From NCBI RefSeq assembly GCF_003725545.1, contig NZ_RJLN01000009.1, forward strand, positions 1-64,000: a stretch of 64,000 nucleotides of DNA, written 5' to 3'. The translations under genes were made by a program, and so were the position numbers. Below, piece after piece: positions 1-64,000 of the stretch. The notes beneath the pieces are model-generated. The model searched no databases. It saw nothing but the letters and a program-made list of their open reading frames with translations, and was not told the origin of the DNA. The stretch's first letter is position 1, and every line of letters begins with the position of its first letter. The DNA comes from Micromonospora solifontis. Its GTDB lineage: Bacteria > Actinomycetota > Actinomycetes > Mycobacteriales > Micromonosporaceae.

Positions 1-1
1 C

Positions 2-184
2 ATCCACCTGGCCGAACTGCTCCGCGCCGGCCTGCACGGCGAGGCGGTGCCCCGCCGCCCGGAACAGAGCTGGGGCGAGCGGCCGCAACCACCTTCGGCG
101 GTCGCCCGCTGGACGGCGGCGGGTCTGGTCGCGGCCGCCGCGCTGGCCCCCGTGGCCGCGCTCGTCCGCCGGTGGTCGCGATGA
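2..184 (+). CDS. C-terminal end of an unidentified protein (cut by window edge)
   Basis: An open frame enters from the left edge and ends at a TGA that overlaps the ATG of the next gene (ATGA), which argues that it is a real, translationally coupled gene. About 60 residues are visible: a Pro/Arg/Glu-rich stretch, then an Ala/Leu/Val hydrophobic helix of about 17 residues, then a basic RRWSR end. This resembles a C-terminal membrane anchor. The SDR at 3703-4716 ends with a similar hydrophobic helix and basic tail, so an SDR is one possibility, but the catalytic part lies outside the window and no family can be assigned. Confidence 0.5.
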   Translation: MHLAELLRAGLHGEAVPRRPEQSWGERPQPPSAVARWTAAGLVAAAALAPVAALVRRWSR

Positions 185-1269
185 CCGGGCTGCGGCTCGC
201 CGCCGAGGCCTACCGGATCCCCACCGACGCCCCGGAGGGCGACGGCACCCTGGCCTGGAGCAGCACCACGCTGGTGCTGGTCCGGGCCGAGGCCGACGGG
301 CACACCGGCCTGGGCTGGACCTACGGGCCACCGGCGGTCGTGCCGGTGGTGGCGGACCTGTTCGCCCCGGTGGTGACCGACCTCGATCCGGACGACGTGC
401 CGGCGGCCTGGACGGCCATGCGGCGCCGGCTGCGCAACGCCGGCCGGCCGGGGGTTGCCGGGCTCGCCCTGTCGGCCGCCGACTGCGCGATCTGGGACCT
501 CAAGGCCCGCCGGCACGGCCTGTCCCTCGCCCGGCTGCTCGGCACCGTCCGCCGGCAGGTGCCGGTGTACGGCAGCGGCGGCTTCACCACCTACGACGAG
601 GCGCGGCAGCACCGGCAACTCGCCGGCTGGGTGCACGAGCAGGGCATCCCCCGGGTGAAGATCAAGATCGGCGGGTCGTGCGGCACGGAGGTGCCCCGCG
701 ACCTGGCCCGGATGGCCGCGGCCCGGCGCACCATCGGCGAGGACGCCGAGCTGTACGTCGACGCCAACGGCGCCTACCAGCGCAAGCAGGCGATCCGGGT
801 CGCACACGCCGCGGCGGACCTGGACGTGCGCTGGTACGAGGAACCGGTCAGCTCCGACGACCTGCCCGGCCTCGGCCTGATCCGCGACCACGTCGCGCCG
901 GACGTGGCGGCCGGCGAGTACGGCTTCGACCTGGTCTACTTCCACCGGATGGCCCCGTACGTGGACTGCCTGCAGATCGACGTCACGCGGTGCGGCGGGA
1001 TCAGCGAGTTCCTGCGGGCGGCCGCGGTGGCCGCGGCGGCCGGCCTGGAGGTGTCCGCGCACTGCGCCCCGCACCAGCACCTGCCGGTCGCCGCCGCCAC
1101 CCCCAACCTGCGCCACATCGAGTGGTTCCACGACCACGTACGCATCGAGTCGATGCTCTTCGACGGCGCCGCGCCGGCCACCGGTGGCGCCGCGCCCGTG
1201 CCGCTGGACCGGCCCGGCAACGGCCTGGACTTCCGGGCCGACCAGGCGCAGCAGTACCGGGTGGCCTGA
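181..1269 (+). CDS. enolase-superfamily enzyme, mandelate racemase subgroup
   Basis: The 362-residue protein has the full catalytic set of the mandelate racemase subgroup: a KxK motif (K160, K162), metal ligands D194 in VDANGAY, E220 in EEP and E246 in GEYGFD, and the Asp/His dyad D267 and H294. These fall within three residues of the equivalents in mandelate racemase itself. Members abstract a proton alpha to a carboxylate and are usually sugar-acid dehydratases or racemases; the substrate cannot be read from sequence. I chose the ATG at 181, which overlaps the upstream stop, over a GTG at 172. It is followed after one base by a small membrane protein gene, so the three genes probably form an operon. 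Likely cytosolic. Confidence 0.85.
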   Translation: MTGLRLAAEAYRIPTDAPEGDGTLAWSSTTLVLVRAEADGHTGLGWTYGPPAVVPVVADLFAPVVTDLDPDDVPAAWTAMRRRLRNAGRPGVAGLALSAADCAIWDLKARRHGLSLARLLGTVRRQVPVYGSGGFTTYDEARQHRQLAGWVHEQGIPRVKIKIGGSCGTEVPRDLARMAAARRTIGEDAELYVDANGAYQRKQAIRVAHAAADLDVRWYEEPVSSDDLPGLGLIRDHVAPDVAAGEYGFDLVYFHRMAPYVDCLQIDVTRCGGISEFLRAAAVAAAAGLEVSAHCAPHQHLPVAAATPNLRHIEWFHDHVRIESMLFDGAAPATGGAAPVPLDRPGNGLDFRADQAQQYRVA

Positions 1270-1270
1270 G

Positions 1271-1633
1271 ATGGCGGACCGGGCCGAGCCGCTGCGCGGC
1301 GTGACGGTCGCGGCCCGGTCGGCCTGGGGCGCCCTGCTGCTGCTCGCGCCCCGTGCGCTGCTGCGGCCGGTCGGCCCGGCCACCACCACGGCGGTGGTGA
1401 CGCTGCGGGTGCTCGGGGCCCGGCATCTGGTGCAGGCCGCGGTGACCGTCCGCCGGCCCACGCCGGGAGTGTTCGCCGCCGGCGCGGCCGTGGACGGCCT
1501 GCACTCCCTCACGGCGCTCGCCCTCGCCGCCGTCGACCGTCGCCAGCGGTCCGCCGCCCTGGCGAACGCGGCCGTCGCCGCCGGTTGGGCGCTTCTGGGC
1601 GCCCTCGTCGCCGGCCGAGGGGGAGCGTCGTGA
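1271..1633 (+). CDS. small hydrophobic protein of unknown function
   Basis: A 120-residue protein starting one base after the stop of the enolase-superfamily gene. It is dominated by Ala, Leu and Val with several short hydrophobic helices (around residues 15-30, 40-55, 68-85 and 95-115) separated by Arg-rich loops, as expected for a small inner-membrane protein with arginines at the cytosolic side. It matches no family I recognise. Position and coupling suggest co-expression with the upstream enzyme. It ends 42 bases before the convergent GH15 gene. Confidence 0.6.
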   Translation: MADRAEPLRGVTVAARSAWGALLLLAPRALLRPVGPATTTAVVTLRVLGARHLVQAAVTVRRPTPGVFAAGAAVDGLHSLTALALAAVDRRQRSAALANAAVAAGWALLGALVAGRGGAS

Positions 1634-1675
1634 AGCCTCGCCCCGATCGCAGGTTCCGGCCGGTGGTTGGCACGG

Positions 1676-3445
1676 TCAGTAGCAGGGGTCGACCTGGCGG
1701 AGCGTCGCGGCCGTCTCCAGCATCAACGCGTGCACGAAACCCTGGGGTACGTTGCCGCGCAGTTGCCGCTGGCGTACGTCGTACTCCTCGGTGTAGAGGC
1801 CGGGCGGCCCGCACGCCGCCCGGTTGCGTTCGAACCACCGGTTGGCCGCCACCGGGTCCCCCGCCTGCCAGGCGGCCAGGGCGGCGGCGAACCCGCAGAG
1901 CAGGAACGCGCCCTCGGCATCGCCGAGCGGGCGCCGGTCCGGGCGGAACCGGTACAGGTAGCCGTCCTGGGCCAGCTCCGCGAGGACCGCCCGGCGGGTC
2001 CGCTCGGTGCGCGGATCCTGCGGCGGGAGCGCGCCCCGGATGCCGGGCAGCAGCAGCGCCGCGTCCACCCGGTCGTCGTCGTAGGCCCGCTGCCAGCGGC
2101 CGTCGGGCGAGAGGCCGTGGGCGGAGACGTCGGCGAGGATCCGGTCGGCCAGCGCCGACCAGCCCGCTGCCAGCCTCGGCGTGGCGACCCCGGCCGCGGC
2201 CCGTAGCCCCGCCACGCAGGTCAGCTTCGAATGGGTCCACTGCCGCGGCGGCAGCTCCCAGATGCCCGAGTCCGGCTGCGACCAGCGCCGGCCGATCGCG
2301 GCGGCGGCCGTCTCCATGGCGTGCCGGGCGTCGCTGTCCAGCCGGTCGTGCCGCTGCGCGGCGGCCAGCACCATGAGCACCTCGCCATAGGCGTCCAGCT
2401 GGAACTGACCACTCACCCAGTTGCCGGTCCGCGCGTGTGCGCCCGGATAGCCGGGCAGCTCGGCCAGCCGCTCCTCGTGCGGCACCGGATCGCCGTCGAC
2501 CGTGTACGCCGGGGCGAGGCGGTCGCCGTCGGCCAGCACCCGCTCGGTGAGGAACGCGACCGCGTCGTCGAGCAGGTCGAAGCGGCCGACCAGGGCCGAG
2601 GCCTGGCCGGCGTAGGACTGGTCGCGGATCCACGCGTACCGGTAGTCGTAGTTGCGCCCGGCCATCGCCCGCTCCGGCAGGGCGGTGGTGGCGGCGGCCA
2701 CCATGCCGCCGCCCGGGCGGGTCATCCCGCGCAGCACCGCGTAGGCCAGGACGGCGTCGCGCCGGACCGGTCCGGCCAGCGACGGGACCACCGACGCCCA
2801 GTGGTGCTGGGTGATCCGCCACAGCTCCCCGGCCGGCTGGCACGGTTGCTCCAGCCTGACGGCGGCCAGTTCCAGCACCAGGTCGTGCCGACCGCCGGCC
2901 GGCACGGTCAGCTCACCGGTGAGGAAGCCGTGCCGGTCCCGGCGCAGCCCCGCCCCGCCGTGGAACCGCAGGTGGAGCCCGCCGGTGCGGGCCAGCCACC
3001 GGTCGCCGTCGCGGGTCACGTCGCGGACCGGCTGCCGGCCGAAGTCGGCCCGCGGATCCAGCACCACCCGCACCCGGGCCGGCCGGTCCAGGGCGCGGAC
3101 CTGGCGCAGCAGCACCAGCTTCTCCGCCTCGCCGGGGAAGACCAGGGCCTCCCGGGACTCGATGATGCCGTCCCCGGTGACCCACCTGCTGCGCCAGATC
3201 AGCGACCCCGGCTCGTAGTGCCCGCCCCAGACGAAGCGTCCCGTCGTCGGGGTGACCAGGTATCGGCCGGCCCCGCCGAGCAACGCGCTGAACACCGCCG
3301 GGTCGGACCAGCCCGGGGCGCACAGCCACGCCACGTCCCCGGCCGGCCCGATCAGCGCACCCCGGTGTCCGTCGGCGAGCAGCGCGTAGTCGCGCAGCAC
3401 GGCCGGCCTGGCGCCGGTGTTCGGGTTGACGTCCTCGCCCGGCAT
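1676..3445 (-). CDS. glycoside hydrolase family 15 (glucoamylase/trehalase-like)
   Basis: The 589-residue protein has the two-part GH15 architecture: an N-terminal beta-sandwich region (about 1-220) and a C-terminal (alpha/alpha)6 barrel. Barrel hallmarks are visible: YDYRYAWIRD (266-275), DSGIWE (392-397, first catalytic Glu region) and GLYTEEYD (549-556, second catalytic acid region), followed by GNVPQGFVH. GH15 enzymes release glucose from alpha-1,4-glucans or split trehalose; in actinobacteria many cytosolic GH15 proteins of this length act on trehalose or maltooligosaccharides. There is no signal peptide, so it is probably intracellular. It is divergent from the SDR gene across a 257-base gap in which I see no clear operator. 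Confidence 0.87.
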   Translation of the reverse strand: MPGEDVNPNTGARPAVLRDYALLADGHRGALIGPAGDVAWLCAPGWSDPAVFSALLGGAGRYLVTPTTGRFVWGGHYEPGSLIWRSRWVTGDGIIESREALVFPGEAEKLVLLRQVRALDRPARVRVVLDPRADFGRQPVRDVTRDGDRWLARTGGLHLRFHGGAGLRRDRHGFLTGELTVPAGGRHDLVLELAAVRLEQPCQPAGELWRITQHHWASVVPSLAGPVRRDAVLAYAVLRGMTRPGGGMVAAATTALPERAMAGRNYDYRYAWIRDQSYAGQASALVGRFDLLDDAVAFLTERVLADGDRLAPAYTVDGDPVPHEERLAELPGYPGAHARTGNWVSGQFQLDAYGEVLMVLAAAQRHDRLDSDARHAMETAAAAIGRRWSQPDSGIWELPPRQWTHSKLTCVAGLRAAAGVATPRLAAGWSALADRILADVSAHGLSPDGRWQRAYDDDRVDAALLLPGIRGALPPQDPRTERTRRAVLAELAQDGYLYRFRPDRRPLGDAEGAFLLCGFAAALAAWQAGDPVAANRWFERNRAACGPPGLYTEEYDVRQRQLRGNVPQGFVHALMLETAATLRQVDPCY

Positions 3446-3702
3446 GCCGCGGCTCAGGGGGTGTGCGGGACGGGGTTCGGCATCTCAGGTGCCTCTCGGC
3501 TCGTCGGCATCCGTGTCGCCGCGGATACCCGTCTGCCTCCGCCTGACACGTTCCGGCCGCTGCCTTCCCGACCGCCCGCGGTCACCGGTCGCGCCTGGCC
3601 GAACCCGTCGAGACGGACGTACCGGCACATCCGGCCCCGTCCGGTGACTGGGTGGGCCGCAGGTGGGTAGTGCCCGATGGAGAGCACGAGACGGGAGGCG
3701 AG

Positions 3703-4716
3703 ATGGCCGGGCATGGACGGAACATCCGGGTGGCGGTGGTGACCGGGGCGAGCGCGGGGGTCGGCCGGGCGACCGCCCGGCTGCTCGCCCGGCGCGGGAT
3801 CGCCATCGCGCTGCTGGCCCGGGGACGGGTCGGCTTGGACGCGGCGGCCGAGGAGGTGCGGGCCGCCGGCAGCCGGCCGCTGCCGATCGAGGTCGACATG
3901 GCCGACTACGACCAGGTGGTCGCCGCCGGCCGGCGGATCGAGGCGGAACTCGGACCGACCGACCTGTGGATCAACGACGCGTTCAGCTCCGTCTTCGCGC
4001 CGTTCCAGGAGACCCGGCCGGAGGAGTTCCGCCGCGCCATGGAGGTCACCTATCTGGGGTACGTGCACGGCACCCGGGTGGCGCTGTCGTACATGACGTC
4101 CCGCAACCGGGGGACGATCGTGCAGGTCGGATCGGCGTTGGCCTACCGCGGCATCCCGCTGCAGGCGGCCTACTGCGGCGCGAAGCACGCGATCGTCGGC
4201 TTCACCGAGTCGCTGCGCTGCGAGCTGCTGCACGAGGGCAGCCAGGTGCAGGTCACGATGGTGCACCTGCCGGCGGTGAACACCCCGCAGTTCGACTGGC
4301 TGCTCTCCCGGCTGCCCCGGCACGCCGAACCGGTGCCGCCGATCTACGAGCCGGAGGTCGCCGCCCGGGCGATCGTCGGCGCCGCCGACCGGCCCCGCCG
4401 CCGGGAGTACTGGGTCGGCGCGTCCACCGTGCTGACCATCCTCGCCAACCGCGTGGTGCCGGGGCTGCTCGACCGCTACCTGGCCCGGACGGGCTACAAG
4501 TCGCAGCAGACCGCCCGGCCGGCCGACCACGACCGGCCGAACAACCTCTGGCACCCGCTGGACGGGCCGGGCGGGCACGACTACGGCGCGCGGGGCGAGT
4601 TCACCGGCCGCTCGCACAGCCACAGCCCGCAGGCCTGGCTGTCCCGGCACCGCCTGGTCGCCGCCGCTGGGCTGGCCGCCACCGCGGCGGGCGTGACCGC
4701 CTGGCGCCGGCACTGA
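3703..4716 (+). CDS. short-chain dehydrogenase/reductase with C-terminal hydrophobic tail
   Basis: A 337-residue classical SDR. The NAD(P)-binding motif TGASAGVG starts at residue 14 and the catalytic pair is Y157 and K161 in YCGAKHA, preceded by a serine-containing strand. An insert and a C-terminal extension of about 80 residues follow the Rossmann fold and end in a hydrophobic helix (about 316-335) plus RRH, suggesting membrane attachment. I chose the ATG at 3703 because GGGAGG (3693-3698) lies just upstream; an in-frame GTG at 3652 lacks such a site. Proteins of this shape are common in actinobacteria with unknown substrates. The next fragment begins four bases after its stop. Confidence 0.85.
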   Translation: MAGHGRNIRVAVVTGASAGVGRATARLLARRGIAIALLARGRVGLDAAAEEVRAAGSRPLPIEVDMADYDQVVAAGRRIEAELGPTDLWINDAFSSVFAPFQETRPEEFRRAMEVTYLGYVHGTRVALSYMTSRNRGTIVQVGSALAYRGIPLQAAYCGAKHAIVGFTESLRCELLHEGSQVQVTMVHLPAVNTPQFDWLLSRLPRHAEPVPPIYEPEVAARAIVGAADRPRRREYWVGASTVLTILANRVVPGLLDRYLARTGYKSQQTARPADHDRPNNLWHPLDGPGGHDYGARGEFTGRSHSHSPQAWLSRHRLVAAAGLAATAAGVTAWRRH

Positions 4717-4719
4717 CCC

Positions 4720-4962
4720 GTGACGAAGCTGCACCGCGCCGTGGCGCTGCGCGGCGTGGCCGGGCCGCGGGCGGCACTGGCCGCGGTCGAGGACCTCGCC
4801 GAACCGCTGTCCGGTTACCACCTCTGGCACGCCACCCGGGCCGAGCTGCTGCGCGAACTTGGCCGCGCCGACGCGGCCCGGGCGGCCGACGCGCGGGCGC
4901 TGGCGCTGACCGCGAACCCGGCCGAGCAGTCGCTGCTGCGCCAGCGGATCAGCTGGGCGTGA
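4720..4962 (+). pseudogene. stranded C-terminal fragment of an ECF42-type sigma factor
   Basis: The 80-residue frame reads as the tail of the long C-terminal extension of ECF42 (DUF6596-containing) sigma factors: a helical segment LHRAVAL, then YHLWHATRAELLRELGR, then ALALTANPAE near the end. Full family members are about 400 residues and carry sigma2 and sigma4 regions, which are absent here; the upstream DNA encodes the SDR. The frame opens with GTG four bases after the SDR stop, so it may still be translated by coupling. I read it as a deletion relic, or possibly a retained small TPR-like protein. A recent fusion or rearrangement at about 4716 is implied. Confidence 0.55.
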
Positions 4963-5000
4963 CCCGATTGACCGCATAGAGATATGTCAGTACGCTGCCC

Positions 5001-5014
5001 GGAAAGCGCTTACC
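5001..5014. promoter_or_regulatory. LacI-type operator candidate upstream of the pectate lyase
   Basis: The 14-mer GGAAAGCGCTTACC is palindromic around AGCGCT with one mismatch. It resembles operators of LacI-family regulators such as CebR that control secreted polysaccharide hydrolases in actinomycetes. It sits about 205 bases before the start of the secreted pectate lyase, in an otherwise empty 257-base gap. Repression relieved by plant-wall oligosaccharides is an inference. Confidence 0.5.
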
Positions 5015-5219
5015 CACCTCTGCGGCACCGACCGTTCGGTCCGGCGGCGTTCCACTCGCCTCCGAAGCCGTACGGCGTGCCAGGCCAGTGAGCCGGTCCG
5101 GCGCGAAGGGTCCATCGACGATGGACGTCCGGGTAGGAAGGCCCGCCTCGACATCGGCCGGGCACCGGTGTCGGTCCCCTGGCGGGGGCTCTGCCACACC
5201 GACCCGCAGGAGTAAGACC

Positions 5220-6833
5220 ATGATCTATCGACAGCGCCGTACGGCGTCGTGGCTCGCCACGCTCGCGGCGGCGTCGCTCGCCGCGACGGGCGTGGTGCTC
5301 ACCGCGACGGCGGCCCAGGCGGCCGTCGGCTGCCGCGTCGACTACACCGTGTCCACCCAGTGGTCCGGTGGCTTCACCGCGAACGTCAACCTCACCAACC
5401 TCGGCGACCCGCTCAGCTCCTGGGCGGTCACCTGGTCCTTCGGCGCCGGTCAGACCGTCAGCCAGGGCTGGAACGCCGACTTCACGCAGAGCGGCAGCGC
5501 GGTACGGGCGGCGAACGTCAGCTACAACGGCAACCTCGCCACCAACGCGACGGTCTCGTTCGGCTTCAACGGCACCTGGAACAACAGCAGCAACCCGACC
5601 CCGACCAGCTTCGCGGTCAACGGCGTCCCCTGCACCGGCGGGGTCACCCCCACCACCGGCACGCCGCCGACCAGCGCACCGCCCACCACGCCGCCGCCGA
5701 CCACGCCGCCGCCGACCACTCCGCCGCCGACCACCCCGCCGCCGACCAGCGGCGCGGTGTACGCCTCGCCGAACGGCAGCGCGAGCGCGGCCGGAACCCA
5801 GTCGAACCCGACCACACTGGCCTCGGCGATCACCCGGGTCGGCGCGGGCGGGACCGTCTACCTGCGAGGCGGGACCTACAACCTGGCGCAGACGGTCACC
5901 ATCGCGCAGGGCAACAACGGCACCGCGAGCGCCCGCAAGAATCTGTTCGCGTACCCGGGTGAGACGCCGATCCTGAACTTCTCGGCGATGACCGAGGACG
6001 CGGCCAACCGGGGCCTCGCCCTGAACGGCTCGTACTGGCACGTCTCCGGGCTCGTCGTCGAGCGGGCCGGTGACAACGGCATCTTCGTCGGCGGCAGCAA
6101 CAACATCATCGAGCGGACGGTGACCCGGTTCAACCGCGACACCGGCCTGCAGTTGGGGCGGATATCCTCCAGCACGCCCCGTGACCAGTGGCCCGCCAAC
6201 AACCTCATGGTCAGCGTCGAATCGCACGACAACGCCGACTCCGACGGCGAGGACGCCGACGGTTTCGCCGCCAAGCTCACCGTCGGCAGCGGCAACGTCT
6301 TCCGCTACGCGGTGTCCCACAACAACATCGACGACGGCTGGGACCTCTACACGAAGAGCGACACGGGCGCGATCGGGCCGGTCACCATCGAGGACTCCCT
6401 CTCCTACAACAACGGCACGCTCAGCAACGGCACCCAGAACGGCAACGGGGACCGCAACGGCTACAAGCTCGGCGGCGAGGACATCCCGGTCAACCACATC
6501 ATCCAGCGCAACATCGCCTACCGGAACGGCAAGCACGGCTTCACCTACAACCGCAACCCCGGCACGATGTCGATCTCGAACAACGTGAGCATCGACAACA
6601 CCGAGCGCAACTTCTCGTTCGACGCCGGCACCTCGGTGTTCCGCAACAACGTCTCGTGCCGCAGCGGCAGCGGGTCGAACGACAAGATCGTGGGCAACGC
6701 CGACAGCTCGAACCAGTTCTGGATGGGCTCCAACGGCTCCCGGTGCGCCACCTACTCCGGCGCCCTGGGCTGGTCCTTCGCCTCCGACGGCCGCCTGGTC
6801 GTGACCTTCGGCGGCCGAGTGGTGACGCCCTGA
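5220..6833 (+). CDS. secreted CBM2 - PL9 pectate lyase
   Basis: The 537-residue protein has a Sec signal peptide (RQRR, hydrophobic core, cleavage after TAAQA near residue 34). A cellulose-binding CBM2 follows at about 35-140, with conserved Trp residues and the two end cysteines. Next come a Pro/Thr linker of four PTTPP-type units and a right-handed parallel beta-helix (about 180-537). The helix shows the PL9 signature: an Asp-rich calcium site (DSDGEDADGFAAK, with the likely catalytic Lys), then NNIDDGWDLY. PL9 enzymes cleave polygalacturonate by beta-elimination. The CBM would anchor the enzyme to plant wall cellulose. AGGAG at 5208-5212 supports the ATG at 5220. Confidence 0.88.
   Translation: MIYRQRRTASWLATLAAASLAATGVVLTATAAQAAVGCRVDYTVSTQWSGGFTANVNLTNLGDPLSSWAVTWSFGAGQTVSQGWNADFTQSGSAVRAANVSYNGNLATNATVSFGFNGTWNNSSNPTPTSFAVNGVPCTGGVTPTTGTPPTSAPPTTPPPTTPPPTTPPPTTPPPTSGAVYASPNGSASAAGTQSNPTTLASAITRVGAGGTVYLRGGTYNLAQTVTIAQGNNGTASARKNLFAYPGETPILNFSAMTEDAANRGLALNGSYWHVSGLVVERAGDNGIFVGGSNNIIERTVTRFNRDTGLQLGRISSSTPRDQWPANNLMVSVESHDNADSDGEDADGFAAKLTVGSGNVFRYAVSHNNIDDGWDLYTKSDTGAIGPVTIEDSLSYNNGTLSNGTQNGNGDRNGYKLGGEDIPVNHIIQRNIAYRNGKHGFTYNRNPGTMSISNNVSIDNTERNFSFDAGTSVFRNNVSCRSGSGSNDKIVGNADSSNQFWMGSNGSRCATYSGALGWSFASDGRLVVTFGGRVVTP
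5685..5744 (+). repeat. four 15-base tandem repeats encoding the Pro/Thr linker
   Basis: Four in-frame copies of a unit close to ACCACGCCGCCGCCG encode TTPPP repeats joining the CBM2 and the beta-helix. The copies differ only in third-position bases of the second Thr codon. Copy number is likely variable between strains. Confidence 0.85.
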
Positions 6834-6856
6834 TCCGTCCGTCGTCGCGCGGCGTG

Positions 6857-6923
6857 CGGCTCGGCCGCCGTCGCGCGCCGCCGCCGAGCCGTCCCGGCAG
6901 CCGAGCCGTTCGGGACTGCCGGG
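6857..6923. terminator. two GC-rich hairpins between convergent genes
   Basis: CGGCTCGGC (6857-6865) pairs perfectly with GCCGAGCCG (6883-6891), and CCCGGCAG (6893-6900) pairs with CTGCCGGG (6916-6923). They lie just past the pectate lyase stop and before the stop of the convergent MFS gene. There is no T-tract, as is usual for actinobacterial terminators, so function is inferred from position and stability. Confidence 0.6.
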
Positions 6924-7013
6924 GCGGCCGGCGGTGCCCACGCCCGGACCGCGGATCCAGCGGGGCGCCGCGTCGGGCGTACCGACGGTGCGACAGCGAC
7001 CGTGTCGGCACCG

Positions 7014-8213
7014 TCATGCGGTCGATCGTCCGGCTGACCGGTGGTCCGGTCGTCGCCGGGCAGCCAGGAAGATCGGCACGGACGCCAGTTGCACGCCGGC
7101 TGCGAACGCCACGAGCGCGACACGGGAACGCTCGTAGAGCAGACCCGCCGTCACGGCGCCGACCACCCAGCCCCCGCCGTACCCGGCGTAGTAGAGGCCG
7201 AACGCCAGGTTGCGCCGCCCGCGCGGCAGGACGCCGGCGACGAGGGCGGTGAGCAGGCTGTCCTGGGTCGCCTGCCCGATGCCCCAGAGCGCCATCCCGG
7301 CGAGCGCGAACTGAACGGGCAGGAGGAACACGAACGGTGAGAACGCGGCGGTGGCGAGCACGGCCGTGACGACCACCGGCAGGCCGATGCGGTCGAACAG
7401 CCTGCCGAGGCCGAGACTGGCCAGCGCGCCGACGCCCGTGGCCAGCGCGAGGAAGAGCGGCACGTTGCCGCGTGTCGCACCGCCCCTGGCCAGGTGGAAC
7501 GAGATCAGCTCGAAGTTCATCAGGCCGGCCGCGAAGCACGCCCCCGCCGTCAGGTAGAGCCAGTAGGCACGGGTGAAGCCCTCGGTCGTCGCTGTCGGGC
7601 GGTGCTGTTCCAGCGCGGCGGGGGCGGGAAACCGGATCCGCGCGACCGTCAACGTGATCAACGCCAGCACGGCCGGGACGGCGAGCAGCGCGTACGACGT
7701 CCGGAAGGCACCCGTGAGGAGGAGCACTCCGGCGACGACCAGCGGCCCGAGCGTGCGTCCCGTGTGATCCAGCGCCGTGTTCACCCCGTACACCCGCCCC
7801 TTGCCGTAGCGGCGGGTCGTGTAGGACAGCATGGTCTGCACGAGCGGCTTGCGGACCCCACGCCCGATGCCCTGCACCATGATCAGCCCGGCGGCGACCG
7901 GCCAGTGCCCGGCGAGGGCGAGCGCCGGCACGGCGAGCAGGTTGACGGCGTAGCCCGCGAAGACCAGGGGCCAGCGCCGGCGTATCCGGTCGCCGAGATA
8001 CCCGGACACCCCACGGGTGAGATAGTTCAGGAACTCGCTGAGCCCGCCGACGACGCTGATCACGGCGGCGCCCGCGCCGACCGACGCGAGGAACAAGCCG
8101 TTCATGCTCGCGCCACCGGAGTAGACGGTGTCACCGAACAGGTCGACGAACCCCATGAGCAGGACGAACCGGAACGCCACCGACCCCGCTGACGGTCCGG
8201 TAGCGCTCGTCAC
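7014..8213 (-). CDS. MFS transporter, drug-exporter type
   Basis: A protein of about 399 residues with roughly 12 hydrophobic helices. Arg/Gly-rich loops such as GDRIRRRWP occur between helices 2 and 3, and FDRIGLP marks the equivalent loop of the second half, as in the major facilitator superfamily. I chose the GTG at 8213 because it puts the first helix (VAFRFVLLMGFVDLFGD) close to the N-terminus and leaves a 19-base gap from the upstream TMEM175-like gene; the longer open frame would overlap that gene. Substrate is unknown. It probably forms an operon with the TMEM175-like gene. Confidence 0.78.
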   Translation of the reverse strand: MTSATGPSAGSVAFRFVLLMGFVDLFGDTVYSGGASMNGLFLASVGAGAAVISVVGGLSEFLNYLTRGVSGYLGDRIRRRWPLVFAGYAVNLLAVPALALAGHWPVAAGLIMVQGIGRGVRKPLVQTMLSYTTRRYGKGRVYGVNTALDHTGRTLGPLVVAGVLLLTGAFRTSYALLAVPAVLALITLTVARIRFPAPAALEQHRPTATTEGFTRAYWLYLTAGACFAAGLMNFELISFHLARGGATRGNVPLFLALATGVGALASLGLGRLFDRIGLPVVVTAVLATAAFSPFVFLLPVQFALAGMALWGIGQATQDSLLTALVAGVLPRGRRNLAFGLYYAGYGGGWVVGAVTAGLLYERSRVALVAFAAGVQLASVPIFLAARRRPDHRSAGRSTA

Positions 8214-8232
8214 CCGACGATCCGTCCCGTTC

Positions 8233-8850
8233 TCACGCCGCGGTCTCGTGCTCGCGGACCACCCGGTCGATGCGGCGGTCGGGGACGACCCACATGATCG
8301 CGACGACGACGAAGCAGGCCAGGGCGATCCCGACCCCGACCTGCCCACGCCGGTCGATCGTCAGGGCGCTGAGAATCCCGATGACGAGCAACGCCGGGGA
8401 GGCCTTGCCCTTGATGTCGGCGCCGATGGCCCGGCGCAGCGGCGACCCCGCACCCTGCCGCCGGATGATCACCTGCTGCAGCACGTAGTACGCGACGGCG
8501 GCGGCGAGCAGGTTCACGCCGTAGAGGACGACCGGGGTCCGCGCGAACCTCGAATCGTCCACCCAGGCCGTCGTGAACGGAAACAGCGACAGGCAGAACA
8601 GCAGTGCCAGGTTCGCCCACAGCACCCCGCCCCCGACCCGCTCCACCAGGTGGAACATGTGGTGGTGGTTGTTCCAGTAGATGCCGACGTAGACGAAGGT
8701 GAGGAGATAGGTCAGCAGCCCGACGCCGGTCGTGTGGACGAGGTCGGCGAGGTCGTGCCCCTCCGGCACCCGCAGTTCGAGCACCATGATCGTGATGATG
8801 ATGGCAAGCACCCCGTCACTGAACGCCTCCAGTCGACTGGTCGTCACCAC
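8233..8850 (-). CDS. TMEM175-family (DUF1211) potassium channel-like protein
   Basis: The 205-residue protein starts with the family hallmark RLEAFSDGVLAI (Arg plus FSD on the first helix) and has six predicted helices, including one with WNNHHHMFHLVERV, typical of prokaryotic TMEM175. These proteins form tetrameric K+-permeable channels in the inner membrane. The start is the GTG at 8850 (a second GTG follows at 8847), preceded in the coding direction by GAAGGGCGGC as a ribosome site. It is divergent from the ECF41 sigma gene and shares a family with the protein at 10957-11619, though the two sequences differ markedly. Confidence 0.82.
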   Translation of the reverse strand: MVTTSRLEAFSDGVLAIIITIMVLELRVPEGHDLADLVHTTGVGLLTYLLTFVYVGIYWNNHHHMFHLVERVGGGVLWANLALLFCLSLFPFTTAWVDDSRFARTPVVLYGVNLLAAAVAYYVLQQVIIRRQGAGSPLRRAIGADIKGKASPALLVIGILSALTIDRRGQVGVGIALACFVVVAIMWVVPDRRIDRVVREHETAA

Positions 8851-9010
8851 GCCGCCCTTCTCGCTTCGATACCTGCATCGTGCATCCAGCCCAGACCGGG
8901 CAGCCGCGGAATCCGTGACACCGCGGTCGGCTGCGTCACTGCCACGGCCCGGACGTTGGCAATCGCGGGCGGTGCGACCGACGATGGGCGTCGTGGCAGG
9001 CGGCCGGGAC

Positions 9011-9940
9011 ATGATCGGACGGGGGCGGGCGGTGGTGGACTCCGGAGCGGGCCGGAAACCGGTCGGTGCGGATGACCTCGAGGAGGCCGTGGCCGTCTTC
9101 ACCGGCATTCGGCCACGCCTGTTCGGCATCGCGTACCGCATGCTGAGCAGCGCCAGCGAGGCCGAGGACCTGGTGCAGGAGGTGTGGCTGCGGTGGCAGG
9201 CCACCGACCGGGGCGCGGTGGTCAACCCGGCCGCGTTCCTCGCGACGACGACGACCAGGCTGGCCATCAACACGCTCCAGTCGGCGCGGGTGCGGCGCGA
9301 GACGTACGTCGGGCCGTGGCTGCCCGAACCCGTCGACACCGGCGCGGACCCGTACCTCGGGGCCGAGCGCGGTGAAGCCCTGGAGTTCGCCGCCCTGCTG
9401 CTGATGGAGAAGCTCACGCCCAACGAACGTGCCGCCTACGTCCTGCGGGAGGCCTTCGACTACCCGTACGCGCAGATCGCCGACATCCTGCGGTCGACCG
9501 AGCCCGCCGTGCGCCAGTTGGTGAGCAGGGCGCGCCGACACATGGCCGGCGAGCGGCGTACGCCGGTGAGCGCGGCCGCCCAGCGGGAGTTGCTGACCAC
9601 GTTCATCGTGGCCGCCCGCTCCGGCGACCTCACCGCGTTGGAGCGGCTCCTCACGGCCGACGTGGCCAGCCTGTCCGACGGCAACGGCGCGTACCGGGTC
9701 GCGCGCCAGCCGGTGGTGGGAGGAACGCGGGTGGCGAGGTTCCTGACCGCGATCTCCAGCTGGTTCTGGGACGGGGTGGACGTCGGCTGGGCGGACACGA
9801 ACGGCCAGACGTCCGCCGTGCTCCGGCGCGACGGCAAGGTGTACGGGTTGATCACGGTAAGCGCCTCGGCCGAGGGTATCGAGCAGGTGTTGTGGATGGT
9901 GAACCCGGACAAGATCGGCGCGATCTCCGTCCCGGCCTGA
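9011..9940 (+). CDS. ECF41-type RNA polymerase sigma factor (SigJ-like)
   Basis: About 309 residues. The sigma2 region contains FGIAYRMLSSASEAEDLVQE and the sigma4 region contains ERAAYVLREAFDYPYAQIA. The linker carries WLPEP (from W103), a diagnostic ECF41 motif, and the C-terminal SnoaL-like domain ends with NPDK (from N298). In ECF41 the C-terminal domain replaces an anti-sigma factor and modulates activity. ECF41 genes are normally adjacent to a COE gene (carboxymuconolactone decarboxylase, oxidoreductase or epimerase) that they control; the convergent gene at 10055 fits. The start is uncertain: ATGs at 8984 and 9011 and GTGs near 9031 are possible. Confidence 0.85.
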   Translation: MIGRGRAVVDSGAGRKPVGADDLEEAVAVFTGIRPRLFGIAYRMLSSASEAEDLVQEVWLRWQATDRGAVVNPAAFLATTTTRLAINTLQSARVRRETYVGPWLPEPVDTGADPYLGAERGEALEFAALLLMEKLTPNERAAYVLREAFDYPYAQIADILRSTEPAVRQLVSRARRHMAGERRTPVSAAAQRELLTTFIVAARSGDLTALERLLTADVASLSDGNGAYRVARQPVVGGTRVARFLTAISSWFWDGVDVGWADTNGQTSAVLRRDGKVYGLITVSASAEGIEQVLWMVNPDKIGAISVPA

Positions 9941-10017
9941 CCCGCCTGGTCGCAGCATGGGACCCCGCCGGCTCACCGCCGGGTGGCCGGTTTCCGCGCC
10001 TGGCATCGCCGAAACGC

Positions 10018-10047
10018 GGGCCCGCACGACGGAGGCCGTGCGGGCCC
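10018..10047. terminator. bidirectional terminator hairpin
   Basis: GGGCCCGCACG (10018-10028) and CGTGCGGGCCC (10037-10047) form a perfect 11-bp stem with an 8-base loop, placed between the convergent ECF41 gene and its neighbour. It ends eight bases before the neighbour's stop codon. Confidence 0.8.
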
Positions 10048-10054
10048 GACCGGG

Positions 10055-10789
10055 TCAGCGCGCCAGCCAGTCCCGGTAGGAGGTCTTGAAGATCACGGCG
10101 CCGTCGTTGGCGACGAGGGCGTCGCCCGACGCGGCGGCGAACATGCCGGCGCTGTCGTCGGTGACGACGGTGCGCTGGTCGCCGTGCGCGGCGAGAGTGA
10201 TCCTGCCCAGCTCGTCGAGCGCGAAGACCTCCGGTCCGGCGATCTCGCGGGTGCCCTGCAGCGGGGCGCCGGCGCTGACGTCGGCCACGGCCTGGGCGAC
10301 GTCGGCCGCGGCGATCGGCTGGATGGGCGTGGCGGGCAGGCGGACCGTCTTCTTGTCGGCGGTCCAGGTCAGCACCGCGTCCATGAACTCGAAGAACTGC
10401 GTGGAGCGGACGATCGAGTACGGCACCGGGCCGGCCTTCAGGATGTCCTCCTGGAGCACCTTCGCGCGGTAGTAGACCAGGTCCGGCACCTCGTCCGCGC
10501 CCACGATCGACAGGACGACGGCGTGGCCCACGCCGGCGGCCTCGGCGGCCGCGAGCAGGTTGTCCATCGTGGTCTGGAAGTACGCGGGTGAGGCCTCGTC
10601 GAAGGTCGGCGAGTTCGTCAGGTTGACGACCACGTCCGCGCCCTTGAGCGCCTCGGCCAGGCCCTTTCCGCTGAGCAGGTCGACCCCGGTCGAGGGGGAG
10701 TGCGGCACGGCCTCGTGCCCGCTCTCGTTCAGGATCCTGACGACCTGCGATCCGATGCGCCCGGTGCCACCGATGACGGCGATCTTCAT
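10055..10789 (-). CDS. NAD(P)-binding NmrA/epimerase-like protein, likely ECF41 target
   Basis: The 244-residue protein opens with MKIAVIGGTGRIGSQVV, the GxxGxxG dinucleotide fold of atypical SDRs (NmrA/YwnB-like). It has VVVNLTNSP after strand 4 and YYRAK where the YxxxK-type motif lies, and most resembles the oxidoreductase/epimerase class of COE proteins paired with ECF41 sigma factors. Its upstream region carries a perfect TGTCACA, the -35 element described for ECF41 promoters. The physiological substrate of such proteins is unknown. It is convergent with the sigma gene, with a strong hairpin between them. Confidence 0.82.
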   Translation of the reverse strand: MKIAVIGGTGRIGSQVVRILNESGHEAVPHSPSTGVDLLSGKGLAEALKGADVVVNLTNSPTFDEASPAYFQTTMDNLLAAAEAAGVGHAVVLSIVGADEVPDLVYYRAKVLQEDILKAGPVPYSIVRSTQFFEFMDAVLTWTADKKTVRLPATPIQPIAAADVAQAVADVSAGAPLQGTREIAGPEVFALDELGRITLAAHGDQRTVVTDDSAGMFAAASGDALVANDGAVIFKTSYRDWLAR

Positions 10790-10835
10790 GTTCGTGACCT
10801 CTCTGGTTCCGGCTGAGGGATGCCCTCTCCTCCGG

Positions 10836-10865
10836 TACGACCGGACAGGCGTCCGGGCTGTGACA
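10836..10865 (-). promoter_or_regulatory. ECF41-type promoter candidate
   Basis: On the minus strand TGTCACA (10865-10859) is followed 19 bases later by CGTA (10839-10836), about 47 bases before the start codon at 10789. TGTCACA matches the known ECF41 -35 motif exactly. The -10 differs from the expected CGTC by one base and the spacing is slightly long, so only the -35 is convincing. Confidence 0.5.
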
Positions 10866-10956
10866 GTCCGCCCCTGCTCGATTTCGCCAGCGGATGGTGG
10901 TGATCCGGGAAACGCCGGTCAGCGACCCGAAAGGGTGACAACCCGGGCCGGGTGAG

Positions 10957-11619
10957 CTACCGACGCCGTGCCGCGTCGGCGAGCCGCCGTACCCGCGCGG
11001 CGACCGGGACGGCCGCCCAGCACGCGTACGCCCAGTGCGTGACGAAGGCCAGCGGGATGGACACCGCGAACGCGCCGGCCGCGATCGACAGCATCCGGTA
11101 GCCGTTGCTGAACAGCGAGCGCGGGGTGCCCGCCCGGGCCAGCCCGTGCCGGTCCATCTCGACGACGGCCAGCAGGAAGGCGAGGGAGGCGAGCGCCTGG
11201 ACCGCCGCGTAGAGGGTGAACCGTGCGGCGAAAGCCCCGTCCCCGACGATCACCTTGGTGACGAACGGCGTCAGCACGATCATGAGCAGCCACAGCATGT
11301 TCCAGCGCACCAGCCGGCCGCTCAGCCTGGCCACATGACCGAACGTCCGGTGGTGCAGGAACCAGTGGCCCCCGATCACCGCGAAGCTGATCAGGAAGGC
11401 CACGTACTCGTCGACGTGGCGAGCCAGCTCGTGCCACAGCGCGGTGTTCGTTTCGCCCGCCGGTACGGGCAGCTCCAACGCCAGCAACGTGATCGCGATG
11501 GCGACCACCGCGTCCGAGAAGAACACCAGCCGCTCGGGGTCGACCCACTCCGGCTCGGATTCCTCCGCGCGGCCGCTCGGCGTCGCTTCGCCCGCCCGTG
11601 AACCCGCCGGGATGACCAT
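10957..11619 (-). CDS. TMEM175-family (DUF1211) potassium channel-like protein
   Basis: A 220-residue protein with a hydrophilic acidic N-terminus, then the family motif RLVFFSDAVVAIAIT and about six helices; GGHWFLHHRTFGHVARL corresponds to the His-rich helix of the family. I chose the ATG at 11619 because GGAGG (11629-11625 on the minus strand) precedes it by five bases; an ATG at 11637 has no such site. Its last residues are Arg-rich (RRLADAARRR). It is a second family member within 3 kb, flanking the ECF41 system with the one at 8233-8850. Confidence 0.82.
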   Translation of the reverse strand: MVIPAGSRAGEATPSGRAEESEPEWVDPERLVFFSDAVVAIAITLLALELPVPAGETNTALWHELARHVDEYVAFLISFAVIGGHWFLHHRTFGHVARLSGRLVRWNMLWLLMIVLTPFVTKVIVGDGAFAARFTLYAAVQALASLAFLLAVVEMDRHGLARAGTPRSLFSNGYRMLSIAAGAFAVSIPLAFVTHWAYACWAAVPVAARVRRLADAARRR

Positions 11620-11740
11620 GTCGTCCTCCACCCGCATGGCGGAAGTAGAACACGTCGAGCCGCTCGGCGGGTGCCGGCATGCCCCTCCCGAGCGCCAGGG
11701 ATGAGCTATCGTTGGCCGAGTCCCGAGGATCGGAGCGATC

Positions 11741-11770
11741 GTGGCAGGTGACGACGACATCTCCGGGTGA
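11741..11770 (+). CDS. candidate leader peptide of the ABC-F gene
   Basis: GTG GCA GGT GAC GAC GAC ATC then TCC GGG TGA encodes a nine-residue peptide (MAGDDDISG). It is preceded by GGAG (11732-11735) at a good distance. Its stop lies inside a small hairpin, TCCGGG (11762-11767) with CCCGGA (11774-11779). Short leader ORFs followed by attenuator stems are a known way of making antibiotic-resistance ABC-F genes inducible by stalled ribosomes. Coding is inferred from layout only. Confidence 0.4.
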   Translation: MAGDDDISG

Positions 11771-11782
11771 CAGCCCGGACCG

Positions 11783-11827
11783 GCCGCCGACGGGCGCGTG
11801 AGCGCCGCCGTCGTCGCGGCTTCCTTT
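11783..11827 (+). terminator. candidate attenuator upstream of the ABC-F gene
   Basis: The arm GCCGCCGACGG (starting 11784) can pair with CCGTCGTCGCGGC (ending 11820), with small bulges, and the stem is followed directly by TTCCTTT. This has the form of an intrinsic terminator placed 63 bases before the ABC-F start and 13 bases after the leader ORF. That is the geometry expected for ribosome-mediated attenuation. Confidence 0.45.
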
Positions 11828-11889
11828 GTCGTCCCCTGTTCTCCGCCGGGCGCCCGGCTGCGCGTCCGGATCTTCCTCCGAGGTCTGTC

Positions 11890-13527
11890 ATGTCCGACGG
11901 TTACATCGTCTGTACCTCTCTGTCCTTCTCCTGGCCGGACGAGACTCCGGTCTTCGACGAGCTGTCCTTCTCCGTGCCCGCCGGCCGGACGGGTCTGGTG
12001 GCACCCAACGGCAGCGGCAAGACCACGCTGCTGCGGCTGATCGCCGGTGAACTGCGCCCTACCGGCGGCACCGTCACGGTGCGGGGCGTGCTCGGTTATC
12101 TGCCGCAGCACCTGCCCTTCGCCGGTGACCGGACGGTGGCGCAGGTCCTCGGCGTCGACCGGATCATCGCCGCGCTGCACGCCATCGAGGCGGGCGACGC
12201 CGCCGAGGAGCACTTCACCACGATCGGCAACGACTGGGACGTGGAGGAACGCACCCGTGCCGAGCTGGACCGGCTGGGGCTCGGTGACCTCGCCCTGGAC
12301 CGGCGGCTGGGCACCCTCAGCGGCGGCCAGGTGGTCTCCCTCGGGCTGGCCGCGCAACTGCTCAGGCGTCCGGACGTGCTGCTGCTGGACGAGCCGACGA
12401 ACAACCTCGACCGGGACGCCCGGGACCGGCTGACGGCGGTCGTCCGCGGCTGGAGCGGCTGCCTGCTGCTGGTCAGCCACGACCGGGCGCTGCTGGACGA
12501 GATGGACCGCATCGCCGCCCTCGACCACGGTGGGATCCGCTGGTACGGCGGCACCTACACCGACTACGAACAGGCCGTACGCGCCGAGCGCGAGGTCGCC
12601 GAGCGGCAGGTCCGCACCGCCGAGCAGGACCTCAAACGGCAGCGGCGGGAGATGCAGCAGGCCCGGGAACGCGCCGCCCGCCGCGCCTCGACGGCCGCCC
12701 GCAACCTCAACAACGCCGGCCTGGCCCGGATCGTGGCCGGCGGGCTGAAGCGGGACGCGCAGGTGTCGGCGGCCCGGGCCAACGAGACCCACGCCAACCG
12801 GGTCGGCGACGCCCAGGCCCGCCTGGATCAGGCCAGCCGGGCCGCCCGCCAGGACGATCGGATCATGGTGGACCTGCCCGACACCACCGTGCCGGCCGGG
12901 CGCACCGTCTTTCACGGCGAGCACCTGCAGGCCGGCTACGACGGGCGCCCGGTGTTCGCCGGCGACGGCGTCGAACTGACCATCCGGGGACCGGAACGGG
13001 TCGCCCTCACCGGACCGAACGGCGCCGGCAAGTCCACCCTGCTCCGGCTGATCAGCGGCGACCAGCAGCCGGTGTCCGGGACGACGACCCGGGCCGAGGG
13101 GCGGGTGGCGTACCTGTCCCAGCGGCTCGACCTGCTCGACCCCGAGCGCACCGTCGCGGAGAACCTCGCCACCTTCGCCCCGGCCCTCGCCGACGCCGAG
13201 CGGATGAACCTGCTGGCCCGGTTCCTGTTCCGCGGCCCCCGTGCCCACCTGCCGGTGCGGGTGCTGTCCGGCGGCGAGCGCCTCCGGGCCACCCTCGCCT
13301 GCGTCCTGTCCGCGGAACCGGCGCCGCAGTTGCTGCTGCTCGACGAGCCCACCAACAACCTCGACCTGGACAGCGTCGCGCAACTGGAGAGCGCGCTGGC
13401 CGCGTACCAGGGCGCGCTGCTCGTGGTGAGCCACGACGAGCGGTTCCTGGACGCGGTCGGCGTGGGCCGCTGGCTGCGGCTGGCCGACGGCCGGTTGACC
13501 GAGACCGGCGCGCCCGCCATCGGCTGA
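11890..13527 (+). CDS. ABC-F ATPase, probable ribosome-protection (antibiotic resistance) protein
   Basis: The 545-residue protein has two ATP-binding cassettes and no membrane domain, the ABC-F layout. Cassette 1 has Walker A APNGSGKTT (38-46), signature LSGGQ and Walker B LLLDEPTNNLD. Cassette 2 has GPNGAGKST (375-383), LSGGE and LLLDEPTNNLDLD. They are joined by a charged helical linker of about 90 residues (around 230-325) that in family members reaches the ribosomal peptidyl-transferase centre. ABC-F proteins displace ribosome-bound antibiotics or act as translation factors. The actinobacterial context, the putative attenuator and the adjacent HelR-like gene favour resistance; drug class cannot be told. 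The start is the ATG at 11890; a longer in-frame extension runs through the attenuator. Confidence 0.85.
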   Translation: MSDGYIVCTSLSFSWPDETPVFDELSFSVPAGRTGLVAPNGSGKTTLLRLIAGELRPTGGTVTVRGVLGYLPQHLPFAGDRTVAQVLGVDRIIAALHAIEAGDAAEEHFTTIGNDWDVEERTRAELDRLGLGDLALDRRLGTLSGGQVVSLGLAAQLLRRPDVLLLDEPTNNLDRDARDRLTAVVRGWSGCLLLVSHDRALLDEMDRIAALDHGGIRWYGGTYTDYEQAVRAEREVAERQVRTAEQDLKRQRREMQQARERAARRASTAARNLNNAGLARIVAGGLKRDAQVSAARANETHANRVGDAQARLDQASRAARQDDRIMVDLPDTTVPAGRTVFHGEHLQAGYDGRPVFAGDGVELTIRGPERVALTGPNGAGKSTLLRLISGDQQPVSGTTTRAEGRVAYLSQRLDLLDPERTVAENLATFAPALADAERMNLLARFLFRGPRAHLPVRVLSGGERLRATLACVLSAEPAPQLLLLDEPTNNLDLDSVAQLESALAAYQGALLVVSHDERFLDAVGVGRWLRLADGRLTETGAPAIG

Positions 13528-13615
13528 CGGAAGCGGTGCGCGCCGCGCTGGTCACCGAGGTGGCGTCAGCGGCGTGAGAATGCCGGCGTCCGCGGAAGGT
13601 TTTCGCAAAGAAAAA

Positions 13616-13632
13616 GGGGAGCAATGCTCCCC
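13616..13632. terminator. 7-bp stem-loop flanked by an A-rich run
   Basis: GGGGAGCAATGCTCCCC is a 7-bp perfect stem with a 3-base loop. On its left lies AAAGAAAAA, so on the minus strand it reads as a hairpin followed by a T-run, a textbook intrinsic terminator. It may also end the ABC-F transcript, which stops 88 bases earlier. It lies in an unusually AT-rich patch. Confidence 0.5.
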
Positions 13633-13658
13633 GCCACTATAAACATATAGCGCATCGG

Positions 13659-13677
13659 GGGGCTTGCGGCAAGACCG
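13659..13677 (+). promoter_or_regulatory. rifamycin-associated element (RAE)-like inverted repeat
   Basis: GGGGCTTGCGGCAAGACCG differs at only two positions from the 19-bp RAE as I recall it (GGGGCTTGCGGCAAGGCCC). That element precedes rifamycin-inactivating and rifamycin-resistance genes in actinomycetes. Its core CTTG-CGG-CAAG is a perfect inverted repeat. It is preceded by an AT-rich stretch, TATAAACATATAG (13639-13651), that could hold a -10, and is followed by the HelR-like gene. Rifamycin induction is inferred from the match. Confidence 0.75.
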
Positions 13678-13799
13678 GGGTCGTGGCGCAGAATCGCTGG
13701 CCGAAGCCAAGACCTGCGGAAACGCAAGTGCGCCACACCACGGCGCGATGCCTTTCCGCATACCGGTTGACCGCAACCGCAGATCGGAACGGACGAATT

Positions 13800-15944
13800 T
13801 TGAGAAGTAGCGTCTTCGACCTTCCCGACCGTCTCGCCGCCAAGGCCGATCCGGCGCTCATCGCCGGGGACGAGCAGCACTTCGCGGCCATCGCGGAGAG
13901 CCTCGCGCAGGCGTACACCGATCTTTCCGACCGCCTCGACACCGCGCGCAAGGCGCCCGGCGGCATGGGCCGCCGGGCGTCGGACCGGGACCAGGAGATC
14001 CGCCGGCTGACCACCCGCCTGCGCGCCCTGGATCGCTTCGGCCTGGACCTGTGCATCGGCCGCATGGTCGGCGCGGACACCGCCGAGCCCGTGTACATCG
14101 GGCGACGTGGCCTCACGGACAGCGACGGGCGCCGGCTGCTGCTCGACTGGCGTTCCCCCGCGGCCGAGCCGTTCTTCGCGGCGACCCACGCCCACCCGGC
14201 GGGTCTGGTGAGCCGCCGCCGGTACCGCTGGACCCGCGGCCGGATCAGCGACTACTGGGACGAGGTGTTCACCCCGGACGGGATCGACGGGCACGCCGCG
14301 CTCGACGACCAGTCCGCCTTCATCGCCAGCCTGGGCGCCGCCCGGTCGAACCGGATGCGGGACGTGCTCGCCACCATCCAGGCCGACCAGGACGCCATCA
14401 TCCGCGCGGGGTCGCGCGGTGCGCTCGTCGTCGACGGAGGTCCGGGCACCGGGAAGACCGTCGTCGCCCTGCACCGCACCGCCTACCTCCGCTACGCCGA
14501 CCCGCGCCTCGGCCAACGCCGGGGCGGCGTGCTGTTCGTCGGCCCGCACCAGCCCTACCTCGCCTACGTCGCCGACGTCCTGCCCAACCTCGGTGAGGAG
14601 GACGTGCAGACCTGCACCCTGCGGGACCTCGTCCCCGAGGGCGCCACGGCGACCATCGAGGCCGACCCGGACGTCGCCCGCCTGAAGTCCTCCGCCGACC
14701 TGGTGACGGCGATCGAGGCGGCCGTCAGGTTCTACGAGGAGCCGCCGGCCAAGGGCATGACCGTCACCATCGGCGAGTCCGACGTCCGGCTGAGCGCCGA
14801 CGACTGGGCCGAGGCGTTCGAGACGCCCGGGCCGGGCACCCCGCACAACGAGGCGCGTGACGAGGTCTGGGCGGAACTGCTCACGATCCTGCTGGACAAG
14901 TACGACGGAGACGAGCCGGACGACCTGGTCCGCGGGTCCCTGCTGCGCAACCGGGAGCTGGCCACCACCTTCAACCGCTCCTGGCCGCTGCTCGACCCGG
15001 CCGACCTCGTCGGGGACCTCTGGTCGGTCCCCGCCTACCTGCGGAAATGCGCCCCCTGGCTCAGCACCGAGGAGGTCCGCAAGCTGCAACGTGGCGACGC
15101 CCGGGCCTGGACGATGTCCGACCTGCCGCTGCTGGACGCGGCCCGGCAGCGGCTCGGCGACCCGGCGGCGTCACGACGCCGGCGTCAGCGTGACGCCGCC
15201 GTCGCCGGCCAGCGCGAGCACATGGCCAGGGTCGTCGACGACCTGATCGCATCCGCCGCGTACGACGACGGCGAAGGCCTGATGACGATGCTGCACCAGC
15301 AGGACCTGCGGGACGTCCTGGTCGACGAGACCGGACTGCCCGACGCCGACCGGGACCCGCTCGCCGGCCCGTTCGCGCACATCGTCGTGGACGAGGCTCA
15401 GGAACTGACCGACGCGGAGTGGCAGATGCTGCTGCTCCGCTGCCCGTCCCGCAGCTTCACCATCGTCGGGGACCGCGCCCAGGCCCGGCACGGGTTCGCC
15501 GAGTCGTGGCAGGAACGGCTCGAGCGGGTCGGGCTCGACCGGATCAACCTGGCCTCGCTCACCGTCAACTACCGCACGCCGACGGAGGTCATGGCGGAAG
15601 CGGAGCCGGTCATCCGGGCCGTGCTCCCGGACGCGAATGTGCCGACCTCCATCCGCAGCGGCGGCGTCCCCGTCGTACACGGATCCGCCGCGGAGCTCGG
15701 ATCGATCCTCGACACCTGGCTCGCCGCGCACGCCGACGGGGTCGCCTGCGTCATCGGCGCTCCCACGTACCGGGAGACGGCCCGCGTCCGGTCGTTGACC
15801 CCGGAGCTGGCGAAGGGGCTCGAGTTCGACCTGGTGGTACTCGTCGACCCGGAGGCCTTCGGCGACGGCGTCGAGGGCGCGGTCGACCGTTACGTCGCGA
15901 TGACCCGGGCGACCCGGCAGCTCGTCATCCTCACCAGCTCCTGA
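13800..15944 (+). CDS. helR: HelR/HelD-like superfamily 1 helicase, RNA polymerase recycling ATPase
   Basis: A UvrD/Rep-like protein with the HelD/HelR layout: an N-terminal coiled-coil arm (about 1-110, with repeated charged residues), Walker A GGPGTGKT near residue 215, a long insert between the ATPase halves, Walker B HIVVDEAQELT near 528, and a C-terminal helicase half ending VAMTRATRQLVIL. HelD-type proteins remove RNA polymerase from DNA; HelR is the rifamycin-resistance form, which pushes rifamycin off RNA polymerase. The RAE-like site upstream supports HelR. The start is unsure: I favour TTG at 13800, just before the conserved FDLPDRLAAK, but an in-frame GTG at 13683 exists and lacks a ribosome site. 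Confidence 0.82.
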   Translation: MRSSVFDLPDRLAAKADPALIAGDEQHFAAIAESLAQAYTDLSDRLDTARKAPGGMGRRASDRDQEIRRLTTRLRALDRFGLDLCIGRMVGADTAEPVYIGRRGLTDSDGRRLLLDWRSPAAEPFFAATHAHPAGLVSRRRYRWTRGRISDYWDEVFTPDGIDGHAALDDQSAFIASLGAARSNRMRDVLATIQADQDAIIRAGSRGALVVDGGPGTGKTVVALHRTAYLRYADPRLGQRRGGVLFVGPHQPYLAYVADVLPNLGEEDVQTCTLRDLVPEGATATIEADPDVARLKSSADLVTAIEAAVRFYEEPPAKGMTVTIGESDVRLSADDWAEAFETPGPGTPHNEARDEVWAELLTILLDKYDGDEPDDLVRGSLLRNRELATTFNRSWPLLDPADLVGDLWSVPAYLRKCAPWLSTEEVRKLQRGDARAWTMSDLPLLDAARQRLGDPAASRRRRQRDAAVAGQREHMARVVDDLIASAAYDDGEGLMTMLHQQDLRDVLVDETGLPDADRDPLAGPFAHIVVDEAQELTDAEWQMLLLRCPSRSFTIVGDRAQARHGFAESWQERLERVGLDRINLASLTVNYRTPTEVMAEAEPVIRAVLPDANVPTSIRSGGVPVVHGSAAELGSILDTWLAAHADGVACVIGAPTYRETARVRSLTPELAKGLEFDLVVLVDPEAFGDGVEGAVDRYVAMTRATRQLVILTSS

Positions 15945-16070
15945 CATCACCGGCTTGTCCCGTAGGTCGCGGCGGATCGAGTGGCGCGACGCGCCCCGGG
16001 TCGGGCCGGCGATGACGCCCCCCGGCCCGGCGCGCGGCGGGCGGGTCGTGCCGGTTCGTGGCCCGGGTGG

Positions 16071-16136
16071 GCGGTGGGTGGCATGCCATGGCGGTAACCG
16101 GGGCCCGGGAAAGGCCCACGGCGTGCCACCCACCGC
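16071..16136. terminator. long near-perfect stem-loop between convergent genes
   Basis: GCGGTGGGTGGCATGCC (16071-16087) pairs with GGCGTGCCACCCACCGC (16120-16136): 17 bp with one G-U wobble, around a 32-base loop that itself holds GGGCCCGGG. It lies between the HelR-like gene (ends 15944) and the minus-strand gene ending at 16204, so bidirectional termination is the simplest reading. The long loop is unusual for a terminator. Nothing else is seen in the 259-base gap. Confidence 0.55.
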
Positions 16137-16203
16137 ACGGGCCGGGACCGAGAAGGACGGCGGCCGGGGATGGCCCGGCGAGCGCGGTGCGCGCGCTCCC
16201 GGG

Positions 16204-16419
16204 TCACTTCCGGCGCGCGGCGCGCCACCTCGGCAGGTACGGCAGCAGGAACAGGTACAGCCCGCTGAACAGCAGCAGCGCCAGCGGGAGCAGCGGCACG
16301 TAGGAGACCCAGATCATCGGATCCTCCTGCGCGAGGGCGACGAAGGTGACGATGACGGTCACGGTGAAGGCGATGGCCAGCCAACGGTGGAGCTGCCGAA
16401 TCAGCTTGTTCCAGTTCAC
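16204..16419 (-). CDS. small two-helix membrane protein
   Basis: A 71-residue protein starting with GTG at 16419, with GGAGAG (16428-16423 on the minus strand) as ribosome site. It has one hydrophobic helix WLAIAFTVTVIVTFVALA (about 13-30), a short acidic loop QEDP, a second long helix (about 37-61) and a basic end RWRAARRK. The N-terminus NWNKLIRQLHRW is amphipathic. This is a common pattern of small actinobacterial membrane proteins of unknown role. It stands alone between two terminator-like regions and the MFS gene upstream. Confidence 0.7.
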   Translation of the reverse strand: MNWNKLIRQLHRWLAIAFTVTVIVTFVALAQEDPMIWVSYVPLLPLALLLFSGLYLFLLPYLPRWRAARRK

Positions 16420-16484
16420 GGGACTCTCCAATGTGGATGCGCAACTCACTCCTGGCGTCGTGGTGCGCGTCGAACGGGATGTGG

Positions 16485-17777
16485 TCACAGCATTTCTTCG
16501 GGCCGGGCCGCGGCACATCCGTGGCCGCCACGGACCCGCCCACGGAACCGGGTACGGAGCGCGCTGAGCCGGAGGGCGGCCGCCACGGAGCCGCCCAACG
16601 CGATCGTGAGCAGCGCGGAGGCCAGCAGGGTGGGCCGAGCACCGACCGCGGCGACGACCGGACCGCCCACCAGGGTGCCCAGCCCGGTGGCGGGAGTGGT
16701 CAGCGCGGTACGGGCGGCGAGCACGCGACTCAGCGCCTGCGGCGGGGTTTCCCGCTGGAAGAGCGCCGTGGAGATGGCGGTGAACGGGCCGTAGATCAGC
16801 CCGCCGGCCGCGAGCCCGACCAGGCCGGGCGCGACGGCGTCGGTGAGCCCGAGGGGGAGCAGGGCGGCGCCCCAGCCGACGATGATGCTCACCACCACCG
16901 GCCAGGGCGCGCGATGCCGCAGCAGCGCCGCACCCAGGGCCCCGACCGTCGCCCCGATGCCGAACACGCTCCAGTACAGGCCCAGCAGGCCGGGTGAGCC
17001 CTGCAGGTCGTGGGCGACGTGGACCGGCAGGGCCACCTCGACCGGGCCGTAGAGGAAGAAGAACGCGCAGGTGACCGCGATCAGCCCGAGCAGGCGCGGC
17101 CGGTCGAGAATGGTGCGCCAGCCGCCGGTCGCCGGCGTGGCCGACGTCCCGGCGACGGCGGCAGCCGGCCGGGCGGGGACCTTCCGGCTCACCGCGGCCA
17201 GGACGGCGAAGCTCGCCGCGTCCACCCCGATCACCCAGCCCGGACCGGTCAGCGCGGTCAGCCCACCCGCCAGGGCCGGGCCGACCACGAACGCCGCCTG
17301 GCTGAACGTCGACAGCAGCGCGTTGCCGGTGATCCGGTCCTCGTCCGGCAGCAGCTCCGCGACCAGCGTGTACGCCCCGGCGTTCCCCCACGCGTGCAGC
17401 AACGAGGACGTCGCCAGCAGCGCCACGTACCCGACCGGGCCCAGCAGCCCCGCCACCGCCAGCGCCGCGACCGCGCCCAGCGACAGCGCGCGCACCGAGG
17501 CGTCCGCCGCCACCAGCCGGGACGCGGGCAGCCGGCGCATCAGCCGGGCGAGCACGGCCGCGCCGATCGGGGCCGGCAGCGCGTACGCCGCCACCGCCAG
17601 TCCCGTCCAGACGCCGGCCTGATCCGGCGGCGCGATCTGGACCGCGAGCCAGGCCACCGCGACCATGCTCATGCCGTCGCCGAGGGCGGAGACCAACGCG
17701 CCGGGCAGGAACCAGCGGAGCTCCGGGTGGCTCAGCAACCGGCTGACGGATCCGACCCAGGACCGTAGCTCGTTCAT
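16485..17777 (-). CDS. MFS transporter
   Basis: The 430-residue protein has about 12 hydrophobic helices in two six-helix halves. The first loop contains the MFS-like ARLMRRLPASRL, and FFFLYGPVEVALPVHVA marks the start of the second half. It resembles the MFS group often called enterobactin/macrolide-type exporters (MFS_3 fold), which export drugs or natural products. The C-terminal tail after the last helix is Arg-rich. It is divergent from the LuxR-type regulator gene across 130 bases, so the regulator might control it. Substrate unknown. Confidence 0.8.
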   Translation of the reverse strand: MNELRSWVGSVSRLLSHPELRWFLPGALVSALGDGMSMVAVAWLAVQIAPPDQAGVWTGLAVAAYALPAPIGAAVLARLMRRLPASRLVAADASVRALSLGAVAALAVAGLLGPVGYVALLATSSLLHAWGNAGAYTLVAELLPDEDRITGNALLSTFSQAAFVVGPALAGGLTALTGPGWVIGVDAASFAVLAAVSRKVPARPAAAVAGTSATPATGGWRTILDRPRLLGLIAVTCAFFFLYGPVEVALPVHVAHDLQGSPGLLGLYWSVFGIGATVGALGAALLRHRAPWPVVVSIIVGWGAALLPLGLTDAVAPGLVGLAAGGLIYGPFTAISTALFQRETPPQALSRVLAARTALTTPATGLGTLVGGPVVAAVGARPTLLASALLTIALGGSVAAALRLSALRTRFRGRVRGGHGCAAARPEEML

Positions 17778-17907
17778 CCCGCGTGCTCCGTTTCCTCACC
17801 GATTCGGGTACGGCTCGAGCCTCGCCCGGCGGTGCGTGCGCGGACATCGGTGCCGACCACGGAAACCACCTCGGATCCACGGCACGGAGGTGGGCGAGAA
17901 TGGCGCG

Positions 17908-20703
17908 GTGGCGACGACGGTGGAGATCTCGGCCCGGGAGGCCGAGGTGCTGGCGCTGGTGGGGGAGCATCTCAGCAACGCCGAGATCGCGGCCCGGCTG
18001 TTCATCTCCGTGCGTACCGTGGAGAGCCACGTCTCCTCCCTGCTGCGCAAGCTGGCGGTGCCGGACCGGCGGGCGCTCGCCCAGCACGCGTCCGAGCTGG
18101 CTCGCGCCGGCCGGTCCCGCCCGGCGCCGGGCCTGCCGACGCCGCTGACCTCGTTCGTCGGGCGGGCGGGGGAGCGGGCCGAGCTGACCGGGGTGATCAA
18201 GACGCACCGGCAGGTCACCGCGGTCGGCCCGGGCGGCGTGGGCAAGACCCGGCTGGCGTTGACGGTGGCCGCCGCGGCGGCCGGCGAGTACGCCGACGGG
18301 GTGTGGTTCGTCGACCTGGTGCCGATCACCGATCCGGACGCCGGCGTGGTGGCCGCCGCGGTCGCCGGCGCGCTCGGCCTCGGCGAGCAGCCGGGCCGGG
18401 GTATCACCGAGTCGGTCGTCGCCGCGCTGGCCGACCGCCACGTGCTGCTGGTCCTCGACAACTGCGAGCAGGTACGCGACGGGGTGGCGGTCTTCGTCGA
18501 GCGGCTGCTCGCGGCGTGCCCCCGGGTGGCGGTGCTGGCGACCAGCCGGGCCCGGCTGATGGTGCCGTTCGAACGGGTCTATCCGGTCCCGCCGCTGTCG
18601 CTGGCCGGCGACGGCGAGTCGGACGCGGTCGCGTTGTTCCTCGACCGGGCCGGGGCGGCGGGCCGGCCGCCGGATCCGTCGCTGCGCGAGCACGTCGCCT
18701 CGGTCTGTGCCCGGCTGGACGGGGTGGCGCTGGCGATCGAGCTGGCCGCCGCGCGGTGGCCCACGCTCGGCCTGGACGGCCTCACCGCCGGCCTGTCCGA
18801 CCAGCTCCGGATGCTCGCCGGCGGCTCCCGGGCCGATGATCGGCACCGCTCGGTGCGGGCCGCGCTGGACTGGAGCCACGCCCTGCTGGAGCCGGCCGAC
18901 CGGGCGCTGCTGCGCCAGGTGTCGGTGTTCGTGGCGCCGTTCACCGTCGCGGCGGCGGCAGCGGTGACCGGGGCCGGGACCGGCGCGGTCGCCGACGGAC
19001 TGGCCCGGCTCGCCGAACAGAGCCTGCTGGTGGTGACGGCGGCCGGGAGCAGGACCGAGTACCGCGCGCTGGAGACCATCCGCCAGTACGGGACCGAGCG
19101 GCTCGCCGAGGCCGGTGAGCTGGTCGACGTCCGCTCCCGGCACCTGCGCTGGTGCCTGGCCACGGCCGCCGACCTGGCCGCGGTACGGGCGGACTGGCGG
19201 GCCCGGTTCGACCTGGTGGCCGACGACCTGCGCGCCGCGCTGGCCTGGGCGGCGGACCGGCCGGAGCAGCGCGCGGACGCGTACCGGCTGGCCCGGCGGC
19301 TGGCCGACCTGACCTTCACCCGGTGTCTGATCGGCGAGTCCCAGCAGCGGTACGAGCAGGCGGCCGCGCTCGCGGACGACCCGGCCGCCACCGCGTCGAT
19401 GTTCCGCCACGCGGCGGCCGTGGCCGGATGCCGGATGCGGGGCGACGACATGTACCGCTTACAGCGCGCGGCCGCGGCCGCCGCCCGCCGGTCCGGGGAC
19501 GCCTCCGCCGCCGGTGACCTGGCGGCCGCCGCCACCAACGCGTACCGGTTCTGGAGCAAGTTCGAACGGATGCCGTCACCGCGGGAGGTGCTCGCGCTCG
19601 TCACCGAGGCGCGGGAGCTGGCCGGCGACGATCCGGCCGCCCAGGCCGGGGTGGCGCTGGCCGAGGCCGCGGTGCTCACCGACGCGTTCGGGTCCGAACT
19701 GGGCCCGCCCGACAACGCCGTACCGCAGACGATGGCGCGTGCCCAACGGGCGGTCGACCTCGCGCACCGCACCGGCGACCCGCTCGCCGAGTCGGCCGCC
19801 CTCGATGCGCTCACCGGTGCCCAGAGCTGGGCCGGCGACACCTTCGCCGCCGCGGCCACGGCGCGGCGCCGGATCGCCCTGCTGTCCTCCGCGCCGGACG
19901 GTCCGGCCAGAACCCACGAGTTGCTCGACGCCCTCGGCAACGCCACCGAGGCGAGCCTCGGGGCCGGTGACCTGATCGGCGCCCGCCGGTGGGCGCGGCA
20001 GCTCGCGGACCACCCGTTGCTGGCGGAGGTCGGCCATCGCGCCACGAGCTGGCTGCTGGTGACCGACGCGTTGGTCGGCAACGTCGACGAGGTGCTCACG
20101 GCCAGCGCCGGGTTCCTCGAGGACTGGCGCCGGGCCGGCAGCCCCGTCAGGTGGGCCCTCGCTCCGGCGGTGGCCGGTGTGGCGATGATCCACGGCCTTC
20201 GCGGCGACCACGACGGCCGCCGCGAGTGGAGTGCGATCCTGGACCGGCTCGGCACCCCGCCGGAGCGCACCTACGGCTACGGTGCGGTCTTCGACGCGAT
20301 GCTCCTGCTCCACCAGGGGCGGGCGGGGGAGGCGTTGGCCCGGCTGGCGCCCGAGCCCGGCGAGGTGTGGAAGTGGGTCACCTGGATCTGGCTCCACTGG
20401 TACGTGGCGCTGCGCGCCGAAGCCGGCGTGCTCGCCGGGAGCGCCGACGCCCGGGAGCGCGTGGCCGAGGCGCGGTCCATCGTGGCCGGCAACCCCGTCG
20501 CCGGCGCGATCGTGGCGCGGGCCGAGGCGTTGCTCGACGACGACCCGGAGCGGCTGCTCGCCACGGCGGACGCGTTCGAGGCCGCCGGTTGCCGCTACCA
20601 GGCGGCGCGGACCAGGGTGCTCGCGGGCGGCGAGGACGGCGCCCGGGGTGCTGCCGCGCTCGCCGGTCTCGGCCTCGCCCCGATGGCCCCGCCCCGGCAC
20701 TGA
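17908..20703 (+). CDS. large regulator: N-terminal LuxR HTH plus NB-ARC-like ATPase and helical repeats
   Basis: About 931 residues. The N-terminus (about 5-60) is a complete LuxR-type helix-turn-helix (ISAREAEVLALVGEHLSNAE, then VRTVESHVSSLLRKL). LTSFVGRAGERAELT then begins an AP-ATPase/NB-ARC module with P-loop GPGGVGKTR (near 108) and LLVLDNCEQ as Walker B. The remaining half is Ala/Leu/Arg-rich and probably TPR-like helical repeats. In most actinobacterial regulators of this ATPase class the LuxR HTH is C-terminal; here it comes first. Being the last gene before the PKS/NRPS genes and on the same strand, it is a candidate pathway regulator. The GTG at 17908 was chosen; GTG at 17890 is possible. 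Confidence 0.8.
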   Translation: MATTVEISAREAEVLALVGEHLSNAEIAARLFISVRTVESHVSSLLRKLAVPDRRALAQHASELARAGRSRPAPGLPTPLTSFVGRAGERAELTGVIKTHRQVTAVGPGGVGKTRLALTVAAAAAGEYADGVWFVDLVPITDPDAGVVAAAVAGALGLGEQPGRGITESVVAALADRHVLLVLDNCEQVRDGVAVFVERLLAACPRVAVLATSRARLMVPFERVYPVPPLSLAGDGESDAVALFLDRAGAAGRPPDPSLREHVASVCARLDGVALAIELAAARWPTLGLDGLTAGLSDQLRMLAGGSRADDRHRSVRAALDWSHALLEPADRALLRQVSVFVAPFTVAAAAAVTGAGTGAVADGLARLAEQSLLVVTAAGSRTEYRALETIRQYGTERLAEAGELVDVRSRHLRWCLATAADLAAVRADWRARFDLVADDLRAALAWAADRPEQRADAYRLARRLADLTFTRCLIGESQQRYEQAAALADDPAATASMFRHAAAVAGCRMRGDDMYRLQRAAAAAARRSGDASAAGDLAAAATNAYRFWSKFERMPSPREVLALVTEARELAGDDPAAQAGVALAEAAVLTDAFGSELGPPDNAVPQTMARAQRAVDLAHRTGDPLAESAALDALTGAQSWAGDTFAAAATARRRIALLSSAPDGPARTHELLDALGNATEASLGAGDLIGARRWARQLADHPLLAEVGHRATSWLLVTDALVGNVDEVLTASAGFLEDWRRAGSPVRWALAPAVAGVAMIHGLRGDHDGRREWSAILDRLGTPPERTYGYGAVFDAMLLLHQGRAGEALARLAPEPGEVWKWVTWIWLHWYVALRAEAGVLAGSADARERVAEARSIVAGNPVAGAIVARAEALLDDDPERLLATADAFEAAGCRYQAARTRVLAGGEDGARGAAALAGLGLAPMAPPRH

Positions 20704-20704
20704 T

Positions 20705-20727
20705 CGGCGGTGCCCGAGCCACCGCCG
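20705..20727 (+). terminator. hairpin directly after the regulator stop
   Basis: CGGCGGTG (20705-20712) and CACCGCCG (20720-20727) form a perfect 8-bp stem with a 7-base loop, beginning one base after the TGA. There is no T-tract, as usual in actinomycetes. It suggests that the regulator and the biosynthetic genes are separate transcripts. Confidence 0.6.
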
Positions 20728-21141
20728 GGGACGGCCGGCGGCGACCGGCGTCGCCCCCGGGGCACCGGCGATTGCGTGGTGGCCGGGAAGTCCGGTTGAC
20801 ACTTGCAATTCCTGTCCGGTGAACCGGGAATCTGGAATTCGGCCTCCTTCGGCCCGCCGGCCGATTACGTGAGTGACCGCGAGGCCGCTTCCGCATGGAA
20901 GAAGTGCGACAGGTGTCGTTTAGCGGTCGCCATTCCATAGGGGTGTGTTGAGCAATGGATAGGGGTGTTCCGCCAAGCGCTGCCGCCGGTACCGTCATCT
21001 GCGGGAGTTGATGTAGTCCACTTCGTGGCATTGGGGGCGGGTTCCGTGCGTCCTCCCACGGTGTGAATGCGGCGCCAGTTCTTCGTCGCTTCGGACCCTG
21101 CTGATCCCGTGGACAACGTCGGAGCGAACCAGGTGGTTAGC
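20728..21141 (+). other. leader/promoter region of the biosynthetic operon
   Basis: This 414-base non-coding stretch separates the LuxR/NB-ARC regulator from the FAAL-PKS gene and is clearly less GC-rich than its surroundings between about 20790 and 21010, as expected for a promoter. It holds a TTGACA hexamer (20796-20801) without a good -10 at the right distance, and a 22-bp direct repeat (20931-20974) listed separately. I see no tRNA, riboswitch or small gene in it. The operon promoter very probably lies here. Confidence 0.6.
20931..20974 (+). promoter_or_regulatory. two-copy 22-bp direct repeat, candidate activator site
   Basis: Two direct copies of a 22-base unit start at 20931 and 20953. 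They share the block ATAGGGGTGT (20937-20946 and 20959-20968) and match at about 14 of 22 positions. A 22-bp period is about two helical turns, so both copies face the same side of the DNA, as in SARP-type sites, which use direct repeats at 11 or 22 bp. The site lies about 170-210 bases before the first biosynthetic start codon. Confidence 0.45.
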
Positions 21142-30146
<9,005 letters not shown>

Positions 30147-30150
<4 letters not shown>

Positions 30151-33100
30151 CCACCGGGCAGCAGGCGCAGGCAGCCACCTCCACCCTCAAGCGCGCCTAC
30201 CTCCAGCTGGAGCGGATGCAGCGCCAGCTCGCGGAGCACGAGCGCAGTCGGACCGAGCCGGTCGCGATCGTCGGCATGGGGCTGCGGTTCCCGGGCGGCG
30301 CGGTCGACGCGGAGAGCTTCTGGCGGATCCTGCGCGACGGGGTGGACGCGGTCGGCGAGATCCCGGCCGACCGCTGGCCGGTCGACGAGTTCTATGACCC
30401 CGAACCGCAGCAGCCCGGAAAGATGCGAACCCGCTGGGGCGGCTTCCTGGACCGGGTCGACCGGTTCGACCACGAGTTCTTCGGCATCTCCCGCCGCGAG
30501 GCGCTGGCCATGGACCCGCAGCAGCGCCTGGCGCTGGAGGTCTCCTGGGAGGCACTGGAGGACTCCGGGCAGGCACCGCCCGCCCTCGCCGGCAGCCGCA
30601 CCGGGGTGTTCCTCGGGGTGTGCAGCAACGACTTCGCCACCGAGAACTTCCCCGGCCTGGCCGACATCACCGCGTATGCCAGCACGGGCACCGCGCACAG
30701 CGTGGTGACCGGCCGGATCTCGTACGTCTTCGACTTCCGCGGCCCGAGCGTGGCGGTGGACACCGCCTGCTCGTCATCGCTGGTGTCGGTGCATATGGCG
30801 GTGCAGAGCCTGCGCGCCGGCGAGTGCGATCTGGCGCTCGGCGGCGGGGTCAACGTGGTGCTGTCCCCGCTGCCCAGCGTGGCCTTCTCCCAGTTCCCCG
30901 GCATGGTCGCGCCGGACGGCCGGTGCAAGACCTTCGACGTCCGGGCCAACGGCTACGTGCGCAGCGAGGGCTGCGGCATCGTCGTGCTCAAGCGCCTCTC
31001 CGACGCGGTCCGCGACGGCGACCGGGTGCTCGCGGTGGTCCGGGGCGGCGCGGTGAACCAGGACGGCCGCAGTTCCGGGGTGACCGCCCCGAACGGGGTG
31101 GCCCAGCGGGACGTGCTGCGCCGGGCACTGGCGGCCAGCGGGGTTGACGCCGGGCAGGTCTCCTACGTGGAGGCCCACGGCACCGGCACCACCCTCGGCG
31201 ACCCGATCGAGGTCGAGGCGCTGGCCGAGGTCTACGGCCGCGAGCAGGGCACGCCGTTCTACCTCGGCTCCGGCAAGACCAACATCGGGCACGCTGAGGC
31301 CGCCTCCGGCATCGCCGGGCTGATCAAGGTGGTGCTGGCCCTGCACCGCGGGGCGATCCCGCCGAACGTGCACTTCACCGAGCTGAACCCGCACCTCTCC
31401 TTCGCCGGCACCACGTTCGCCGTGCCGACCGCGCTCACCGAGTGGCCGGCGGTGGCCGAACGGCCGATCGCCGGGGTGAGCAGCTTCGGCTTCAGCGGCA
31501 CCAACGCGCACCTGATTCTGCAGGCCGCGCCGGAGCCGCCGGCCACCGCCGCTGAGCCCACGCCGCAGCGGCCGCGCTCCGTGCTGCCGCTGTCCGCCAA
31601 GACTCCGGGCAGTCTGCTGGAGCTGGCCAAGCGCTACCAGCGGCGGCTGACCGAGGACGCCGTCACCCCGGTGGCGGACATCTGCCACTCGGCCGGCACC
31701 GGCCGGGCCCACTTTACCCACCGGCTGGCCGCCGTCGGCGGCACCCGCCAGGAGATCGCCGACCAACTCGCCGACTTCGTCGACGGGCTCCCCGGCGACC
31801 TGCCGGTGGTCGGCGAGGCCGGCCGCGACGAGGTGGTGTTCCTCTTCACCGGCCAGGGCCCGCAACGGGTCGGCATGGCCCGTACCCTGTACGACACCCA
31901 GCCCACCTTCCGGCAGGTGATCGACCACTGCGACGAGATCCTGCGACCGCTGCTGGACGTGCCGCTGCTGGACGTGCTCTACCCGGCCGACCCCGCCTCC
32001 GACCTGATCTACCGCACCACCTACTCCCAGCCAGCCCTCTTCGCCGTGCAGTACGCCATGGCCCAGCTCTGGCGCTCCTGGGGGGTGGAACCGGTCGCGG
32101 TGCTCGGGCACAGCTTCGGTGAGTACGTGGCGGCCTGCGTGGCCGGCATGATGAGCCTGGAGGACGGGCTGCGGTTGGTCGTCGAGCGGGGCCGGCTGAT
32201 GTGGGAGCTGGCCGGGAACGGCGCGATGGTGGCTGTCTTCGCCCCCGAGGCCGAGGTCACCGAGGTCATCGCCCCGTACGCCGAGCGGGTCTCCGTCGCG
32301 GCGGTGAACGGCCCCGGCACCACCTCCATATCGGGCGAACGGGCGGCGCTGGCCGAGATCTGCGCCGAGTTCGACCGGCGCGCGGTGAAGACGAAGCAAC
32401 TGCACATCACCACCTCGTCGCACTCGCCGCTGATCGAGCCGATCCTGCCCGGCCTGCGGAAGGCGGCCGAGGCGGTGACCTTCAGCTCGCCGCGCATCCC
32501 CCTGGTGGCCAACCTGACCGGCGAGCTGTGGCCGTGGGACACGGCTCCGGACGCCGACTACTGGTGCCGGCACGCCCGCCAGCCGGTGCGCTTCGCCGCC
32601 AGCGTCGACACCCTGCGCGAACTGGGCTACCGCACCTTCGTCGAGATGGGACCGGCACCCACCCTGCTCGGCATGATCAGCGACAACCTGCCGGCCGGGG
32701 AGACTCTGCTGGCGCCGAGCCTGCGCCCCAAGCACGACGACTGGACGGTGCTGCTCGGCACGGTCGCCCGGCTCTACGCCGCCGGGGTGAACCTGGACTG
32801 GCGGGGCTTCGACCGGGACTACCGGCGTAACCGGGTGCCGCTGCCGACGTACCCGTTCGAGCCGACCCACTGCTGGCCGGAGCCGCGCCGCGCCGGCCGG
32901 TCGTACCGCGCCCCGGACGCCGGTAGTGAGGCCACCGGTGCCGACGACACCCCCGACGAGTACGCCGACGACGACCTGCTCTACCGCCTCGACTGGCAGC
33001 CGGCGGAGGCTCCCGCCCCGGCTGAGGACGAGCCGGCGGCGGCCCGGACCTGGCTGGTGCTGGCCGACCGCGGTGGCGTCGGCACCGGTGTCGCCGACGC

Positions 33101-34969
33101 GCTGGCCGCGCGCGGGGACCGGGCCGTCCGGGTGGTGCCCGGCCCGGCGTACCGCTTCGACGGCGGCACCGCGGCCGAGGTCCGCATCGACGGGCCGGCG
33201 GACCTGAGCCGGCTCGTCGACGAGCTGAAGCTCGACGGCGGCGACGTCCGGGTGCTGCACCTGTGGAGCCTCGACGGCGACGCCGGGACGGCCGACGACG
33301 GCGGCGCGGCGGCGCTGCTGCGGGGGCACGAGCGGGGCAGCCTCAGCGCCGTCTACGCCGCGCAGGCGCTGGCCCGGGCGCAGGGCCCGGAGTCGGTCCG
33401 GCTCTGGCTGGTCACCCGGGGCGCGGTGCGTACGACCGCCGGAACCGCCACCGCCCCGGAGCCGGGTCCGCTCGCCGCTTCGGCGCTCTGGGGTCTGGGG
33501 CGGTCGTTGCAGCAGGAGCACTCCGCCCTCTGGGGCGGCCTGATCGACCTCGACCCGCAGGCCCCGCCGGCGCTGCTGGCCGACCGGCTGGCCGGCGAGC
33601 TGATCGGCGGCGACGCCGAGGACCAGGTGGCGTTGCACGGCGACCAACGGTTCGTGGCCCGGCTGGTCCGCGAGGCGTTGCCGGAGGTGGGGGCGGCCGA
33701 CGGGCCGTGGCGTCCGGACGCCAGCTACCTGATCACGGGCGGCCTCGGCGGTCTGGGCCTGGCGGTGGCCCGGTCGATGGTGCGGGCCGGTGCCCGCCGG
33801 CTGGTGCTGCTCGGCCGGACCGCGCTCCCGCCGCGTGATCGGTGGGCCGACCTGCCCGCCGACGACCCGGTCGCGCCGCGGCTCGCCGCCGTCCGGGAAC
33901 TGCAGGCACTCGGCGCCAGCGTGCACCTGGAGTCCGCCGACGTCGCCGACGAGGCGGCCATGCGAGCCTTCCTGACCCGGTACGACCGCCAGGGCTGGCC
34001 GGCGATCCGGGGCGTCGTGCACGCGGCCGGCACCGGGGAGGTCGCGCCGCTGCTGGAGCTGGACCAGGCCGACCTGGAACGTCCCCTGCTGCCCAAGGCG
34101 GTCGGCGCGTGGGTGCTGCACCGGCTCTTCGCCGACCGGGAACTGGACTTCTTCGTCCTGTTCTCCTCGACCAGCGCCGTGCTCAGCTCCCCGTTCGTCG
34201 CCGGGTACGCGGCCGCCAACGCCGTCCTCGACAACCTGGCCGACCAGCGCCGCGCCGCCGGCCTGCCCGGCCTCAGCATCAACTGGGGCATCTGGGACGG
34301 GGTCGGCCTGGCCGCCCGGGGCGCGGAAGCCACCCCCGGGCTCAGCAAGGGCATGGGCGTGCTCCGTCCCGGCCAGGCGCTGCGCGTCTTCCACCGGCTG
34401 CTGCACCATGACGAGGCGCAGGTCGCGGTGGTCCCGGTCGACTGGGCCGAGTGGGGCCGCCGTTACGCGGAGGTCTCCGGCTCGGCGCTGCTCGCCCCGC
34501 TGCTGCGCGGCGACGGACCGGTCCGCCCGGCCCGCCGCGGCCCCCGGGCCAGCCTGCTGTCCACCCGGGCGCAGCTGCTGGCCCTTCCGGCCGACCAGCG
34601 GGCCGACGTCCTCACCGAGCAGCTGGTGCGCAGCGTCGCGGCCACCCTTGGCGCCGGATCCGCGGCGGTCGGGCTGGACCAGGCGCTGTTCGACCTGGGC
34701 CTGGACTCGCTCATGGCGGTGGAGCTGAAGAACGAGATCGAGCGCCAGCTCGGGGTCTCCCTGTCCATCGCGGTCTTCCTGGAGGGCGCCACCCTGCGCA
34801 CCCTCACCGACCAGATCATCAGCCGGCTGCCGGCCAGCGGCGACGACGACCCGACGGACGCCGGGATCGGGCGGGTCGAGCGTTTCGCCGACGTGGCGGC
34901 GGAACTCCTCGCCGAGCTGGAGGGCCTCTCCGACGAGCAGGCCCGGGCCGTGCTGGATGAGGAGGGGCG

Positions 34970-34973
<4 letters not shown>
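30147..34973 (+). CDS. type I polyketide synthase module (KS-AT-KR-ACP)
   Basis: About 1608 residues, start ATG overlapping the previous stop (ATGA). An N-terminal coiled-coil (LKRAYLQLERMQRQLAE) is the docking helix. KS has C208 in DTACSSS; AT has S656 in GHSFGEY. The AT specificity motif reads TSSH where HAFH (malonyl) or YASH (methylmalonyl) is expected, so the extender is uncertain. A pseudo-KR half is followed by KR (from about 1192, Y1354 in GYAAAN) without the LDD motif. ACP has S1521 in LDSLMAVEL. No DH or ER, so the unit should keep a beta-hydroxyl. That hydroxyl is the expected site of later lactone closure. The protein ends with an acidic LSDEQ tail. Confidence 0.92.
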
Positions 34974-38365
<3,392 letters not shown>

Positions 38366-38381
38366 ACGGTAGGTGAGGCAC

Positions 38382-41300
38382 GTGTCAGACGCAGCCGAGG
38401 ACCCGAACCAGGTCGCCGTCATCGGCATGGCCGGGCGTTTCCCCGGTGCCGCCGATGTGGAGGCGTTCTGGGCCAACCTGGTCGCCGGTCGGGAGGGGAT
38501 CGTCCACCTCTCCGACGAGGAGCTGGTGGGCGGCGGGATCGACCCCGAGCTGATCGCGCGGGACAACTACGTGAGGGCCAAGGGGGTCCTCGACGACGCT
38601 GACCTCTTCGACGCGGGCTTCTTCGGCTTCCACCCCCGGGAGGCCGAGGTGCTCGACCCGCAGCACCGGGTCTTCCTGGAGTGCGTCTGGACCGCGCTGG
38701 AGTCGGCCGGGTACGACCCGCAGACCTTCGCCGGGCGGATCGGTGTCTTCGCCGGCGCGAGCCTAAACTCGTACCTGCTGTTCAACCTGCTCGGCAACCA
38801 GCGGGCCGTCGACGCGGCCGGCAGCTACCAGACGCTGATCTCCAGCGACAAGGACTTCCTGGCCACCCGGGTCTCCTACAAGCTCAACCTGACCGGGCCC
38901 AGCATGACCGTGCAGACCGCCTGCTCCACCTCGCTGACCGCGGTGCACCTGGCGGTGCAGAGCCTGCTCAACGGCGAGTGCGACCTCGCGCTTGCCGGCG
39001 GGGTCTCGGTCAGCGTGCCGCTGCGCGAGGGCTACCTGCACGAGCAGGGCGGGATCCTCTCCCCGGACGGGCGCTGCCGGGCCTTCGACGCCGAGGCGCG
39101 GGGGACCGTGCCGGGCAACGGTGCCGGGGTGGTGGTGCTGCGCCGGATGGCCGACGCCCGGGCGGCCGGGGATCCGGTGGACGCGGTGATCCGCGGCACC
39201 GCGGTCAACAACGACGGGTCGACGAAGGTCGGCTACACCGCGCCCAGCGTGGACGGCCAGGCCCAGGTGATCGCCGAGGCGCTCGCGGTGGCCGAGGTGG
39301 AACCGGACAGCATCGGCTACGTGGAGGCCCACGGTACCGGCACCGCGCTCGGTGACCCCATCGAGGTCACCGCGTTGACGCGGGCGTACCGCAAGCACAC
39401 CGACCGGGTCGGCTACTGCGCGCTGGGCTCGGTCAAGAGCAACGTCGGCCACCTGGATGCGGCGGCGGGTGTCACCAGCCTGATCAAGGCGGTGCTGGCG
39501 GTCAAGCACGGACTGATCCCGGCGACCCTGCACCACACCCGGGCCAACCCGGAGCTGGCCCTGCCGGCCAGCCCGTTCTACGTCAACACCGAGCTGCGGC
39601 CCTGGCCCCGGCAGGCGGCGCCGCGGCGGGCGGGGGTCAGCTCCTTCGGCATCGGCGGCAGCAACGTGCACGTGATCCTGGAGGAGGCGCCAGCCCCGCC
39701 GGCCACCCCCCGGCAGGCCACCGGCCCGGCCGCGCCCCGGGTGCTGCCGCTGTCGGCCCGCTCCGCGCCGGCGCTGGCCGAGGCGGCCGGGCGGCTCGCC
39801 GAGCACCTGGCCGCCCGGCCTGAGCTGGATCTCGACGACGTCGCGTACACCCTGGCCCGCCGGCGCCGGGCGTTCGAGCACCGTACGGCGGTGGTCGGCC
39901 GGGACGCCGCCGAACTGGTCGGCGCGCTCCGCCGGGCCGCCGACGCGGGCGGCGGCACGCTGGCCGGACGGGACGCCCCGGTGGCGTTCCTCTTTCCCGG
40001 CCAGGGCGCGCAGTACGTCGGCATGGCCCGAGACCTCTACCGCTCGGAGCCGGTGTTCGCCGTCGAGCTGGACCGGTGTGCCGAGCTGTTCGCCGCGCAC
40101 CTCGGGGAGGACCTCCGGACGGCGTTGTTCGCGGCCGACGACGACACCGGCGAGGCGGCGCGCGCCCTGGCCCGGACCGCGGTCACCCAACCGGTGCTGT
40201 TCCTGGTCGAGTACGCGCTGGCCCGGCTGTGGCTGTCCTGGGGTGTCCGCCCCGCGGCGATGGTCGGGCACAGCGTCGGCGAGTACGTGGCCGCCTGCCT
40301 GGCCGGGGTGTTCTCGCTTGAGGACGCGGTGGCGCTGGTGGCGGCCCGGGGCCGGCTGGTGCAGTCGATGCCGTCCGGGTCGATGCTGGCGGTGTTCCTG
40401 CCCGAGGCCGAGGTGACCGGCTGGCTGACCGACCAGCTGTGCCTGGCCGCGGTGAACTCTACCGGCCTGTGCGTGCTGGCCGGTCCGACGCCCGCCGTGG
40501 ACGGGCTGGCGCGGCGGTTGGCGGCGGCCGGGGTGGCGCACCGCCGGCTGCGCACCTCGCACGCGTTCCACTCGCCCGGCATGGACGCCGCCGTGGCGCC
40601 CTTCGTCGAGGTGGTGCGGCAGGTCGCGCTGCGGCCGCCGGCGATCCCGTTCCTCTCCAACGTCACCGGCGCCTGGATCACCGACGAGCAGGCCACCGAC
40701 CCGGCGTACTGGGGCCGGCACCTGCGGGCGCCGGTCCGCTTCGCCGACGCCCTGGACGTGCTGCTCGCCGACGAGGAACTGGTGCTGCTGGAGGTGGGGC
40801 CAGGCCAGACGCTGCGGAACTTCGTGCGCCAGCACCGGGCCTGGCACGAGCGGCGAACCGTGGTTGGCTCGGTCCGGCACCCGGACGAGCGGCGCGACGA
40901 CCAGGAGTACCTGCTGGCCGGGCTGGGTGAGCTGTGGGCCGCCGGCGTGCCGGTGGACTGGGCGGCCTACGAGGGTGACGCGCCACGCCGGCCGGTGCGC
41001 CTGCCCACGTACGCCTTCCAGCGGCGGCGCTACTGGATCCACCCGGAGACCGGCCCGGCCCGCTCCGCCCGGCCAGCCCCGGCCGCCGGGGCGGACGCAC
41101 CGTGGTTGCACGTACCCGGCTGGCGGCGGCTCGGCCCGCCGCTCGCCGCCGCCGACGCGACGGCGCCGCGCGAACCCCGCTGGGTGCTGCTCGGCACCGA
41201 GCTGCCGTTCGGGGCGGCGCTGGCCGGGCGGCTGGCCGGCGCCGATGTGCTGCGCGTCGACGCCGGCGACGAGCTGCGGGAGACCGGCGAGCGGTCCTGG

Positions 41301-44036
41301 TCGCTGGAACCGACCAGCCGCGACCAGTACGCGGGCCTGCTCAAGTCGCTGGAGGCGGACGGCCCCCGCACGATCCGGCTGGTGCACCTGTGGAGCCTCG
41401 CCGCGGAGCCGGGCGCGGACCTGGACACCGCCCGCATCGAGCGGGCCCGCCGGGTGGGCCTCGACAGCCTGCTGGCCCTGGCGCAGGCGATCGGGGACGT
41501 GCAGCCGGCGGGCCCGGTGGAGATCGACGTGCTCACCCGGGGCCTGTTCGGCGTGACCGGCGACGAGGAACTGCAGCCGGAGAACGCCCCCCTGCTCGGC
41601 GCCACCACAGTCATCCCCCAGGAGGTTCCGGACGTCACCTGCCGGGTGCTGGACCTGACCGGCGCCGACCTCGCCGCCTCGGGCGCGGCCTCCGCCCGGC
41701 CCGGCGCCGTCGCGACGGTCCTGGCCCGGCTGGCCGCGCCGGCCCCGGAACGGGAGCTGGCCCTGCGCGGCCGGCACTGGTGGGTACGCGACTTCGAGGC
41801 GATCCGGCCGGCGGGGGAGGGCAGCCGGCTGCGCCCCGGCGGCGTCTACCTGATCACCGGTGGACTCGGCGGGGTCGGCCTGGCCCTGGCCGAGCAGATC
41901 GCCGGCGCGGTCCACGCCCCGGTGCTCGGGCTGCTCAGCCGCACCGCCTTCCCGGCCGAGCAGGACTGGACGGACTGGCTGGCCGGGCACGGGGAGCACG
42001 ACGAGACCAGCCGACGGATCCGCCGCCTGGCGCGGCTCCGCGAGCGGGGCGCCCGGGTGATCGTGCTGACTGCCGACGTCACCGACCGGGACGCTCTGGC
42101 CGGCGCGGTCGACCGGCTGCGCGCGGCCGGCGGCGGCGGCCTGCACGGCGTGATCCACGCGGCCGGGCTGCCGTCCCGGGGCCTGATCGCGGTCAAGTCC
42201 GCACAGGACGTCGCCGACGTGCTCGCCGCCAAGACCGTCGGCACTCTCCACCTCGACGCGGTCTGCGACAGCGATCAGCTGGACTTCCTGCTGCTCTGCT
42301 CCTCGTTGACCGGGCTGCTGGGCGGCCCCGGGCAGAGCGACTACTGCGCGGCCAACGCCTTCCTGGACGTCTTCGCCCAGTGGCGGCGCGCCAGCACGGG
42401 AGCGCCGGTGACCGCGGTCGCCTGGGACACCTGGCGCCACACCGGCATGGCCGCCGGCCTGGTCGAGCGGCTGCACGGCGGCACCCCGCTGACCGGGCAC
42501 CCGCTGCTGCACCGGCTGGCCACCACGACCGACCGGTCCCGGACGTACGCCACCACGCTGAGCACCGCCGACAGCTGGATCGTCGACGAACACCGGATCA
42601 TGGGGCACGGCCTGGTCCCCGGTACGACGTACCTCGAGCTGGTCACCGCGGCGGTGGCCGAGCAGGCCGCCAGCCGGGTGGTCGAGCTGCACGACGTGCT
42701 CTTCACGCTGCCGGTGATCGTGCCCGATGGCGTGACCCGCGAGCTGTACACCACCGTCGAGGAGCGGGACGGGCAGCTGCGGTTCAGCGTGCAGAGCAGG
42801 GGCGACGGGGACGCGGCCCGCTGGCAGGAGCACGCCAGCGGCACGGTGTCCTTCCACGAGCGGACCCCCGAGCCCACCCGCGACCTGGCGGAGCTGCGCC
42901 GCGGCTGCGCGGTGACCGAGGTGATCGAGACCGAGGACGAGCTGAAGCGCCGGCTCAAGCTCGACCTGGTCGAGCAGGGCGGCCGGCTGCGGTTCTCGTT
43001 CGGCCCGCGCTGGCGCTGCCTGCGCCGGATCGAGGTCGGCCTCCGGCGGCTGATGGTCACCCTCGAACTGGCCGAGGAGTTCGCCGACGACCTGGCGCGC
43101 TACCCGCTGCACCCGGCGCTGCTCGACGTGGCCGGCGCCTCCGCCCGCATCCGCGCCCGGGACGTCTTCTACCTGCCGTTCACCTACCGCAGCCTGCGGG
43201 TCTTCGCCCCGCTGACCCGGGTGATCCACTGCCATGTCGAGGTCGCCGAGGCCGGCGACTCGGGGGAGACCCTGACCGTCAGCATGGAGCTGCTCTCCCC
43301 CGAGGGGGAGCTGCTGGTCCGCGTCGTCGACTTCACCATCAAGCGGATCAACGACATCGACGGCCTGCTGGAACAGGTCGACCGGGGCGCCGTCGCCGCC
43401 GCCGGACCGGACCCGGCGGAGGCCACCGCCGGCACCCTGCACCGGCTCAGCGAGGGGATGACCGCCGCCGAGGCGACGGCCGCCTTCGACCGGCTACTCA
43501 CCGCGCCGGTGCTGCCCGAGCAGGTGGTGGTGACCGGCCGGGACCTCGCCCGGCTGCGCCGGCTGGCCGCCTCGATCACCCCGGCGCTGCTCGCCGGTGA
43601 GGTCGAACAGCTCGCCCCGCCCCGGGGCACCCACCCGCGGCCCGACCTGGACACCCCGTACGTGGCGCCGGCCACCGACGTCGAACGGGCCGTGGCCGCG
43701 ATCTGGCAGGACGTCCTCGGGCTGGACCGGGTCGGCGTCCACGACGATTTCTTCGCCCTCGGCGGGCACTCGCTGGCCGCGGTGCAGATCGGCGCGAAGA
43801 TCCGCAGCCGGTTCGGGGTGGAGCTGAACCTGCGGGGCTTCTTCGACAGCCCCACCGTGGCGCACACGGTCGCCGTGCTGGCCGACCCCGGCGAGCTGAG
43901 GGCCGACGACCGGATCGAGGCGGTGGGCCGGGACCTGGCGGACGACGAGGCGGCTGGCCTCGACGACCTCTCCGACGAGGAGATCGAGTCGCAGCTGCGC
44001 GCCCTGCTCGCCGAGGAAGAGGGAGGTGGGGCGTGA
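38382..44036 (+). CDS. type I polyketide synthase with unusual order KS-AT-KR-DH-PCP
   Basis: About 1884 residues. KS has C181 in QTACSTS, typical of ketosynthases accepting from NRPS modules. AT has S631 in GHSVGEY and HAFH near 725, the malonyl-CoA signature. KR starts near 1154 (Y1321 in DYCAAN). A hot-dog DH follows the KR rather than preceding it: H1404 opens the intact motif HRIMGHGLVP, but the second motif reads LLDVAGA, without the usual Gln/His after Asp. The carrier is PCP-like (LGGHSL, S1797). It should extend the Ser-bound chain by malonate and dehydrate it to a 4-amino-5-hydroxy-pentenoyl unit; loss of the Ser hydroxyl would give amidopentadienoate. GTG 38382 fits AGGTGA better than GTG 38373. 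Confidence 0.9.
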   Translation: MSDAAEDPNQVAVIGMAGRFPGAADVEAFWANLVAGREGIVHLSDEELVGGGIDPELIARDNYVRAKGVLDDADLFDAGFFGFHPREAEVLDPQHRVFLECVWTALESAGYDPQTFAGRIGVFAGASLNSYLLFNLLGNQRAVDAAGSYQTLISSDKDFLATRVSYKLNLTGPSMTVQTACSTSLTAVHLAVQSLLNGECDLALAGGVSVSVPLREGYLHEQGGILSPDGRCRAFDAEARGTVPGNGAGVVVLRRMADARAAGDPVDAVIRGTAVNNDGSTKVGYTAPSVDGQAQVIAEALAVAEVEPDSIGYVEAHGTGTALGDPIEVTALTRAYRKHTDRVGYCALGSVKSNVGHLDAAAGVTSLIKAVLAVKHGLIPATLHHTRANPELALPASPFYVNTELRPWPRQAAPRRAGVSSFGIGGSNVHVILEEAPAPPATPRQATGPAAPRVLPLSARSAPALAEAAGRLAEHLAARPELDLDDVAYTLARRRRAFEHRTAVVGRDAAELVGALRRAADAGGGTLAGRDAPVAFLFPGQGAQYVGMARDLYRSEPVFAVELDRCAELFAAHLGEDLRTALFAADDDTGEAARALARTAVTQPVLFLVEYALARLWLSWGVRPAAMVGHSVGEYVAACLAGVFSLEDAVALVAARGRLVQSMPSGSMLAVFLPEAEVTGWLTDQLCLAAVNSTGLCVLAGPTPAVDGLARRLAAAGVAHRRLRTSHAFHSPGMDAAVAPFVEVVRQVALRPPAIPFLSNVTGAWITDEQATDPAYWGRHLRAPVRFADALDVLLADEELVLLEVGPGQTLRNFVRQHRAWHERRTVVGSVRHPDERRDDQEYLLAGLGELWAAGVPVDWAAYEGDAPRRPVRLPTYAFQRRRYWIHPETGPARSARPAPAAGADAPWLHVPGWRRLGPPLAAADATAPREPRWVLLGTELPFGAALAGRLAGADVLRVDAGDELRETGERSWSLEPTSRDQYAGLLKSLEADGPRTIRLVHLWSLAAEPGADLDTARIERARRVGLDSLLALAQAIGDVQPAGPVEIDVLTRGLFGVTGDEELQPENAPLLGATTVIPQEVPDVTCRVLDLTGADLAASGAASARPGAVATVLARLAAPAPERELALRGRHWWVRDFEAIRPAGEGSRLRPGGVYLITGGLGGVGLALAEQIAGAVHAPVLGLLSRTAFPAEQDWTDWLAGHGEHDETSRRIRRLARLRERGARVIVLTADVTDRDALAGAVDRLRAAGGGGLHGVIHAAGLPSRGLIAVKSAQDVADVLAAKTVGTLHLDAVCDSDQLDFLLLCSSLTGLLGGPGQSDYCAANAFLDVFAQWRRASTGAPVTAVAWDTWRHTGMAAGLVERLHGGTPLTGHPLLHRLATTTDRSRTYATTLSTADSWIVDEHRIMGHGLVPGTTYLELVTAAVAEQAASRVVELHDVLFTLPVIVPDGVTRELYTTVEERDGQLRFSVQSRGDGDAARWQEHASGTVSFHERTPEPTRDLAELRRGCAVTEVIETEDELKRRLKLDLVEQGGRLRFSFGPRWRCLRRIEVGLRRLMVTLELAEEFADDLARYPLHPALLDVAGASARIRARDVFYLPFTYRSLRVFAPLTRVIHCHVEVAEAGDSGETLTVSMELLSPEGELLVRVVDFTIKRINDIDGLLEQVDRGAVAAAGPDPAEATAGTLHRLSEGMTAAEATAAFDRLLTAPVLPEQVVVTGRDLARLRRLAASITPALLAGEVEQLAPPRGTHPRPDLDTPYVAPATDVERAVAAIWQDVLGLDRVGVHDDFFALGGHSLAAVQIGAKIRSRFGVELNLRGFFDSPTVAHTVAVLADPGELRADDRIEAVGRDLADDEAAGLDDLSDEEIESQLRALLAEEEGGGA

Positions 44037-44112
44037 CCCGGCTCCGGGGAGCCGGGCGTGGCCCGGCCCGTACCACCGCAGCGACCGACCAGCGAACCGA
44101 GGATGATCGCCT

Positions 44113-47100
44113 GTGACCACCACCGATCTGGGCAGCCTGTCCGCGGCGCAGAAGCGCGCGCTGCTCGCCGAACGGCTGCGGCAGCGCAAGCAGCGGCGGG
44201 AGTTCCCCGCCTCCTTCTCCCAGCAGCGGCTCTGGTTCCTGGAACAGCTGGCACCGGGCAGCGCCGCGTACAACATCCCCGGGGCGGTCCGCATCCACGG
44301 CCCGCTGGACCTCGCGGTGTGGCGACGCAGCTGCGTCGAGATCACCCGGCGGCACGAGGCGCTGCGGACCACCTTCACCGAGGTCGACGGTGAGCCCCGG
44401 CAGGTGATCAACCCGACCGGCGAGCCGGAGTTCACCGTGGTCGACTGCGCCCACCTGAGCGGCCCTGCGGGTGAGACGGGCATCCAGGGCCTGGCCCGCG
44501 AGGAGTTCGCCCGCCCGTTCGACCTGGCCAACGGGCCGCTGCTGCGGGTCAAGTTCCTCCGGCTCGGCCCGGAGGAGCACGTGCTCCTGTTGACCATGCA
44601 CCACATCGCGGCCGACCTCTGGTCGATGTCGGTGGCCATCGCCGAGCTGGTGGAGCTCTACGGGGCCTTCGCGGCCGGCCGGGCGTCGACCCTGCCGGAG
44701 CTGCCGATCCAGTACGTCGACTACACCGTCTGGCAGCGGCGGCGGCTGGCCGGCGACGCCCTCGACGCCGACCTGGCGTACTGGCGGGAGAGGCTGGCCG
44801 GCGCGCCCGCCGCGCTGGAACTGCCCACCGACCGGCCGCGCCCGGCGGTGCAGAGCACCCGGGGCGGCTCCCGCCCCTTCGCCCTGCCCGAGCCGGTGAT
44901 GACCCGGCTGCGCGAGCTGAGCCAGCGGGAGGGCGCCACCCCTTTCATGACCCTGCTGGCGGCCTTCCAGGTGCTGCTGCACCGCTACACCCGCGAGGAC
45001 GACATCGTGGTCGGCGTGCCGGTGGCCAACCGGAACCGCCCCGAGATCGAACGGCTGGTCGGCTACTTCGTCAACACTCTGGCGCTGCGTACCGACCTGT
45101 CCGGCGCGCCGAGCTTCCGGGAACTGGTCGGCCGGGTCCGGCAGACCTGCCTGGGCGCGTTCGCCCACCAGGAGCTGCCGTTCGAGCGGCTGGTCGAGGA
45201 ACTGGCCCCCCGCCGGGACCTGTCCCGCTCGCCCATCTTCCAGGTGCACTTCATCTTCCAGAACATCCCGATGCCCGAGTTCGACGTGGCCGGGCTCCGG
45301 CTGGAACCGGTCGGCGTGGAGAGCGTGACCGCCCGGTTCGACCTGGAGCTGCAGGTCTTCGACCGGCCGGACGGGCTGACCGGCTGGTTCGAGTACAACA
45401 GGGACCTCTTCGATCCGGCCACCGTCGAGCGGATGTCGGCACACCTGGCCCGGCTGGTGGCGAACCTGCTCGCCGAGCCGGACCGGCGGATCGACCAGGT
45501 GTCGATGCTCGACGCGGACGAGGAGCGGGAGCTGCGGCTGCGCTGGAACGACACCCGCCGGGACTGGCCGGCGCCGGTGACCGTGCCGCAGCGCTTCGCC
45601 GATCGGGCCGCCGCCACCCCGGACGCCCTCGCGCTGCGGACCGACCGGGAGAGCCTGACCTACGCCGAACTGGACCGGCGCTCGACCCGGCTGGCCCGGC
45701 GGCTGCGCCGGCTCGGGGTGGCGCGGGAGGCGTTGGTCGGCATCTGCCTGGACCGCTCCGCCGACATGGTCGTGGCGATGCTCGCGGTGCTCAAGAGCGG
45801 CGGCGCCTACGTGCCGCTGGACCCGGGCTTCCCGCCGGAACGGATCGCCTTCATGCTGGCCGACTCCGGCCTGTCCGTGCTGCTCACCAGCAGCGACGTG
45901 CTGGCCGGCCTGGGTGGGGTCCAGGCCGAGCCGCTCTGCCTGGACCTGCTCGCCGACGAATTGGCCGACGAGCCGGTCGAGGCGCTGCCCCTCGACGTCG
46001 ACCCGGACGACCTGGCGTACGTCATCTACACCTCCGGCTCCACGGGCCGGCCCAAGGGCGTGCAGGTCACGCACGGCGCGCTGGGGAACTTCCTGCTCGC
46101 CATGGCCGAGCGTCCCGGCATCGCCCCCCGCGACGTGCTGCTGGCGGTCACCACCCTCTCCTTCGACATCGCCGGGCTGGAACTGCTCCTGCCGCTGGTG
46201 GAGGGGGCCAGCGTGGTCGTGGTCGGCCGGCAGGTCGCCGCCGACGGCGAGCGGCTGGCCGCCGCGCTGGACCGTGCCGCCGCCACCGTGATGCAGGCGA
46301 CCCCCTCCACCTGGCGGATGCTGTTGGACGCCGGCTGGGCCGGAAGCCCTGGGTTGCGGGCGCTGGCCGGCGGGGAGGCGCTGCCGGCCGAGCTGGCCCA
46401 GCGGCTGCTGCCCCGCTGCGCCGAGGTGTGGAACATGTACGGCCCAACCGAGACGACCATCTGGTCGGCGGTGGCGAAGGTCGACCACGGGCCGATCCGC
46501 CTGGGCGAGCCGATCGCCAACACCGAGCTGCACGTGCTCGACGGCAGCGGCGCGCCGGTGCCGCTCGGCGTCCCCGGCGAGCTGCACATCGGCGGCGCCG
46601 GCCTGGCGCGTGGCTACCTGGACCGGCCCGAGCTGACCGCCGAGCGGTTCGTCCGGCATCCGTCCCCGATCGGGCTGGGTGACCGGCTCTACCGCACCGG
46701 CGACCTGGTCCGCCGCAGCGCCGACGGGAGCATCGAGTTCCTCGGCCGGCTGGACCACCAGGTGAAGCTGCGCGGCTTCCGGATCGAGCTGGGCGAGATC
46801 GAGTCGGTGTTGGAGCGGCAACCGCAGGTCAGCCAGGCGGTGGTGACCGTACGCGAGGACACTCCCGGCGACCAGCGGCTGGTGGCGTACGTGGTGGCGG
46901 ACCCCGCCGCGGACGGCGAGCCGGCCGCCGACCGGCCGCACGAGCTGGACCAGTGGCGTGACGTCTGGGACGCCGCGTACGACGTCGAGGAGCCCGGCGA
47001 GGTCGACCCGACGCTCGACACCCGGGGCTGGAACAGCAGCTACACCGGCGGGCCGATCCCGATCTACGAGATGCGGGGCTGGGCCGAGGCCACCGCCGAG

Positions 47101-48684
47101 CGGATCCTGGAGACCGCGCCCCGCTCGGTGTTGGAGATCGGCTGCGGCACCGGGCTGATCCTCTACCGGGTCGCCCCGCGGGTGCCGCACTACTGGGCCA
47201 CCGACATCTCGGCGGTCGCCCTGGCCCGGCTGCGCGCCGACGCCACCGCACCGGCCCGCGGGCTGCCCGGGGTGCAGCTGTTCGGCTGCGCGGCCGACGA
47301 GCTGGACACCCTGCCCGACCAGCTCTTCGACGTGATCGTGCTCAACTCGGTGGCGCAGTACTTCCCCGACGAGCGCTATCTGCTGCGGGTGATCGAGGGT
47401 GCGCTGCCGCGCCTGGCGCCGGGCGGTTCGCTCTTTCTCGGCGACATCCGCAGCCTGCCGCTGCTGGAGCCCTTCCACGTCTCCGTGCAGCTGTCCCGGG
47501 CCGAGCCGGAGGCCACCGCCGAGCAGCTGCGCGAGCGGGTCCGCCGGGCCCTCGCCGACGACCAGGAACTGGTCTTCGACCCGGGCTTCTTCACCGCGCT
47601 GCCGGCCCGCTTCCCGCAGCTCGCCCAGGTGCGGGTGATGCCGAAGCTCGGCGAGGTGAGCAACGAGCTGACCCGGTTCCGCTACGATGTGCGGCTCACC
47701 GTGGCGGGCGCGTCGACGGTCGGTGGGCGGCCCGCCGACGTCGACTGGTGCGACTGGACCGACGAGGGGCTCTCGCTGGCCGGGCTCCGGGACCGGCTGT
47801 CCGCGCAGCGTCCGGCGCTGCTCGCCCTCCGGGGCGTACCCAACGCCCGGACCGACCGCTGGGCACGCGCCGCCACGGCGCTGGCCGCGGCCGGCGGCAC
47901 GGCCGACGAACTGCGGGCCGAACCGGACGTCGGAGCGGCCCCGACCGCCGTCGAACCGGAGCAGCTGCGCCGGCTCGCCGACGAGACCGGCTACCGGATC
48001 GACCTGGACTGGTCCGGGCACGGGCCGGCTGGCGAACTGGCCGTGCTCCTGCGCCGGCTGGCCGCCGACGGACAGCCGGAACGGCCCCTGCCCCCGCTGG
48101 TCGAACCACCCGGCGAGGAGCCGCGCTGGGACCACTACGTCAACGACCCGCTCGGCCGGCGGACCCGGCGGCTGCTGCCCCGGCTCCAGGCCGCCCTCGG
48201 CGAGCACCTGCCCGACTACATGGTGCCGGCGACCTACGTGTTCCTGGACGCGTTGCCGCTCACCCCTAACAACAAGGTCGACCGGAAGGCCCTGCCCGCG
48301 CCGGAGGGCGGCCGCCGCCAGGTGCGGTCCGCGTACGTGCCGCCGCGCAACCCGGTGGAGGAGGTGATCGCCGGCATCTGGGCGGAGACCCTCGGCGTCG
48401 ACCGCGTGGGTGTGCTCGACGACTTCTTCGCCCTCGGCGGGCACTCGCTGCTCAGCACCCGGATGGTGGCCCGGGTCCGGGAGGCGTTCGGGGTAGACGT
48501 GCCGCTGCACCGGATCTTCAGCGACCCGACGGTGGCCGGGCTCGCCCGCGCCCTGACCGCCGACCCGGCCCAGCGGGCGGTCATCGACAAGACCGCCGAG
48601 CTGCTGATCCGGCTCAGCGGCCTCTCCGACGACGAGGTACAGCAGGCGCTCGACGCCGGCGACGGGAGGAACCCGCATGAGTAG
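44113..48684 (+). CDS. NRPS module C-A-NMT-PCP, predicted N-methylglycine
   Basis: 1523 residues. The N-terminal docking helix is LSAAQKRALLAERLRQRK. The C domain motif reads HHIAADL (from H163), with Leu in place of the last Gly. The A domain has YTSGSTGRPKGV (from Y639), and the code read from FDIAGLELL, MQATPS, LAGGEAL and NMYGPTETTIW is DILQLGMIWK, the glycine code. An S-adenosylmethionine-dependent methyltransferase (VLEIGCGTG from about 1006) is inserted between A8 and A10, the position of N-methyltransferases. PCP has S1445. The unit is therefore sarcosine, as in rakicidins. A tail with LSDDE follows. Its GTG start lies after a 76-base gap and GAGGA (44099-44103); its stop overlaps the next gene by eight bases. 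Confidence 0.92.
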   Translation: MTTTDLGSLSAAQKRALLAERLRQRKQRREFPASFSQQRLWFLEQLAPGSAAYNIPGAVRIHGPLDLAVWRRSCVEITRRHEALRTTFTEVDGEPRQVINPTGEPEFTVVDCAHLSGPAGETGIQGLAREEFARPFDLANGPLLRVKFLRLGPEEHVLLLTMHHIAADLWSMSVAIAELVELYGAFAAGRASTLPELPIQYVDYTVWQRRRLAGDALDADLAYWRERLAGAPAALELPTDRPRPAVQSTRGGSRPFALPEPVMTRLRELSQREGATPFMTLLAAFQVLLHRYTREDDIVVGVPVANRNRPEIERLVGYFVNTLALRTDLSGAPSFRELVGRVRQTCLGAFAHQELPFERLVEELAPRRDLSRSPIFQVHFIFQNIPMPEFDVAGLRLEPVGVESVTARFDLELQVFDRPDGLTGWFEYNRDLFDPATVERMSAHLARLVANLLAEPDRRIDQVSMLDADEERELRLRWNDTRRDWPAPVTVPQRFADRAAATPDALALRTDRESLTYAELDRRSTRLARRLRRLGVAREALVGICLDRSADMVVAMLAVLKSGGAYVPLDPGFPPERIAFMLADSGLSVLLTSSDVLAGLGGVQAEPLCLDLLADELADEPVEALPLDVDPDDLAYVIYTSGSTGRPKGVQVTHGALGNFLLAMAERPGIAPRDVLLAVTTLSFDIAGLELLLPLVEGASVVVVGRQVAADGERLAAALDRAAATVMQATPSTWRMLLDAGWAGSPGLRALAGGEALPAELAQRLLPRCAEVWNMYGPTETTIWSAVAKVDHGPIRLGEPIANTELHVLDGSGAPVPLGVPGELHIGGAGLARGYLDRPELTAERFVRHPSPIGLGDRLYRTGDLVRRSADGSIEFLGRLDHQVKLRGFRIELGEIESVLERQPQVSQAVVTVREDTPGDQRLVAYVVADPAADGEPAADRPHELDQWRDVWDAAYDVEEPGEVDPTLDTRGWNSSYTGGPIPIYEMRGWAEATAERILETAPRSVLEIGCGTGLILYRVAPRVPHYWATDISAVALARLRADATAPARGLPGVQLFGCAADELDTLPDQLFDVIVLNSVAQYFPDERYLLRVIEGALPRLAPGGSLFLGDIRSLPLLEPFHVSVQLSRAEPEATAEQLRERVRRALADDQELVFDPGFFTALPARFPQLAQVRVMPKLGEVSNELTRFRYDVRLTVAGASTVGGRPADVDWCDWTDEGLSLAGLRDRLSAQRPALLALRGVPNARTDRWARAATALAAAGGTADELRAEPDVGAAPTAVEPEQLRRLADETGYRIDLDWSGHGPAGELAVLLRRLAADGQPERPLPPLVEPPGEEPRWDHYVNDPLGRRTRRLLPRLQAALGEHLPDYMVPATYVFLDALPLTPNNKVDRKALPAPEGGRRQVRSAYVPPRNPVEEVIAGIWAETLGVDRVGVLDDFFALGGHSLLSTRMVARVREAFGVDVPLHRIFSDPTVAGLARALTADPAQRAVIDKTAELLIRLSGLSDDEVQQALDAGDGRNPHE

Positions 48685-51600
48685 GCAGTTCGCCCTCTCC
48701 GCGCAGCGGCTGGCGCTGCTGAGCAATCTGCTCAAGGAGGAGGGTATCGACCGGGCCCCGGCGCGCACCGTGCCGCCCCGCCCGGACGGTGACGCCCCGG
48801 TTCCGCTGACCTTCTCGCAGAGCCGGATCTGGTTCCTCGACCGGTTCGCCGCGCACACCTCCGCGTACGTGATCTCCACCGCGATGCGGGTGCACGGCGA
48901 CTTCCGTACCGACCTGTTCGCGCGGGCCTGCGCCGAGGTGGTCCGCCGGCACGAGTCGCTGCGCACCGTCTTCCTCGAGCTGGACGGCCGCCCGCACCAG
49001 CAGGTCCGCGCCGACCTGCCGCCGGAGGTCCGGACCGAGGACGTGCCGGGCGTGGCGCCCGAGGCGGTCGACGCCGAGCTGCGTCGCCGCGAGGAGGAGC
49101 TGATCAACCAGCCCTTCGACCTGGCCACCGGGCCGCTGCTGCGGGTCCGGCTGCTGCGCTTCGGTCCACAGTTGACCGGGGTGCTGCTCAACCTGCACCA
49201 CATCGTCTCCGACCGCTGGTCGATGGGGGTGCTGCTGCGCGAGCTGATCGCCGGTTACCGGTCCCTGCTCACCGGGCTGCCCGGCGACCTGCCCGAGCTG
49301 CCCGTGCAGTACGCCGACTTCGCCTACTGGCAGCAGCAGCCGGCCGCCCGGCAGGCGTGGGCGGCGGACCTGGCGTACTGGACCGAGCAACTCGGCGGGG
49401 CCCCGGCCGAACTCGCCCTGGTCGGCGACCGGCCCCGGCCGCGGGAGAAGAGCTACCGGGGCGACTCGGTGCCGGTGGAGATCCCGCCCGCCTTGGTGGC
49501 CCCGCTGCGCGAGCTGTGCCGGCAGGAGAACGTCACCCTGTTCATGCTGCTGGAGGCAGCGTTCGCGACGCTGCTGCACCGGCTCACCGGCGACGAGGAG
49601 ATCGTGGTCGGCTCGCCGGTGGCCAACCGGCGGCTGGTCGAGCTGGAACCGCTGATCGGGCTGTTCATGAACACCGTGGCGCTCCGCACCGACCTGCGCG
49701 GCGACCCGTCTTTCCGGGAGCTGCTGCGCCGGGTCGGCGCGGTCTGCCTGGCCGCCTATGACCACCAGGGCATCCCGTTCGAGCGGCTGGTCGAGCAGTT
49801 GCAGCCGGAACGGTCGGTGGCCAGCACCCCGGTGTTCCAGGTGCTCTTCTCGTACCAGAACGTGCCCTTCCCGGCCTGGCGCGACGGGCCGGTCCGGGTC
49901 GAGCCGGTCTCGCTGGACGCCCGGAAGGCCGAGTTCGACCTGCTGCTGGACCTCTTCGAGGACGGCGACACGATCTGGGGGCGGCTGGAGTACAGCACCG
50001 ACCTCTACGACCAGGCGACCGCCGAGCGCAACGTGCGGATGCTCCACCGGCTGCTGCGCGGACTGCTCGCCCGTCCGGACACCCCGATCAGCGCGCTGCC
50101 GCTGGTCGGCCCGGTGGAACGGGACGAACTGCTGGCCCTGGCCACCGGCCCGGCCGCAGCGGAGCGGCCCCTCGTCGTCGACGCCTTCGCCGCGGCCGTT
50201 CGCCGCGACCCGACCGCCCCGGCGGTCCGGTTCGGCTCGCGTACGGTCAGCTACGGCGAGCTGAACGCCCTGGTCGACGCCCTGGCCGGGCGGCTCCGGG
50301 CGGCCGGCGTGCGCCCGGGCGCCCGGGTCGCCGTCCACCTGGAGCGCAGCGTCGAGCTGGTGGCCGCGCCGCTGGCGGTCTGGCGGGCCGGCGGAGTGCT
50401 CGTCCCCGTCGACCCGGCCCTGCCGGCCGACCAGGCCACCGCGCTGTTGACCGCGACCGACGTGGCGATCCTGCTCACCCGGCGCCCGGAGATCGGCGGC
50501 CTGCCCTGGGCCGGGCCGACCTGCCTGGTGGACGACCCGGCCGCCGACCCCGAGGGCGTGCCCGCCGCCACCGACGCCCCACCCGTGGCCCCGGCCGGTG
50601 CCGACCCGGCCTATGTCAGCTGCCCGCCGGAGCCGACCGACCGGCCCCGAGCCAGCGTGCACAGCCACGCGGCGCTGCGCGACCGGCTGCACTGGCTGCG
50701 GGACAAAGCCGGGCTCACCGCCGAGGACCGGGTGCTCCAGCACGCCCCCGCCGCGGCGCCCGCGGCCGTCTGGGAGCTGTGCGCCCCGCTGCTGGCCGGC
50801 GCGGCCGTGGTGCTGGCTCGACCCGGCGGGCACCCCGACGCCCGGCACCTGGTGAGCCTGATCCGGGCGGAGCGGGTGAGCGTGGCCTGCTTCCGGCCCG
50901 ACCAGCTGGCCGAGCTGCTCGACCAGCGCGGGGTCGAGCGCTGCACTGCGCTGCGGCACGTGTTCTGCGCCGGGGCGCCGCTGCGGCCGGAGCTGGTGGC
51001 CCGGTTCGCCGGGCGCTCGCCGGCCACCCTGCACCACCTGCTCGTGCCGGCGGACGTCGCCGCGCCGGTCACCGCCCACCGCTGCGCCGCCGCCGATCCC
51101 ACCGCCGCGGAGAACGCCGAGTCGGCCGCGTCCGCCGAGCAGACGGGCGCCGCGGTCGGCGGCGGCATGAGGTACCAGCCGCCGGTGCCGGTGGGCCGGC
51201 CGGTCGCCGGGACCCGGGTGCACGTGCTGGACCGGGCCGGCCAGCCCGTCCCGGTCGGCGTGGCCGGGGAGCTGTACGTGGCGCCGGTGCCGGCCGGCGT
51301 GCCCGTGACGGACCTGGTGCCCGACCCGTTCGACGACCGGCCGGACGCCCGGCTGCTGCGTACCGGGGAGCGGGGCCGGGTGCGGCCCGACGGGGTGATC
51401 GAGCATCTCGGGCACCGGGACCGGTGGGTACGGCTGCGCGGCTTCCCGGTCGACCTGGACATGGTCGAGGCCACTCTGGCCGGGCACCCCGGCATCACCG
51501 GGGCCGCCGTGGCGATCCGGGGCGAGGCCGGTGCCGACCGGCTCGTGGCGTACCTCGCCGGGGACCCGGTCCCGGCCGCCACGGAGCTGACCACGTTCCT

Positions 51601-53377
51601 GAAGGAGCGGCTGCCGGACTACCTGGTCCCGGCGGCCTGGGTCGAGCTGCCGCGGCTGCCCCGGACGTCGGCCGGCGCGATCGACCGGACCGCCCTGCCC
51701 GAGCCGGAGCCCGAGCCGGACGGCGGTGCGCGGCCGACCGGGGAGCTGGCCCCCCGGGACGAGATTGAGCGGGCGATCGCCGACCTCTGGGCGGAACTGC
51801 TCGGGGTCGCCACCGTCGGGCTGGCCGACAACTTCTTCGCCCTGGGCGGGCACTCCCTGCTCGCCACCCGGCTCGCGGCGCGGATCGAGGACCGGTTCGG
51901 CGTCCGGGTGCCGTTGCGCCACCTCTTCGACAACCCGACCGTCGGCGCGCTGGCCGAACTGGTCCGGCAGGCGGGAACCGGCCCGGCCGCCGCGGCCGCC
52001 CCGATCACCCCGGTCGACCGGGGCCCGTTCCTGCCGCTCTCGTTCGCCCAGGAACACCTGATCCGGCATCACCCGCGCGGACCGCTGGACCCGATCCACA
52101 ACGTGGTGACCGCCGTGCGGCTGACCGGGCCGTTGGACGGGCCGGCGCTGCGCCGGAGCCTGGACGACATCGTGGCCCGGCACGAGGCGCTGCGTACCCG
52201 CATCGTTGCCGGCCCTGACGGGCCGGCACAGCGCGTCGAGGCACCCGACGGCTGGCCGCTGGAGACGGTCGACCTGGGCGGCGGCGACCCGGCCGACCGG
52301 CTGCGTGCCCTGGTCGAGGAGCAGGGGCGGCGCCCGTTCCGGATCGACGCCGAGCCGATGGTGCGCGGCCTGCTGGCCCGGCTGGCGCACGACGAGCACG
52401 CCCTCGTGCTCACCATCCACCACCTGGTCACCGACAACTGGTCGTACGGGGTGCTGGTCCGCGACCTGACCGAGTACTACACCGCCCACACCACCGGCCG
52501 CGCCCCGGCGCTGCCGGTGCTGGACGTGCAGTACCCCGACGTGGCGGCCTGGCAGCGGCGGCAACTCGTCGCCGGGGCGCTGGACGCCCACCTGGAGCAC
52601 TGGCGGCACACCCTGCGCGACCTGCCCCCGGCGCTGACCCTGACGCCGCCGCCCGGGGACACCGGGACCGGCGACGGCCCGGGCGCCACCGGTCCCACCC
52701 GCGCCTTCCGGGTGGACCCGGCGGTCACCGGGCAGCTGCGCCGGCTCGCGCAGGCGGAGGGGGCCAGCCTCTTCATGGTGCTGCTGGCCGCCTACCAGCT
52801 CCTGCTCGCCGCCTTCTCTGGGCGGGACGACATCCCGGTCGGCTTCCCGGAGGCGGGACGGGAGCGGCCGGAGACGGCCGACCTGATCGGCTGGTTCGTC
52901 AACCCGCTGGTGGTCCGGGCGGACCTGACCGCCGCCCCGACGTTCCGCGAGCTGCTCGGCCAGGTCCGCGACCGGACCCTGTCCGCGTACGCGCACCGGG
53001 CGGCGCCGCTGTGGCTGGCCACGGGGAGCGGGGCCGCCGCCGACCCGACCCGGGTGCTGTTCAACCTGCTCAACGCCGAGGTGCCCGAGCTGGCGCTGCC
53101 CGGGCTGCGGGTGCGCTCCCTGGAGATCGGCGACGACTACGTCTTCTCCGAGGTGCTGGGCAGCAACCTCCAGCCGGCGGAGGCCGACCTCGCCCTCATC
53201 ATGCGGGAGCAGGGGACGGGACTGCTGGGCACCTGGCTGCACGCCGCCGACGTCTTCCCCGGCCGGTCCCTGGACCTGATGATGCGGCGCTGGGAGTGGC
53301 TGCTGGGCCAGCTCGCCGCCGATCCGGCCACCGCGCTGGACACCCTCCGCGCCCGGTTGGGGCAGGTGAACCCGTGA
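48677..53377 (+). CDS. NRPS C-A*-PCP-C with a dead adenylation domain and terminal condensation domain
   Basis: 1566 residues, GGAGGA at 48664-48669. C1 has HHIVSDR (from H174). The A domain keeps its fold but has lost its catalytic motifs: A3 reads SCPPEPTDRPRA in place of SGSTGxPKG, A5 lacks YGPTE, A7 reads RTGERGR instead of YRTGDL, and the A10 lysine is gone (PRTSAGAIDR). It cannot be expected to make an aminoacyl-AMP. PCP is intact (S1060), so loading in trans is required; the carrier-less A protein at 55891 is the obvious donor. The terminal C domain (from about 1113, HHLVTDN at H1248) has no following carrier and there is no TE domain, so it is the likely release and macrocyclisation domain. 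Confidence 0.92.
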   Translation: MSRQFALSAQRLALLSNLLKEEGIDRAPARTVPPRPDGDAPVPLTFSQSRIWFLDRFAAHTSAYVISTAMRVHGDFRTDLFARACAEVVRRHESLRTVFLELDGRPHQQVRADLPPEVRTEDVPGVAPEAVDAELRRREEELINQPFDLATGPLLRVRLLRFGPQLTGVLLNLHHIVSDRWSMGVLLRELIAGYRSLLTGLPGDLPELPVQYADFAYWQQQPAARQAWAADLAYWTEQLGGAPAELALVGDRPRPREKSYRGDSVPVEIPPALVAPLRELCRQENVTLFMLLEAAFATLLHRLTGDEEIVVGSPVANRRLVELEPLIGLFMNTVALRTDLRGDPSFRELLRRVGAVCLAAYDHQGIPFERLVEQLQPERSVASTPVFQVLFSYQNVPFPAWRDGPVRVEPVSLDARKAEFDLLLDLFEDGDTIWGRLEYSTDLYDQATAERNVRMLHRLLRGLLARPDTPISALPLVGPVERDELLALATGPAAAERPLVVDAFAAAVRRDPTAPAVRFGSRTVSYGELNALVDALAGRLRAAGVRPGARVAVHLERSVELVAAPLAVWRAGGVLVPVDPALPADQATALLTATDVAILLTRRPEIGGLPWAGPTCLVDDPAADPEGVPAATDAPPVAPAGADPAYVSCPPEPTDRPRASVHSHAALRDRLHWLRDKAGLTAEDRVLQHAPAAAPAAVWELCAPLLAGAAVVLARPGGHPDARHLVSLIRAERVSVACFRPDQLAELLDQRGVERCTALRHVFCAGAPLRPELVARFAGRSPATLHHLLVPADVAAPVTAHRCAAADPTAAENAESAASAEQTGAAVGGGMRYQPPVPVGRPVAGTRVHVLDRAGQPVPVGVAGELYVAPVPAGVPVTDLVPDPFDDRPDARLLRTGERGRVRPDGVIEHLGHRDRWVRLRGFPVDLDMVEATLAGHPGITGAAVAIRGEAGADRLVAYLAGDPVPAATELTTFLKERLPDYLVPAAWVELPRLPRTSAGAIDRTALPEPEPEPDGGARPTGELAPRDEIERAIADLWAELLGVATVGLADNFFALGGHSLLATRLAARIEDRFGVRVPLRHLFDNPTVGALAELVRQAGTGPAAAAAPITPVDRGPFLPLSFAQEHLIRHHPRGPLDPIHNVVTAVRLTGPLDGPALRRSLDDIVARHEALRTRIVAGPDGPAQRVEAPDGWPLETVDLGGGDPADRLRALVEEQGRRPFRIDAEPMVRGLLARLAHDEHALVLTIHHLVTDNWSYGVLVRDLTEYYTAHTTGRAPALPVLDVQYPDVAAWQRRQLVAGALDAHLEHWRHTLRDLPPALTLTPPPGDTGTGDGPGATGPTRAFRVDPAVTGQLRRLAQAEGASLFMVLLAAYQLLLAAFSGRDDIPVGFPEAGRERPETADLIGWFVNPLVVRADLTAAPTFRELLGQVRDRTLSAYAHRAAPLWLATGSGAAADPTRVLFNLLNAEVPELALPGLRVRSLEIGDDYVFSEVLGSNLQPAEADLALIMREQGTGLLGTWLHAADVFPGRSLDLMMRRWEWLLGQLAADPATALDTLRARLGQVNP

Positions 53378-55056
53378 GCCTCTTCGCCTACCTGCTGCGC
53401 TACCGCCGGGGCGCGTTCCTGCTGGCCATCGCCGCCGGCATCATCAGCGGCGGCACCGGCGCGGCTTTCATCGCCATGGTCAACCAGGCCCTGGCCGCCG
53501 ACGGCCGGCCCGCGTCCCGGCTGATCTGGGGCTACCTGGCGCTCTGCCTGGCCACCCTGTTCACCCGGTTCATCTCCCAGGCCCTGCTCTACCGGCTTTC
53601 CCAGGGGGCCATCCAGCAGCTGCGCCGCCGCCTGGTCGACGGCATCCTCGGCGCCCCGCTGCGGGCCGTCGAGAAGGTCGGCACGGCCCGGCTCAACTCG
53701 GCGCTCTCCGATGACGTGGTGGTCATCGCCGACGCGCTGCCCGGCCTGCCGGGCATCTGCTCGGGTGCCGCGTTCGTGCTGGTGGCCATCGCGTACCTGG
53801 TGATCGTCTCCCCGGTGGTGGCGCTGGCCACCGGCGGCACGGTCGTCGTCGGCGTGCTGCTCTACCTGCTCATGTCGGCCGCCGGGCTGGGCGCGCTCAA
53901 GGCCGCCCGCGAGGAGCAGGACGTCCTGTTCGGTCACTTCCGCTCGGTGACCGAGGGCATCAAGGAACTCAAACTGCACCGGGATCGGCGGTACGCCCTG
54001 ATCGAGCGGGACCTGGCGACCACCGCCACCGCCTACCGCCGGCACAGCATCGTCGGCCTCTCCGTCTACGAGGGCGCCACCGGCGGCGGGCAGGCGGTCT
54101 TCTTCACCTTCATCGGCCTGCTGCTCTTCGCCTTCCCCGCCTGGTTCGCGCTCACCGACCGCACCCTCGCGGCCTGCGTGCTGATCCTGCTCTTCGCCGT
54201 CTCCAGCCTCCAGGGCGTGCTCGTCTGGTTCCCCGCCCTGGGCCGGGCCGCGGTGGCCCTGACCACCATCGAGGAGCGGCTGGCGTCGCTGGCGCCCGGG
54301 GACGGCGAACCGGCCCCGGGCGCCACCGCCCGGGCGGCCACCGGCGGCGGCTTCGCCGGCTGGCGCCGCATCGAGTTCCGGGGGGTTAGCCACGTCTACC
54401 CCGGCCCGAAGGGCGAGGAGTTTGTGCTCGGGCCGCTGGACCTCGATGTCCGCCGGGGCGAGATCCTCTTCGTCGTCGGCTCCAACGGCAGCGGCAAGAC
54501 CACCCTGGCCAAGGTGCTGACCAGCCTCTACCCGCCCGAGCAGGGCGTGCTCCGGGTGGACGGCGTGGCGGTCACCGCGGCCAACCGGGAGGACTACCGC
54601 AACCTCTTCTCCGCGGTGTTCTCCGACTTCCACCTCTTCGACAGCCTGCTCGGGCTGCCGGCGCCCGACCGGACCGCGAAGGCCGAGCACTACCTGCGCC
54701 GCCTGCAACTGAACCACAAGGTACGGATCACCGGGGACCGGTTCTCCACCACCGCGCTCTCGCTCGGGCAGCGCAAGCGGCTGGCCCTGCTCGTGGCGTA
54801 CCTGGAGGACCGCGACTGCTACCTGTTCGACGAGTGGGCGGCCGACCAGGACCCGGTCTTCAAGGACTTCTTCTACCGGGAGCTGCTGCCGGAACTGCGG
54901 GACCGGGACAAGGCGGTGGTGGTGATCAGCCACGACGACCAGTACTTCCACGCCGCCGACCGGCTCGTCCGGCTCGAATACGGCCAGCTCAGCGAAGGGG
55001 GGACCCCCGATGGACCGGCGATGGCTGGCCGGCCGGGAGTTGGACCCGCGCGCTGA
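53374..55056 (+). CDS. cyclic-peptide-type ABC exporter (SyrD/PvdE-like, fused TM and ATPase)
   Basis: 560 residues, GTG start overlapping the NRPS stop (GTGA). Six transmembrane helices (about 1-300) are followed by an ATP-binding domain with Walker A GSNGSGKTT, signature LSLGQRKRL and Walker B CYLFDEWAADQDP. The DEWAADQDP form and the LFSAVFSDFHLF segment are typical of the cyclic peptide export family that includes SyrD and PvdE. It would export the finished lipopeptide or an intermediate across the inner membrane and may provide self-resistance. It overlaps the following thioesterase gene by 47 bases, a strong sign of co-translation. Confidence 0.9.
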   Translation: MSLFAYLLRYRRGAFLLAIAAGIISGGTGAAFIAMVNQALAADGRPASRLIWGYLALCLATLFTRFISQALLYRLSQGAIQQLRRRLVDGILGAPLRAVEKVGTARLNSALSDDVVVIADALPGLPGICSGAAFVLVAIAYLVIVSPVVALATGGTVVVGVLLYLLMSAAGLGALKAAREEQDVLFGHFRSVTEGIKELKLHRDRRYALIERDLATTATAYRRHSIVGLSVYEGATGGGQAVFFTFIGLLLFAFPAWFALTDRTLAACVLILLFAVSSLQGVLVWFPALGRAAVALTTIEERLASLAPGDGEPAPGATARAATGGGFAGWRRIEFRGVSHVYPGPKGEEFVLGPLDLDVRRGEILFVVGSNGSGKTTLAKVLTSLYPPEQGVLRVDGVAVTAANREDYRNLFSAVFSDFHLFDSLLGLPAPDRTAKAEHYLRRLQLNHKVRITGDRFSTTALSLGQRKRLALLVAYLEDRDCYLFDEWAADQDPVFKDFFYRELLPELRDRDKAVVVISHDDQYFHAADRLVRLEYGQLSEGGTPDGPAMAGRPGVGPAR

Positions 55057-55831
55057 CCTCCGGCTCTTCTGCCTGCCCTACGCCGGCGGCGGCGCGGCGG
55101 TCTACCGGGGCTGGCCGGAGCTGGCGCCGCGTGGCATGCAGGTGCTGCCGCTGGAACTGCCCGGCCGGGGCACCCGGCTGCGCGAGGCGCCGGTGTGGCG
55201 GCTCGCCCCGCTGATCCGCTCGCTGGCCGACGCGCTGTGCGACGCCTTCGACCGGCCGTACGCCCTCTTCGGGCACAGCATGGGCGGGCTGCTCGCCTTC
55301 GAACTGGCCCGGACGCTGCGCCGCCGCCCGGTCCGGCAGCCCGCGCACGTCTTCCTCTCCGCCGCCGCCGCGCCCAGCACCCCGCCGACCCCGCCGCTGC
55401 TGCACTGCGGCACGGACGACGAGATCCGGCAGCGCCTGGCGGAGCTGGGTGGCACGCCGCCGGACCTGCTGGACGACGTCGAGCTGATGCGACTGATGCT
55501 GCCCGTGCTGCGCGCCGACTTCGCAGTGCTGGAGACGTACGAGCACCGCAGCGAGCCGCCGCTGTCGACGCCGTTGACCGTGCTCGGCGGCCGGTCCGAC
55601 CGGGTCGTGCCGCCGCGGGCGCTGGACGGCTGGCGCCAGCACACGTCGGCCGGATCCCGGCTGTGCCTCTTCCCCGGCGGCCACTTCTTCCTGCACGGCC
55701 CCACCGCGGCCGACGTGCTGGCCACCGTGGCACGGGACCTGGGCGGCACGGCCGCCACCGGGCCCGGCGCAGCGACCCACCGCACCGCCACCGGTCTCTA
55801 CCTGCGCCATACCACCGACCGAACCCGATGA
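55010..55831 (+). CDS. type II thioesterase
   Basis: 273 residues of alpha/beta-hydrolase fold with the nucleophile motif GHSMGG near residue 89, an Asp in LGGRSDRVVPP and the catalytic His in FPGGHFFLHG. The opening LFCLPYAGGGA is the standard start of editing thioesterases (GrsT/RifR type). These hydrolyse misloaded or stalled acyl groups from carrier proteins and restore assembly-line throughput; they do not normally make the macrocycle. It is out of frame with, and overlaps, the exporter gene, with AAGGGGGG upstream of its ATG. The C-terminus carries about 25 residues beyond the fold. Confidence 0.9.
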   Translation: MDRRWLAGRELDPRADLRLFCLPYAGGGAAVYRGWPELAPRGMQVLPLELPGRGTRLREAPVWRLAPLIRSLADALCDAFDRPYALFGHSMGGLLAFELARTLRRRPVRQPAHVFLSAAAAPSTPPTPPLLHCGTDDEIRQRLAELGGTPPDLLDDVELMRLMLPVLRADFAVLETYEHRSEPPLSTPLTVLGGRSDRVVPPRALDGWRQHTSAGSRLCLFPGGHFFLHGPTAADVLATVARDLGGTAATGPGAATHRTATGLYLRHTTDRTR

Positions 55832-55890
55832 GCACCGCCCGCCCCGGTCCGGCCCAGCACGGACCGCACCGGATTCCCAGGAGGCCAGCC

Positions 55891-58785
55891 ATGACCACGC
55901 TCGATTCGGTGCCCAGCCAGCCGCCGGACGAGGCCGACATCGAGCCGTTCGCACTGCTCAGCCCTCGGGACCGGAGGATCGTGCCGGCCGGGGCGCTGGA
56001 CGGCTACCCGCTGCCGGAGGTCCAGGCGGACCTGGTCGAGGAGGACGGCGCCTTCACGAGGGTCGACCTGGACGGGCGGCGGGTCACCGACCCGGCCCCG
56101 TTCTCGCCGGAACGGTTCGCCGAGGCGGTCCGGGCGGTGGTGCGCACGCACGAACTGCTCCGCACCTCCGTCGACCCGTCCGGCGGCACCGAGCCGTGCC
56201 ACCTGGTGCACCCGGACGCCGCGATCCCGCTGGCCGTGCACGACCACCGCAGCGTGGACGAGGCCAAACGGGAGGCGATGTCGGCCGCGCTGCTGGACGC
56301 GGAGCGGGTCACCCCGTTCGACCCGGCCGCCCCGGGGCCGCTGCGGCTGACCGTGATCCTGGAGACCGAGCAGACCTGGACGCTGCTCGTCGCCGCGCCC
56401 CGGGCCCTGACGTCCGTGGCGGACCCGGCCGGCATCCTCGCCGAACTGCTCCGCGCCTACCGGGCCGGCGGATCCGCCGCGGTGGCCACCGGCACCCGGC
56501 ACGCGCCGTGCGTGGCCGCCGCGCTCGACGCAGCCGCCGACTTCGACGGCGCCGACCACTGGACTGGCCTGCTCACCGGCACCTCCTGCGCCCTGCCGGG
56601 CGGCTGGGGCGGCGCGCCGGGCAGCACCGAGCTGACCGTGGACCTCACCGACCTGTCCGCCGGGCTGCGCGCGCTCGCCGCCGCGGCGGGGGCGTCGCCG
56701 GCGACCGTGCTGCTCGCCGCCCACCAGACCGTGCTCCGCGTGCTCGGCGCCGAACCGGGCGGGTACACCGAGGCGACCCTGACCCCGGACGGACGCCCGG
56801 ACCTGGCCGGCACCGGCTGCGAGCGGCTGCTGCACCGGGTCACCCTGCCGCTGCCCCTGGTCACCGGCGCGGCGACCTGGCGCGGGCTGGTCGCCCGGGT
56901 CGCGGAGGCGGAGCGGGTCGCCTGGACGCACCGGCACGCGTACCGGCCGCCGGCCGGCCCGGTCGACCGGAGTCAGCACGCCCACTTCGCCTGGGACACC
57001 GCCGCCGACTTGCCCGTGGCGGCCGTCCCCGGCCTGCCCACCGACGAGGCGGCGTACGGCCTGCGGGTGACCGCCGGCCCTGACCGGTTGCGGCTGCGCG
57101 CCGCCGGGGCGACCGTCAACGCCAGCCATGCCCGGCGACTGGCCGCCCACTACCGGGAGGTGCTGGCGGCGATGGCCGCCGACCCGGACGGTGACGCCGA
57201 GGGCACCCACCTGCCGGCCGGCGAGCGCCGCGCGGTGCTGGTCGACTGGGCGGTCGCCGGGACCGTGGACCGGGGCGAGGTGACCGCCGTCGACCTGATC
57301 CGGGCCCAGGCGCGGTCCACACCGGACCGGGTCGCGGTGCGCGTCGGCGACGTCCGGCTCACCTACCGGGACTTGATCCGGCGGGCCGACCGGCTCACCC
57401 ACCACCTGCTCGACCATGGCGCCGGGCCGGGCACCCTGGTCGGCGTTTGCCTCGGCCGGACCCCGGATCTCGTGCCCGCGCTGCTCGCCGCCTGGCAGAC
57501 CGGCGCCGGCTACCTGCCGTTGGATCCCGAACTGCCCCCGGAACGGCTGCGGCACATGCTCGACGCGGCGGACACCCCCGTGGTGGTCACCTCCACCGCG
57601 CAGCAGCCCACCCTCACCGGCCTGTACGACGGCACGCTGGTCCTGGTGGACACCGACGCGGCGGCCATCGCCGCCCGCCCGGACACCCCGGTCGACGTGT
57701 CGGTCCGCCCGTCTGACCTTGCCTACGTCATCTTCACCTCCGGCTCCACCGGCCGGCCCAAGGGGGTGATGGTGGAGCACGCCGGCCTGGTCAACTACCT
57801 GCTCTGGACGGTCGACGCGTACGCCGCCCACGGTCCCGGCGGGGCGCCGGTCTTCTCCTCGATCTCCTTCGACCTGGGCATCCCGAACATCTTCACCCCG
57901 CTGATCACCGGCGAGCCGGTGCACCTGCTGCCCGAGCCGCTGGACACCGCCGACCTCGGCGCGCACCTGCTCACCGGCGCCCCGTACAGCTTCATCAAGA
58001 TGACCCCCGGCCACCTGGACCTGCTCACCTGGCAGCTCACCGCCGAGCAGGCCCGGGGCCTGGCCGGCATCGTCATCGCGGCGGGTGACTCGTTCACCCG
58101 GGCGCTCGCCGCCCGCTGGCTGGAGTTGGCCGGGCGGCACGGCACCAAGGTGGCCACCGAGTACGGCCCGACCGAGATCACCATCGGCAACTCGGGGCAG
58201 CGGATCAGCGAACCGCCCGCCACCGAACTCGTGCCGCTCGGCGCGCCCATCGTGAACACCACCATGTACGTACTGACCGAGCGACTGGATCCGGTGCCGG
58301 TTGGAGTGCCGGGGGAGGTGTACATCGGCGGCCTCGGGGTGGCCCGGGGCTACCTCGGGCGCCCGGACCTGACCGCGGAGCGGTTCCTGCGCGACCCGTA
58401 CGGCCCTCCGGGCAGCCGGCTGTACCGCAGCGGTGACCTGGCCCGGTGGCTGCCCGACGGCACGCTGGAGTTCCTCGGCCGGATCGACAACCAGGTCAAG
58501 ATCCGCGGTTACCGGGTGGAACTCGGCGAGATCCAGGCCCGGCTCACCGCCCATCCGCACGTCCGCGACGCCGTGGTGATCGCCCGCGAGCCCAGCCCCG
58601 GCGAGAAGCGGCTGGTCGCGTACCTGGTGCTCGCCGCCGGGCAGCCGCTGGACCCGGCCGCGCTGCGCGCCCACCTCACCGCGGACCTGCCCGACTACAT
58701 GATCCCCGCGGCCTTCGTCGCCATCGACCACATTCCGCTCACCACCAACGGGAAGGTGGACGCCCGCGCGTTGCCCACCCGGTGA
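55891..58785 (+). CDS. trans-acting adenylation protein: dead C domain plus active A domain, no carrier
   Basis: 964 residues. The first 420 residues align in layout with a condensation domain, but the HHxxxDG site reads APRALTSVAD (about 170-180), so it is inactive. The A domain is complete: FTSGSTGRPKGV (from F615), EYGPTE, YRSGDL and the A10 lysine in NGKVDARAL. The code read from FDLGIPNIF, IKMTPG, VIAAGDSF and EYGPTEITIG is DLPKIAEIGK, nearest to asparagine codes such as DLTKLGEVGK (6 of 10). No PCP follows. It probably loads Asn or hydroxy-Asn onto the PCP of the NRPS at 48677. AGGAGG (55879-55884) supports the ATG at 55891; an in-frame ATG at 55828 overlaps the thioesterase stop. Confidence 0.88.
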   Translation: MTTLDSVPSQPPDEADIEPFALLSPRDRRIVPAGALDGYPLPEVQADLVEEDGAFTRVDLDGRRVTDPAPFSPERFAEAVRAVVRTHELLRTSVDPSGGTEPCHLVHPDAAIPLAVHDHRSVDEAKREAMSAALLDAERVTPFDPAAPGPLRLTVILETEQTWTLLVAAPRALTSVADPAGILAELLRAYRAGGSAAVATGTRHAPCVAAALDAAADFDGADHWTGLLTGTSCALPGGWGGAPGSTELTVDLTDLSAGLRALAAAAGASPATVLLAAHQTVLRVLGAEPGGYTEATLTPDGRPDLAGTGCERLLHRVTLPLPLVTGAATWRGLVARVAEAERVAWTHRHAYRPPAGPVDRSQHAHFAWDTAADLPVAAVPGLPTDEAAYGLRVTAGPDRLRLRAAGATVNASHARRLAAHYREVLAAMAADPDGDAEGTHLPAGERRAVLVDWAVAGTVDRGEVTAVDLIRAQARSTPDRVAVRVGDVRLTYRDLIRRADRLTHHLLDHGAGPGTLVGVCLGRTPDLVPALLAAWQTGAGYLPLDPELPPERLRHMLDAADTPVVVTSTAQQPTLTGLYDGTLVLVDTDAAAIAARPDTPVDVSVRPSDLAYVIFTSGSTGRPKGVMVEHAGLVNYLLWTVDAYAAHGPGGAPVFSSISFDLGIPNIFTPLITGEPVHLLPEPLDTADLGAHLLTGAPYSFIKMTPGHLDLLTWQLTAEQARGLAGIVIAAGDSFTRALAARWLELAGRHGTKVATEYGPTEITIGNSGQRISEPPATELVPLGAPIVNTTMYVLTERLDPVPVGVPGEVYIGGLGVARGYLGRPDLTAERFLRDPYGPPGSRLYRSGDLARWLPDGTLEFLGRIDNQVKIRGYRVELGEIQARLTAHPHVRDAVVIAREPSPGEKRLVAYLVLAAGQPLDPAALRAHLTADLPDYMIPAAFVAIDHIPLTTNGKVDARALPTR

Positions 58786-58884
58786 GCCCGACGCCGCCGA
58801 CCGGACCGGCCGACGGCCGGTCGCCGGGTCGACCGGCCCGGTCAGAGGGCCGACCCCGGCAAGCTCAACGAGAGGACCGAACCG

Positions 58885-59871
58885 ATGACCAAGCTCGACC
58901 AGTCGACCGGTGCCGCACAGGGGCTGGCGCTGGAGCTGACCGACGACGAACGTGCCGCCCTGCGGGAGTTGGCCGAGGAGCTCGTCGCCGCCCCGCCGGC
59001 GCTGCTGGACGACCTGACCTGGGTGGCTCAGGCCCGCCGGGCCAGCTGCCGGCTGCCGCTGCGGCTGCGGCAGACCCTGCGCGCCTTCCGCGACGACGCC
59101 GGTCCCACCGGCTCGCTGATCCTCCGTGGACTCCCGTTCGGCGAGGACGACCTGCCGGACACGCCGACCGTACGCGAGTCGGTGGAGCGGGCGACCACGG
59201 TGCCCGCCGTGGTGGCCGTCCTGATCGGCCTGCACCTCGGAGAGGTGATCGCCTACCGGAACGAGAAGACCGGCGCGCTGGTGCAGAACGTCGTGCCGGT
59301 GCCCGGTCTGGAGGGGACGCAGAGCAACGCCGGGTCGGTGCCGCTGGAGTTCCACGTGGAGAACGCCTTCCACCCGCAGCGCCCTGACTACGTCGGCCTG
59401 CTCTGCCTGCGCAACGACCACGCCAAGCGGGCCGGCACCCTGGTCACCTGTATCCGGCAGGCGCTGCCGCTGCTGGAGGAGACCGACCGGAAGGTGCTGC
59501 GCGAGCCACGGTTCATCACCGCCCCGCCGCCCTCGTTTCACCACGGCGACCGGACCATGCCGCACGCGGTGCTGGTTGGCAGCCCCGAGGACCCGAACAT
59601 CTGCCTGGACCTGAACGCCACCACGGCGTTGGACGACGAGGCCCGTGAGGTGATGGCCCGGCTCAAGCAGGTCCTCACCGACGTGTCCACCGCACTGGTG
59701 CTGCAGTCGGGCTCGATGGCCATCATCGACAACCGGCTGGTGCTGCACGGCCGCACCGAGTTCACCCCCCGGTTCGACGGGCGGGACCGCTGGCTGCACC
59801 GGGTCTACGTGCACCTGGACAACCGCCGTACCCGGGTGCACCGGCAGGATGCCCGGCCGGTACTCAACTGA
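58885..59871 (+). CDS. AsnO/VioC-type Fe(II)/2-oxoglutarate amino acid beta-hydroxylase
   Basis: 328 residues of the clavaminate synthase-like family. The iron-binding HxE pair is H157/E159 in EFHVENAF, the Glu variant that marks AsnO, VioC and related enzymes, with the distal His H288 in VLHGRTEF and the 2-oxoglutarate-binding Arg in DRWLHRVYV. AsnO hydroxylates free L-asparagine at C3 for the calcium-dependent antibiotic; here the neighbouring Asn-like A protein suggests the same product, 3-hydroxyasparagine. Whether it acts on the free amino acid or on a carrier-bound form is not decided by sequence. It is the last gene of the cluster, 99 bases after the A protein, with GAGAGGA upstream. 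Confidence 0.88.
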   Translation: MTKLDQSTGAAQGLALELTDDERAALRELAEELVAAPPALLDDLTWVAQARRASCRLPLRLRQTLRAFRDDAGPTGSLILRGLPFGEDDLPDTPTVRESVERATTVPAVVAVLIGLHLGEVIAYRNEKTGALVQNVVPVPGLEGTQSNAGSVPLEFHVENAFHPQRPDYVGLLCLRNDHAKRAGTLVTCIRQALPLLEETDRKVLREPRFITAPPPSFHHGDRTMPHAVLVGSPEDPNICLDLNATTALDDEAREVMARLKQVLTDVSTALVLQSGSMAIIDNRLVLHGRTEFTPRFDGRDRWLHRVYVHLDNRRTRVHRQDARPVLN

Positions 59872-59899
59872 ACCCCGACACACACGCAGAGTTTCATAG

Positions 59900-59919
59900 A
59901 CCGACTTCTAGCGGACGGT
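59900..59919. promoter_or_regulatory. 20-bp imperfect palindrome upstream of the MMPL exporter
   Basis: ACCGACTTCTAGCGGACGGT is symmetric at 14 of 20 positions around CTAG (pattern ACCGnC-CTAG-GnCGGT). It lies in the 134-base gap between the hydroxylase stop and the MMPL start. Size and symmetry fit a TetR-family operator, a common type of control for MMPL exporters. No TetR gene is visible in the window. Confidence 0.4.
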
Positions 59920-60005
59920 AGGCTGGCCGGCGCCGCACCGCCGGCGTCGGCGGCCTGCCGCCGGTGGTCGGCCGCGGCGACTGTCGCCGGCCGGGAAGGG
60001 TAACC

Positions 60006-62327
60006 ATGACCGAGACCTTGTCGCGTATCAGGAGGGGCGGCGGCTCCGGCCGACCCTCGGAGGAAGGCCGCCTCTACCGCTGGGCCGTCTGGACCGCACT
60101 CAACCCGGTTAAGGTCATCCTGGTCTGGCTGCTGCTGCTCGCCGGCGCGCTGGTCTCGGCCAACTACTTCACCGCACACCTCACCGGCAACACCAATTCG
60201 GTTATCGGCTCCGACTCGGAGAAGGCCAACCAACTCATCGCCGACGAGTTCCCCGAGACGCCAAGCGAGACCGACTTCGTCGTGCTGCACTCGACCACGC
60301 TGACCGCCCAGGATCCGGCGTTCCGCCAGGTGGTCGGGGCCGCCGTCGCCCGGTACCGGCAGGCGCCCGAGGTGATCGAGGCGATCGATCCGTACGGCGT
60401 GCCGGACCGGCTCGTGGCCCCGGACGGCCGTACCGTGCTCGTCCCGGTCACCCTCGACGGCGACGACAAGAAGCTCCAGGAACAGGCCGCGCCGCTGAGC
60501 GGGATCGCCGGGACGCTCGGCACCGACCAGGTGCAGGTCTGGTTCACCGGCGCCTCTCCGCTCGCCGCCGCCGCGGTCGAGCAGGGCAACGAGGACCTCT
60601 CCATGGCCGAGACCATCGGCTTCCCGGCCGCCGGGATCGTGCTTCTGCTTGCCTTCGGCTCCCTGGTCGCCGCCGCCATCCCGCTGGCCCTCGGCGTGGT
60701 GGCCGTGCTGTCGGCCTTCGGCGCCCTCGGCATCGCCACCCACTTCACCAGCTTCGACGTCTTCGTCCAGACCGCGGTCAGCATGGTCGGCATCGCCCTG
60801 GGCATCGACTACACGCTGTTCATCGTCACCCGCTTCCGGGAGGAACTGGCCCGGGCCGCCGACAACGGCCGCCAAGAACGGGCCAGAGCCGTCGGTCGCA
60901 CACTGGCCACCGCCGGTCAGGCGGTCCTCTTCTCCGGCGTCACCGTGGTGGTGTCCCTGTCCGGGCTCTGGCTGGTCCGCTCGGCCAAGGTCTACTCGAT
61001 GGCGGTCGGCATGAGCGCCGCCGTACTGGTCATGATGCTCGTCGCGGTCACCCTGCTCCCGGCGCTGCTCGGCCTCCTCGGCGGCCGGATCAACCGGCTC
61101 GCGCTGCCCTGGGCCCGCCGATCCCTCGCGCACCCCGACCCGGAACACTCCGCCTGGGCTCGGGCCATCGCCGTGGTCATGCGCCGTCCGGTGCTCATCG
61201 CCGTGTTCGGCGCCATCCTGCTCGGCGCCCTGTCCATCCCGGTCTTCCACCTCCGGTACGGCGTCGATCTCGGTGCCGGCGCGGTCGCCGAATCCCCGGC
61301 CGGTCGGGGTTACACGGTCGTCTCCGAGGCGTACGCGCCGGGTGTGCTGACCCCCGTCACCGTGGTCGTCTCCGCCGGGGGTGGCAGGCTCACCGACCCG
61401 CAACTCGACGCCGTCGCCCGGTTCAGCGAGCAGGCCGTCGGCAACCGCGAGGTCGCCGACGTCGTCAGCATCACCCGCGTCCTCGATGCCCAGGCCGGGG
61501 GACACACCGCCGCCCACCTCGAAGCGGCCAACCGCACGGCCGGCGCCGCGCTGGCCGGGCTGGTGAGCAGGGATGGCGACACCACGGTCATCACCATCCG
61601 CCCCCGGCACGGCGCCGACACCGACGAGGCCGCCGACCTGGTACGTGAGCTCCGTACCCGGGCCGACGGGGCGTTCGCCGGCACCGGGCTGACCGCGCAC
61701 GTCGGCGGCGGTCCGGCCGAGATCGTCGACATCACCGATGAGAGTTCCCGCGCCATGCCGCTGGTCATCGGCGCGGTGCTGGCCGCGAGCTGGCTGCTGC
61801 TGCTGATCGCCTTCCGGTCGCTGGTCCTGCCCTTCGAAGCGATCTTCATGAACCTGCTCACCTCGGGCGCTGCCTTCGGGGTGGCGGTGCTCATCTTTCA
61901 GGAGGGCCACGCCGCCGGCCTGCTCGGCGTGGACCGGACCGGCTTCATCCAGGTGATCCTGCCGCTGTTCGCGTTCGCGCTGGTCTTCGGGCTGTCCATG
62001 GACTACCAGGTGTTCATGCTCTCCCGGATGCGCGAGGAGTGGGACTGCACCGGCGACAACGCGGCCGCCGTCCAACTCGGCCTCACCCGCACCGCGAAGG
62101 TGATCACCGCGGCCGCGACCATCATGGTGGTGGTCTTCGCGTCCTTCATGTTCACCCAGATCCTCGAAATCAAGCAGATGGGCTTCATGCTCGCCCTGGC
62201 CGTACTGATCGACGCGACGATCGTCCGGCTCCTGCTGGTCCCGTCCCTGATGCGGCTGATCGGTCACCGGAACTGGTGGTTGCCCGGCTGGCTGGACCGC
62301 ACCCTGCCCCGTGCTGGCCAGCACTGA
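60006..62327 (+). CDS. MMPL-family (RND-type) membrane transporter
   Basis: 773 residues with two halves, each made of one helix, a large extracytoplasmic loop and five further helices. The first half has DYTLFIVTRFREEL and the second DYQVFMLSRMREEW, the paired GxDY-type motifs at the proton-relay helices of actinobacterial MMPL proteins. Family members move lipids, siderophores or lipopeptides outward using proton motive force. Location next to a lipopeptide cluster suggests a role in product export or tolerance, but it has its own promoter region and could be unrelated. The ATG at 60006 has GGGAAGGG upstream. Confidence 0.88.
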   Translation: MTETLSRIRRGGGSGRPSEEGRLYRWAVWTALNPVKVILVWLLLLAGALVSANYFTAHLTGNTNSVIGSDSEKANQLIADEFPETPSETDFVVLHSTTLTAQDPAFRQVVGAAVARYRQAPEVIEAIDPYGVPDRLVAPDGRTVLVPVTLDGDDKKLQEQAAPLSGIAGTLGTDQVQVWFTGASPLAAAAVEQGNEDLSMAETIGFPAAGIVLLLAFGSLVAAAIPLALGVVAVLSAFGALGIATHFTSFDVFVQTAVSMVGIALGIDYTLFIVTRFREELARAADNGRQERARAVGRTLATAGQAVLFSGVTVVVSLSGLWLVRSAKVYSMAVGMSAAVLVMMLVAVTLLPALLGLLGGRINRLALPWARRSLAHPDPEHSAWARAIAVVMRRPVLIAVFGAILLGALSIPVFHLRYGVDLGAGAVAESPAGRGYTVVSEAYAPGVLTPVTVVVSAGGGRLTDPQLDAVARFSEQAVGNREVADVVSITRVLDAQAGGHTAAHLEAANRTAGAALAGLVSRDGDTTVITIRPRHGADTDEAADLVRELRTRADGAFAGTGLTAHVGGGPAEIVDITDESSRAMPLVIGAVLAASWLLLLIAFRSLVLPFEAIFMNLLTSGAAFGVAVLIFQEGHAAGLLGVDRTGFIQVILPLFAFALVFGLSMDYQVFMLSRMREEWDCTGDNAAAVQLGLTRTAKVITAAATIMVVVFASFMFTQILEIKQMGFMLALAVLIDATIVRLLLVPSLMRLIGHRNWWLPGWLDRTLPRAGQH

Positions 62328-62341
62328 TGTCGGACCTGATA

Positions 62342-62421
62342 CCCGCCGGAGCGTCGTGTTCCGGCGGGACCGGCCGTCGTACCGGTGGCTGCCGGCGGGA
62401 TCAGCGGCCGGCAGCCACCGG
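62342..62421. terminator. two strong hairpins between convergent genes
   Basis: CCCGCCGGA (62342-62350) pairs with TCCGGCGGG (62360-62368), and a 15-bp perfect stem is formed by 62382-62396 and 62407-62421 (core CCGGTGGCTGCCGG). They fill the 99-base gap between the MMPL stop and the epimerase stop and should act as a bidirectional terminator. Confidence 0.8.
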
Positions 62422-62426
62422 CCGGG

Positions 62427-62897
62427 TCATCCGGCGGCCGGCTCGACCAGCTCGACCAGGATCCCGCCGGCGTCGCGCGGGTGCACGAAGTTGATCCGGG
62501 AGCCGGCCGTACCGGTCTTCGGCTGTTCGTAAAGTAGCCGCACCCCGCGCGTGCGCAGCTCCGCGCAGGTCTTCTCGACGTCGTCCACGGTCCAGGCGAT
62601 CTGCTGCACCCCGGGACCGGACTGGCTCAGGAACCGGGCGATCGGCGAACCGGGGGTCAGCGGAGCGAGCAGTTGGATCCGGCCCTGGGCCGGATCCGGC
62701 CCTATCGACATCATCGCCTCCCGGACGCCCTGCTCGGCGTTCTCCTCCACGTGCACGCAGCGCATGCCGAAGAGGCTCTCGTATCGGGCGATCGCCTCGT
62801 CCAGATCCTCGACCGCCATCCCGACATGGTCGATGCCCCGCAGGCCGACGCCGGCCAGCGCCGAGGTGCCCGCGGTCTTGGAAACATCGTCAGACAT
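62427..62897 (-). CDS. mce: methylmalonyl-CoA epimerase
   Basis: 156 residues of the vicinal-oxygen-chelate fold: GIDHVGMAVEDLDEAI opens the first module (metal ligand H24) and GRIQLLAPL carries the Gln ligand. The second module reads GVQQIAWTV where GVHHIA is common, so the third ligand His is replaced by Gln. LVELVEP holds the final Glu ligand. The enzyme interconverts (R)- and (S)-methylmalonyl-CoA and would supply the (2S) form used by the methylmalonyl-specific AT of the FAAL-PKS, as well as serving propionate metabolism. As a normal actinobacterial housekeeping gene it may be next to the cluster by chance. Confidence 0.87.
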   Translation of the reverse strand: MSDDVSKTAGTSALAGVGLRGIDHVGMAVEDLDEAIARYESLFGMRCVHVEENAEQGVREAMMSIGPDPAQGRIQLLAPLTPGSPIARFLSQSGPGVQQIAWTVDDVEKTCAELRTRGVRLLYEQPKTGTAGSRINFVHPRDAGGILVELVEPAAG

Positions 62898-63053
62898 GCA
62901 TCGAGCCTAGTGGCTGCCGTCGATCGATCGCCCATCGGTGTCGCGCCGATTGGCGCTCCCGCCGTCCGGTCCGCCCGGTGGTGACCTTCGGCCCGGGTCC
63001 GGCCGCGCCCGCGGCGCGACCCTGGAGGGGAGAGGCTTGGAGGTGAGCCAGCC

Positions 63054-64000
63054 ATGGCGACCGTGGACCTCAACCAGGTGACCAAGGAGTTCGCGGGCGG
63101 CGTCCGGGTGCTCGACCGCGTGAGCCTGCACGTCGATGAGGGCGAGTTCCTCGTGCTCGTCGGACCGTCCGGCTGCGGCAAGTCGACGCTGCTGCGCATC
63201 ATCGCCGGCCTGGACGACGCGACGGCCGGGACCGTCCTGGTCGACGGCGAGTCCGTCGACGGCGTACCGCCGAAGGAACGCGACGTGGCGATGGTGTTCC
63301 AGAACTACGCGCTCTACCCGCACATGTCGGTCCGCGACAACCTGGCCTTCAGCCTGCGCCTTCGCCATGTGCCCACCCGCCTTCGGGAGCGGCGCGTCCG
63401 CGACACCGCCGAGCTGCTCGGCATCGAGGAACTGCTCGACCGCAAGCCGAAGGCGCTCTCCGGCGGCCAGCGGCAGCGGGTGGCGACCGGGCGGGCGATC
63501 GTCCGCCAACCCCGCATCCTGCTGATGGACGAGCCGCTGTCCAACCTCGACGCCCAGCTGCGGGTCACCATGCGTGCCGAGCTGCGCCGTCTGCACCTCG
63601 AACACCGCACCACCACCATCTACGTCACCCACGACCAGGTCGAGGCGATGACCCTCGGGGACCGCATCGCGGTGCTGGCGGACGGGCGGGTGCAGCAGGT
63701 TGGCACCCCGCACGAGCTGTATCACCGGCCGGTCAACGCCTTCGTCGCCGGCTTCATCGGCTCGCCCAGCATGAACCTCGCCGAGGTACGGGTCACCGAC
63801 ACCGATCCGCCCGCCCTCGACGTCGGCGGGCAGCGGTGGCCGGTCCTCGCCGGCCACGCCCCCGCCGCCGGTCCGGTCCTGCTCGGTGTGCGCCCGGACG
63901 CGTTCAGCTGGCCGCCGGCGGCGACCGCGGCGCGGCTGGATGCCACCGTGGTAGCCGTGGAGTTCCTCGGCAACGCCTCCCTGGTGTTCGTCACGCCGCC
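63054..64000 (+). CDS. sugar ABC transporter ATP-binding protein, MsmK/UgpC type (runs off the window)
   Basis: The first 315 residues are visible. They include Walker A GPSGCGKST (37-45), Q-loop VFQNYALYPHMSV, signature LSGGQRQRV, Walker B LLMDEPLSNLD and switch His in YVTHDQVEAM. A C-terminal OB-fold regulatory region then begins (FIGSPSMNLAEV, GVRPDAF). This is the MalK/MsmK/UgpC group, ATPases that energise carbohydrate importers and are often shared by several permeases. No permease genes are visible here. GGAGGTGA (63039-63046) supports the ATG at 63054. The C-terminal end lies beyond the window. Confidence 0.88.
   Translation, partial: MATVDLNQVTKEFAGGVRVLDRVSLHVDEGEFLVLVGPSGCGKSTLLRIIAGLDDATAGTVLVDGESVDGVPPKERDVAMVFQNYALYPHMSVRDNLAFSLRLRHVPTRLRERRVRDTAELLGIEELLDRKPKALSGGQRQRVATGRAIVRQPRILLMDEPLSNLDAQLRVTMRAELRRLHLEHRTTTIYVTHDQVEAMTLGDRIAVLADGRVQQVGTPHELYHRPVNAFVAGFIGSPSMNLAEVRVTDTDPPALDVGGQRWPVLAGHAPAAGPVLLGVRPDAFSWPPAATAARLDATVVAVEFLGNASLVFVTP

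What the first reader, a model, noticed from the sequence alone, without database searches (positions are those of the whole stretch)
48677..58785. Split module: dead in-line A domain complemented by a carrier-less A protein with a dead C domain
The NRPS at 48677 keeps the fold of an A domain but has lost A3, A5, A7 and A10 catalytic residues, while its PCP is intact. The protein at 55891 is the mirror image: dead C (no HHxxxDG), complete A, no PCP. Together they make one functional C-A-PCP module. This looks like domain decay after gene duplication or recombination, and it provides a route for loading a pre-hydroxylated amino acid in trans.
Basis: partly seen in the sequence, partly recalled or inferred. 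Interest (0 to 1): 0.85.

Follow-up and report, generated by a model that had tools for sequence, protein, structure and literature searches.

The report
Split rakicidin module with borrowed adenylation enzyme
In a bacterial gene cluster for a rakicidin-type peptide, the built-in enzyme part that should select the last amino acid is dead, and a separate imported enzyme most likely selects and loads that amino acid (hydroxy-asparagine) instead; this is a variant of a trick already known from a few other peptide antibiotics.

Summary
The NRPS at 48677-53377 is C-A*-T-C: its A domain keeps the fold but has lost A3, A4, A5, A7, A8 and A10 residues, while its carrier is intact. The protein at 55891-58785 is C*-A: dead C, complete A with an Asn-like code, no carrier. 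The cluster has the gene order of rakicidin (rak) clusters; the two proteins correspond to RakH and RakN, and 58885 to RakO (AsnO-like). Comparative tests support complementation in trans. The in-line A is dead in 8 of 8 loci with rakN and intact in 9 of 9 related last modules without it; three of the eight belong to reported rakicidin producers. The two A domains are not copies of each other: RakH A* belongs with the cluster's serine-type RakD A domains, RakN with free A domains of five other clusters, all with a RakO homologue nearby. Free A plus RakO may be a transferable hydroxy-Asn loading cassette. Dead in-line A domains rescued in trans are known (kutzneride, albicidin), so this is a new variant of a known kind. 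Loading in trans, and hydroxylation before loading, remain inferred.

The parts
48677..53377 (+). RakH homologue, NRPS C-A*-T-C (1566 aa)
   Evidence: Pfam; rak gene tables; homologous loci
48800..50134 (+). RakH C1, live-looking condensation domain (HHIVSDRW)
50186..51706 (+). RakH A*, full-length but catalytically dead adenylation domain (A3, A4, A5, A7, A8, A10 residues lost); A-domain fold kept in a model (pLDDT 79)
51773..51964 (+). RakH T, intact carrier domain (LGGHSL), the proposed acceptor
52031..53347 (+). RakH terminal C domain (HHLVTDNW), probable release domain
55891..58785 (+). RakN homologue, C*-A without carrier (964 aa)
55891..57255 (+). RakN C*, dead condensation domain of the xHxxx(E/D)GW subtype; catalytic His replaced by Arg
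57301..58755 (+). RakN A, complete adenylation domain, code DLPKIAEIGK (Asn-like)
58885..59871 (+). RakO homologue, Fe(II)/2-oxoglutarate oxygenase, AsnO-like
34970..38365 (+). RakD homologue, C-A-T with Ser-type code DVWHISLIDK; its A domain is close to the nearest live paralogues of RakH A*
44113..48684 (+). RakG homologue, C-A-MT-T (upstream module)
53377..55056 (+). ABC transporter between rakH and rakN
55010..55831 (+). Type II thioesterase (RakL-like)
   Evidence: table in PMC5073741

Best explanation
The last module of this rakicidin-type assembly line is split. RakH supplies the condensation domain, the carrier and the terminal release C domain, but its own A domain is a decayed serine-type domain that cannot make an aminoacyl adenylate. 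RakN, a free C*-A protein without a carrier, activates asparagine or 3-hydroxyasparagine and loads it in trans on the RakH carrier. RakO hydroxylates the asparagine, most likely as the free amino acid before activation. RakH C1 then joins it to the chain, and the terminal C domain releases the product. Shown by sequence: the dead A*, the intact T, the complete RakN A, the dead C*, and the co-occurrence. Inferred: loading in trans, substrate, timing of hydroxylation, release.
For: The in-line A is dead in 8 of 8 rakN-bearing loci (K517 and D235 lost in all 8) and intact in 9 of 9 related last modules without rakN. RakN code is DLPKIAEIGK in 7 of 7 readable copies. RakO is present in 7 of 8 rak loci; in the eighth, L001, the contig ends just after rakN. 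Three loci with a dead in-line A belong to reported rakicidin producers: M. chalcea DSM 43026 and S. lilacinus NRRL B-1968 (PMC12916061, passages) and Streptomyces sp. MWW064 = NBRC 110611 (PMC5073741, section 14). The seven carriers found in the cluster all lie in the large synthases, and of the three in NRPS modules only RakH T lacks a live A. Free A domains of the RakN clade occur in five other clusters, all with a RakO homologue on the stretches held. Three of these (G353, G287, G201) hold an A-T-C-T protein whose last module has no A, and two of the three (G353, G287) also a dead in-line A. A separate case, G227, has a dead in-line A (C-A*-T) beside a RakO homologue and an A-T protein with code DLTKMGEVGK.
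Against: No biochemistry. The co-occurrence is largely one lineage (shared descent), so 8 against 9 are not independent events. L004 could be checked for only about 2.2 kb beyond its TEII gene. In the rak paper sections read, Asn incorporation is assigned to RakH by collinearity. In one free-A genome (G944) no NRPS with an A-less module was found in about 76 kb. In G353 and G287 the A-T-C-T gene lies about 18-20 kb from the free A, so membership of one cluster is inferred. dN/dS does not single out the dead domains cleanly: the live RakH T (71 codons) is as high or higher in most pairs.
Confidence: 0.85

Rival explanations
1. RakN activates Asn (or hydroxy-Asn) for another carrier, such as a free one elsewhere in the genome, and the residue is shuttled to RakH by a transferase or by the thioesterase, as in syringomycin.
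For: The window genome has 32 carrier-domain matches in all, and SyrB1/SyrC shuttling is known (PMC8949500, section 14). In L044 and L053 a carrier-thioesterase protein lies next to the free A.
Against: The seven carriers found in this cluster all lie in the large synthases. No aminoacyl transferase was seen among the cluster genes annotated; genes upstream of 21067 were annotated only in part.
Confidence: 0.08
2. RakH A* is still active with an unusual mechanism, and RakN makes something else.
For: A* keeps full length, frame and fold. Its dN/dS is 0.37-0.62 in five pairs within Micromonospora, so it is not free of selection. The three Streptomyces copies keep much of A3, plus E327, D413 and R428.
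Against: The A10 lysine and the D235 substrate anchor are gone in 8 of 8 loci, and the A3 loop and YGPTE are gone in the five Micromonospora copies. No usable specificity code remains.
Confidence: 0.03
3. Hydroxylation takes place on the carrier: RakN loads plain Asn and RakO acts on Asn bound to the RakH T, as I recall for Glu in kutzneride (KtzO/KtzP).
For: KtzN-mediated transfer of Glu with a non-functional A* is the closest described case (PMC10587159 passage). In G227 a RakO homologue goes with a DLTKMGEVGK A domain, close to the Asn code I recall, so RakO homologues do not need the RakN-type pocket.
Against: RakO is closest to AsnO (phmmer 262 bits against 165 for the next family), and AsnO acts on free Asn (recalled). 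Within the RakN clade and its sister the code DLPKIAE(I/V)GK goes with RakO in 9 of 9 genomes tested, but this may be mere descent.
Confidence: 0.25

Closest known systems
Rakicidin (rak) biosynthetic gene clusters of Micromonospora DSW705 and Streptomyces MWW064
   Same: Gene order and protein sizes match (DSW705 2944, 1608, 1123, 1883, 1517, 1563, 570, 287, 955, 329, 771 aa; window 3027, 1608, 1131, 1887, 1523, 1566, 559, 273, 964, 328, 787 aa). MWW064 itself is locus L016.
   Different: No difference in kind. In the sections read the published pathway gives Asn condensation to RakH and gives RakN no role; figures are not held.
KtzN and the non-functional A* of kutzneride synthetase
   Same: A stand-alone A protein loads the carrier of a module whose own A is non-functional (PMC10587159 passage); a hydroxylase of the AsnO/VioC kind is recalled.
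   Different: Substrate Glu; I read that passage as describing a truncated A*, whereas RakH A* is full length. Another review passage gives KtzN a different role (PMC4147253). Whether KtzN has a C* domain was not tested.
Albicidin Alb04 and cystobactamid stand-alone Asn modules
   Same: Inactive in-line A complemented in trans by a stand-alone Asn-activating protein (PMC8949500, section 14).
   Different: Those are A-T with an alpha-ANH-like domain between A and T; RakN has no carrier and has a dead C in front.
Ramoplanin and enduracidin stand-alone modules
   Same: Trans-complementation of an inactive A by a stand-alone protein with an N-terminal extension of about 300 aa, shown to be needed in ramoplanin (PMC8949500, section 14).
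   Different: They carry a T domain, and their extension is described as without homology; RakN's is a recognisable dead C domain.
WS9326A Cal22/Cal23 trans A domains
   Same: A trans-acting A domain most active on Asn, essential in vivo (PMC7539972 passages).
   Different: A-PCP didomains serving an A-less module; no dead in-line A and no C* mentioned in the passages seen.

Membership tests
Rakicidin-type (rak) cluster | Gene order: acyl-ligase/PKS, PKS, C-A-T (Ser code), PKS with KR before DH, C-A-MT-T, C-A-T-C, ABC, TEII, RakN, RakO | tested here: met
   homologous loci
Rakicidin-type (rak) cluster | Product is a 4-amino-2,4-pentadienoate depsipeptide with sarcosine and 3-hydroxy-Asn | not testable with these tools
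   No metabolite data for the window strain
Dead in-line A rescued by a trans A (KtzN/Alb04 kind) | In-line A lacks catalytic core residues | tested here: met
   8 of 8 loci
Dead in-line A rescued by a trans A (KtzN/Alb04 kind) | A separate complete A domain in the same cluster with a code fitting the residue | tested here: met
   RakN DLPKIAEIGK, 7 of 7 readable copies, (Asn reading of such codes recalled)
Dead in-line A rescued by a trans A (KtzN/Alb04 kind) | The free A loads the in-line carrier | not testable with these tools
   needs an enzyme assay
Stand-alone A-T modules (SyrB1, Alb04, Cal23) | Own carrier domain on the free protein | tested here: not met
   no PP-binding match in 55891-58785
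AsnO-type asparagine oxygenases | TauD family, HxE...H iron site, closest to AsnO among solved structures | tested here: met
   (2og5, E 9e-77); motif in 12 of 12 homologues
AsnO-type asparagine oxygenases | Acts on free L-Asn | not testable with these tools
   needs an enzyme assay
Copy of RakH made by gene duplication (for RakN) | RakN A and RakH A are sisters | tested here: not met
   trees place them in separate, fully supported groups

The most novel reading that the evidence does not exclude
Free A plus AsnO is a mobile loading cassette for hydroxy-asparagine. A C-A didomain cut out of an ordinary hydroxy-Asn module lost its carrier, kept its hydroxylase as partner, and spread into unrelated assembly lines (rak; the A-T-C-T type), where it took over loading and let the resident A domain decay (rak, G353, G287) or be absent (G353, G287, G201). 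The dead A* and the dead C* remain as docking scaffolds, while the C* is being whittled down from a full domain (RakN) to part of its C-lobe (L044, L046, L050) to nothing (L053). Lines with AsnO-type hydroxylation may be prone to this: G227 has an A-T donor with another code, a dead in-line A and a RakO homologue side by side.
Probability: 0.4. Interest if true: 0.65.

Novelty: new variant of a known kind. Interest (0 to 1): 0.52.

Why it matters
It proposes a function for RakN, for which the sections read of two rak cluster papers give none, and it corrects the collinear reading of the last rakicidin module. Tools that read substrate codes from in-line A domains cannot predict this residue: PMC5073741 has X there, and PMC5075396 reports a Glu prediction for m6 of S. 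celluloflavus NRRL B-2493, whose in-line A is dead here (L032). If the cassette reading holds, hydroxy-Asn could be brought into other assembly lines with two genes, and the series of decaying domains would let one test which parts of an NRPS module are needed only as scaffold.

Tried and rejected
Gene duplication of RakH as the source of RakN: rejected by the trees. A single loss of function for all dead in-line A domains: left open (held as one clade, AU p 0.08). RakD domains as one clade that excludes the dead ones: also not rejected (AU p 0.14), so the order of duplication and splitting is open. One origin of RakN within rak clusters: also open; the two Streptomyces RakN A domains group with the non-rak free A domains rather than with the Micromonospora ones, at 96/72. 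An MbtH partner in the cluster: none in the window; the two found in the genome lie on other contigs. The structure model of RakN C* was poor (pLDDT 56); it aligns over its length to condensation domains (best E 6e-14) but with TM about 0.4, so I use it only as weak support for the fold class. The idea that the I299 code variant is what goes with RakO: weakened by G227, where a RakO homologue lies beside a DLTKMGEVGK A domain. Literature strings of the codes gave no hits. In the listings and passages seen I met no paper that describes RakN as a trans A; two key papers are not held. L054 (G081) has another carrier-less A with a different code (DMPKAGEVGK) outside the RakN clade and was left aside. 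Of the 39 loci, 25 were left out of the 8 against 9 comparison because they are not related actinobacterial last modules; they are counted. L014 reads with frameshifts in the draft (rakH and rakN each in two frames) and the dead-A line of L047 also reads in two frames; both were used as they stand.

Full report
What is there. The NRPS frame at 48677-53377 codes for C-A-T-C, and the frame at 55891-58785 for a weakly recognisable C followed by a complete A and no carrier. The start at 55891 has a good ribosome site upstream (aggagg). The surrounding genes are acyl-ligase-ACP-KS-AT-DH-ER-KR-ACP, KS-AT-KR-ACP, C-A-T, KS-AT-KR-DH-ACP, C-A-MT-T, then RakH, ABC transporter, TEII, RakN, an AsnO-like oxygenase and an MMPL transporter. 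Order and sizes match the tables for the rakicidin clusters of Micromonospora DSW705 and Streptomyces MWW064 (PMC5075396 section 14, PMC5073741 section 14). MWW064's table has no MMPL gene at that place. Those sections, and section 15 of PMC5075396, assign Asn condensation to RakH or module 6, list RakN as 'NRPS' without a role, and print the predicted product as R-C3-C3-Ser-C2-Gly-X.

How dead is the in-line A. On an alignment with the window's live A domains and those of related loci the window in-line A has lost the A3 loop, D235, YGPTE (LVPAD), D413 (E), R428 (H), K434 (R) and K517 (A). The AlphaFold model of the domain is good (pLDDT 79) and matches solved A domains, GrsA among them (E 7e-43), so the fold is kept. 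RakN A has every one of these residues and the code DLPKIAEIGK. I recall Asn codes of the form DLTKLGEVGK; no paper string confirmed this.

How dead is the free C. Its place for HHxxxDG reads APRALTSVAD in the window, and the two Streptomyces copies have HR where HH should be. In a tree it groups (100/100) with seven C domains from L043, L044, L045 and L048 that have a single-His xHxxx(E/D)GW motif; RakN has Arg at that His in 5 of 5.

Natural experiment. Searching 84,980 species genomes with RakH gave 39 loci. Fourteen are related actinobacterial clusters with the same last module: five have rakN (L001, L002, L014, L016, L032) and nine do not (L003, L004, L006, L007, L009, L010, L012, L013, L026). 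A search of 354 genomes of the window's family found rakN at full score in 5 (1793 bits or more; the next is 916): the window, two that match L001 and L002 (L002 checked by sequence, L001 judged from coordinates), and two new ones, L041 and L042. With these, the in-line A is dead in 8 of 8 rakN loci and intact in 9 of 9 others. As background, of 112 near-complete A domains in L001-L039 plus the window only six RakH ones and three weakly matching AMP-binding proteins show losses at D235, E327, D413 or R428 (K517 unreadable in 35). Full-score rakN is rare: in a phylum-wide draw 2 of 396 genomes matched at E 1e-255 and only the window's own at full score; in the genus of G686 (probably Streptomyces) 3 of 392 matched at E 1e-270, none at full score (best 1140 bits, L045); with the free A domain alone 4 of 397 genomes of the order matched at E 1e-185. 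One of those four, G1143, shows at a contig edge a RakN-type A (DLPKIAEIGK) followed by RakO, TEII and MMPL homologues, probably a ninth rak locus; its in-line A was not examined.

Producers. M. chalcea DSM 43026 (L002) was confirmed to make rakicidins A and B, and rakicidin D was isolated from S. lilacinus NRRL B-1968 (L014) (PMC12916061, passages); MWW064 (L016) makes rakicidin D (PMC5073741). All three have a dead in-line A, so another A domain must supply this residue, and RakN is the only further A domain I found in the stretches held.

Where the parts came from. RakN A domains form one clade (100/99) with carrier-less A proteins of five other clusters (L044, L046, L047, L050, L053); the sister is an A domain inside a C-A-T module of another genome (L045) with the same code. 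Inside that clade the Streptomyces RakN domains lie nearer the non-rak ones (96/72), so more than one transfer is possible. RakH A* groups at 100/100 with RakD-type Ser A domains and one intact in-line A (L003). The Micromonospora dead domains are sisters of the Micromonospora RakD domains (100/97), but AU tests leave the details open. So the two halves are not mirror images from one duplication: one is a decayed serine-type paralogue, the other a piece of another NRPS.

The same cassette elsewhere. All five non-rak free-A clusters have a RakO homologue on the stretches held (L046, L050, L053; L067 = G353 and L068 = G287); in G353 and G287 it lies about 18-20 kb from the free A. Twelve of 12 RakO homologues aligned keep the iron site and an Asp that aligns with an Asp of AsnO, which I take to be D241 (recalled). 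G353, G287 and G201 have an A-T-C-T protein whose last module has no A. G353 and G287 also have a C-T-C-A-T line whose A is degenerate: A3 and A5 gone, K517 replaced in 'SGQVD' and 'GGRVD'. In G944 no such NRPS was found in about 76 kb, and in G323 the contig ends near the free A. The free A proteins show C domains in stages of loss: full in RakN, partial C-domain matches in L044, L046 and L050, about 135 residues without a detected C match in L047, none in L053 (starts judged by eye from the first plausible Met).

A further case. G227, picked up only because it holds a RakO homologue (343 bits), has next to it an A-T protein with code DLTKMGEVGK and a C-A*-T protein whose A has lost A3, A5, R428 (P) and K517 (T). 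Its A-T donor was not placed in the trees.

Substrate and timing. Genomes with code DLPKIAE(I/V)GK have a strong RakO homologue in 9 of 9 cases tested (G207, G172, G944, G353, G287, G323, G201, G1111, at least 362 bits; G1143). Of five genomes whose nearest A domains read DLPKVAEVGK (G254, G994, G686, G143, G335), four have none at E 1e-40 and G335 has a weak one far away (167 bits). Nine more genomes had no RakO match, but their codes were not read. This fits a pocket tuned to hydroxy-Asn, but the nine positive genomes belong to one clade (G1143 not placed in a tree), and G227 shows RakO with another code, so it is a lead and not proof.

Selection. In five pairs within Micromonospora, Nei-Gojobori dN/dS is 0.37-0.62 for A* and 0.48-0.66 for RakN C*, against 0.10-0.30 for RakH C1, 0.29-0.45 for the terminal C and 0.21-0.31 for RakN A. 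But the live RakH T (71 codons) gives 0.23-1.04, so a high ratio alone does not mark a dead domain. In the Streptomyces pair A* is 0.60 and C* 0.70, with C1 0.40, T 0.81, terminal C 0.61 and RakN A 0.34; between the genera (W-L016) A* is 0.93. Within Micromonospora both dead domains show about twice the ratio of RakH C1 and RakN A and stay full length and in frame in these copies. dS is biased by the high G+C content, so only the contrast counts.

Comparison with known systems. Trans-complementation of an inactive in-line A is described for albicidin, ramoplanin and enduracidin (PMC8949500, section 14). For kutzneride the non-functional A* is said to be critical for KtzN-mediated transfer of Glu (PMC10587159, passage), though another review passage places KtzN elsewhere (PMC4147253). 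Trans A domains for Thr and Asn are shown for WS9326A (PMC7539972, passages). RakN differs in having no carrier of its own and a dead C in front, and in belonging to a lineage that travels with an AsnO homologue. Hence a new variant of a known kind.

Noticed in passing
52031-53347: RakH ends in a C domain with HHLVTDNW instead of HHxxxDG; HHL(V/A)TDNW is in 14 of 14 related last modules examined (L006, L007 and L026 not examined). No thioesterase domain follows, so it probably releases or cyclises the chain; a 'special condensation domain' (8z0q) is its fourth-best PDB match.
   Followed up: partly
L078:9426-15316 (-), G227: RakO homologue next to an A-T protein (code DLTKMGEVGK) and a C-A*-T protein with a dead A: a further dead in-line A beside an AsnO-type gene.
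   Followed up: partly
L079:1-5691, G1143: Contig edge with RakN-type A, RakO, TEII and MMPL homologues, probably another rak-type cluster, in a different family of the same order.
   Followed up: no
L004:8974-13701: Dactylosporangium MAG cluster with an intact last A domain of code DLTKLGHIGK (Asp-like, recalled) and no rakN or rakO in the 2.2 kb held beyond TEII: possibly an Asp analogue of rakicidin.
   Followed up: no
L003:8728-15117: Actinobacterial MAG with an intact last A domain inside the RakD clade but with an unusual code DAIQLGFVNK; product unknown.
   Followed up: no
L067, L068, L044, L047, L053: A second cluster type that I could not name, with free Asn-type A, RakO homologue, carrier-thioesterase protein (L044, L053), A-T-C-T (A code DAWQCATIDK in three of three) and, in G353 and G287, a C-T-C-A(dead)-T line; L053 also has PALP, ornithine cyclodeaminase and carbamoyltransferase family genes.
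   Followed up: partly
38373-44036: The KR comes before the DH in this PKS, the unusual order already reported for RakEF (PMC5073741).
   Followed up: no
62427-62897 (-): A glyoxalase-family gene that may be a methylmalonyl-CoA epimerase lies next to the cluster; an epimerase homologue is also listed beside rakAB in MWW064, which would fit methylmalonyl extender supply.
   Followed up: no
L043, L045, L048, L074-L076: NRPS lines with C-A-T modules and A domains of code DLPKVAEVGK or DLPKIAEIGK; six of the C domains aligned from L043, L045 and L048 have a single-His xHxxx(E/D)GW motif.
   Followed up: partly
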